From a virus, in the IMG/VR virus record IMGVR_UViG_3300042922_000221, positions 1 to 34,323 of that record: DNA of 34,323 bases. One strand, given 5' to 3'. This document shows positions 1 to 34,323 of the stretch, piece by piece (the first letter of the stretch is position 1; each line of letters opens with the position of its first letter). The notes beneath the pieces were generated by a model, which was given only the letters and a program-made list of their open reading frames with translations, had not been told where the DNA came from and ran no database searches. The position numbers and the translations under genes were made by a program.

Positions 1-9
1 CTGTGTAGG

Positions 10-204
10 TCATAGGTTGTCAATCCTTTGAGAAACAGCAGTTGACTGAAGTGTATGACCACAACAAGGACATTTAAAACTTTTAACAATTACTGTCTTG
101 TCATCATTATTAATAAATGATTTTCTTGCAACTCTTAGAAGAGTTATGTTAGTGCCTCTAAGTCTTTTACAGCTAGTACAGTAATTTTGATTATGTAATT
201 TCAT
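10..204 (-). CDS. Small zinc-ribbon protein (64 aa)
   Basis: Leftward gene of unknown function. The protein has two cysteine pairs, C9/C12 near the N terminus and C45/C48 (CPCCGH) near the C terminus, the layout of a single zinc ribbon. The middle is basic and hydrophilic, and no membrane segment is seen. The ATG at 204 follows a purine-rich stretch and lies about 50 nt downstream of a very good leftward promoter (257-285), so it is probably the first gene of a leftward unit leaving the window. It is divergent from the HTH gene at 385. Zinc ribbons of this size are common in phage early regions; nothing here shows a substrate. Confidence 0.65.
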   Translation of the reverse strand: MKLHNQNYCTSCKRLRGTNITLLRVARKSFINNDDKTVIVKSFKCPCCGHTLQSTAVSQRIDNL

Positions 205-256
205 TGTTATTCACTCGCTTTCTTTGTTGTCTTTAGTATCTCTTTTCTATGTCTTT

Positions 257-285
257 ATTATACTATGGTTGAGCATTGTTGTCAA
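257..285 (-). promoter_or_regulatory. Strong sigma70-type promoter, leftward
   Basis: On the minus strand TTGACA (280-285) and TATAAT (257-262) are both perfect and separated by exactly 17 nt. It faces the zinc-ribbon gene at 10-204. Confidence 0.85.
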
Positions 286-344
286 TAGTTTTTCTTACAA
301 ATCAATAAAATATTATTACGAATTATACATTTGCATTACTCATA

Positions 345-353
345 TGATATAAT
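345..353 (+). promoter_or_regulatory. Extended -10 promoter, rightward
   Basis: TGATATAAT is an extended -10 element (TGN plus a perfect TATAAT at 348-353), 32 nt before the start of the HTH gene. No good -35 lies at 16-18 nt, which fits an extended -10 promoter. It is back to back with the leftward promoter at 257-285. Confidence 0.6.
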
Positions 354-384
354 GATTAATCAATAGATAAGTGGAGGAGATAGC

Positions 385-576
385 ATGAGCATATCAAATG
401 AGATAAAAGGCTACATCATCACAGCAGGGCAGAGTATACAAGGCGTGGCGGGGCTACTGGGCATCACAAGGCAATCATTGTATACTAAGCTTAACAATGA
501 GTCTATAAGGTATAAGGACGCACAAGAGATTGCTCGTTTGCTTGGCTATGAGATACAATGGGTTAAGCGTGAGTAA
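385..576 (+). CDS. Small HTH (Cro/XRE-like) DNA-binding protein (63 aa)
   Basis: The 63-residue protein is almost entirely one helix-turn-helix domain. The segment from GQSIQGVAGLLGITRQSLYTK (about residues 15-35) reads as helix 2-turn-recognition helix, followed by an amphipathic helix (DAQEIARLLGYEIQWV) typical of small phage Cro/XRE regulators. The start ATG at 385 has a good SD (GGAGG) and the extended -10 promoter at 345-353. Being divergent from the leftward gene, it is well placed to control both promoters in the 205-384 gap; that role is inference. A 1.6 kb gene-free region follows it. Confidence 0.75.
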   Translation: MSISNEIKGYIITAGQSIQGVAGLLGITRQSLYTKLNNESIRYKDAQEIARLLGYEIQWVKRE

Positions 577-674
577 GCCTGAATGGCTCTATGAGCGTTG
601 TTTGTTGGTTGTACTTATGATTGGCTATGTATGAGCGCTAAGTATGCGTAGAGGTAGCGTGAGAGTATATTGTC

Positions 675-697
675 TAAATAGTAGTATTCTTATTTAG
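675..697 (+). repeat. 23-bp imperfect direct repeat, copy 1
   Basis: TAAATAGTAGTATTCTTATT-TAG at 675-697 recurs at 943-965 with two mismatches. The two copies are 268 bp apart in the gene-free region. A related fragment (AGTTATTCTTATG) occurs near 1977. Confidence 0.7.
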
Positions 698-942
698 GTC
701 ATAGTAAGCATAGCGATGTACTATGTATTACATTGATTATCATTGGTGTAGTATTGATAAAGCATAGTATGACAGTATGTGTTATACGAGATAGCGTTAG
801 TGCGACAAGGTGTAGTACTTGACAGGTGCATTGGATAGCATTGGTAGTTCATTGCTTTACTGTGGTAAAACATAGTAGTCATATATGACATCATTGGTAA
901 ACTGTGGATAGGCATTAGTGTATCATTGTTGCGCTAGTGTAT

Positions 943-965
943 TAAATAGTAATATTCTTATGTAG
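943..965 (+). repeat. 23-bp imperfect direct repeat, copy 2
   Basis: Second copy of the element at 675-697, with two differences. Function unknown. Confidence 0.7.
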
Positions 966-1007
966 TAACATTAGTAATACGACAAAGCGCAATTCATACC
1001 TTGATTT

Positions 1008-1025
1008 TAGTTAGATGTCTAACTA
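1008..1025. repeat. 18-bp perfect palindrome (8-2-8)
   Basis: TAGTTAGA-TG-TCTAACTA is a perfect inverted repeat with a 2-bp centre, the form of a dimeric repressor operator. No promoter can be assigned to it. Confidence 0.6.
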
Positions 1026-1526
1026 TTATTATGTTAAAACTTGGTAAAACTGCTGTATACTGCACTACTATGCACCATAGTTATACATTGGACTACATTG
1101 TATGCACATTGGCTATCATCATTCGCTCTATCAGTACTTAACCGCGTATAATTATAGTTATGCGAGGTAACAAACGTTGAAGTACCGCCATTGCTGCATT
1201 TGTGAGTGTTCAATGTATGTCTATGGAGGACACTTTGATAGGCGGTGGGGTGACTTTTGTGATTCCAAAGAGGGTACTTTGTTGTGCTGAGGGTACGGTA
1301 TTACCCTACGCTACTCCACAGCTATATTCACTAAAATTTACCATGGAGTACCATCGAACTACATCGAATTTACCACAGATATACATGTGTTACCTATGGT
1401 ATACCTATGTATGCATAGAAGGTACACTGGAGCCTTATTGTATCTACATTGGTAAGTCATTGAACTTCATTGGTATACATTGGGTGATATTGGAGTATTG
1501 TAAACTATCACTGGGTTTACCATAAA

Positions 1527-1542
1527 ACACTTACATAAGTGT
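1527..1542. repeat. 16-bp palindrome (7-2-7)
   Basis: ACACTTA-CA-TAAGTGT is a perfect inverted repeat. It lies just before a pair of 15-bp direct repeats (1546-1560 and 1579-1593), giving a compact operator- or iteron-like cluster. Confidence 0.55.
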
Positions 1543-1545
1543 ATC

Positions 1546-1593
1546 ATCAGAAAAACAAATGACAAAACACTGATATCAATCAGAAAAACAAAT
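1546..1593 (+). repeat. Pair of 15-bp direct repeats
   Basis: ATCAGAAAAACAAAT occurs identically at 1546-1560 and 1579-1593, offset by 33 bp (about three helical turns), so a protein bound to both would sit on the same face of the DNA. Confidence 0.65.
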
Positions 1594-1830
1594 AGCAAGT
1601 ATATGGTAAATTACATAGCTCTACACCATTGATTTCATTGGGTTCATAGGTATCATAAGTTTTAACTATGGCTATCATAAAAATTTAGTATGGTAAAAAC
1701 ATCAAAAATAGGGTGCAAAGGTTCCTAAATCTGACCATTACTATGTAGGGGTTAAACAAGTGGTACTAGGGTATATCAATGAAGAGCTTAAGGGATACTT
1801 AGGATAACCTAAAATATAATCATAATAAAT

Positions 1831-1901
1831 CGTAACGAGTGAAACGAGGTTACGGAGATATACGTAAACGTATATCTCAACTCATCGCTTACGCTTGAGT
1901 T
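1831..1901. repeat. Three abutting hairpins
   Basis: Three inverted repeats touch without a single base between them. First, CGTAAC (1831-1836) pairs with GTTACG (1849-1854). Second, GAGATATACGT (1855-1865) pairs perfectly with ACGTATATCTC (1868-1878) across two bases. Third, AACTCA (1879-1884) pairs with TGAGTT (1896-1901). The loops carry related words (GAGTGAAACGAG; TCGCTTACGCT). No T-run follows, so this is not a simple terminator. Confidence 0.8.
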
Positions 1902-1920
1902 ATTCTTAATCAAATAAATA

Positions 1921-1949
1921 TTGACCAGACTTAGAACAGAGCCTAAGAT
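1921..1949 (+). promoter_or_regulatory. Possible rightward promoter before the packaging genes
   Basis: TTGACC (1921-1926), a 17-nt spacer and TAAGAT (1944-1949). The -35 is good and the -10 matches only 4 of 6. It lies upstream of the HNH and terminase genes and could feed the late unit. Weak call. Confidence 0.3.
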
Positions 1950-1983
1950 ATACTTTGGTAAGCTTTAGTCCAATATAGTTATT

Positions 1984-2014
1984 CTTATGAAATCCGCTTC
2001 GCAGTGAACATAAG
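1984..2014. repeat. Hairpin of the same loop family
   Basis: CTTATG (1984-1989) pairs with CATAAG (2009-2014) around a loop containing CCGCTTCGCAGTGAA, which resembles the loops at 1831-1901. A word of the same kind (GACGAAGCGTAGCGAAGTG) follows at about 2100-2118. Confidence 0.6.
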
Positions 2015-2117
2015 TTAATCTATAGTATATTAAAGTGATTCAAAGTAACTACTTAGGTATATAACCACATCAGCTTATATTTATTGATAATGCGTTCTAG
2101 ACGAAGCGTAGCGAAGT

Positions 2118-2135
2118 GATTGTCATCAGACAATC
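2118..2135. repeat. Perfect hairpin (7-4-7)
   Basis: GATTGTC-ATCA-GACAATC. It directly follows the GAAGCGTAGCGAAGTG word and has no T-run after it. Confidence 0.6.
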
Positions 2136-2182
2136 TAACCCACTTTAGCTATATATTGAATACAACCAAATAAACATTTTTT

Positions 2183-2217
2183 AAATACACCTTTGATAAT
2201 TCATTGGTGTATTTTTT
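2183..2217 (+). terminator. Intrinsic terminator before HNH gene 1
   Basis: AAATACACC (2183-2191) pairs with GGTGTATTT (2206-2214), merging into a T-run (2212-2217). The leader TATGTTCAAAAACAGGAGG follows at once and gives the SD of the next gene. Confidence 0.75.
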
Positions 2218-2243
2218 ATGTTCAAAAACAGGAGGTTATAACA

Positions 2244-3107
2244 ATAATAGATTTAGAACAGCTTGTTCAAACAACATGGTGCTCTGCAAATAAAGATTTG
2301 TATGTGAGCAAAGGATATGTTTACACAAAGATGTTTGATAAATTTTATGTCCATGCTAAAGACTTACCATTAAAATATGCTGTCAAAGTAAAATATACTT
2401 GCAATGCTTGTAGAGAAGAATTTGAAATTAATTACTATAGTTTTAATATTAGTAATAGTTGTTTATGTAACCATTGTGCCACTAAAACTATCGTAGCGCA
2501 AAAGCTAAAAAAGCCATTTAGTGATGTCAGAGCAGCGTTTTTAGCTCGTGGGTATATATTAATATCACCTAAAGGCGATTACAGGAATAGCACAAGTAAA
2601 TTAGTATGCACATGTAAAGTACATGGGGAATTCACCACAACGTATCAATCTATTTCTATGGGTCAAGGTTGTCCGCAATGCGCCATAGATAACCATAAAG
2701 GCTTAGGCAATCCAAACTACAAAGGTGGCATTACCGAAATCGCAAAATATCTCCGCAACCAATTATCGCCTTGGATTCAACAGCAGTTACAACGAGCTGG
2801 TTGCAAATGCGAAATAACTGGAAAAACAGGAATTTTAAATGTGCATCATATGTATTCTTTTAAAAACATTCTCGATAAAACTATGGAAGAACTTAATATT
2901 GATATTCGTCCAAACATAGGAAACTATAGCGGAGATGAACTTCAACTAATTACAGTAAATTTCCTCAAGAACAACATTCTTCTAGCCAAACCCATAGTAA
3001 TGCTAGAATCAATTCATAGAGATTTCCACAAGTTTTGCGGAGGAACAGCTAAAGAAACCACCTATGCACAACTAAGAGAATTCAAGAAACAACTCTTATC
3101 AGCATAA
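2244..3107 (+). CDS. HNH homing endonuclease 1 (about 287 aa), ATA start
   Basis: Probable free-standing homing endonuclease. N-terminal Cys pairs (C53/C56, C75/C78, then a CTCK...CPQC pair) look like zinc fingers. The C-terminal third has the HNH-type words LNVHHMYSF and RDFHKFCGG. It is a clear paralogue of the gene at 15090, with long shared stretches such as GCKCE.TGK and FLKNN. Start: GGAGG (2231-2235) is 8 nt before ATA at 2244. In the paralogue the aligned codon is GTG (GTG-ATA-GAT against ATA-ATA-GAT), so ATA is the likely start here. The only standard codon upstream in frame is TTG 2193, inside the terminator loop and without an SD. It sits between the gene-free region and the small terminase gene. 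Confidence 0.8.
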   Translation: MIDLEQLVQTTWCSANKDLYVSKGYVYTKMFDKFYVHAKDLPLKYAVKVKYTCNACREEFEINYYSFNISNSCLCNHCATKTIVAQKLKKPFSDVRAAFLARGYILISPKGDYRNSTSKLVCTCKVHGEFTTTYQSISMGQGCPQCAIDNHKGLGNPNYKGGITEIAKYLRNQLSPWIQQQLQRAGCKCEITGKTGILNVHHMYSFKNILDKTMEELNIDIRPNIGNYSGDELQLITVNFLKNNILLAKPIVMLESIHRDFHKFCGGTAKETTYAQLREFKKQLLSA

Positions 3108-3143
3108 TGTCTACACATCAGTATACAATGAAAGGAGATACCA

Positions 3144-3782
3144 ATGTCAGAACCAAAGAAAAGACCAGGTAGTAAAGCCAGACCTCCATTGAATACATCA
3201 GCGAAATCACCATTAGCTGGACTCGCAGTTAACCGTGTTGACCTATATGGGCTACAAGAGGTTGTCCGAAGATGTAGAGAAGAATATCATTGGGGTTCGA
3301 TGAAGATCAAAAAATACATCGAAGATAACAACTTGCTTCCAGAAGGCAAAGATATAGCGAATATGAGTATCTATCGTTGGTACAAAAAGAACGTTGACCA
3401 ACAAGAGGATGACACTACTACAGATTTTGCTGTTGACACTGCTGCTCAAGAGAGGTCAATGCTCAGGGCAATTAACGACAGTATTGATACGATAACTGAA
3501 TGCCTTGATAACATTAGTGATACAAACAATGTAAAGGACATTAAAGACTTGGTGCTTGCTCAAGAAAAGTTAATAGCTCGTAAGCAATGTCTCAATGCCA
3601 CTATAGGCACAACACAAGAAAAAATATACACATACGATAGATTTGCTGAGATCGTCAACACAATGCTTGACGTATCGAAATCATTCGGAATTGATTTATA
3701 TGCAGCTATCAAAGCTAGAATCGAAGCTGACCCAATGTTAGCTGAGGGGTTCCGTAGAATTGAGTCCAGTAAGCAAAAATAG
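3144..3782 (+). CDS. terS: Terminase small subunit (212 aa)
   Basis: Likely DNA-recognition subunit of the packaging motor. The N terminus is basic and Pro-rich (about residues 1-30). Residues about 37-85 read as a HTH domain of the kind that binds cos/pac DNA (EVVRRCREEYHWGSMKIKKY then MSIYRWYKKN). The rest is helical, as expected for the ring-forming oligomerisation part. The ATG at 3144 has an AAAGGAG SD. The location just after the hairpin-rich gene-free region fits a packaging site nearby. The large subunit is unusually far away, at 8447. Assignment rests on position and HTH pattern rather than a diagnostic motif. Confidence 0.65.
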   Translation: MSEPKKRPGSKARPPLNTSAKSPLAGLAVNRVDLYGLQEVVRRCREEYHWGSMKIKKYIEDNNLLPEGKDIANMSIYRWYKKNVDQQEDDTTTDFAVDTAAQERSMLRAINDSIDTITECLDNISDTNNVKDIKDLVLAQEKLIARKQCLNATIGTTQEKIYTYDRFAEIVNTMLDVSKSFGIDLYAAIKARIEADPMLAEGFRRIESSKQK

Positions 3783-3854
3783 CCAACCCATACAACTACA
3801 TTGGAAAACTACAAAACACGCTCAAAAGGTCACACAGAGAGCACAGGAGGAATA

Positions 3855-4229
3855 ATGGAACACATTGAGAATGTTATAGCGTTCATGGATACACCTTATG
3901 ATTTGCGTGACGAACAAATAAAGGATCGATGTATTGTCTATAGAGCTGACATGGTGCGTAGCGACACAATATCGATGAGAGTCATGGGTATTGGCAGTAA
4001 AATCTGTGGTATCTCATTTAAAGGGCAAAGACCAAGCAGAGTATTAATCAAGGAACCAACTATAAACACTCAGACAGAACTCAAGCAGTACATTAATTGG
4101 CTATCAAAAGAAGTATTGACATGCGCTAGTAATGACTGTGAATTCACCTATGGAACCAACTATACATCAACGAAATTCACCGGGCGTAAAGAGTTCAGTG
4201 AATGGCTATCTAGGGTGCGCCAATGCTAG
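3855..4229 (+). CDS. Stand-alone fragment resembling the large terminase ATPase (124 aa)
   Basis: Residues about 38-104 line up with residues about 153-226 of the large terminase at 8447. GIGSKICGISFKGQRP matches GTGSKIRGMAKRGRRP, the WLSK segment matches WLTK, and FTYGT matches FIIGT (the coupling motif). At the Walker B position the terminase has IFIMDE; this protein has RVLIKE, so the aspartate is Lys. There is no P-loop, so it cannot hydrolyse ATP alone. The start ATG at 3855 is chosen for its AGGAGG SD over the in-frame TTG at 3801. It could be a relic of an older large-terminase gene next to terS, or a regulator that binds the motor. The homology is my own reading, not a database result. 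Confidence 0.6.
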   Translation: MEHIENVIAFMDTPYDLRDEQIKDRCIVYRADMVRSDTISMRVMGIGSKICGISFKGQRPSRVLIKEPTINTQTELKQYINWLSKEVLTCASNDCEFTYGTNYTSTKFTGRKEFSEWLSRVRQC

Positions 4230-4534
4230 TCTTATTAATCACCGACTCAAACTCTCATTTCTTCGACGATGCCAACGTTATACCAACAGATATTTTAATG
4301 CTTCGACGCTCTACCGATGACCTATCCAATGTATCCGACACTGACGGCAATGTTCCAGACAAAGTTATTATTGATGCTGAAGCAAATGTTGATTTCCAAA
4401 GATACGTTGATTTAGCAAAGACACTCAAAGATGACGCAGAAATAATCTATAGAATTTCTGGTGTAAATCGAATAGCAACAAGGAATTTGTTCATAGAAAT
4501 GTTAGAAATAATTTTAGGGAAAAGAGGAATGTAA
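4223..4534 (+). CDS. Unknown small protein (103 aa)
   Basis: No family recognised. The start overlaps the end of the previous gene by 7 nt, so it is translationally coupled to it. The protein is acidic, without membrane segments or Cys pairs. It opens with a hydrophobic strand (MLVLLITDS) and ends in a helical stretch (TRNLFIEMLEIILGKRG), so an alpha/beta fold is possible. Position between the terminase-like fragment and further small genes suggests a packaging- or head-related role, but that is inference only. Confidence 0.55.
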   Translation: MLVLLITDSNSHFFDDANVIPTDILMLRRSTDDLSNVSDTDGNVPDKVIIDAEANVDFQRYVDLAKTLKDDAEIIYRISGVNRIATRNLFIEMLEIILGKRGM

Positions 4535-4537
4535 ATA

Positions 4538-4825
4538 ATGGCAGCGATATCAACAGCAACACCAATACAGATTAACGGGAGCATTACGGCTTCAACTGAC
4601 ACAGAAGCAACGATAACAGCAACAGAAATGCTCGTGGGTAGTGTTTACTATACATTCGTTATACCAAAGACATTCACAGTAGCAACCACAGACTACTCAA
4701 CGACAGCACTAAGTCCATCCGAAGAAGCAGTCGCAGTAAAGCTAGCAACTGGCACAACGCTACAATCGAATTTAACACAGATTGAAAAATTGGCATCAAC
4801 GAGTTTAGCACAGAAATTAGCATGA
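4538..4825 (+). CDS. Unknown Thr/Ala-rich protein (95 aa)
   Basis: No family recognised. It is very rich in Thr, Ala and Ser with few charges, and looks mostly beta-stranded in the first two thirds (GSVYYTFVIPKTFTVATTDY). The C-terminal helix (LQSNLTQIEKLASTSLAQKL) could trimerise. This composition is seen in virion surface or decoration proteins and fibre tips, but the evidence is only compositional. An AGAGGAATG-type SD precedes ATG 4538. The stop overlaps the start of the next gene (ATGA). Confidence 0.55.
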   Translation: MAAISTATPIQINGSITASTDTEATITATEMLVGSVYYTFVIPKTFTVATTDYSTTALSPSEEAVAVKLATGTTLQSNLTQIEKLASTSLAQKLA

Positions 4826-5001
4826 TGGAAGACCAATACAGACCACCGAATGTAACGTTAGAATCTTATGATTGCGGTAGATTCAAGGTATTTATCGATG
4901 GTAAACATATGGAAACTGTACAGAAATTCAACATATCTGGTGGTATTGGTGAATGTTCATTAGTTAAACTTGAGTTTCTAGCGGATGTAAATATTAAATA
5001 A
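4822..5001 (+). CDS. Unknown small protein (59 aa), ATGA-coupled
   Basis: Starts at ATG 4822 inside the ATGA overlap with the previous stop, or at the next codon, ATG 4825. The predicted protein is beta-rich (GRFKVFIDGKHMETVQKFN, then SLVKLEFLADVNIK) with two Cys. No family recognised. It has protein-like composition and the coupled start, and it fills the gap before the zinc-ribbon gene at 5017. Confidence 0.55.
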   Translation: MMEDQYRPPNVTLESYDCGRFKVFIDGKHMETVQKFNISGGIGECSLVKLEFLADVNIK

Positions 5002-5016
5002 ATCGTTGGAGGTACA

Positions 5017-5271
5017 ATGATACCAAAAGGTACAATCATAAAATGTCCAGAGTGTGGCACTAAACTTTATAAGTACACCGCAGATATAACTGGTGATATG
5101 AATATGGTTATTGTACACATGCAATCAATGTTTTATTATGGTAAACAACCAAAGTTAGACATGAGTAGTTTAACAAGACAACATTGTTATAAGTGTGGTC
5201 ATTCATTTGATATGCGTGATTTAGAAAGAGATGTTTACATGAAATTCAAGTACAACACGGAGGTACAATGA
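5017..5271 (+). CDS. Zinc-ribbon protein (84 aa)
   Basis: Two CxxC knuckles, CPEC (residues 10-13) and CYKC (57-60), are separated by about 43 residues, forming one zinc ribbon. The GGAGG SD (TTGGAGGTACA) supports ATG 5017. The stop overlaps the next start (ATGA at 5268). Function unknown; such small ribbons usually mediate nucleic-acid or protein contacts. Confidence 0.65.
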   Translation: MIPKGTIIKCPECGTKLYKYTADITGDMNMVIVHMQSMFYYGKQPKLDMSSLTRQHCYKCGHSFDMRDLERDVYMKFKYNTEVQ

Positions 5272-5630
5272 ATAATCCAATTACAAACCTAAGACTAGCT
5301 GCTGAAAAGTTCAAATTGGACTATGATAAACAATCATTTTGCGAAGTCGAGCTTGAATGTTACAAAAAGGGCATCGAAATAGAAGATGACATAATCCCTA
5401 CTATCGATTATATAAAAGAAATATGTAAGAAAACTGGGTATGAGCTATGGATTAAAAAGGGTGGACTTAAATTCTACAAAGCTATATCGAGACAGACCTT
5501 TGATTTACCATTTATGTTACTCGAAGAAGGCGATATTATAACCTTTGGTACTAGTACTGGTATTTCCTATAAGTATACTGTGTTTGCTACTAATTATGTT
5601 GATGGCAGACTTAAGGTGACTGTTGAATGA
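5268..5630 (+). CDS. Unknown protein (120 aa)
   Basis: No family recognised. The N-terminal half is helical and charged. The C-terminal half appears beta-stranded (GDIITFGTSTGISYKYTVFAT, then GRLKVTVE), compatible with a small beta-barrel. Both ends are ATGA overlaps, at 5268 with the zinc-ribbon gene and at 5627 with the next gene, so it is translated as part of a tightly coupled string. Confidence 0.6.
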   Translation: MNNPITNLRLAAEKFKLDYDKQSFCEVELECYKKGIEIEDDIIPTIDYIKEICKKTGYELWIKKGGLKFYKAISRQTFDLPFMLLEEGDIITFGTSTGISYKYTVFATNYVDGRLKVTVE

Positions 5631-5752
5631 GCAAGGAAGAACAAGATCGTCACAAGCGGAAAACCATAAAGAAACCACGGAATATCAAGAAATACATCAA
5701 AGAAAAGCTCAATAAACTTGAGTACATGGAGGAAATCTATGGAAAACGATGA
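5627..5752 (+). CDS. Very small basic protein (41 aa)
   Basis: Starts in the ATGA overlap at 5627 and overlaps the next gene (start 5739) by 14 nt. It is strongly basic and helical (RHKRKTIKKPRNIKKYIKEK), suggesting nucleic-acid binding or a merely local role. The overlap arrangement at both ends is the main support. Confidence 0.45.
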   Translation: MSKEEQDRHKRKTIKKPRNIKKYIKEKLNKLEYMEEIYGKR

Positions 5753-5903
5753 ATTAATCGAGGTTATCGATGATCTACGTGAAGAAAATGAATACTTAAG
5801 AGATACATTGATTGTAGCATTGGTTAAACTGTCGAAATATCAGCAGGAAGAGATCGATGGCTATGATAAATACTTCGCTGGATTCGGCAATAGGTCTAAC
5901 TAA
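5739..5903 (+). CDS. Small acidic coiled-coil protein (54 aa)
   Basis: ATG 5739 is preceded by GGAGG, which I prefer to the longer frame beginning at TTG 5718. The protein is acidic with leucine-zipper-like heptads (ELIEVIDDLREENEYLRDTL), so it probably dimerises. No family recognised. It ends the chain of coupled small genes before the tRNA region. Confidence 0.55.
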   Translation: MENDELIEVIDDLREENEYLRDTLIVALVKLSKYQQEEIDGYDKYFAGFGNRSN

Positions 5904-6197
5904 GGTGTCTACTGATGTGTAGACAATGTAACTGGAGTAGCTACCAGTGAGGGCGTGGCGGTAGTCACAAATACTGTGATAGCGTGGATGGGGCAATTGC
6001 AGACTTTATTACAGACGCTGCATCGACACGGTGGCAGCGATGGTGTGCGGCGATTCGGGTTGGGGCTGTGCATATTCTAGTCTTAACCTTCATTGGTTGA
6101 CATTGCCTGGGGTTACACCTGGGTTACATAGCGGGGTGGAAATCTGCGGATGACACTTTGGATACTCGGATGCGTCTGAGTATCCTTACGCTGATAT
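5904..6197. other. G-rich gene-free stretch before the tRNA genes
   Basis: Visibly richer in G and C than the surrounding genes. It has no frame with an SD; the open stretch near 5955-6080 has a GTG but no usable ribosome site. It contains a hairpin TGTCTAC...GTAGACA (5907-5925), a repeated GGTTACA, and a perfect 8-bp hairpin GGATACTC/GAGTATCC (6160-6167 with 6178-6185) 12 nt before the first tRNA. Its base composition suggests a different origin from its neighbours. Confidence 0.55.
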
Positions 6198-6272
6198 GAT
6201 TCGATAGTTCAATGGTAGAACAGCGGTCTCCAAAACCGTTAGATCAAGGTTCAAATCCTTGTCGGATCGCCA
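6198..6272 (+). tRNA. tRNA-Trp (anticodon CCA)
   Basis: Full cloverleaf. Acceptor GATTCGA pairs with TCGGATC (one wobble). D arm GTTC/GAAC with GG in the loop, anticodon arm GCGGT/ACCGT with loop CTCCAAA, T arm CAAGG/CCTTG with loop TTCAAAT. Discriminator G and an encoded CCA end. 75 nt including CCA. Confidence 0.9.
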
Positions 6273-6274
6273 AT

Positions 6275-6348
6275 GCTTCCTTAGTTTAACGGTAGAACGA
6301 GGATTTTGTAAATCTTTAGCGATAGTTCAACTCTATCAGGAAGCTCCA
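6275..6348 (+). tRNA. tRNA-Thr (anticodon UGU)
   Basis: Full cloverleaf. Acceptor GCTTCCT/AGGAAGC, D arm GTTT/GAAC, anticodon arm AGGAT/ATCTT with loop TTTGTAA, T arm GATAG/CTATC with loop TTCAACT, discriminator T and encoded CCA. It begins 2 nt after tRNA-Trp, so the two are co-transcribed. Confidence 0.9.
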
Positions 6349-6382
6349 AAATAAAACTAAATATTAACTAAGATATAAACCG

Positions 6383-6416
6383 AGAGCACCAGTGAGAAAT
6401 CGCTGGTGCTCTTATT
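6383..6416 (+). terminator. Hairpin with GAAA tetraloop after the tRNAs
   Basis: A 12-bp stem (GAGCACCAGTGA with TCGCTGGTGCTC, one wobble) closed by a GAAA loop, followed by a weak T-rich tail (TTATT). It ends the tRNA transcript or separates it from the gene at 6434, whose SD comes right after. Confidence 0.6.
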
Positions 6417-6433
6417 AATCTAAGGAGGAAACA

Positions 6434-6691
6434 ATGTTAAAGATTGAAAAACTTCAAGAAGCTTTAGAGGCAACAAGAGGTAGAGGTAATACGACACATT
6501 TGCTAAAGTCGGTTCAAGGAACCAATGTTGACTTGTTGGTTGATACTGAATGCACTAGAGAGATTTTAGGACATACAAATGTAGTCTCGTTTAAATCGTA
6601 CAGTCCCGACAGAGCATTTGTGCTAGATAACAACGTTATACAAGATGCAATTAATGAAGCATTAGAACTAATCGCTAGATTAAGAAAATAG
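6434..6691 (+). CDS. Unknown protein (85 aa)
   Basis: Good SD (AAGGAGG) before ATG 6434. Mixed alpha/beta composition: basic Gly-rich start (ATRGRGNTTHLLKS), a central beta part (VDLLVDTE, TNVVSFKSY) and a C-terminal helix (DAINEALELIARLRK). The RGRGNTTHLL segment faintly recalls a nucleotide-binding turn, but there is no real Walker motif. It is bounded on both sides by GAAA-loop hairpins, so it forms its own cassette. Confidence 0.55.
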   Translation: MLKIEKLQEALEATRGRGNTTHLLKSVQGTNVDLLVDTECTREILGHTNVVSFKSYSPDRAFVLDNNVIQDAINEALELIARLRK

Positions 6692-6752
6692 CTTGAGTAT
6701 ATACTCCGAGGGACTCATGAGAAATCATGGGTCTTTTTTGTATGCACTCAAG
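6692..6752 (+). terminator. Terminator nested inside a larger inverted repeat
   Basis: The inner stem GACTCATGA/TCATGGGTC (6712-6720 with 6725-6733) closes a GAAA loop and is followed by T6 (6734-6739). It is enclosed by an outer repeat, CTTGAGTATATAC (6692-6704) and GTATGCACTCAAG (6740-6752), 11 of 13 pairs. The outer pairing would compete with or follow termination. Confidence 0.75.
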
Positions 6753-6781
6753 TGCAGAGCGTTGGGTTGATCCCCTGATGC

Positions 6782-6815
6782 TAGGGTGTTTGGTACGTCT
6801 CCGCTGAACACCCTA
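6782..6815 (+). ncRNA. Structured leader hairpin before the Bro-N/HNH gene
   Basis: TAGGGTGTT (6782-6790) pairs perfectly with AACACCCTA (6807-6815) around a 16-nt loop. It is G/C-richer than its flanks, has no T-run, and lies 47 nt before the start at 6863. It could be a 5' UTR regulatory RNA of the nuclease gene; no known RNA family recognised. Confidence 0.4.
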
Positions 6816-6862
6816 AAACAATTTTATGGAGACACAGAATAAAACGAATGGGGCGATGTTAA

Positions 6863-7846
6863 ATGACAAAAGAATTACAAGTGTTTAAACAGCAGGAAGT
6901 TTTAGGAAAAATGTTCACAATTTATGGTGATGCAGAAAATCCATTATTCTTAGCTAAAGAGGTTGCTGAGTGGATTGATTATAACAAAGACAAAATCGGG
7001 CAAATGCTTAAGACTATTGACGAGGAAGAAAAAGAAACCTCACCGATATTTTATAGCGGTCAGGTTAGAGATATGTGGTTTATCAGTGAAGATGGTCTTT
7101 ATGAAGTACTTATGCAATCACATAAACCAATCGCTAAACAATTTAAGAAACAAGTCAAATTTATCCTTAAGACCATCCGCAAAACTGGTCACTACGAAAC
7201 ACCAGAATACAAAATTATGATAGAAACCCAAAATGAACTTAAAGAAATGAAAACAATGTTAATTGAAAGTGGTGTCATAGGAGCTTATGTGAATCCAACC
7301 CACTTATTTTATAGACTCAATGTATCATACAAAATAACTACTAATGATAATAGTCACAGGGGTATCCACGAAGCCATCGGTAATTACTTTGGAGTTAACG
7401 TTCCATATAGTGATCAAATCCCAGTTACATTAAGAGACTACTTGATCGACAAAGTTGGTATCGAAGAAATTCGTAAGTTTATCGTAGGAATCCAATCGGG
7501 TAGAATTGTTAAATCTAAACGTGGTAACTATGTAAACCTCAATGGGTTCGGTAGTAATAACTATGAGTGGTCAAAAGTAGTTGATGAGTTTGATCACAAA
7601 TGTGCTTACTGCGGAATATCTGAAGATAAAACTAAAATGATTCCAGAGCATATCGTTGCTCAATCAATAATGTCTGAGGAACATCCAGAATTATGCGACC
7701 TTGTTGGTTCTATCGTTCCAGCCTGTGGATGTTGCAATGGCTCCAAGAATACTTCTGATATGGAAACATGGTTCCGCAAGCAATCATTCTTCTCAGAGTA
7801 TAGACTCCAGAAAATCCAAAGACACATCAAAAAATATGAACTTTAG
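6863..7846 (+). CDS. Bro-N domain fused to HNH endonuclease (327 aa)
   Basis: Residues about 4-115 look like a Bro-N (antirepressor-type DNA-binding) domain: LQVFKQQEVLGKMFTIYG, then PLFLAKEVAEWIDY, then the WFISEDGLYEVLMQS block. The C terminus is an HNH nuclease with zinc-binding pairs CAYCG (about 247-251) and CGCCNGSKN, and the His-containing core MIPEHIVAQS. Bro-N alone is usual in phage regulators; with HNH it may act as a site-specific nuclease. It lies two genes before the large terminase, where HNH proteins assist cos cleavage in some phages, so a packaging role and a homing role are both possible. The SD is weak (GGGGCGATGTTAA before ATG). Confidence 0.75.
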   Translation: MTKELQVFKQQEVLGKMFTIYGDAENPLFLAKEVAEWIDYNKDKIGQMLKTIDEEEKETSPIFYSGQVRDMWFISEDGLYEVLMQSHKPIAKQFKKQVKFILKTIRKTGHYETPEYKIMIETQNELKEMKTMLIESGVIGAYVNPTHLFYRLNVSYKITTNDNSHRGIHEAIGNYFGVNVPYSDQIPVTLRDYLIDKVGIEEIRKFIVGIQSGRIVKSKRGNYVNLNGFGSNNYEWSKVVDEFDHKCAYCGISEDKTKMIPEHIVAQSIMSEEHPELCDLVGSIVPACGCCNGSKNTSDMETWFRKQSFFSEYRLQKIQRHIKKYEL

Positions 7847-7849
7847 AAG

Positions 7850-7876
7850 CCACCGAACAAACGGTGGTTATTTTTT
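7850..7876 (+). terminator. Intrinsic terminator
   Basis: CCACCG (7850-7855) pairs with CGGTGG (7862-7867), followed by TTATTTTTT. The SD of the Ntn-hydrolase gene follows within 20 nt. Confidence 0.8.
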
Positions 7877-7893
7877 ATTTATAGGAGGATTCA

Positions 7894-8433
7894 ATGACTT
7901 GTATCGTTGGCTTTATTGATAAAGGTAATGTTTATATCGGCGGAGATTCAGCGTCATCCAACCAATCAATCATAAGGACTCGCAAAGCACCAAAGGTATT
8001 TACTAATGGCGAATTTCTAATTGGCACAAGTGGTTCATTTCGTATGAGTGGCCTTATTAGATATTCATTCAATCCACCTAAATATATTGAAGCTGCACAT
8101 GGAGATATCTGTAGATATATGTGTACAGCTTTTGTTGATTCGTTACGTAACTGCTTGACAAGCGGTGGATTCGCGAAGGTTTCATGCAATGAAGAGACTG
8201 GCGGATTTTTCTTAGTTGGATTCAAGGGAAAGTTGTTCACAGTCGAGGCTGATTACCAAGTTGAAGAATGTGTTGATCAATACACTTCTATTGGTTCTGG
8301 AGAATCATACGCCCTCGGTTCGCTCTTTAGCTCAACCAAAGAAACACCAAAAGAAAAGATAGAAGATGCATTAAAATGTGCTGAATACTTTAATCCATTC
8401 GTTAGAAGTCCATTCACAATACTGAAGATATAG
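7894..8433 (+). CDS. Proteasome-like Ntn hydrolase (HslV-type, 179 aa)
   Basis: The N terminus MTCIVGF...VYIGGDSASS matches the HslV/proteasome beta fold, in which Met removal exposes Thr as nucleophile (here Thr2). The Asp of GGDS and the Lys of RKAPKVF sit where HslV has its catalytic Asp17 and Lys33. SIGSGESYALG matches the conserved GSG loop. Length fits HslV (about 175 aa). No ATPase partner (HslU) is encoded nearby. ATG 7894 has an AGGAGG SD right after a terminator. It lies directly before the large terminase, suggesting a head-assembly or host-interaction role; a separate protease/scaffold gene exists at 11387, so it need not be the prohead protease. Confidence 0.8.
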   Translation: MTCIVGFIDKGNVYIGGDSASSNQSIIRTRKAPKVFTNGEFLIGTSGSFRMSGLIRYSFNPPKYIEAAHGDICRYMCTAFVDSLRNCLTSGGFAKVSCNEETGGFFLVGFKGKLFTVEADYQVEECVDQYTSIGSGESYALGSLFSSTKETPKEKIEDALKCAEYFNPFVRSPFTILKI

Positions 8434-8446
8434 GAGGTGAGAACCA

Positions 8447-10057
8447 ATGGATGACATAGTACTACATGACTTATTCCTCGGTTCAGACGAAACAAGACCA
8501 GATGAAGATCAGCCACTCAAAGAACAATGTAGATATTCACTAAAACTATTCTGTGAAACCTATCTCAAACATTGGTTCTACGCTCCATGGTGTGGTTTTC
8601 ACTTAGAAATTATCCAGATGCTCGAAGATTTAACCTTTGCTAAAACACGAAGAAAACAATACACAGCAGTGGCAAGTCCTAGAAAGCATGCCAAGACAAC
8701 CATAGTGTCCAAGGCTTATTCATTATGGCTTATATGTTACAAACATGAGCCAAACATCGTACTTATCGCTGATACCATCGGTCAATCGTGTGAGTACTTA
8801 GATGACGTTAAGAATGAGATTGAATCCAATGATTTACTCATAGCTGACTTCGGTAATCTCATGGGTAAACTGTGGAGAAACAATCAGATCACAACGGCAA
8901 ACGAAGTCACTATAACATGCAAAGGTACTGGCAGTAAAATTCGTGGGATGGCTAAGAGAGGTCGTCGTCCAGGTATTTTCATAATGGATGAATTGGAAAA
9001 TGATGAGTTCGTAGAAAACGCCAATATCCGTAAGAAACTTCGCTCATGGCTCACTAAGGCTGTCATTCCATCATCCTGTGAAACTGGTAAGTTCTTCATT
9101 ATCGGAACCATCATGCATGAAGATAGTCTTTTGAATAATCTTCTGAACAGCAAAGAGTTCTCTTATTGGAAGCGATATTTTTACCAAGCAGTCCAAGAGT
9201 TCAGCGAAAGTCCTCTGTGGGATGAATGGGTAGCCATCATGGAAAACGAGGAATCCAATGATTCCGAGGAACAAGCCTACCAGTTCTATAAGGATCACAG
9301 AGATGAGATGCTGAAGGGTGTTAAGGCTCTCTGGATGGACAACTATGATGATTACTACTATGACATGATGGTAATGAAGTGGTCTGACCCAGATGCATTC
9401 TCAAGTGAAGAAATGAATGTCGCGATATCACCAGAAAATCAAACGTTTACCGCAGAGTTGCTTGATAGTGTTACATTCGATGATATTCCATGCAAGATAA
9501 CCGAGATAAAAATTGGTGTAGACCCTAGCCTTGGCAAGAGTAAGAAAAGCGATCTATCGTCAATCTGTGCTGTAGCCAGAGGTGAAAACGGCAAACTCTA
9601 CGTTATTGACGTTGACGCCAAGCGCAGGAAGGTTGATATTCTCGTCGAGGATGTCTTTAGTATGGCTATGAAATACAATGATAAATTATCGAAAATCAAT
9701 ATTGAAGCCAACGGATTGCAACATTTGTTCTTAGAACAATTTGTGATGGCTAGTGAGAAAACTGGCGTTTACTTTGCATACGAAGGTATCAAAACAGATA
9801 GCAATAAGGAAATCAAGATTCAAGCATTGGCTCCTAAGATGAAGCAAGGCTCACTTAAGATACACCGTAGACTCAAGACATTACGCAATGAATTACTGGC
9901 GTTTCCAAAAGGCAAGACTGATGACATCATGGATTCTGTTTGTTTGGCTATTGATGGTGCGTTCACATCTTCTGGATTCTGCTTCACATCATTGCCAGGA
10001 TCAAGAGAGTCTCATCGACACGTAGGTATCAATAATTTTCTTAATAGGAGGAGGTGA
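8447..10057 (+). CDS. terL: Terminase large subunit (536 aa)
   Basis: ATP-driven DNA packaging motor and nuclease. Adenine/Q-type region near residues 35-55; deviant Walker A ASPRKHAKTT (about 76-85); Walker B IFIMDE (177-182); coupling motif FIIGT (217-221). The RNase H-like nuclease domain starts at KIGVDPSLG (about 360), continues with INIEANGLQH, and ends in TDDIMDSVCLAID near the C terminus, giving the acidic metal ligands. SD TAGGAGGTGAG before ATG 8447. The SD and leader of the portal gene overlap its last codons. It is separated from terS by about 4.7 kb of small genes, tRNAs and a nuclease, an unusual spacing. Confidence 0.93.
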   Translation: MDDIVLHDLFLGSDETRPDEDQPLKEQCRYSLKLFCETYLKHWFYAPWCGFHLEIIQMLEDLTFAKTRRKQYTAVASPRKHAKTTIVSKAYSLWLICYKHEPNIVLIADTIGQSCEYLDDVKNEIESNDLLIADFGNLMGKLWRNNQITTANEVTITCKGTGSKIRGMAKRGRRPGIFIMDELENDEFVENANIRKKLRSWLTKAVIPSSCETGKFFIIGTIMHEDSLLNNLLNSKEFSYWKRYFYQAVQEFSESPLWDEWVAIMENEESNDSEEQAYQFYKDHRDEMLKGVKALWMDNYDDYYYDMMVMKWSDPDAFSSEEMNVAISPENQTFTAELLDSVTFDDIPCKITEIKIGVDPSLGKSKKSDLSSICAVARGENGKLYVIDVDAKRRKVDILVEDVFSMAMKYNDKLSKINIEANGLQHLFLEQFVMASEKTGVYFAYEGIKTDSNKEIKIQALAPKMKQGSLKIHRRLKTLRNELLAFPKGKTDDIMDSVCLAIDGAFTSSGFCFTSLPGSRESHRHVGINNFLNRRR

Positions 10058-10062
10058 TAAAA

Positions 10063-11373
10063 CTGAAATGGTATCAAAAATTATTCTCAGCAAGACCTAG
10101 ATCAATCCCTGCTCCAACAGCAGAAACATCCGAAGCAGACTCATGGGGACTTAATAAGTTGCTCCCACGCAGATATCGAACCTATGGGTTAAACAAGAAT
10201 AAGCAAAGGCAATTACGACAGTTATCTCGTAGCGGTATCATAAGGCGTGGTATTGAGCGAATTAAGCGTGGCGTAAAGAACCTCGATTATGAGCTTGAAA
10301 TCCAAGGTAAGATGAGTAACAAACAACAGGAACAATTAAGAGCAGCCATTGATACAGTTCTGCAATCACCAAATATAATCCATGATTATGATGCGTTTAT
10401 CGACATGATACTTGAGGATTTGATAGTGCTTGATGCAGGAGTATTTAATGTAGTTAAGGGTGGCAATCCAATGCGACCTCTCTTTTTATACCCTGTTGAC
10501 TCTATGACAATTGAGATACTACAACCGTATGACTTTACTAACCCCAATGGTGATCGATATGTACAACGAGCATCATGGGCTATCGACGAGAAAACGTTTA
10601 GTACAACCGATATGGCATATCTACAGATCAACCACTTTACTGATACACCGTATGGCTTAAGTCCAATTGAGAAACTATGGCGATATCTTAACTACTTTAT
10701 GGATGCTCTTGATAATGCTTCTGATATCGCATCTGCTGATACACCAAAATTCATAGTCGGTCTTAAGAATGCCGAAGATGGAAAACTCAAGAAATTCCAA
10801 GAATACATGCTTAATGAAATCGAAGGAACTGGACACATACCGATAGTTGGCGGTGAGGTTGATAGTAAGCAAATAGGAGCTATCAATAGTGATTCATTAT
10901 TCCTTGAATGGCAAAAGTTCTTACTGACACTCGTCGCTAAATGCTTTGACTTACCAGAGTCATTCTTTATTACTGCTGATGTTAATGACCGCAATAACTT
11001 ATCTGAGGTTGAACAGCAGGTACTCATGGAAGCTGTTAAACCTTATGCAAAGGTTATTCAAAGGGCTATTAATGTAAACGTCATACAGGCTATGGGAATT
11101 TACAATGTTAAATTCAAGTTTAAATATGACGAAACAGAAACAGAGAAGAAAACCAAGGAAGACAGAATCAGTAACAAATATTTACGTGGTGTTATTACTC
11201 AGAATCAAGCATTGGTTGAACTTGGTTATCAATTGAGCACATCGAAATACGCTGATTTAACCATAACTGAAGCCAAGGCTAAAATCAATAAAGACTTTGC
11301 TGTAAACACTGGCGGATTTAACGGTCAAGGTTCAGCAAAAGACAATAGTAATCCAGAAACTAAGACGGGTTAA
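10063..11373 (+). CDS. Portal protein (about 436 aa), probable CTG start
   Basis: Head vertex channel. Recognised from the long helical phage-portal pattern: RSGIIRRGIERIKRGVKNLDYE near the N terminus, the TPYGLSPIEKLWRYLNYFMDA segment, FDLPESFF and NNLSEVEQQVL toward the C terminus. Length about 440 aa fits HK97-type portals. Start: a GTG at 10054 lies only 2 nt from the first GGAGG and is itself part of the AGGAGGTGAT sequence, so CTG at 10063, 8 nt after the second GGAGG, is the better placed codon. If GTG is used the protein gains 3 residues. It follows terL directly and precedes the protease/scaffold gene. Confidence 0.88.
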   Translation: MKWYQKLFSARPRSIPAPTAETSEADSWGLNKLLPRRYRTYGLNKNKQRQLRQLSRSGIIRRGIERIKRGVKNLDYELEIQGKMSNKQQEQLRAAIDTVLQSPNIIHDYDAFIDMILEDLIVLDAGVFNVVKGGNPMRPLFLYPVDSMTIEILQPYDFTNPNGDRYVQRASWAIDEKTFSTTDMAYLQINHFTDTPYGLSPIEKLWRYLNYFMDALDNASDIASADTPKFIVGLKNAEDGKLKKFQEYMLNEIEGTGHIPIVGGEVDSKQIGAINSDSLFLEWQKFLLTLVAKCFDLPESFFITADVNDRNNLSEVEQQVLMEAVKPYAKVIQRAINVNVIQAMGIYNVKFKFKYDETETEKKTKEDRISNKYLRGVITQNQALVELGYQLSTSKYADLTITEAKAKINKDFAVNTGGFNGQGSAKDNSNPETKTG

Positions 11374-11386
11374 GGAGGTGATAACG

Positions 11387-12352
11387 ATAGATAAACTACA
11401 GTTACAAATACAAGATTTAAGTTTTACAACAGACCAAAAGCATTGTAATGTTATGACTTGGACAGGCGCAGTAACAAAGGTTGGTGTTCCTAGCGATTAC
11501 ACGCCAGGTGGCGCAGAGACACCTGTGGTATGGGAAAGAGAAGCTGTAGAAGCTGCCAAGGATACAATGTTAGAAATGCCATTGAACTGCGAATATCCAG
11601 ATGATGAATGGTTCAGTAATCCAGCACTGGCTTTTACACAGCATAACACCAGATTTGTCATTGGCTCTGTGCGAAAGACATGGATTGATGGTGAAAACTT
11701 TATGTGCTCAGGGATTATCTGGAAGGATAACTTTGCAGATGTCGCATGGATGATTCAAAATGCTAAAGATGCACTAGGATTTTCCGTAGAGCTTTATCCA
11801 TTAGAGCACGAGGCACAAGCTGATGGTTATGACCATATTACCAAACTTGAATTTACAGGTTTGACTATATGTTGGAAAAACGTAGCTGCATTTTCCGATA
11901 CATTCTTAACTCAATTAGCAGCATCAAGAAAAATCAAAAACGAAAAGGTGGATGATACAATGACTCCAGAAGAAATGAAAGCAATGTTAGAAGGTTTTAC
12001 CCAAAGCATGACAGCAGAAATTGCTAAAGTACAATCCAGTGTTGAATCTAAGGTAGACGCATTGGAATCCAAAATTAAAGTACAGGAAGAAGCAGAGAAA
12101 GTCGAAGCTTCTAAAAAGGTCGAAGCCGATGCATTAGCTAAGGTAGAAGCTGAAAAAGAAGCATTGAAAGCGGAATTAGCTAAAGTTCAAGCATCAGTAA
12201 TTCCAGCTCCAGCAGCAGTGCAAACAGCAGCATCTAAAGATAATACAGTGGATTATACTGGCGAGTTCGCTAAAATTAACCAAATGAATTGCAGTGTTTC
12301 AGAAAAAGTAAAACTTAGAGCTTCATTGGCACTTAAAGCAACAGCAATCTAA
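11387..12352 (+). CDS. Prohead protease/scaffold fusion (about 321 aa), probable ATA start
   Basis: The first about 175 residues look like a prohead-protease-type domain: EREAVEAAKDTMLEMPLN, the TQHN histidine, the ALGFSVEL segment offering a candidate serine, and GLTICWKNVAAFSD. The remainder (about 190-290) is a long Glu/Lys/Ala coiled coil, as in scaffolds, ending in a KINQMNCSVSEKVKLRAS tail. Catalytic residues are inferred, not proved. Start: GGAGG at 11374-11378 with ATA at 11387 8 nt later; the in-frame GTG at 11378 lies inside the SD. It lies between portal and major capsid, the normal place, and a terminator follows. Confidence 0.75.
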   Translation: MDKLQLQIQDLSFTTDQKHCNVMTWTGAVTKVGVPSDYTPGGAETPVVWEREAVEAAKDTMLEMPLNCEYPDDEWFSNPALAFTQHNTRFVIGSVRKTWIDGENFMCSGIIWKDNFADVAWMIQNAKDALGFSVELYPLEHEAQADGYDHITKLEFTGLTICWKNVAAFSDTFLTQLAASRKIKNEKVDDTMTPEEMKAMLEGFTQSMTAEIAKVQSSVESKVDALESKIKVQEEAEKVEASKKVEADALAKVEAEKEALKAELAKVQASVIPAPAAVQTAASKDNTVDYTGEFAKINQMNCSVSEKVKLRASLALKATAI

Positions 12353-12370
12353 TATCAATAATTTCTTATG

Positions 12371-12394
12371 GATCACCAATGGGTGGTCTTTTTT
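12371..12394 (+). terminator. Intrinsic terminator before the major capsid gene
   Basis: GATCACC (12371-12377) pairs with GGTGGTC (12382-12388), followed by T6. Only 31 nt separate the T-run from the capsid ATG, too little for a promoter, so the capsid transcript must come through it. Confidence 0.8.
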
Positions 12395-12425
12395 ATTTAC
12401 CCAAAAATGAGAGGATGATGAATTA

Positions 12426-13493
12426 ATGAATAACAGTTTTTTATTTAATCAATACGCAGGGGAAACTTATAACAAGTATGTTAATGCAGTACAACAAAGA
12501 GCTACGGCTAGAAAAATGGCAGCAGCAGGTATCACGACTCCGACATTAAACGAAGGTCATAACATTCACTTAGCATTGTTTGAAGATACGATTTATGACT
12601 ACTTAAACCGTGATCTTTCAATCTACAACTTGATCCCTTCTTATGAAGCTACTGGGCAACCTACATTGTGGTTTGAACAAACGAAACGTCCAGAAAATGA
12701 ACAGTTTAGTTCTCCTACGAGCTTAACATATAAAGCTATCGATGCAGACTATGGTCGTGTTCCAAAATCAGCGATGATCAAATGTATTACCTCTAAATTT
12801 AATGTTCCATTCTTCAATACCTTGGTGGCTCGTCAACAAAACGCATTGCCAGACTTTGTTGCTAAGGATATTGAAGATTGGGCTTACAGCTTAAAACGCT
12901 TTATAAACACTAAATTATACTATGGCTCTGACACTGACTTGGCTACGCCAACTACTACAGAATACATGGGTATTATGAAGCAAATAACTAACATTGCTAC
13001 AAAAGCTTATACTGATACCGCTACTCATATCACAGACATTCTTGAAACTGAAATTGCAGCTATGGATTCTGACATTGTTAACAACACTGGTTCTGGTAAT
13101 GATTTAATCATTATGATGAATGGTATGACGATGGACAAATGGGTTAAACAGGAACGTGCGTTAAATTCTAACTTCCGTCCTGAAACTGCTGAAGTTCGTC
13201 CTGGTTTCAATATTCCAGCAATCAGAACAGCTAAAGGATTAATCCCAGTTATTACCGATAATTTCATCAATACCACTGCTGAAACTGGTTATACAAATCA
13301 CCCAATTGTCGTATTGAACCGTCGCATGGTTGAACGTCGTTACATCGGTTCTCCAGACCCAATGGTATTTGATTGGAATATGGGGAATGACCAATTAACC
13401 ACTGATAAACTTGCGGTATTATTCGACAACGTAATTGTTCGTGGTGGTTCATTTGCTCATGCGTTAGTTAATTATCAAGTAGCAACAGCATAA
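12426..13493 (+). CDS. Major capsid protein (355 aa)
   Basis: Assigned from position (after protease/scaffold, before connectors), length and composition: helical N terminus, DWAYSLKRFINTKLYYG spine-like helix, RPETAEVRPGFNIPAIRTAKGLIPVITDNFI, and GSPDPMVFDWNMGNDQL with C-terminal strands, consistent with an HK97-type major capsid. Codons look smoothed toward common AT-rich ones, as expected for a highly expressed gene. The leader (ACCCAAAAATGAGAGGATGATG) is nearly the same as that of the major tail protein. Flanked by terminators at 12371 and 13499. Confidence 0.85.
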   Translation: MNNSFLFNQYAGETYNKYVNAVQQRATARKMAAAGITTPTLNEGHNIHLALFEDTIYDYLNRDLSIYNLIPSYEATGQPTLWFEQTKRPENEQFSSPTSLTYKAIDADYGRVPKSAMIKCITSKFNVPFFNTLVARQQNALPDFVAKDIEDWAYSLKRFINTKLYYGSDTDLATPTTTEYMGIMKQITNIATKAYTDTATHITDILETEIAAMDSDIVNNTGSGNDLIIMMNGMTMDKWVKQERALNSNFRPETAEVRPGFNIPAIRTAKGLIPVITDNFINTTAETGYTNHPIVVLNRRMVERRYIGSPDPMVFDWNMGNDQLTTDKLAVLFDNVIVRGGSFAHALVNYQVATA

Positions 13494-13498
13494 TCTAT

Positions 13499-13522
13499 GG
13501 GAGCTTAACGGCTCCCTTTTTT
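13499..13522 (+). terminator. Intrinsic terminator after the major capsid gene
   Basis: GGGAGC (13499-13504) pairs with GCTCCC (13511-13516), followed by T6. Confidence 0.85.
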
Positions 13523-13544
13523 ATTTTCAAGAAAGGGTGAGTAA

Positions 13545-13754
13545 ATGGCTGGTAAAACTATGGCAATCAAAAAAGATACCAAAGAAAAAATAGAATCAGT
13601 AAAAGTAAAGTTAAACAAAAAGAAAATCGAAGCAAAACTTGGACATGCCCCAGCTTCTATATATGTCAATGGTAATAGACTAGTTGTACATGAGGATGAA
13701 CGTAATGTTTCTGCTGAATTTGCAGAGTTATTAAAGAGTGAAGGATTGATCTAA
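13545..13754 (+). CDS. Small basic protein (69 aa)
   Basis: Unknown. Lys-rich N-terminal half (EKIESVKVKLNKKKIEAKLG) followed by a short beta part (ASIYVNGNRLVVHEDERN). It lies between the major capsid and the first connector gene, where many phages carry a small head-associated or connector-helper protein. ATG 13545 has an AAAGGGTGAG SD. The stop overlaps the next start by one base (TAATG). Confidence 0.6.
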   Translation: MAGKTMAIKKDTKEKIESVKVKLNKKKIEAKLGHAPASIYVNGNRLVVHEDERNVSAEFAELLKSEGLI

Positions 13755-14308
13755 TGCCTAAATATCTACAGCTTTCAGAAGTTCCAACCTATTGTGAATA
13801 CTTCGACGATATCACAGAAACAACAATAGACCATGCTGAGTCGCTTGTGGATTCCTACTTAGGTCAAGACCTTATGGAAGCTACGGATACTTGGGAAGGT
13901 AAACTCACAAGAAAAAACACAGGGAAGCTTGGACATACCAATGTTACTACAATATTGAGCGTTAAAGCTGTGTATAAGACACCTGTTGGATTCCAAGAAT
14001 CACCAATTGATGTATCAAGTGTCTACTGTGACCATAATGGGTATTTTGAGTACACCCCGTTCATATCTGCGATGTCAATTAATGCTTTCTTAGGATATCC
14101 ACTGTATCGTATGAAGATTGACTATAAGCATGGTTATTTAACAGCTCCTACTAATTTAAAACGTGCGGTTGCTATGATTGCTCAGAATATGAGTGAGAAG
14201 AAAACATTTGGTAATATCAAAAGCTATTCTAACCTTGAAGGACAAATGGCACTCTTTGATGAGTCGGTATTCACTAAAGATATTAGAATGTTGTTGGATT
14301 CATTATGA
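13754..14308 (+). CDS. Head-tail connector (gp6-like, 184 aa)
   Basis: Helical N terminus (LSEVPTYCEYFDDITETTIDHAESLVDSYLG), middle beta region with a YKTPVGFQESP segment, and C-terminal helix (LKRAVAMIAQNMSEKK), the usual plan of gp6/gp15-type adaptor rings that bind the portal. Placed directly after the capsid genes and coupled to the next gene by an ATGA overlap at 14305. Family assignment is by gene order and pattern. Confidence 0.65.
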   Translation: MPKYLQLSEVPTYCEYFDDITETTIDHAESLVDSYLGQDLMEATDTWEGKLTRKNTGKLGHTNVTTILSVKAVYKTPVGFQESPIDVSSVYCDHNGYFEYTPFISAMSINAFLGYPLYRMKIDYKHGYLTAPTNLKRAVAMIAQNMSEKKTFGNIKSYSNLEGQMALFDESVFTKDIRMLLDSL

Positions 14309-14844
14309 TAGAACCATTAAATATGTTTAGGTCACAATGGCAGACTGCAAAAATCAAAGGTAAGGCTGATGAGCACATTGTGATCACAAGGTCTGAAAAA
14401 AGTAATTCTCAAACTAACTATAATTATATCCGTAAAGGTACTGTGAAACGAAAAACAGCTATTGTAAACGGTGATTTTATTACAGTTGATAATGATGATT
14501 ACTTTGTAACTGGATCAATGCCCACACAGGTTAAATTGATAAAAACCAACTGTACTGTTGATATCTACAAAGTAACTGGTAGTAACGCTAGTGGATTTAC
14601 AAAAGCATTGTTATCCACTAGCAACCCAAGCTTTCAAAGGACTGTTAGTGATAATATGAGGCTTTACGACGCTGGTTTACTACCACTGACAGTAAAGAAA
14701 TTCATATTACCTGCGTTAGACATTACACTTACCAATAGGATTGTATTTAATGGTATCAATTATTCAATTAATGCAATTGACAATAGTAAATACGAGAATC
14801 TATTGGAAGTCCAAGTTGAACCAGATAAGAGAAACGCTAAATAG
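14305..14844 (+). CDS. Probable head-completion/stopper protein (179 aa)
   Basis: Starts in the ATGA overlap with the connector gene, so translation is coupled. Mostly beta-stranded (KRKTAIVNGDFITVDNDDYFVTG, LTVKKFILPALDITLTNRIVFNGINYS), compatible with a stopper or neck protein. Gene order (connector, this, tail completion) supports the role. No specific motif. Confidence 0.5.
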   Translation: MIEPLNMFRSQWQTAKIKGKADEHIVITRSEKSNSQTNYNYIRKGTVKRKTAIVNGDFITVDNDDYFVTGSMPTQVKLIKTNCTVDIYKVTGSNASGFTKALLSTSNPSFQRTVSDNMRLYDAGLLPLTVKKFILPALDITLTNRIVFNGINYSINAIDNSKYENLLEVQVEPDKRNAK

Positions 14845-14855
14845 GAGTGATTTAG

Positions 14856-15032
14856 ATTAAACCAAATAACTTCATCAATGAGTATCCTTGTACTTTCGTC
14901 GAAGAGCATAAGTTTCTTCAACAGAATGGATTTAAATATAACTTTGTCAAAGTAGTTGATGGAGTTACTACTTGGAAATATCCGAAGTCACGAGAAATAT
15001 ATCAAAAGTTACAAGAATTTTATTACAAATAA
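14856..15032 (+). CDS. Small DUF5659-like protein (58 aa), ATT start
   Basis: AGGAG (14843-14847) is followed 8 nt later by ATT, then an uninterrupted 58-codon frame. The protein pattern (PCTFVEEHKFLQQNGFKYNFV, then a strand and a closing helix SREIYQKLQEFYYK) resembles small DUF5659-type phage proteins. A TAG stop lies in frame immediately before ATT. The frame holds no ATG at all, and no GTG or TTG near the SD. The following terminator and HNH cassette suggest it was once directly linked to the gene now at 15957. Confidence 0.65.
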   Translation: MKPNNFINEYPCTFVEEHKFLQQNGFKYNFVKVVDGVTTWKYPKSREIYQKLQEFYYK

Positions 15033-15064
15033 CCACTTGAGAGAAATCTTGGGTGGTTATTTTT
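15031..15064 (+). terminator. Intrinsic terminator with GAAA loop
   Basis: AACCAC...GTGGTT outer stem (15031-15036, 15053-15058) continues through wobble pairs to a GAAA loop (15043-15046), followed by ATTTTTA. It overlaps the stop codon of the ATT-start gene. Confidence 0.75.
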
Positions 15065-15089
15065 ATGTTCAAAATAGGAGGGTTATAGA

Positions 15090-15956
15090 GTGATAGATAT
15101 GGAGCAAATAGTTGAAACAAAATGGTCTTCTGGTAATAGATGGTTGTATGAAGAAAAAGGATACGTATTTACTAAAAAGAACGATACTTTATATGTTAAA
15201 GTAAAAGATTTATCATTAAATTCTCATATAAAGGTAAAATATACTTGTGATATGTGTGGTAAAGATTTACAAGGTTCTTATCAAATGTTTAATAGAAGTA
15301 AAGATAGTTTATGCTGTGCTTGCGCCACTAAAACAAAATCAGCAGATAAACGCAAGAAATCATTTGAAAAAGTAAAAGAAACTATAGAATCAAGAGGTTA
15401 TCAGTTATTATCCACGGAAAATGATTATAAAAGAAATACGAGCAAATTATTATGCGTGTGTAAAGAACATGGTAATTTTATATCGACGTATAAATTAATA
15501 TTCAAAGGGTGTGGATGTCAAACTTGCGGAGTAAAAAGAAGAAGTGGTGAGAATCATCCATTCTGGAATGGTGGAACAACTGCAATAGGACATTATCTCC
15601 GAGATATTATTGTTCCATGGACTCACCAACAACTACAACGTACTGGTTGTAAATGTGAATTGACTGGCAAATATGGCACTCTTAATGTTCATCACATGTA
15701 TTCTTTTAGCAATATTATTAAAGATACTATGGAAGAATTACAACTTGATATTAGACCAAATATAAGCGACTACAGTGAAGACGAGCTTCAACTGATAGTC
15801 GTTAATTTTTTGAAAAATAACGAACTAAAAGCTAAACCAATTGTGATGCTTGAGTCAGTTCATAGGGACTTTCACAAGTTTTGTGGTGGCACATCTAAAG
15901 ATACTTCATTCAAACAACTAGAAGAATTTAAGAAGATGTTTAAGGAGGTGGTTTAA
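15090..15956 (+). CDS. HNH homing endonuclease 2 (288 aa), GTG start
   Basis: Paralogue of the gene at 2244 along its whole length: matching N-terminal block (EQIVETKWSSGNRWLYEEKGYV), CDMC and CCAC zinc pairs, HG...CGCQTC pair, then LNVHHMYSF and RDFHKFCGG of the HNH region. The promoterless leader TATGTTCAAAATAGGAGG also matches that of copy 1. Start GTG 15090, 8 nt after GGAGG. Its 3' end contains the SD (AAGGAGGTGG) of the next gene, whose ATT start abuts this TAA. It interrupts the connector/tail-completion series and is most likely a mobile insertion. Confidence 0.82.
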   Translation: MIDMEQIVETKWSSGNRWLYEEKGYVFTKKNDTLYVKVKDLSLNSHIKVKYTCDMCGKDLQGSYQMFNRSKDSLCCACATKTKSADKRKKSFEKVKETIESRGYQLLSTENDYKRNTSKLLCVCKEHGNFISTYKLIFKGCGCQTCGVKRRSGENHPFWNGGTTAIGHYLRDIIVPWTHQQLQRTGCKCELTGKYGTLNVHHMYSFSNIIKDTMEELQLDIRPNISDYSEDELQLIVVNFLKNNELKAKPIVMLESVHRDFHKFCGGTSKDTSFKQLEEFKKMFKEVV

Positions 15957-16490
15957 ATTTTTGAACCACAGATAGCTTTAATTCTCCATTCATGGAGCCG
16001 AGGAGTTGCAGCAACATTAGAAGCAAAATGGGGGAATTTGAGTGGCATCGACGGTACAGGTAAAGTTCTCGAAGATTCACCATTTGTTCAAAGCGGTAAC
16101 ATTGTTGAGTATATACGATGCGTTGGTGCTCGTGCGTGGATTGGAGAATATGGAGGTGGTTCGGAAGCTGATTTATTGAATCCTTATTTGGACGAATACG
16201 TTAATAATCCTAACTTCAACCATTACCGTAGTAAATCAGACATGACGGTTCGCGGTCGTGACGCTGGCGAGTATCTTGACCTTAACGGAGAAGCCCACGA
16301 ATCTACAGGCAGAGCTGCTGGTAAGGACTTGGAATTAAAGCCAGTATATCAAGGAATGTCGATGCCACCGATGCACATTATCGAAGAAAATATCCAAGCA
16401 TCACTCCCAGATTTGTATGCTAGGCTCAGCGTCGTAATCCCACAGCTCATAGCACAACAACTTGCCATCGATTTCACAGTAACCATATAG
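15957..16490 (+). CDS. Probable tail-completion (gp10/HK97-like) protein (177 aa), ATT start
   Basis: Assigned by position before the tail terminator and by the pattern ALILHSWSRGVAATLEAKW at the N terminus with a C-terminal helix (EENIQASLPDLYARLSVVIP). Start: GGAGG (15944-15948) is 8 nt before ATT 15957, which follows the TAA stop of the HNH gene without a gap. The TTG at 16038 would cut off the conserved-looking N-terminal helix and has only a GGGGGAA purine run, so ATT is preferred. The gene shares the reading frame of the HNH gene upstream. Confidence 0.68.
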   Translation: MFEPQIALILHSWSRGVAATLEAKWGNLSGIDGTGKVLEDSPFVQSGNIVEYIRCVGARAWIGEYGGGSEADLLNPYLDEYVNNPNFNHYRSKSDMTVRGRDAGEYLDLNGEAHESTGRAAGKDLELKPVYQGMSMPPMHIIEENIQASLPDLYARLSVVIPQLIAQQLAIDFTVTI

Positions 16491-16500
16491 GAGGTGAGTT

Positions 16501-16923
16501 ATGGATAACGCCTTCAGAGCACAAGAGAAAATGTTCCAATGTTTCCTCTCAGATGAACCACTATGTACACTGTTTGGTATCACAGATATCACTGATATGA
16601 CATTGGTTGATGCGAAGGTACGACGTGTAGCAGCGGACACGACCGTGCTAGACCCTTCAAATACCGATGTGTTCCCATTTTTTGATTTTACGTTTCTGCC
16701 TATGTATGGAGCTACGAACAACTACCTAACTTATCGAAGTACTCTTGAGTTTAATATCTATGTGTCAGAGCTAGGACAAGCCCAAGATATCTATGAAACA
16801 ATCAAGAGGATACTTGATGATAATTATGATGAAAGTGCAGTGATATACCAAGGTCAAGGCAGTAGTGGAATAAAAGATGTGTACAAATATACTTTCAGAA
16901 TACACCTCTTGATTAGATCGTAA
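16501..16923 (+). CDS. Tail terminator / completion protein (140 aa)
   Basis: Placed between the tail-completion gene and the major tail protein. Helical N terminus (AFRAQEKMFQCFLSDEPLCTLFG), then strands and a long helix (QAQDIYETIKRILDD), then a closing strand, the fold pattern of gpU/gp17-type rings (DUF3168-like). ATG 16501 has AGGAGGTGAG. A terminator follows. Confidence 0.65.
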   Translation: MDNAFRAQEKMFQCFLSDEPLCTLFGITDITDMTLVDAKVRRVAADTTVLDPSNTDVFPFFDFTFLPMYGATNNYLTYRSTLEFNIYVSELGQAQDIYETIKRILDDNYDESAVIYQGQGSSGIKDVYKYTFRIHLLIRS

Positions 16924-16924
16924 G

Positions 16925-16948
16925 GACACCATCGAGTGTCTATTTTTT
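16925..16948 (+). terminator. Intrinsic terminator before the major tail gene
   Basis: GACAC (16925-16929) pairs with GTGTC (16936-16940), followed by TATTTTTT. The major tail gene starts 30 nt later. Confidence 0.75.
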
Positions 16949-16977
16949 ATACCCAAAAACGAAAGGATGATGCATAA

Positions 16978-17739
16978 ATGGCTTTTGATTTAAACAAAGA
17001 ATTAGTGCTCCACAAAATTGGTAAAGGATACCTTAAAACAAAATCTGGTAATTTCAATGAAGTAACCTATGGACAAAAAATGACTTTCGATGTTAAAGCA
17101 ACACTAGTCGATGTAGAGGGCGGTGATTCACTGTTTCCGATCTATACATTCATCTCGAAAAAAGAAGGAACAATCACGATTGACTCTGCAACATTCAGTT
17201 TATCGCAGTCTTCCATTGCAAACCAAGTGAATATCACAACAGCAAGCTTGAAGAAAATCAATAGATTACTATTATCAAGCACTGCAACAACCCTTGGAAC
17301 TTACACTGGAGTTATTGATGTTAACTGTATTTCTCCATCTGGAGTTCCAATTACAGTTACAACCACAGGTATTGCTCCAGTAGATACAGCAGGTGTTGAC
17401 GTAAGTGCGACTGGTGCTATTCTGTGGGGTTCCGCAGTGGTGGCTGGTGAATATAAATTCTGGTTTAAATCCGATGCTCCTAGCGAATCTGCTTCTATGG
17501 GAATGCTGAAAAATGCAATGCCAGAAGTTAGTGAATTCGTATGGACTATCGAAGGTGCAGAGTTAGATGGAGATATTTATCAAGTTGATATCTATGCAAA
17601 CAGAGTGCGTGCTGATGGAGCATTTACTATTGATGTTGCTAAATCTACCGCTACGGTGCCCAAGCTCCAGCTCAAAGTGCTTGATCCTGGCGATGGCTCT
17701 GAGGATTTTGCGAAAATTGTATTGTCAAAAGTTAGTTAA
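16978..17739 (+). CDS. Major tail protein (253 aa)
   Basis: Tail tube subunit. Assigned from position directly before the frameshifted chaperones, length, and beta-rich content with an Ig-like or tube-type C-terminal half (EYKFWFKSDAP, EFVWTIEGAELDGDIYQVDIY, ADGAFTIDVAKSTATVPKLQ). Leader nearly identical to that of the capsid gene (ACCCAAAAACGAAAGGATGATG), consistent with shared high expression. Flanked by terminators at 16925 and 17744. Confidence 0.82.
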   Translation: MAFDLNKELVLHKIGKGYLKTKSGNFNEVTYGQKMTFDVKATLVDVEGGDSLFPIYTFISKKEGTITIDSATFSLSQSSIANQVNITTASLKKINRLLLSSTATTLGTYTGVIDVNCISPSGVPITVTTTGIAPVDTAGVDVSATGAILWGSAVVAGEYKFWFKSDAPSESASMGMLKNAMPEVSEFVWTIEGAELDGDIYQVDIYANRVRADGAFTIDVAKSTATVPKLQLKVLDPGDGSEDFAKIVLSKVS

Positions 17740-17743
17740 TTAT

Positions 17744-17770
17744 AGGAGGGCTTCGGCTCTCCTTATTTTT
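17744..17770 (+). terminator. Intrinsic terminator with UUCG loop
   Basis: AGGAG (17744-17748) pairs with CTCCT (17759-17763); the inner stem closes C(TTCG)G, the very stable UUCG tetraloop. Followed by a T-rich tail and the SD of the next gene. Confidence 0.8.
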
Positions 17771-17787
17771 ATTTATAGGAGGTACTT

Positions 17788-18207
17788 ATGGCTGATGTAA
17801 TTGAAGACCCGTGTGTTTACATTGACAAGAACAATGATGAACATCAAATTTTTTGCATGTTGATTAATGACTTACCAGAGGTTAATCGTCTGATATCAAA
17901 GTTAAGATCGACAGAATTTACTTATTTAAATGTTCCACTTCCTAAAACGCATATAAGAGGTAAATTAAAAGGTTTACCTATGATAGATAAAGCTACCAAT
18001 GAGCCAATTTTAGACTCTACAGCATGGGACGCATTAATGAAATTATTAGAAATGGCATTGCGTGAGTCTAAAGAGGAATTCGGTAATTGGGTTGATTTTA
18101 AAAATGCTATGGATATCATAGATGTTTTTCAGCAGATTTCTGAAATAAAAAAAAAAGTGACCCAACAGATGGTGATGGAAGCCTTGCAAAACTTTTCGCA
18201 GCAATGA
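17788..18207 (+). CDS. Tail assembly chaperone gpG-like (139 aa)
   Basis: Short product of the frameshift pair that coats the tape measure during tail assembly. Mostly helical (TKAWDALMKLLEMALRESKEE-type composition near the middle, FQQISEIKKKV near the end). The codons ATA AAA AAA AAA at 18145-18156 form the slippery run; ribosomes that stay in frame read on to the TGA at 18205-18207. It lies between major tail protein and tape measure, the standard place. ATG 17788 has AGGAGG. Confidence 0.85.
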   Translation: MADVIEDPCVYIDKNNDEHQIFCMLINDLPEVNRLISKLRSTEFTYLNVPLPKTHIRGKLKGLPMIDKATNEPILDSTAWDALMKLLEMALRESKEEFGNWVDFKNAMDIIDVFQQISEIKKKVTQQMVMEALQNFSQQ

Positions 18208-18386
18208 TAGAGAACACAAGCGAAACAAGAGAATCGCTTGGTAGATACACAATTCCACAGCTTGAAACAATGGTTGAAGCAATATCAGAAAACAACAAAT
18301 CACCAGAAGATAAAACAACTGGCAAAGAAAGATTAGAAGACGAAGATGCTCTTAGATTCTTATTGAATAATCAAGGTCGTGTATAG
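17788..18386 (+). CDS. Tail assembly chaperone gpGT-like, -1 frameshift product (about 199 aa)
   Basis: Frame 0 is read to 18156 (123 codons), then the ribosome slips back one base and continues as SDPTDGDGSLAKLFAAMIENT to the TAG at 18384-18386. The -1 frame is open from the slip site across the gpG stop. The Asp/Gly-rich linker and the helical, acidic C-terminal part fit the T domain that recruits tail protein. The internal ATG at 18204 has no SD, so the downstream frame is best read as part of the fusion and not as a separate gene. Confidence 0.85.
18147..18156 (+). other. -1 programmed frameshift slippery site (A10)
   Basis: Ten consecutive A residues, read in frame 0 as ATA AAA AAA AAA GTG, allow tandem slippage (A-AAA-AAA). 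The two chaperone frames overlap exactly here. Confidence 0.85.
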
Positions 18387-18398
18387 GGAGGTGAGTCA

Positions 18399-21300
18399 AT
18401 GGCAGATACAGAGAATCAAATAGTAAATCGCATCGTTGTTACAGGTTTAGATGAGAGTGGTCAGAAGATAAAAACTCTTCAGCAACAATTGAAAGAGCTT
18501 AAAGATGCCAAGGATAGAGCCTTCCAATCCGAAGATAGCCAATCGATGTTCAAAGGCGAAGCAAAAGGTCTTGATGAACTCGGCAAGCTTTACGAAGCTA
18601 AATACAGAGAGCTACAAGAGTTTCAATCAACACTAACTCAAGCAACTGACAAAAGAGCACAGCAAGAAATAGCTATAGCCAATAAAAAGGCACAAGCTGA
18701 AGTAAACTCTGCTGTTAAAGCTTCAGAAGAACTTGACAAAATACACAAAGAAACACTTAGGAAGCAAGCACAAGCCGACAAGCAATCTACTGATGATTTC
18801 CTTAAGTTAGGTAAGGAAACTATTAGGAAACAACAAGAGCAAATCGATGCTCAAACCAAGGAACAAATAAGACAAGTCACTGGAAATCCAGCGCAAGAAA
18901 AGAAAGAGCTTGCAAAGACTGATAGCGTATCTCATGCGAATAAGCAGAGTGATCTTAACGCAGCTTTTGCAATCCCTCCATCATATATGCAGCAAATGAG
19001 TTCATTAAACGATGCTTTTAGAAAGACCTTTACAGAATACAAAAGTGGAGCAATACAACTTGATGAATACGCAAGTAAATTAGCAGGATACAAAAAAGAC
19101 GTTGCTGATATAAATAAATCACAAAAAGATTTTAATTCTGCTATTGGTAACACTAGTAATTCATTAGAAGCATTCTCACAAAGAGTTAAGAGTCATTTGA
19201 CATGGATTGTTGCTGGCGGACTTATTGCCAGTGCTGTAGCTATTCCTGTAGAAGTTACTCAACAACTACGAGAAACTGAGTCATTAACAGCTAAAATTAA
19301 GCAAAACCTCGAATTAGCTCCAAAATATGAAGGTAATATGTCTGGATTGAATGATGATGTTAAACACCTCCAAGACGTTGCTGCTACATTTGCTATGGGT
19401 TATGGGGTTAACCTTAAAGACACAATGGAAATGATGCAAGTTTTATCTCGTCGTTTTAAATCTCCAGAAGAACTAACTTATTACACTAATCTAGCAATGA
19501 CAATGTCAAAGCTTGACTTTGTTGCGCCTAAAAAAGCGGCAGAAGATCTTGAAGCAACAATATTATCTATGGGTTTAAACTTTGATCAATCAAAGAGATT
19601 CATAGACGAATTCTCTGTTGCTGTTCATGTGGCTCGTATTACTGGTACAGAGCTACTTACAGGATTGCAAAGGTCGGCTGCAACATTCCATAACATGAAT
19701 TTTAATACAGCAGAAGCAATAGCAATGATTTCTACACTGACTACGGTAACGGCTAAAGCTGGTGCTAATGTTGGTGCATCATTGAATTCAATACTTATCA
19801 ACATCGACTTTAAAAAGGCTGCCGATGCGCTTAAAGCCTACTCAATACAAGTTTATGATTCTAGCGGTCAGATGCGTGATGGCGTTGAAATTTGGAGAGA
19901 TATTGCTAAAACATTCAATGGGTTAAATACACAAAAAGCCAATGAATTCGCCAACGCAATGAGCGGAGGTAAATTCAGAGCAAATGACCTTAGAGCACTC
20001 ATTGGAAACTGGGAAACGTTTGAAAAAATTCTCACAGATATTAACGAAAAAGCGAGTCCAGAGTTAACAGCAAAATTACTCCAGACGGGTATGGCAACAT
20101 TGGATACCAATATCACTCAATGTACTGCATCATTACAAGTATTTGGTATGACTATTGGTAACGCCACGCTTCCACAGTTAAAGGAAATGGTCAATGGGTT
20201 AACTCAAGGTGTTCAATGGTTGAATCAAAATAAAGAATCTGTATCAGAATGCGTGAAAGGATTAGGTGTATTTGTAGAGGCTTTGGTATTATATAGGGCA
20301 CAGCAAATATTAGCTAGTGGAGCATTAGGTAGATTCATCGAAAATCTATTATTAGAAGCAAAGACAGCACCAACTTTTAATGCAGCCATGAGTGGCATGG
20401 GTGGTGCTGTGATGGGTTTTGCGACAACATTAGGATTAGCTGTGTTAAAAATGGGTGCTTTCTACGCTGCTGCACAATTACTCAACAAGGTTATCGAAGG
20501 TAAGAGTCAAGGTAAAAAAGAGGATGACTTCTTAGCATCTATCCAAAGTAAAGAAACACTGACAGTCGAAGAGCAAGAAGCTCTCGATGCCATTAATTCT
20601 CGTAATGAATATGCTAACCAAAATGCAACATACCAAGGTGAGAATTCACTAACTGGTAAATGGACACTATGGGCAGGATCAAGCGATAGTTTTTGGGACA
20701 AAGATGGAAAAAACTCTGTAGAAAAAGAAGATTACTGGAATAATCTAAACGACCAAGCTTCAAAAGCTGTAGATAAAGTGGTGACAAATAAGTCCCTTGA
20801 TGATGTTAACAAAATGGTTGAAGAAGCTGCAAAGAAACTTCAGGAAAATCCGCCAGCATCACCAAGCCCATATCAAACAATAGAAGGTCAAGACCTTGGC
20901 GGCAACAAAGGTAAAGGCGCAAAGAATCCTCCATCGGATGTCTCAGATAAGCTAGAGCAGAAGGTTGACACTTACAACACCAAATCTACCTTAGATCAAC
21001 AAAAGATCGCCACAGACAACTACAAGGCATCTGTAGACAATCTTACGGATTCAGAGAACCGTCTTGGTAAAACCTATGAATCACTAACACAACGCAGACA
21101 ACTCATGATTGATCATATGGCAACCACACAGCAAACTATCGCCACACTCACAGCTCAAATGCAGGAAGACCTAGGTAAAGTCAATACACTCGCTGATGAA
21201 ACTGGTGCTACAATCACAGTAAACGGTGGTGGTAATAGCCCAGAAGCTACAGCGTTCAGCTACTTGACAAACGCAGGATATAACCCAGAAATGGCAGCAG

Positions 21301-23171
21301 GTATCATTGGTAATCTTATGACCGAATCTGGACTTAACCCTAATGCACAAGCACAGGACGGTTCTGGATCATATGGTATAGGTCAATGGCTAGGCGATAG
21401 AAAACAAGGGTTGTTTGACTTTGCTAATACCAATGGTTCCGATGCTAGTGCCTTAGAAACACAGCTAGCTTACTTGGTTCAAGAAATGAAAACCACTGAG
21501 TCTGGCTCTATGGCTAAAGTCACTGGATCAACTCCAGAGGAATTCGCTTATGCTATATCTAAGTATTACGAACGTCCTGCATGGGCAGAAAACCCAGATA
21601 GACAACAGAATGCCAGAAGTGTATATCAACAGTATCTCGGTGGAGAATTACAAGGTTCTCCACAGCAAGTATCTATAGAGGGTCTCGGAGATACATTGGG
21701 TTCCGCAGGTATCAGCAAGGAAGTTTGGAAAGGTATGTCGGCAGAATCTAAGACAGCTTTCATTGAAGAACATAAGAAAGACGTTAAGGATGCTGGGTTA
21801 CTCATTGGATACCTTAAAGCAATCTCTGATAAACAGAAGGATATTGCTAAACTCCAAAAAGAAATCGCTGATGGCAATAAGAAAGTTTATGAAGAAACTG
21901 TGAATGGTCTTGTGGCTGTTCAAGAATATCAAAACAAAATCAGTGAACTTCGTAAGCGTTCAGCCATTGCAGTATATGGCGTTGGTGTCACGGATGTTCA
22001 GAAAGATCAATCGATACTTGATGACTTAGTTGAGCAGAAAAAGAACTCTGATGAAATGCTTAGACAAGCCAAGAAGTTTGGTATAGATATCTTTAAAGAC
22101 CCTAAGATAAATGAAGAACGTATCAAGAATCTTGAACTAGGGAACTCAATAGATTCGCAGAAGAATAAAGGCATCACAGATCAATATAAAGAAACTGCTG
22201 ATGACATTGAGTATCGTAAGAAAATCAGCGAATACAATATTGGTTCTGATAATACTGTCGATCAAAACCAAAGTAAACGCATAGTAGATATTGATTCAGC
22301 CAGAGAAAAAGTTAAGGCTCTACAGGATGCTATTGATAGACTTAGGGTTCGCAATAATGGTGCTTTCGATACAAAAGAAATCAAGGATTATAACTTACAG
22401 CTCCTTGAGGCTAAAAAGACATATAAGGAATTAGCTGAAGCTCAGAATAAGCAGATCAGAGAAAGCCTTGAAGGCATTACAAACAGTGTTCTACTCCAAG
22501 GCGAGTCCCTTAAGAGCGTCTGGAAGAAGCTATGGAGCGACTTAGCGAATGAAGCGTTAAAAGCATTGTTCCATGTCCAAGACGGCACCCAGAGCACACT
22601 AGGGAAGTTACTAAGCTCATTCAGTGGAAGTAAAGCAACGAATTCTCAATCTGGTAACTTTGCAGGTTTATTAGGTAACACTGATTGGCTAGGAACAAAC
22701 AAAAAATCTACCGCTTCCAGTAACACTGACTGGGGTGGTATGATAGGCAGTGTTTCAAAGCTATTTCATGCCAAAGGTGGCATTGTTGACACCCCTGCAA
22801 TCGCTGGTGAAGATGGTGAGGAAGTCATAGTTCCCGTACAGAATCACACTGGAAACTCAGCGAATCTCATGCAGTACGCAGCGAATAAACTAGGAATGAA
22901 AAACTATGGAGTAACACCAGACTTCAAGAATGCTGACATTGCAACTAAAGCAGCGAATATCACAGTGAACAGCACAGCGCAAATGGCGAAGACCAATTCG
23001 ATATTGGCTACTCAGAATACTATATTGACTACCATGTTGAATCAAATGGCGAACAATAGTGGTAACAATGGGACGGCTGTGGTAGTTGCTGGTGGTGGAC
23101 AACAGAGTCCTACTATGGATGACTTTACGAATATGTATAGTAAAGCTATGGCGATGCGGAATATAAAATAA
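18399..23171 (+). CDS. Tape measure protein with tail-lysozyme domain (1590 aa)
   Basis: Sets tail length and is ejected into the host. Long helical N-terminal coiled coil (about 1-240), hydrophobic segment LTWIVAGGLIASAVAIPVEV (about 266-286), the helical tape-measure core (about 290-560), then a second helical region. At about 945-1085 a phage tail-lysozyme domain is seen (MAAGIIGNLMTESGLNPNAQ, GSYGIGQWLGDRKQGLFDFA, EEFAYAISKYYERP), with the Glu of TESG as likely catalytic residue. Near 1459 is the GGIVDTPAIAGEDGEEVIVP segment common at tape-measure C termini. At 1590 codons it predicts a tail of roughly 240 nm by the usual 1.5 Angstrom per residue rule. AGGGAGGTGAG before ATG 18399. Confidence 0.93.
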   Translation: MADTENQIVNRIVVTGLDESGQKIKTLQQQLKELKDAKDRAFQSEDSQSMFKGEAKGLDELGKLYEAKYRELQEFQSTLTQATDKRAQQEIAIANKKAQAEVNSAVKASEELDKIHKETLRKQAQADKQSTDDFLKLGKETIRKQQEQIDAQTKEQIRQVTGNPAQEKKELAKTDSVSHANKQSDLNAAFAIPPSYMQQMSSLNDAFRKTFTEYKSGAIQLDEYASKLAGYKKDVADINKSQKDFNSAIGNTSNSLEAFSQRVKSHLTWIVAGGLIASAVAIPVEVTQQLRETESLTAKIKQNLELAPKYEGNMSGLNDDVKHLQDVAATFAMGYGVNLKDTMEMMQVLSRRFKSPEELTYYTNLAMTMSKLDFVAPKKAAEDLEATILSMGLNFDQSKRFIDEFSVAVHVARITGTELLTGLQRSAATFHNMNFNTAEAIAMISTLTTVTAKAGANVGASLNSILINIDFKKAADALKAYSIQVYDSSGQMRDGVEIWRDIAKTFNGLNTQKANEFANAMSGGKFRANDLRALIGNWETFEKILTDINEKASPELTAKLLQTGMATLDTNITQCTASLQVFGMTIGNATLPQLKEMVNGLTQGVQWLNQNKESVSECVKGLGVFVEALVLYRAQQILASGALGRFIENLLLEAKTAPTFNAAMSGMGGAVMGFATTLGLAVLKMGAFYAAAQLLNKVIEGKSQGKKEDDFLASIQSKETLTVEEQEALDAINSRNEYANQNATYQGENSLTGKWTLWAGSSDSFWDKDGKNSVEKEDYWNNLNDQASKAVDKVVTNKSLDDVNKMVEEAAKKLQENPPASPSPYQTIEGQDLGGNKGKGAKNPPSDVSDKLEQKVDTYNTKSTLDQQKIATDNYKASVDNLTDSENRLGKTYESLTQRRQLMIDHMATTQQTIATLTAQMQEDLGKVNTLADETGATITVNGGGNSPEATAFSYLTNAGYNPEMAAGIIGNLMTESGLNPNAQAQDGSGSYGIGQWLGDRKQGLFDFANTNGSDASALETQLAYLVQEMKTTESGSMAKVTGSTPEEFAYAISKYYERPAWAENPDRQQNARSVYQQYLGGELQGSPQQVSIEGLGDTLGSAGISKEVWKGMSAESKTAFIEEHKKDVKDAGLLIGYLKAISDKQKDIAKLQKEIADGNKKVYEETVNGLVAVQEYQNKISELRKRSAIAVYGVGVTDVQKDQSILDDLVEQKKNSDEMLRQAKKFGIDIFKDPKINEERIKNLELGNSIDSQKNKGITDQYKETADDIEYRKKISEYNIGSDNTVDQNQSKRIVDIDSAREKVKALQDAIDRLRVRNNGAFDTKEIKDYNLQLLEAKKTYKELAEAQNKQIRESLEGITNSVLLQGESLKSVWKKLWSDLANEALKALFHVQDGTQSTLGKLLSSFSGSKATNSQSGNFAGLLGNTDWLGTNKKSTASSNTDWGGMIGSVSKLFHAKGGIVDTPAIAGEDGEEVIVPVQNHTGNSANLMQYAANKLGMKNYGVTPDFKNADIATKAANITVNSTAQMAKTNSILATQNTILTTMLNQMANNSGNNGTAVVVAGGGQQSPTMDDFTNMYSKAMAMRNIK

Positions 23172-23178
23172 AAGAAAA

Positions 23179-23210
23179 ATCGAAGGTGTCCTATAATGGA
23201 TGCCTTCGAT
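23179..23210. terminator. Hairpin acting best as a leftward terminator
   Basis: ATCGAAGG (23179-23186) pairs with CCTTCGAT (23203-23210). On the plus strand there is no T-run, but on the minus strand TTTTTCTTTT follows, so it would stop leftward transcripts before they enter the tape measure gene. Confidence 0.6.
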
Positions 23211-23246
23211 AATTGTTGTGTGTACAAATATTAAATTTAAAGGAAT

Positions 23247-23459
23247 GTGATAAAAATGACTAAAGAACAAGCAATTGAAAGAACAGAATCCATCGGAATT
23301 GGCAGAGGTAAATACACAGAGGAAGCGATAGAGGAAATACGTGTGCGCTATGCTATGCGTGAATCTCATATTATCCAGTCGCTAAAAACTGCTATTTATG
23401 AAGCCGAAACCAAAGCCGAAAAAGATAAGGCAATCGAAGAACTTGCTAAATATCTTTAG
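23247..23459 (+). CDS. Unknown helical protein (70 aa)
   Basis: Charged, entirely helical protein (AIERTESIGIGRGKYTEEAIEE, ESHIIQSLKTAIYEAETKAEKD). The Glu/Lys pattern suggests a coiled coil. SD AAAGGAATGTG before ATG 23247. It converges with the minus-strand gene ending at 23446, overlapping by 14 nt. Function unknown. Confidence 0.55.
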   Translation: MIKMTKEQAIERTESIGIGRGKYTEEAIEEIRVRYAMRESHIIQSLKTAIYEAETKAEKDKAIEELAKYL

Positions 23460-23700
23460 AAATTAATTTTTGAATATCATCGTTAATTTTCTTATTGTTA
23501 GCATCGATTAAGTCGGCTAGCATCTGAGGAACAATAGTATCTATGTACCAAAGGAAGAATTGCTCAATATACTTTATTGATCCATTACCAAATTGTGCTA
23601 TTAGTGAATTCCTTTCTTGGGTATATAACTGCTCATATTTGGTTCCATTTAGCTCATCCAGCTTTCCTAAAACTTCATCCCTCGTGAATCCAATAATCAT
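23446..23700 (-). CDS. Unknown acidic protein (84 aa), leftward
   Basis: Helical, moderately acidic protein (DEVLGKLDELNGTKYEQLY, EQFFLWYIDTIVPQMLADLIDANN). The hydrophobic FFLWYIDTIV stretch is too short and mixed for a sure membrane anchor. AGGAGG SD directly upstream of the start at 23700 and a possible promoter at 23727-23754. Transcribed opposite to the tail genes as part of the regulatory cassette. Confidence 0.6.
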   Translation of the reverse strand: MIIGFTRDEVLGKLDELNGTKYEQLYTQERNSLIAQFGNGSIKYIEQFFLWYIDTIVPQMLADLIDANNKKINDDIQKLISKDI

Positions 23701-23726
23701 TTGTAAAACCTCCTGCTATTTTTAGT

Positions 23727-23754
23727 ATATTATGGTAGTTCGACAGGAGGTAAA
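23727..23754 (-). promoter_or_regulatory. Possible leftward promoter
   Basis: On the minus strand TTTACC (23749-23754), a 16-nt spacer, and TAATAT (23727-23732). It could drive the gene at 23446-23700 independently of the upstream terminator at 23791-23810. Confidence 0.35.
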
Positions 23755-23773
23755 GTTTTCCTGCAAATATTTA

Positions 23774-23810
23774 CAAAAAAATAAACAAAAGAGAGCCTTA
23801 GTTGGCTCTC
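23774..23810 (-). terminator. Intrinsic terminator of the leftward operon
   Basis: GAGAGCC (23791-23797) pairs with GGCTCTC (23804-23810). On the minus strand it is followed by TTTTGTTTATTTTTTT. The stem spans the stop codon of the gene at 23798-24046. Confidence 0.8.
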
Positions 23811-24046
23811 TTGATTTCTTTATGGCAATGCTTACAAATTGTTGCTTCTGACTGTATTAGCTCAGCACAGAAAGGACATTGTTTCTTTTTGCTTATCCAT
23901 AATGAATGAATAAAAGCGACAGGGAATAAAATGAGCCCATACAATAGCCACTTGCGAAAATTTCTTCCTTTATAATCTGCAATAAGTGCAGATATAAGAG
24001 CAATTACCGCTGGAATTAAAAGATATGATGTAGATATATTGACCAT
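23798..24046 (-). CDS. Membrane protein with C-terminal zinc ribbon (82 aa)
   Basis: Two hydrophobic segments: about residues 6-24 (SYLLIPAVIALISALIADY) and about 33-50 (KWLLYGLILFPVAFIHSLW). A zinc ribbon follows, CPFC (about 57-60) and CKHC (about 72-75), then a basic end. This plan, a membrane hairpin plus zinc ribbon, is widespread in small bacterial proteins of unknown role. In a lysogenic cassette it could act in exclusion, but that is speculation. The SD GGGAGG and start lie just downstream of the RHH gene, so both belong to one leftward operon. Confidence 0.65.
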   Translation of the reverse strand: MVNISTSYLLIPAVIALISALIADYKGRNFRKWLLYGLILFPVAFIHSLWISKKKQCPFCAELIQSEATICKHCHKEIKRAN

Positions 24047-24061
24047 GATGTTATCCTCCCT

Positions 24062-24214
24062 TTATCCTGGTTTGATATCGAATTCTTTCTTCAATATTAC
24101 AGCAATCATATTACTGATTGTTCTTTGTTCATTTTTTGCTTTAATCTCTAATTCTTTATATAAATCTGTTGGTAATGTTATAGAAAACCTTTTACTGTTT
24201 TGTGAAATAGTCAC
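24062..24214 (-). CDS. Ribbon-helix-helix repressor (Arc/Mnt-like, 50 aa), GTG start
   Basis: Short leftward gene starting at GTG 24214 with a GAGGTGAGG SD. The protein SKRFSITLPTDLYKELEIKA (strand then helix A) followed by NEQRTISNMIAVILKKEF (helix B) is the classic RHH pattern: a beta strand that enters the major groove, then two helices. Length 50 aa matches Arc (53 aa). Its divergent promoter region (24215-24380) carries three 11-bp tandem repeats, a fitting operator. It stands back to back with genes including a P22-type antirepressor, as in P22 immI. It was missed by an ORF search cut at 60 aa. Confidence 0.8.
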   Translation of the reverse strand: MTISQNSKRFSITLPTDLYKELEIKAKNEQRTISNMIAVILKKEFDIKPG

Positions 24215-24228
24215 TCGTCCTCACCTCT

Positions 24229-24245
24229 GTGTTTTAGTGTAACAC
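24229..24245. repeat. Inverted repeat in the RHH leader
   Basis: GTGTT (24229-24233) and AACAC (24241-24245) separated by 7 bp, just downstream of the leftward start region. A possible operator half-site pair or leader hairpin. Confidence 0.4.
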
Positions 24246-24246
24246 C

Positions 24247-24276
24247 ATTGTATCATAAATATTCACTCGTGTGTAA
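24247..24276 (-). promoter_or_regulatory. Leftward promoter for the RHH operon
   Basis: On the minus strand TTACAC (24271-24276), an 18-nt spacer, and TACAAT (24247-24252) with a TGA extension upstream (TGATACAAT). It reads toward the repressor gene. Confidence 0.55.
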
Positions 24277-24307
24277 AAATATGATAAAAATATGATAAAA
24301 ATATATT
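24275..24307. repeat. Three 11-bp tandem repeats, likely RHH operator
   Basis: AAAAATATGAT at 24275-24285 and 24286-24296, then AAAAATATATT at 24297-24307. An 11-bp spacing puts copies on one DNA face, as RHH dimers binding cooperatively require. It lies between the two divergent promoters and overlaps the -35 of both. Confidence 0.7.
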
Positions 24308-24334
24308 GACACAAATAATCCATAGTGTTATTAT
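24306..24334 (+). promoter_or_regulatory. Rightward promoter of the antirepressor arm
   Basis: TTGACA (24306-24311), 17-nt spacer, TATTAT (24329-24334). The perfect -35 touches the end of the tandem repeats, so RHH binding would block it. Confidence 0.75.
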
Positions 24335-24380
24335 TGATTACAGGTGATGCACCTTAAATAACACATAGGAGGAACAAAAA

Positions 24381-24608
24381 ATGGTAAGAGTAATTTTCAA
24401 CGAACTAAACAATGGACAATCCGTGACAAGCAAGGAAATACTTCATGGACAAACAGTGGAGCTTCTCAAGCTAATCAAAGAGGTAGATGATGTTTATATT
24501 GAAGACAACCAATATAAATACAATGCTTCTTCATTAAAACTAGCGACTTACGCTAATGAGATTGATACACTGTCGGTCTACATGGAAGTACCAGAGGATG
24601 AACAATAA
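24381..24608 (+). CDS. Unknown acidic protein (75 aa)
   Basis: First rightward gene of the cassette, with AGGAGG before ATG 24381. Alpha/beta composition (VRVIFNELNNGQ, VELLKLIKEVDDVYIEDNQYKY, an acidic C terminus EVPEDEQ). No family recognised. By position it corresponds to a small helper or regulator expressed with the antirepressor. A separate promoter follows before the antirepressor. Confidence 0.55.
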   Translation: MVRVIFNELNNGQSVTSKEILHGQTVELLKLIKEVDDVYIEDNQYKYNASSLKLATYANEIDTLSVYMEVPEDEQ

Positions 24609-24619
24609 AAAATAAAGTG

Positions 24620-24649
24620 TTGACATTCGTATACAAATGAGTATACAAT
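24620..24649 (+). promoter_or_regulatory. Antirepressor promoter with GTATAC operator pair
   Basis: TTGACA (24620-24625), 18-nt spacer, TACAAT (24644-24649). Two copies of the palindrome GTATAC (24629-24634 and 24641-24646), 12 bp apart, lie in the spacer and over the -10, so a repressor bound there would silence it. Confidence 0.65.
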
Positions 24650-24695
24650 AAAGGCACAGGGACAACCTGAAATAAATTTAAAGGGAGACGAAAGA

Positions 24696-25484
24696 ATGGA
24701 CAAGGGTAAACTGGAGATTAAAAAGGTAAATTTTATGGGTGATGAACTGGTGGCAATTCGGGAGAATGACAGTGGAAAGATTTATGCTGGAGTAAGATGG
24801 TTATGTGATGGATTGGCATTAACTGAGAATCAGAGAATTCATCAAACTACTAAGATTCACGGGGATAGGGTGTTATCTAAAGGGGTAAGGAAAATCTTAC
24901 TCCCTACTAAAGGTGGAGAGCAAGAGGTTGTATGTTTGGAGTTAAAGATGGTCACTCTTTGGTTGGCTAAAATTAACGCTAATGTTGTTAAAGATATTGA
25001 AACACAAGAAAAACTTGTTGAATATCAATTGCACGCGGCTGATGTCCTGGCAGACGAATTCTTACCGCATAATCTTATTCAACAAGCAACTAAAGATATT
25101 ATAGCACAAATACCTAAATCTGTGTCAGAATTATTTAGAATGTTAGCAGATAAAACTGAAGAAAACGATGAACTCAAACCTAAAGCTCAAGCATTCGATA
25201 AATTCATTGAAGCAACCAATGTTCAAACATGGTTACAAGTAGCAAAAGTTTTAGGTACTGGCAGAACTCGTCTATGTAAATTACTAAGACAACAAGAAAT
25301 ACTTATGAGTGACAATGTTCCATATCAACAATACATTGATAGAGGATACTTTGTCACAAAGGAAATCACAGCATACGATGGAATTACAGCGTTCAACTAT
25401 ACACAAACATTAGTCACAGCGAAAGGCATTGATTTTATATTCAAGTTATTGAATGAAATCAATGTTATAGCAAAAGCAAACTAA
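24696..25484 (+). CDS. P22-type phage antirepressor with KilAC domain (262 aa)
   Basis: The N-terminal about 120 residues match the P22 Ant-type domain: MGDELVAIRENDSGKIYAGV, the LPTKGGEQEVVCLEL segment, and TLWLAKINANVVK, then QEKLVEYQLHAADVLADEF. After a helical linker (ELFRMLADKTEENDELKPKAQ) the C-terminal domain (about 165-262) has the ANT/KilAC pattern VQTWLQVAKVLGTGRTRLCKLLRQQ and ITAYDGITAFNYTQTLVTAKG. Such proteins inactivate phage repressors, causing induction. Own promoter at 24620 and terminator at 25537. Its placement inside the tail module, next to an RHH repressor, resembles P22 immI. Confidence 0.87.
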   Translation: MDKGKLEIKKVNFMGDELVAIRENDSGKIYAGVRWLCDGLALTENQRIHQTTKIHGDRVLSKGVRKILLPTKGGEQEVVCLELKMVTLWLAKINANVVKDIETQEKLVEYQLHAADVLADEFLPHNLIQQATKDIIAQIPKSVSELFRMLADKTEENDELKPKAQAFDKFIEATNVQTWLQVAKVLGTGRTRLCKLLRQQEILMSDNVPYQQYIDRGYFVTKEITAYDGITAFNYTQTLVTAKGIDFIFKLLNEINVIAKAN

Positions 25485-25536
25485 GGTAATCATGTGGGAA
25501 AATCCCGCTCGACAATAATTTTATATTGGTAATCTA

Positions 25537-25564
25537 AGGGGTGAAATAATTTTCACTCCTTTTT
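25537..25564 (+). terminator. Strong intrinsic terminator after the antirepressor
   Basis: A ten-pair stem, AGGGGTGAAA (25537-25546) with TTTCACTCCT (25551-25560, one wobble), 4-nt loop, then TTTTT. The tail-peptidase leader follows immediately. Confidence 0.9.
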
Positions 25565-25589
25565 CTATGTCCAAAAACGGAGGTGAACC

Positions 25590-26012
25590 ATGGAAGATAT
25601 ATCAAAATACATCGGAATCCCGCATATATTCGCTGAATGGTCATTAGAAGGCTGTGATTGTGTTGGGTTAGTTCGAAGATTTTACGTTGATCATCATTGG
25701 AAGCCCGATTGTGATGATGGTGAATTTGCAGAGGATTGGTACATCACTGATCCACGGAAGATGATAAGGTATCTCAGGAAAAACTTTAATAAAGTTAAAG
25801 ACATAGCAGATTTATCCTTTGGGGATGTCTGCTATTTTTTGATTGGCGGAGAGGGACATTGTGGTATTTACCTCGGATACGGCAAGTTATTAACAACATT
25901 TCCCAGTACGGCACCACAATGGAATAACACAGTCCTCCCAGATGTATCCATGATACTTCATCGTGATGTCTGGGAGCAAGGTTATCGTTGCGGATTTCAT
26001 AGAAAGGAGTGA
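25590..26012 (+). CDS. NlpC/P60-type tail peptidase (lambda gpK-like, 140 aa)
   Basis: Catalytic Cys in GCDCVGLVRRF (about residues 22-32) and His in GEGHCGIYLGYG (about 88-99), the NlpC/P60 layout. It cleaves peptidoglycan stem peptides at the tail tip during DNA entry. SD GGAGGTGAAC before ATG 25590, preceded by the same TATGTCCAAAAAC leader type as the HNH genes. Ends in a double stop (TGATGA), with the next gene in the same frame starting at ATC 26019. Confidence 0.82.
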   Translation: MEDISKYIGIPHIFAEWSLEGCDCVGLVRRFYVDHHWKPDCDDGEFAEDWYITDPRKMIRYLRKNFNKVKDIADLSFGDVCYFLIGGEGHCGIYLGYGKLLTTFPSTAPQWNNTVLPDVSMILHRDVWEQGYRCGFHRKE

Positions 26013-26018
26013 TGACAT

Positions 26019-26390
26019 ATCGATACATTTACATGGCGACCTCTTGTAGGAGATGGTATCAAACCTAATAATACAGCATTAAATACTAGAGTTGAATTTA
26101 TAAACAACAACGTACAAATCCAGCGTAATGCAGTAAATGATAAGGAAACATGGACATTACCTTATGGTGGGATTGCTGATACCTTAGTTGAAATACGTGC
26201 ATTCAATAAGGCTCACAATAGCGGTCAAAAGTTCTATTGGACACCACCAAAGCCATATGACACACAGGGTATATGGATATTCAACGATGACTCATTCGAA
26301 CCCAAGACCCAATACAGCTTAGGCAGTGACGGAATAGGAATTATCCAAGGATTCACTGTAGACCTCACGTTCAGGCGGTGCTACCAATGA
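26019..26390 (+). CDS. Minor tail protein (lambda gpM-like, 123 aa), ATC start
   Basis: Long open frame without any nearby ATG/GTG/TTG: after AGGAG (26005-26009) the in-frame sequence is TGA-CAT-ATC, then 123 codons of plainly coding sequence, for example FTWRPLVGDGIKPNNTALNT and QKFYWTPPKPYDTQGIW, ending GFTVDLTFRR. Position between NlpC and the gpL-like gene and the FYWTPP...TFRR pattern suggest the gpM family. The TGA at 26388 overlaps ATG 26387 of the next gene. Spacing of 9 nt from SD to ATC matches the other near-cognate starts. Confidence 0.72.
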   Translation: MDTFTWRPLVGDGIKPNNTALNTRVEFINNNVQIQRNAVNDKETWTLPYGGIADTLVEIRAFNKAHNSGQKFYWTPPKPYDTQGIWIFNDDSFEPKTQYSLGSDGIGIIQGFTVDLTFRRCYQ

Positions 26391-27214
26391 TAGTACTACC
26401 GTCACAACTACAGGATACCAAAGACAATTCATCGGTTCACTTTATTGATCTCTATGTTATCCATATGGTAACTGGGGATCTTTTTATGTGTGCAAACGAT
26501 GTTGATATCCCTTGGTATATTCCATATACATCCACACCAGCTCTCTATGCTGCTCAACCGATTAAACGTGGGACACTCTCGCAGAGCACTGACGACAAGA
26601 TCGATAATATGTCCATTGAGATATCTAATGTAACTCGTCAGTTCTCCTCAGCGTTGTTCCAGAGCTTTGACTTTAGAGGTACTAAGGTAGATGTCATACA
26701 GATTGCTTATCCAGTTTCCATAGGAGTACCAGGGGCATTCAAGCATGTATTCCGTGGTTACATTGATACTCCAGGGCTTAACGAGAAAGAGGGAACATTC
26801 ACAGCTACAATAATGCAGGAAATTCCCAATATGAAATCATGTAGATCATTGATGCTCACGTGTAATGCATGGTTTGGCGATGCAGAAGAATGTGGAGCAC
26901 AGGTAACAACAATGAATAACTCCGTAGGAGTCGGTAGTACACAGAACATCATCTATCACGCTAATGATTATACACAGCCAGACTACTTTAAATCTGGGAC
27001 ATGCTCAATTGGTTATGAGAGCAAGAAGATAATCGCTAGTACATCCACTAGTATTACCGTAGAATATCCATTCTTTACTGTGCCAGCTACAGGATTAGCT
27101 GTGAATTATGTCAATGGATGCGATAGGACACATCCTGATTGTATCCGACATAACAACTCACAGAACTTCAGCGGATTTCTCTCGGTTCCGTTTGAGTTTG
27201 CAATCCGCAGTTGA
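26387..27214 (+). CDS. Minor tail protein (lambda gpL / DUF2163-like, 275 aa)
   Basis: Tail-tip hub component. The C-terminal third carries a cysteine set, C175/C183-type CNAWFGDAEECGAQ, a later GTCS, and GCDRTHPDCIRHNNSQNFSGF, matching the BR0599/DUF2163 C-terminal motif; lambda gpL binds an Fe-S cluster there. Start ATG 26387 (ATGA overlap) is preferred to the GTG at 26378, 3 codons upstream. The next feature is the GIY-YIG insertion, so the hub gene and J are separated. Confidence 0.8.
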   Translation: MIVLPSQLQDTKDNSSVHFIDLYVIHMVTGDLFMCANDVDIPWYIPYTSTPALYAAQPIKRGTLSQSTDDKIDNMSIEISNVTRQFSSALFQSFDFRGTKVDVIQIAYPVSIGVPGAFKHVFRGYIDTPGLNEKEGTFTATIMQEIPNMKSCRSLMLTCNAWFGDAEECGAQVTTMNNSVGVGSTQNIIYHANDYTQPDYFKSGTCSIGYESKKIIASTSTSITVEYPFFTVPATGLAVNYVNGCDRTHPDCIRHNNSQNFSGFLSVPFEFAIRS

Positions 27215-27226
27215 GGAGGTAATTAT

Positions 27227-28162
27227 TTGATTGGTATTTATTGTATAACCAATAATGTTAATAACAAGAAATATATAGGGCAAAGCATTAGTGTTAGTGA
27301 GAGATGGATAGTGCATTTATGCTATCTTAGGCATGGAAAACATTGTAATCTACATTTGCAACATGCATGGGATAAGTATGGCGAGAAAAACTTTACATTT
27401 AGTATTATTGAAGAGTGCGACAGAGACAGCTTAGATAACAAGGAAATATCATGGATAAAAGAACTCAATACTAATAATGGAAATTTTGGATATAACGGGA
27501 CGGCTGGCGGTGGAGCGTTAAGAGGTAAAGACAACCCTTTTTATGGGAAGAAGCATACTGAAGAAACTAAGAAAATATTAAGTAAAAAGCATAAAGGTAA
27601 AAAGTTGTCTAAAGAAACTATCAATAAAATAGTTGAGTCTAAAAAAGGAAAGTTTTGTGGAGAAAATAGTTCATCTCCTAAAATAACTGAAGCCCAAGCT
27701 AAAGAAATTATAAAATTGCTTTTAGATAAAACACCAATGATAGATATCTCAAATTATTTAACTATTAATTATAACATTATCAAAGCAATTAAACAGCATA
27801 GGAATTGGAAACATCTCACAAATGGTATTGAGTTTCCAAATATTAAAAAGGACAAACATGGAGCTAATAATCGATGGGGCGTAAAACTTTCACAAGATAC
27901 TAAAACGAAAATAGGTGATAGCCATAGGGGTAAGAAATTATCTGAAGAACATAAGAAAAAACTCAAAGAAAGTAGTAAACATCTTAGTGGTGAGGACTGC
28001 CCTAACTCAAAAATAACTCAAGAGTGCGCGATAAAAATAATTGATATGTTAAATTCGCATATGAGAATAGTTGATATATCTAAGGAACTAGATGTGTCTA
28101 GAGGTACTATCTGTGCAATAAAAAGTGGTAACACGTGGAAATATCTACCGAGAGCTTCATAG
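27227..28162 (+). CDS. GIY-YIG homing endonuclease with NUMOD-type repeats (311 aa), TTG start
   Basis: The N-terminal domain has both core strands, GIYCITN and KKYIGQS (the GIY and YIG motifs), then RWIVHL and a conserved Glu region near DNKEISWIKEL. After a GKDNPFYGKKHTEETKK stretch there are repeated NUMOD3-type words (HTEETKKILSKKHKGKKLS; LSEEHKKKLKESSKHLSG), then HTH-like repeats (ISKELDVSRGTICAIKSG). TTG 27227 is 7 nt after GGAGG. It breaks the tail-tip gene series right before the J-like gene, whose start is ATC. Mobile selfish element. Confidence 0.88.
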   Translation: MIGIYCITNNVNNKKYIGQSISVSERWIVHLCYLRHGKHCNLHLQHAWDKYGEKNFTFSIIEECDRDSLDNKEISWIKELNTNNGNFGYNGTAGGGALRGKDNPFYGKKHTEETKKILSKKHKGKKLSKETINKIVESKKGKFCGENSSSPKITEAQAKEIIKLLLDKTPMIDISNYLTINYNIIKAIKQHRNWKHLTNGIEFPNIKKDKHGANNRWGVKLSQDTKTKIGDSHRGKKLSEEHKKKLKESSKHLSGEDCPNSKITQECAIKIIDMLNSHMRIVDISKELDVSRGTICAIKSGNTWKYLPRAS

Positions 28163-28177
28163 AGAGGAGGTGATAAT

Positions 28178-31100
28178 ATCTCTAAATCTACAGGAAAAAA
28201 AATAGCATCACTCATAGGATTTGGTCTTGGGTTCGCTAATCCAGCAATGTTTGGCTTAGGTACAGCAGTGTGGTCAGGTGGTATCTATGGAGCTTCATTG
28301 TTTGGCAACATATGGTCAATGACACACAAGGAAAAACAAGCAGCTCAAACTTATGACTTTGATGTAATACAAAACAACAGGTCATCCGAAGCAATGATAC
28401 CAATCATCTACGGCACTCGTAAATGGGGTGGCTATCAAACATGGCATGAAGCATCTACGGATAAGCAAACGCTAACTAAAGATGTTGTAATGTGCGAAGG
28501 TGAAATCACTAGGTTAACTGAGCTGAAAGCCAATGATCTCTGGATACAAACAGAAACTAAGACAACAACGGTTAATCTGTTCACTATTACTGTAAGCGAT
28601 GATGTAGAGTGGGTCAAAATACAAAAATCTGATCCAGGTATTTGTTCTATTCAAATAAAGTATTATTCACTCACATATTGGCAAGAAGTACGGGTTCCAG
28701 GGGTTGGTTATAGGTCTATAGTTACTGAAGATATAGTCTACGCTTTAAACCAAGCACCTAATAAAGTAAATCCGAGACAACATGGAATTATCGCAACCAC
28801 TTTAAACAATGTAAAAATTAATGAAATTCCATATACTATAATTAACCACAATACCACCCATACAGTAACACAAGTTGTTACCACAGTCACTCAACAGGGT
28901 CTTCCTGGTTGTTCCGTAGAAACTCACAACGGTTCTCCTTGGCAAGCACCACCGTCAAACTATAATACTGTTGGTGGCTATAAAAACTGTGCATGGCTCA
29001 GAGCTACACTAAAGTCATCTGATAAACTCCAAGGATCAGATCCAACAATTACAGCGGTAATCCAAGGAATGAAAGTGTACGATACACGCACAGGAGCCAA
29101 AGCTTATTCTGAGAACCCAGCAATGTGTCTCCGTGATTACATCCTTAGTAAACGCTATGGGCTTGGTCGTTGGGTTACTTCTGATATGCTCGATGAGGAC
29201 TCCTTTAAAGAATGTGCTGACCAGTGCGATGGCGAAGTCCACTTCTACACACCGACAACACTAGCAACCTACGATGCTGTACAGAATAAAATCACAGACC
29301 TCCAACGGCAACTAACGTTAAACCCAGGATGGTCATCGAAAACCGTCGATGCAGTTAATGATGAAATCACAGCTCTCCAGAAATCCCTTATCACAATCCA
29401 AAGTCAACCAGTGAGTCAAACCATAGCTATTACTCCGCGATACTCCTGTAATTTAATACTCGCTGACAAAACAAACCACATTGATAACCTTGAGACAATC
29501 ATGGCTACCTTTGGTGGTTTTTTAGTTTACAATGGCAAGAAAATTAGTCTTCGCATGGAGAAGCAAGAAGTAGTATCTTATGCATTCAATGATAGTAACA
29601 TATGTTCTGCCGATGGTAAACCAGATATAGTATGGGAAACAACGTCACTCGCTGAGACTCCTAATAGATATATCATTACTTTCTACGATCCAAACAATAA
29701 TTGGACAGGGGTTAAATGTCAGGTAAACGATGTAGCAGACCAGAAGTTCCGTGGAAGAATCATTGAAAAAGAAGTGTCATTAGATGGCGTAACAAACCAA
29801 AGTCAGGCATTGAGACTCGGTAGAATATTCATGGCTAAAAACAGGCTTAACACGAGGATATGCACATTCAAAACTGGAACACATGCTATGCATCTACAAC
29901 CTGGAGATGTCATCAGTTTTACTCATGAAGAAGTCAGTAATATGCCACTTAGAATTCTACAGATGTCTGAAGAGCAAGGTAAGTTTACCATTAAAGCTCA
30001 AGAGTATAACATCAGCATTTATGATGATCGCTTAGGTTCTCAAATAACAACCAAGAATTACTGTACGATACCTAACGCATTTACCGATACAATACCAGAA
30101 GTTACAGCGATTGCACTCGATCAAGACTATTATATTCAGAAGGATGGCACAGCAATATCAACGATTACGGGTGTATGTACTCTTCCGAACTACCCATTTA
30201 CTAGGATTATCCATATATATTCATCGACTAACAACGGCACCACATGGAACTATTGCTCGTCAACGACTACTGGTGAATTTACACTGCATAGTATCCTTGT
30301 AAATCAAACGTATTACATTAAAGCAATCGTTGAGAACACCGCAGGTCGCAAATCCAATGGTTTCATAAGTAACCCATTGTTCATCACTGGTAAGGACAAG
30401 AATCCATCGGATGTCCCCGATTTTGTTGTGGCTCAATTTGGACACCAGTTTGTGCTCCAAGGCAAGATTCCATCGGATGTAGACTTTAATCATATCGAAG
30501 TTAGAGTCGACGGTACATCATGGGAAACATCAAAATATCTTGCTACGGATATCACTAGTTTTCCAACGTATATATCCAATAGTGGAATCATTGATGGAAC
30601 TCATGTATTCCGTGCGAAGGCAGTGGATAATGGTGGTAATTACTCAACGAATGACATTGAGTATATATTAAATGTCACTGATATTAACACGTACAAGAAC
30701 ATTATACTCACCAGGGATGACGTGTTGCTCGGTGGTGGAACACTTACAGGGTTAACAGTGCTTCCCAATGGTCAGTTTGTATCATCTAATTCAATCACTT
30801 ATGGCGACTTTGAAACCTATGCCGACTACCCAGAAACTTATGGGGCTGACCAAACAAGCATTGGATATCTATCGCCAGTCATTGATACATTCAAAGTTGG
30901 AAAAACTAATGTAAACTTTTGTTTTGACTTCGATTTCTATGTGGACAATCCAACATACGGCACGTTAGGCGATAGGACTTATGGCGATTATCCAAATGAC
31001 ACTTATGGACATATCACAGAACCAGTGGATATTACTATTGAAATACGATTGTCAGACGATGGAAACACATGGAGTGTTTGGCAAACCTATGTATCGGCAC

Positions 31101-31432
31101 AGTACAACTTTAGATATATCCAATATAGAATCACAGCTAATTACGAAGATACAGCCACAAGAGCAACAATAAAATCCCTACTGCAATACTATGATGTCCC
31201 AGATGCCACCTATAGTCAAACATTAAGCATTCCAGCGACAGGAATTAATGTTGATTACGGTGGTATTTTCTATGAGACACCAACACAAATAACCCCTACA
31301 GTTATCAATGGATCAGGCAATGTTTATCCTGATATAACCAATTCAACTGCGAGTGGGCTTCATATTGATTGTTATGACCGTACAGGTACAAAGGTTGCTG
31401 GTACGGTTCTTTTAGTTTGCAAAGGATATTGA
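28178..31432 (+). CDS. Tail tip attachment protein J-like (1084 aa), ATC start
   Basis: Central fibre of the tail tip. The N terminus has a hydrophobic, Gly-rich stretch (KKIASLIGFGLGFANPAM...GLGTAVWSGGIYGASLFG) like lambda gpI, then the hub region with AMIPIIYGTRKWGG. Later: NPAMCLRDYILSKRYGLGRW, NLILADKTNHIDNLETIMATFGGFL, ETPNRYIITFYDPNNNW, typical of J. FN3-like repeats follow (about 640-830), then a TYG-rich C terminus. Start: GGAGG (28166-28170) is 7 nt before ATC 28178. The in-frame TAG at 28160 and absence of ATG/GTG/TTG before 28247 exclude other starts with an SD. Starting at ATG 28247 would drop 23 residues and lack an SD. Confidence 0.85.
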   Translation: MSKSTGKKIASLIGFGLGFANPAMFGLGTAVWSGGIYGASLFGNIWSMTHKEKQAAQTYDFDVIQNNRSSEAMIPIIYGTRKWGGYQTWHEASTDKQTLTKDVVMCEGEITRLTELKANDLWIQTETKTTTVNLFTITVSDDVEWVKIQKSDPGICSIQIKYYSLTYWQEVRVPGVGYRSIVTEDIVYALNQAPNKVNPRQHGIIATTLNNVKINEIPYTIINHNTTHTVTQVVTTVTQQGLPGCSVETHNGSPWQAPPSNYNTVGGYKNCAWLRATLKSSDKLQGSDPTITAVIQGMKVYDTRTGAKAYSENPAMCLRDYILSKRYGLGRWVTSDMLDEDSFKECADQCDGEVHFYTPTTLATYDAVQNKITDLQRQLTLNPGWSSKTVDAVNDEITALQKSLITIQSQPVSQTIAITPRYSCNLILADKTNHIDNLETIMATFGGFLVYNGKKISLRMEKQEVVSYAFNDSNICSADGKPDIVWETTSLAETPNRYIITFYDPNNNWTGVKCQVNDVADQKFRGRIIEKEVSLDGVTNQSQALRLGRIFMAKNRLNTRICTFKTGTHAMHLQPGDVISFTHEEVSNMPLRILQMSEEQGKFTIKAQEYNISIYDDRLGSQITTKNYCTIPNAFTDTIPEVTAIALDQDYYIQKDGTAISTITGVCTLPNYPFTRIIHIYSSTNNGTTWNYCSSTTTGEFTLHSILVNQTYYIKAIVENTAGRKSNGFISNPLFITGKDKNPSDVPDFVVAQFGHQFVLQGKIPSDVDFNHIEVRVDGTSWETSKYLATDITSFPTYISNSGIIDGTHVFRAKAVDNGGNYSTNDIEYILNVTDINTYKNIILTRDDVLLGGGTLTGLTVLPNGQFVSSNSITYGDFETYADYPETYGADQTSIGYLSPVIDTFKVGKTNVNFCFDFDFYVDNPTYGTLGDRTYGDYPNDTYGHITEPVDITIEIRLSDDGNTWSVWQTYVSAQYNFRYIQYRITANYEDTATRATIKSLLQYYDVPDATYSQTLSIPATGINVDYGGIFYETPTQITPTVINGSGNVYPDITNSTASGLHIDCYDRTGTKVAGTVLLVCKGY

Positions 31433-31454
31433 CCATTGTGTAAGCGATGGTTTT
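31433..31454 (+). terminator. Weak hairpin between tail tip and fibre genes
   Basis: Five-pair stem (ACCAT/ATGGT, 10-nt loop) followed by TTTTA. Marginal as a terminator. Confidence 0.3.
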
Positions 31455-31475
31455 ACGAAGTAAAGGAGGAATATA

Positions 31476-32855
31476 ATGTCACAAATATTTACTAGTGCAA
31501 TACCAACTACTGAAACCAATGTCAAAGACGATAATATTAATAGTAGAGTCAACGAGAACACACTGCGGTCTAGCTTCAGTGGCACATCGTTTCCAGATAA
31601 TCCAGTTCTAGGACAACCATGTTATCGCGAGGATATGAATGGTAGATTATATAAATGGAATGGGACAACATGGGTTGATGCTGATACTAACTCAGCTACA
31701 CAAAAGGATGTAGCATTATCCGCAGGAAATCTAACGACACTCAAAGATAGGCTTGCAGTATCAATGAATGATGATGGTACACTCAAAGCAAGTCCAACGG
31801 CTGTAATCGATGAATTCAAAGACAATGCTTTAGCTATCACTTACGTGTCCACTAATTCATTTACGACACCTAATGATCTCACTAGTACATTCACACAGTA
31901 TCGCAAGGTAAAGTGTGTACTTAGTGCATCGTATGTAGTCACTAGCGTTACTGCAAGCACCTATGACAGTGGCACTAATAAAACCACAGTTACTCTTAAA
32001 GATTCTGTGATTGATGCTACGATTACTGAGGTTAAATATGGAGTTATACAAGATGGGTTACCAGAGAATGTACTAACGTCTGGTACTAATTCAACCATTG
32101 GGACAGCCAATATAACGACGTTAAATATGTCTGGTGCAATTAACCAAGCTCTTACAACGATGGCTAGTGCATCTACAATGAGCATTGGTGCTGCTCCTGC
32201 AAATTATATTATCGTCACAGGTACAACTACAATAACAGCATTTGACTCAATTACCGCAGGTGCAGTAAGAACGCTTAGATTTAGCGATACTGTAACAGTG
32301 ACCTATAATGCAACTACAATGTTATTACCAGGGGCTACAAATATTGTTGCATATGCTGGTGATGTATTAACCTTCGTTAGCGGTGGTAGTGGAATCTGGC
32401 GCTGTACTGATATTCAAAGATATAAAACGTTCAGAGGAGTAAAAGTTTATAACAATAGCGGTGGTACTCAAAGTATAGCGACTACAGCAACGACGAAAAT
32501 AATATTTAATATTACTGAATTTGATACTGATTCATTTTGGAACCCATCTACAACAAGGATCGAAATCCCAGCAGGGGTATCTTATGTAAAATTAGTTGGT
32601 ATAGTATCGTGGATTGACGCCTATACAACGGAAGGTACGAGGCGTGGAGGATGGCTATATAAAAATGGGTCTTTGTTAGTACCTTCTTCTTGTGCCGCTG
32701 GATCACCAAACTGCCATAATAACGTAAGTAGTGGCGCTGTTCCTGTTACCTCGGGAGACTATTTTGAACTTTACGCGGTTAATGGTGATACTATAGCAAA
32801 GAATATATCTCAAAGCCCAGTTAACACATCGTTAACAATGGAGGTAATCGCATAA
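31476..32855 (+). CDS. Tail fibre / receptor-binding protein (459 aa)
   Basis: The N-terminal part contains a carbohydrate-type insert word (CYREDMNGRLYKWNGTTWVDAD), then a coiled-coil-like section. The middle is Ser/Thr/Ala-rich and beta-stranded (ITTLNMSGAINQALTTMASAS, TMSIGAAPANYIIVTG), like a fibre shaft. The last about 150 residues (FRGVKVYNNSGGTQSIA, IEIPAGVSYVKLVGIVSWID, GDYFELYAVNGDTI) resemble a C1q/TNF-type jelly-roll head. SD AAAGGAGG before ATG 31476. The stop overlaps the following start (TAATG). Placement after J supports the role. Confidence 0.72.
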   Translation: MSQIFTSAIPTTETNVKDDNINSRVNENTLRSSFSGTSFPDNPVLGQPCYREDMNGRLYKWNGTTWVDADTNSATQKDVALSAGNLTTLKDRLAVSMNDDGTLKASPTAVIDEFKDNALAITYVSTNSFTTPNDLTSTFTQYRKVKCVLSASYVVTSVTASTYDSGTNKTTVTLKDSVIDATITEVKYGVIQDGLPENVLTSGTNSTIGTANITTLNMSGAINQALTTMASASTMSIGAAPANYIIVTGTTTITAFDSITAGAVRTLRFSDTVTVTYNATTMLLPGATNIVAYAGDVLTFVSGGSGIWRCTDIQRYKTFRGVKVYNNSGGTQSIATTATTKIIFNITEFDTDSFWNPSTTRIEIPAGVSYVKLVGIVSWIDAYTTEGTRRGGWLYKNGSLLVPSSCAAGSPNCHNNVSSGAVPVTSGDYFELYAVNGDTIAKNISQSPVNTSLTMEVIA

Positions 32856-33208
32856 TGACAACATTAACTTTCACAGGAACTAAATACCAATATCTCCACG
32901 ATATCCTAGTAAAAGCAGGATACCCGCCAACATCAGTGTTCGTTAATGGTACAACCTATACGGTGAACTTTGAAACTCAAGCTATCGCTGATGCAGCAAT
33001 GATTATCGCAGATGCTCAATGTACAGCAATGGATAAACACGTGAGAAAAGCTGCGGTAGATGAGAAATACAACGCTATCTATATTAACCTTGATCGTTCA
33101 TTTGCAGCAGCGAATAGACTTGGAAATCCAACGACTCATCTAGTGGAAAAGAGCGCTGAATTACTGGCAGCACATAAAGCAGAAAAGGTGGCGATTGACA
33201 ATGAATAA
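32855..33208 (+). CDS. Unknown protein after the fibre (117 aa), possible fibre partner
   Basis: Overlaps the fibre stop by one base (TAATG) so is translated with it. N-terminal beta part (LTFTGTKYQYLHDILVKAGY, FVNGTTYTVNFET), C-terminal helix rich in Ala/Lys (EKSAELLAAHKAEKVAI). Small genes here often encode fibre chaperones; that is by analogy only. Overlaps the next gene by 8 nt. Confidence 0.5.
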   Translation: MTTLTFTGTKYQYLHDILVKAGYPPTSVFVNGTTYTVNFETQAIADAAMIIADAQCTAMDKHVRKAAVDEKYNAIYINLDRSFAAANRLGNPTTHLVEKSAELLAAHKAEKVAIDNE

Positions 33209-33326
33209 CTTTGATTTTGCATGTGAATACTGTGGAGCACTGATTGACCAAACGACAGGATTATGTACAAACCCTAATTGCCCAGGAAGTATCAAGTCTC
33301 AAAACACTAACACAACCGAGGGGTAA
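33201..33326 (+). CDS. Zinc-knuckle microprotein (41 aa)
   Basis: Starts at ATG 33201 overlapping the previous gene. CEYCG (residues 7-11) and CTNPNCPG (about 22-29) form a compact C-x2-C / C-x4-C zinc site. No other domain. Too short for ordinary ORF tables. It opens the row of small genes leading to the lysin. Confidence 0.55.
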   Translation: MNNFDFACEYCGALIDQTTGLCTNPNCPGSIKSQNTNTTEG

Positions 33327-33328
33327 CT

Positions 33329-33445
33329 ATGGAATATTCCTTAGCTTTTTTCACCATAGGATTAGCTCTTGGATATCTATTGAAATCATATCAAGAACAA
33401 AGGAAAGCTGAGGTGGAGCAAAGAAAGAAAACTATAGGATTTAGG
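33329..33445 (+). CDS. Single-pass membrane peptide (38 aa)
   Basis: Begins at ATG 33329 after AACCGAGGGGTAACT (weak SD GAGGGG). Residues about 3-18 (YSLAFFTIGLALGYLL) form one hydrophobic segment, followed by a basic, charged tail (KSYQEQRKAEVEQKKENYRI). Terminates at TAG 33443. The layout fits a holin-associated or spanin-like peptide of the lysis module. Confidence 0.5.
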
Positions 33446-33455
33446 GGAGATGTAG

Positions 33456-33704
33456 ATGAGCGATGATGTAACAAATGTATTACTCAAGAAAGTCGATGAG
33501 CTTCAAGAGATATCAATGAAAACAGCAGTGGAAGTTGCAGTGATATCAGCGAAACTCGAAGAACGCGAGAAGCAAGACCATGAAAAACGCATAAGTCAAC
33601 TAGAGCAAGAACGTAATCAAATCGTAGGTGGCAAGGAAGTAATCTTAGGAGCCGTAGGGTTAATCTCTACGGTTCTTTCTATTTTAGCCTACTTTAGACA
33701 TTGA
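33456..33704 (+). CDS. Hemolysin XhlA-type holin-associated protein (82 aa)
   Basis: The first about 55 residues are an amphipathic coiled coil (NVLLKKVDELQEISMKTAVE, EEREKQDHEKRISQLEQERN). The C terminus has a single hydrophobic segment (about 60-79: EVILGAVGLISTVLSILAYF) ending in charged FRH. This is the XhlA plan, which helps the holin to let the lysin out. SD GGGGAGATG before ATG 33456. Confidence 0.72.
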   Translation: MSDDVTNVLLKKVDELQEISMKTAVEVAVISAKLEEREKQDHEKRISQLEQERNQIVGGKEVILGAVGLISTVLSILAYFRH

Positions 33705-33712
33705 GGTGAATA

Positions 33713-33931
33713 ATGAAGACTAAGAATTATATCATATTTTTCATCACTGCAATATTTTTGTCACTCTATGGTGGCATCATGTACAACTATGGATACACTG
33801 CTAAACATACGCCCAACTATATCTATACTAATGATCACCGCAGTATTCTTAAGGCAATGCGTAATAACAATATTGAATTCACTACAGAACAATCCGATGG
33901 CATGTTTAGGGATTTGGGAGGTAAGCGATGA
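33713..33931 (+). CDS. Membrane-anchored small protein of the lysis module (72 aa)
   Basis: N-terminal hydrophobic anchor (about 6-24: YIIFFITAIFLSLYGGIMYNY) followed by a mostly hydrophilic C-terminal part. In a diderm host a short anchored protein here could act as an inner-membrane spanin, but the sequence lacks a long coiled coil, so this is tentative. ATG 33713 has GAGGTGAA. Its stop overlaps the next start. Confidence 0.5.
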   Translation: MKTKNYIIFFITAIFLSLYGGIMYNYGYTAKHTPNYIYTNDHRSILKAMRNNNIEFTTEQSDGMFRDLGGKR

Positions 33932-34098
33932 TGTTTGAAAAAATCAATATCACAGAATTAGCAGTCATTATCTCGCTCGGTGTAGCGTTGGTAATGGCTA
34001 TTTTTTATAACATGGAAAACCTAGCAGGTATTATCGTTGGTGGACTTGCAGGTTACATTGGTGGACGAGTGATACACAAAGGAGGTAATGAAGTTTGA
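33928..34098 (+). CDS. Putative holin (56 aa)
   Basis: Two hydrophobic segments, about 11-29 (LAVIISLGVALVMAIFY) and about 33-50 (ENLAGIIVGGLAGYIGGRV), joined by a short charged turn. This is the class II holin layout, with the start ATG 33928 (ATGA overlap) or ATG 33931 as alternative, and GGGAGG as SD. The last bases contain the SD and TTG start of the amidase, so translation of holin and lysin is coupled. Confidence 0.65.
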   Translation: MMFEKINITELAVIISLGVALVMAIFYNMENLAGIIVGGLAGYIGGRVIHKGGNEV

Positions 34099-34323
34099 GA
34101 AAAATAACATTAGATGAGCTGAGAGAACTTGCAGTAGCATCCAAAGATTACCTGTGGAATAACGCTAATTCAGTCGGTAGAGATGTAATACTTTACCTAC
34201 ACTGGTCAGCAGGTCGCTATGGTCAATTCTATGAGGACTATCACATCAATATTGATGCAGATGGTTCTCTTTTTATTTCCAATGATAATCTAGCAGTCAC
34301 ACTATCGCATACATGGCACCGCA
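34095..34323 (+). CDS. N-acetylmuramoyl-L-alanine amidase endolysin (partial, TTG start)
   Basis: Cleaves the bond between MurNAc and the stem peptide. Starts at TTG 34095 overlapping the holin stop (TTGA), with AGGAGG 34080-34085 as SD. LYLHWSAGRYGQFYEDYHIN carries the first zinc-ligand His (HWSAG) of amidase_2-type enzymes, and TLSHTWHR near the edge is typical for phage amidases. The frame is cut by the window end after 76 codons, so the C-terminal zinc ligands and any cell-wall-binding domain are not visible. Confidence 0.85.
   Translation, partial: MRKITLDELRELAVASKDYLWNNANSVGRDVILYLHWSAGRYGQFYEDYHINIDADGSLFISNDNLAVTLSHTWHR

Follow-up and report, generated by a model that had tools for sequence, protein, structure and literature searches.

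Why would a phage keep a regulatory switch among its tail genes? The immI region of phage P22, an immunity switch amid late genes, is a long-standing textbook oddity, and the stretch of DNA analysed here (the window, 34,323 nucleotides) raises the question again in an uncultured phage of about 75 kb. The phage is temperate, since a near-identical record (G002) carries an integrase, three XRE-type genes and a second antirepressor. We propose, with a probability of roughly 0.6, that what separates the tape measure gene from NlpC is a mobile antirepressor cassette, an immI-like second immunity region lodged in a variable slot, and that its antirepressor gene, ant, is controlled by a local ribbon-helix-helix (RHH) protein as well as by a phage-wide repressor. 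The borders of the slot and the genes and terminators within it are as follows.

18399–23171, + strand: tape measure protein gene (1590-aa ORF), left border of the slot
23179–23210, + strand: terminator-like hairpin 3′ of the tape measure gene, 13 pairs and a T-rich tail
23247–23459, + strand: 70-aa ORF with no family match, left edge of the insert
23446–23700, − strand: p84, an 84-aa ORF with no Pfam or PHROG family
23789–23812, both strands: bidirectional terminator-like hairpin, 9 pairs
23798–24046, − strand: 82-aa membrane and zinc-ribbon protein, 3′ of the RHH gene (phrog_8436, 7.5e-21; Zn_ribbon_3, weak, 1.8e-4)
24062–24214, − strand: 50-aa RHH protein, local repressor candidate in the Mnt position (RHH_5, PF07878, 2.2e-13; PHROG 'Arc-like repressor', 4e-6)
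24381–24608, + strand: p75, a 75-aa protein in the Arc position (a homologue adjoins ant in G001; phmmer 8.4e-5)
24696–25484, + strand: antirepressor Ant (P22_AR_N, PF10547, 2.3e-22; ANT/KilAC, PF03374, 4e-25)
25536–25561, + strand: terminator-like hairpin just 5′ of NlpC (hairpin scan)
25590–26012, + strand: NlpC/P60 tail protein gene (NLPC_P60, 8.7e-6), right border of the slot

Is this segment an insert, or an ordinary tail gene cluster misread as one? Tape measure homologues lie at the same position in three related contigs. In L099 the slot is empty and the tape measure and NlpC genes overlap, and we therefore reject the ordinary-cluster reading. The slot of L003 holds a lipoprotein-like gene, and that of L100 holds an unrelated antirepressor cassette built from HTH_17 and Bro-N domains. 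Each of the three occupied slots (window, L003 and L100) has a terminator right before NlpC, whereas the empty L099 slot has none. GC content in the window is 30–36% within the slot versus 38–45% in its flanks, and the cassette region carries four terminator-like sites versus 0.9 expected, counting 23789–23812 on both strands. The gene p84 lies beyond this bidirectional hairpin and is thus probably a separate transcription unit. The preliminary description had recognised five ORFs, the RHH gene among them, and read them as an antirepressor switch, complete in itself and arranged like P22 immI, that sits between the tape measure gene (ending at 23171) and NlpC (starting at 25590) with its own promoters and with terminators on both sides; all of this stands, the ORF coordinates included, the layout matching that of P22 gene by gene, and to it we add the variability of the slot.

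Ant combines two domains, a regulatory N-domain and a C-terminal KilAC domain that scores 88.6 bits versus a cut-off of 25.3 and belongs to a family common to Ant and P1 KilA. KilAC proteins have been named antirepressors mostly on homology. The earlier label for Ant, P22 Ant-type with KilAC, is not supported in that form, P22 Ant ending in P22_AR_C (PF10548) so that only the N-domain family is shared. P22_AR_N occurs in 8 of 398 genomes of one phylum, and relatives of Ant were found in only three bacterial genomes, in none of which an RHH gene lies beside them. The best Ant matches are from Psychrobacillus and Bacillus, which makes the proposed Firmicutes host plausible; a contig scan of bacterial genomes with the tail protein gave no host. 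The search for close isolate phages likewise returned none, the BR0599-type tail protein, the RHH protein and the XRE protein all being without a match.

The RHH gene is divergent from p75 and ant, and a single intergenic control region serves both directions. Promoter-like matches are in total as many as chance would give, and those at 24306 and 24620 stand out from the weaker ones.

24237–24364, unstranded: candidate RHH operator region with repeats GTGTWA (five copies) and TATSATA (three copies), weak after motif-choice correction
24247–24275, − strand: extended −10 promoter of the RHH gene, TACACA-17-TACAAT with TG (promoter scan)
24306–24334, + strand: p75-ant promoter, TTGACA-17-TATTAT with TG, 11 of 12 consensus bases
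24620–24649, + strand: second promoter, directly 5′ of ant, TTGACA-18-TACAAT, 11 of 12 consensus bases

The GTGTWA copies start at 24237, 24240(−), 24271, 24325 and 24359(−) and those of TATSATA at 24251, 24280 and 24291; once motif choice is corrected for, the chance of such a GTGTWA cluster in an AT-rich segment is about 1 in 50 (3 of 142). The cassette had been credited with operators of its own, which is borne out in part: weakly for these repeats near the RHH promoter, while the clear operator candidate, a dyad in the ant promoter described below, is not in the preliminary description. The likening of the RHH protein to Arc and Mnt fares worse. BLASTP finds no similarity to Arc and none that is meaningful to Mnt, and by sequence the protein is RHH_5/CopG-like, its likeness to Arc and Mnt not detectable beyond the fold class. 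A toxin-antitoxin role was considered and set aside, there being no recognisable toxin partner in Pfam or PHROG and no PADLOC match. An RHH gene paired with ant was found in this phage and the near-identical record alone; among the other genomes and records searched that carry Ant, none has an RHH_5 hit next to it.

The protein p75 matches no Pfam family and no PHROG. Its predicted model is a beta-rich fold, with only one of five models confident; in fold searches it matched nothing informative in the PDB and resembled only unnamed phage proteins, and these weakly. Pfam, PHROG and the predicted fold together rule out p75 as an Arc homologue or second RHH protein. A cassette in a further relative, G001 (L095:7736-8849), has the order XRE, p73 and short Ant, that is, a p75-Ant pair with a divergent XRE gene replacing RHH.

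What, then, controls the second ant promoter? It contains one member of a set of dyads that is spread over the phage. Three copies lie in the window versus 0.02 expected.

24629–24646, unstranded: 18-bp dyad GTATACAAATGAGTATAC inside the ant promoter, putative phage-wide operator (motif scan)
3109–3126, unstranded: dyad copy 18 bases 5′ of the start codon of a 212-aa gene at 3144 (motif scan)
5907–5924, unstranded: dyad copy with perfectly palindromic halves, GTCTAC/GTAGAC (motif scan)

The pattern GTNNACNNATNNGTNNAC occurs 17 times in 75.6 kb of this phage and nowhere in about 192 kb from three relatives, and no comparable dispersed dyad is evident in G004, G005 or G001. Five of the 17 dyads, among them the copy at ant and a copy next to the early repressor, lie at an identical distance from TTGACA, where they fill the spacer and overlap the −10 element of near-perfect sigma-70 promoters. 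Among 2.9 million viral contigs this complete promoter-operator pattern is found five times, each time in this phage. The copies are thus found genome-wide, some in promoters and others between genes, as in immunity systems with dispersed operators or stoperators. The preliminary description had not linked the ant promoter to this set. A candidate for the dyad-binding protein, by position, is the XRE protein at L009:15005-15343 beside the early promoter at L009:15525; the promoter region of its gene has no dyad other than that at the divergent early promoter. The other two XRE proteins are encoded at L009:12505-13104 and L009:16255-16449. Because its promoter carries a dyad of the phage-wide set, ant is probably tied to the main repressor of the phage, and together with the local RHH protein this would make a two-input switch. 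Control of ant by LexA was also considered and rejected, the exact GAACNNNNGTTC box being absent from the pieces scanned.

From these sites we infer which protein would bind where, what Ant would act on and how a feedback loop would close. In the lysogen, the RHH protein would silence two promoters, the leftward one of its own gene and that of p75-ant at 24306; the phage-wide repressor, perhaps the XRE protein beside the L009:15525 early promoter, would use the dyad at 24629–24646 to keep the second promoter of ant repressed. Upon entry into a cell that lacks these repressors, or upon failure of the master repressor, Ant would be made and would inactivate the repressor of its own phage, that of a resident prophage, or both. 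With the master operator in its promoter, ant would be expressed more strongly still once the master repressor is inactivated, and the cell would thereby be committed to lysis. A second antirepressor switch, absent from the preliminary description, lies elsewhere in the same phage.

It is unlikely, though the best of the alternatives, that the RHH protein alone controls Ant and that Ant leaves its own main repressor untouched, being directed at the repressors of resident prophages in superinfection. P22 Ant does act on the repressors of P22 and of heterologous lambdoid phages, the cassette has its own RHH gene and promoter, and the antirepressor in the slot of L100 has a palindromic operator of its own, not found elsewhere in that phage; the phage-wide dyad in the second ant promoter, however, in a geometry identical to that at the early promoter, argues for a tie to the phage's own regulon. 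We regard as distinctly less probable an activator site or phage-specific middle or late promoter element, ant then being a lytic-phase gene that a phage activator turns on. Of the 17 dyads, twelve do lack TTGACA at the fixed distance, many of them 18–26 bases before rightward start codons, including that of dnaE, which would suit such a role, but the other five occupy the usual position of repressor sites in promoters that need no activator, and the non-promoter copies between genes resemble stoperators (PMC6550527). Least probable of all is a leftward lysogenic-conversion or exclusion moron (RHH and the membrane zinc-ribbon gene, with p84 nearby) that has p75-ant as a chance neighbour: leftward genes with membrane or secretion signals in the L003 and L100 slots, sieA at the same position in P22 and a similar zinc-ribbon membrane protein elsewhere in the phage (L009:7515-7742) fit it, but the control region common to RHH and p75-ant, the recurrence of p75-ant with a divergent regulator in G001, the two unrelated antirepressor cassettes found in this one slot and the lack of a defence-family match (PADLOC) for the two leftward genes, to which the preliminary description had given a possible role in exclusion, argue against it.

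An antirepressor cassette that is probably mobile and doubly controlled invites a broader claim, which we advance tentatively and at slightly less than even odds: that tail-module second-immunity regions arose more than once, that the TMP-NlpC slot of this uncultured phage group repeatedly captures antirepressor switches of non-homologous parts (RHH with P22AR-KilAC, HTH_17 with Bro-N), and that the switch in the window was rewired into the 17-site dyad regulon with positive feedback. The same layout, assembled from unrelated parts, turns up in the tail module of a phage of a different lineage, and a relative carries another kind of antirepressor cassette in this slot, which suggests that placement among tail or late genes is selected for and not accidental. 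New here are the variable slot, the p75-Ant pair recurring with XRE and the 18-bp dyad in the ant promoter; thanks to the dyad set, the control logic can be tested directly from sequence.

How does the cassette compare with known systems? Between genes 16 and 9, P22 has sieA(−), orf59a(−) and mnt(−), then arc(+), ant(+) and a terminator; from the tape measure gene to NlpC the window has p84(−), the membrane zinc-ribbon gene(−) and RHH(−), then p75(+), ant(+) and a terminator. Both thus have an RHH gene that runs leftward, away from a short gene and ant, a leftward membrane gene beyond it, a terminator after ant, a variable slot within the late or tail structural region and an Ant N-terminal domain of one Pfam family. 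They differ in the C-terminus of Ant, in the single RHH protein, which is RHH_5 and not of the Arc family (PF03869), in p75, without an RHH match, standing where P22 has arc, and in the second ant promoter with its putative operator; no antisense promoter like that of sar, which P22 has between arc and ant, is seen among the promoter-like sites listed for 24600–24800, none of which is leftward. Judged by its proteins, the cassette is not P22 immI by descent: the RHH protein falls outside the Arc/Mnt family, p75 does not belong to the RHH proteins, and the N-domain is all that Ant has in common with P22 Ant. The layout matches and the proteins are mostly other. The G001 cassette likewise pairs a small gene and an antirepressor gene with a divergent DNA-binding gene, but there XRE replaces RHH, the cassette lies near packaging genes and it has its own inverted-repeat operator. 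In the C. difficile phage phiCDKH01 the main XRE repressor silences the promoters of KilAC antirepressors (PMC11172241), whose genes adjoin the repressor in the early region, whereas the ant gene of the window belongs to the tail module and has a local RHH gene beside it. Sites of repressor type that recur in promoters and between genes, putative in the window, are known from cluster A mycobacteriophages, whose stoperators are asymmetric 13-mers (PMC6550527), and from SP-beta, where a recombinase-like repressor, MrpR, binds the 15-bp SPBRE motif (PMC10516654); the site in the window is instead a symmetric 18-bp dyad. Finally, P1 combines a C1 repressor with 22 dispersed operators and an antirepressor in the immI region c4-icd-ant (PMC8546580), so that, as predicted here, operators extend over the entire phage and the antirepressor locus is a second immunity region. 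The P1 operators are asymmetric 17-mers, its ant is controlled by an antisense RNA where the window has an RHH protein as candidate controller, and its prophage is a plasmid whereas this phage encodes an integrase. In its two-input wiring, nonetheless, the cassette would stand nearer to P1 than to P22.

What regulatory genes separate the tape measure gene from NlpC in this phage? The open reading frames that the preliminary description claimed for the cassette are all present:

23446-23700, minus strand: 84-aa protein (p84), no family assigned
23798-24046, minus strand: 82-aa protein, hydrophobic in its N-terminal half, with a zinc ribbon; member of phrog_8436
24062-24214, minus strand: 50-aa ribbon-helix-helix (RHH) protein, Pfam RHH_5 (2.2e-13)
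24381-24608, plus strand: 75-aa protein (p75), no family assigned
24696-25484, plus strand: 262-aa antirepressor (Ant), N-terminal P22_AR_N (2.3e-22) and C-terminal KilAC/ANT (4.2e-25)

The domain matches bear out the RHH and KilAC-antirepressor assignments made there, and the promoters placed at 24306 and 24620 (both near-consensus) and the terminators (23179-23210, 23789-23812 and 25536-25561) were likewise recovered. Because a bidirectional terminator separates the 84-aa gene from the rest of the leftward genes, this gene probably forms a separate transcription unit. Clusters of TATSATA and GTGTWA repeats mark the candidate RHH operator region near the RHH promoter; the best motif is only a 3-in-142 event among the phage's AT-rich segments, and the repeats are tentative operator candidates.

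The window constitutes one 34,323-base record. The same phage is represented, with different ends, by G002, a record of 72,676 bases (99.99-100% identity over the compared stretches), which starts with the 5,662 bases of window 28662-34323 and has window 1-25763 as its last part; the two records may share one sample and are not independent. G002 supplies the early region, on the sequence piece L009:

L009:13586-14785: integrase
L009:12505-13104, 15005-15343, 16255-16449: XRE-type genes
L009:16554-17315: second antirepressor, Rha + KilAC

This gene content indicates that the phage is temperate and has two antirepressor loci. The phage collection held no close isolate: its best terminase matches are ~33% identical, and the tail protein had no match there. 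The second antirepressor forms a switch of its own (L009:16255-17315), in which a 64-aa XRE gene is divergent from the Rha-KilAC gene, with repeats GGACATAA..GTCC around the promoter. L009:7515-7742 encodes a further small membrane and zinc-ribbon protein of the general type of window 23798-24046.

Comparison of the window with the early region revealed a design that the promoter of ant has in common with the early promoter beside the XRE gene, TTGACA followed by 3 bases and GTATAC-NN-AT-NN-GTATAC over the -10. Matrix and plain consensus scans found 17 copies of this 18-bp dyad, GTNNACNNATNNGTNNAC, in the 75.6 kb of the phage and none in ~192 kb of three relatives; the window holds 3, against 0.02 expected.

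Dyad copies in the window and in three pieces of the phage outside it
Window: 3109, 5907, 24629
L009: 6863, 7094, 9090, 15525
L010: 1411, 6168, 9111, 14314, 14643, 18140, 18829, 19892
L011: 6190, 6538

Five dyads (window 24629; L009 6863 and 15525; L010 6168; L011 6538, minus strand) have TTGACA at equal distance and form near-consensus promoters, and when 2.9 million viral contigs were scanned for exact matches, this promoter-operator pattern appeared at five places, all in the phage under study. The remaining dyads lack a -35 and mostly lie just 5' of the ribosome-binding sites of rightward genes, dnaE included, many of them 18-26 bases before start codons. We read the set as the mark of a phage-specific repressor regulon comprising promoter operators and possible stoperators, a possible new regulon of the stoperator type, which we liken to the systems of P1 (PMC8546580), the cluster A mycobacteriophages (PMC6550527) and SP-beta (PMC10516654). 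By position only, the XRE protein L009:15005-15343 is a candidate dyad binder. A dyad also lies directly upstream of the gene for a 70-aa protein that is solely a methyl-accepting chemotaxis signalling hairpin (L009:7130-7342; MCPsignal 7.6e-14) and could be a decoy for the host chemotaxis kinase complex.

Of 398 genomes sampled from the phylum to which Bacillus sp. T33-2 belongs, 8 carry P22_AR_N. No RHH_5 gene stands beside ant in four Ant neighbourhoods (L112, L114, L117, L118), and searching genomes and viral records that carry Ant for RHH_5 found none adjoining ant; several antirepressors of the searched neighbourhoods are near XRE genes. Among the genomes and records searched, the RHH and P22AR-KilAC combination in a tail module is found only in this phage.

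Searching with the neighbouring tail proteins identified relatives with a common tail module, giving a slot comparison of four phages. In L099 the slot is empty, the NlpC and tape measure genes overlapping by a few bases; in L003 it holds a single leftward gene with a lipoprotein-like product; the L100 slot contains a leftward gene of the L003 kind, an HTH_17 protein whose gene has a 12-of-12 promoter overlaid by a palindrome, an antirepressor-like protein with Bro-N, and a 57-aa gene. Each of the three occupied slots has a terminator directly 5' of NlpC, which the empty slot lacks, and GC falls to 30-36% across the window's insert. Together, these observations argue that the slot is a site in the late region that takes self-contained cassettes. 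Antirepressor switches, built from unrelated proteins, account for two of the three inserts known. Nearby, an ORF listing using ATG/GTG/TTG starts misses an open frame at window 26022-26390 whose homologue in L003 is the 113-aa Phage_min_tail protein. A GIY-YIG/NUMOD3 endonuclease gene (27227-28162) lies between two tail genes and is absent from record L002 (~83-90% identical), whose alignment skips from window 27204 to 28156; in L099, a GIY-YIG gene lies between two tape measure pieces.

Outside the tail slot, near the packaging genes of another relative, G001, a 73-aa p75 homologue (phmmer 8.4e-5, 29% identity) directly precedes a 181-aa antirepressor that carries a KilAC domain and matches P22_AR_N weakly. 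The pair is divergent from an XRE gene, and the common promoter region contains two inverted repeats, TAGAAGTAAAAC(A/T)TCTA. The p75-Ant pair thus seems to travel as a unit with an exchangeable divergent regulator, XRE in G001 and RHH in the window. G001 also encodes a fusion of a Bro-N domain with an HNH endonuclease domain (L095:11619-12626).

How might the cassette act? We infer its binding, targets and feedback as follows. Most likely, the RHH protein would hold the 24306 promoter and its own, and a master repressor the 24620 promoter; upon its production, Ant would disable a repressor. Because ant would belong to the master regulon, inactivation of that regulon's repressor would raise ant expression. 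In the C. difficile phage phiCDKH01, the main XRE repressor has been shown to silence KilAC antirepressor promoters (PMC11172241).

Finally, the cassette had been described as P22 immI-like, a likeness that holds for gene order and fails for descent. In the annotated P22 record the order is sieA(-), orf59a(-), mnt(-), arc(+), ant(+), terminator, flanked by gene 16 and the tailspike gene; in the window it is p84(-), zinc ribbon(-), RHH(-), p75(+), ant(+), terminator, flanked by tape measure and NlpC. On the features compared for descent, the RHH protein of the window is outside the Arc family, p75, unlike Arc, is not an RHH protein, and the C-terminal domain of Ant differs from that of P22 Ant. 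We propose that the cassette works like immI, yet is not P22 immI.
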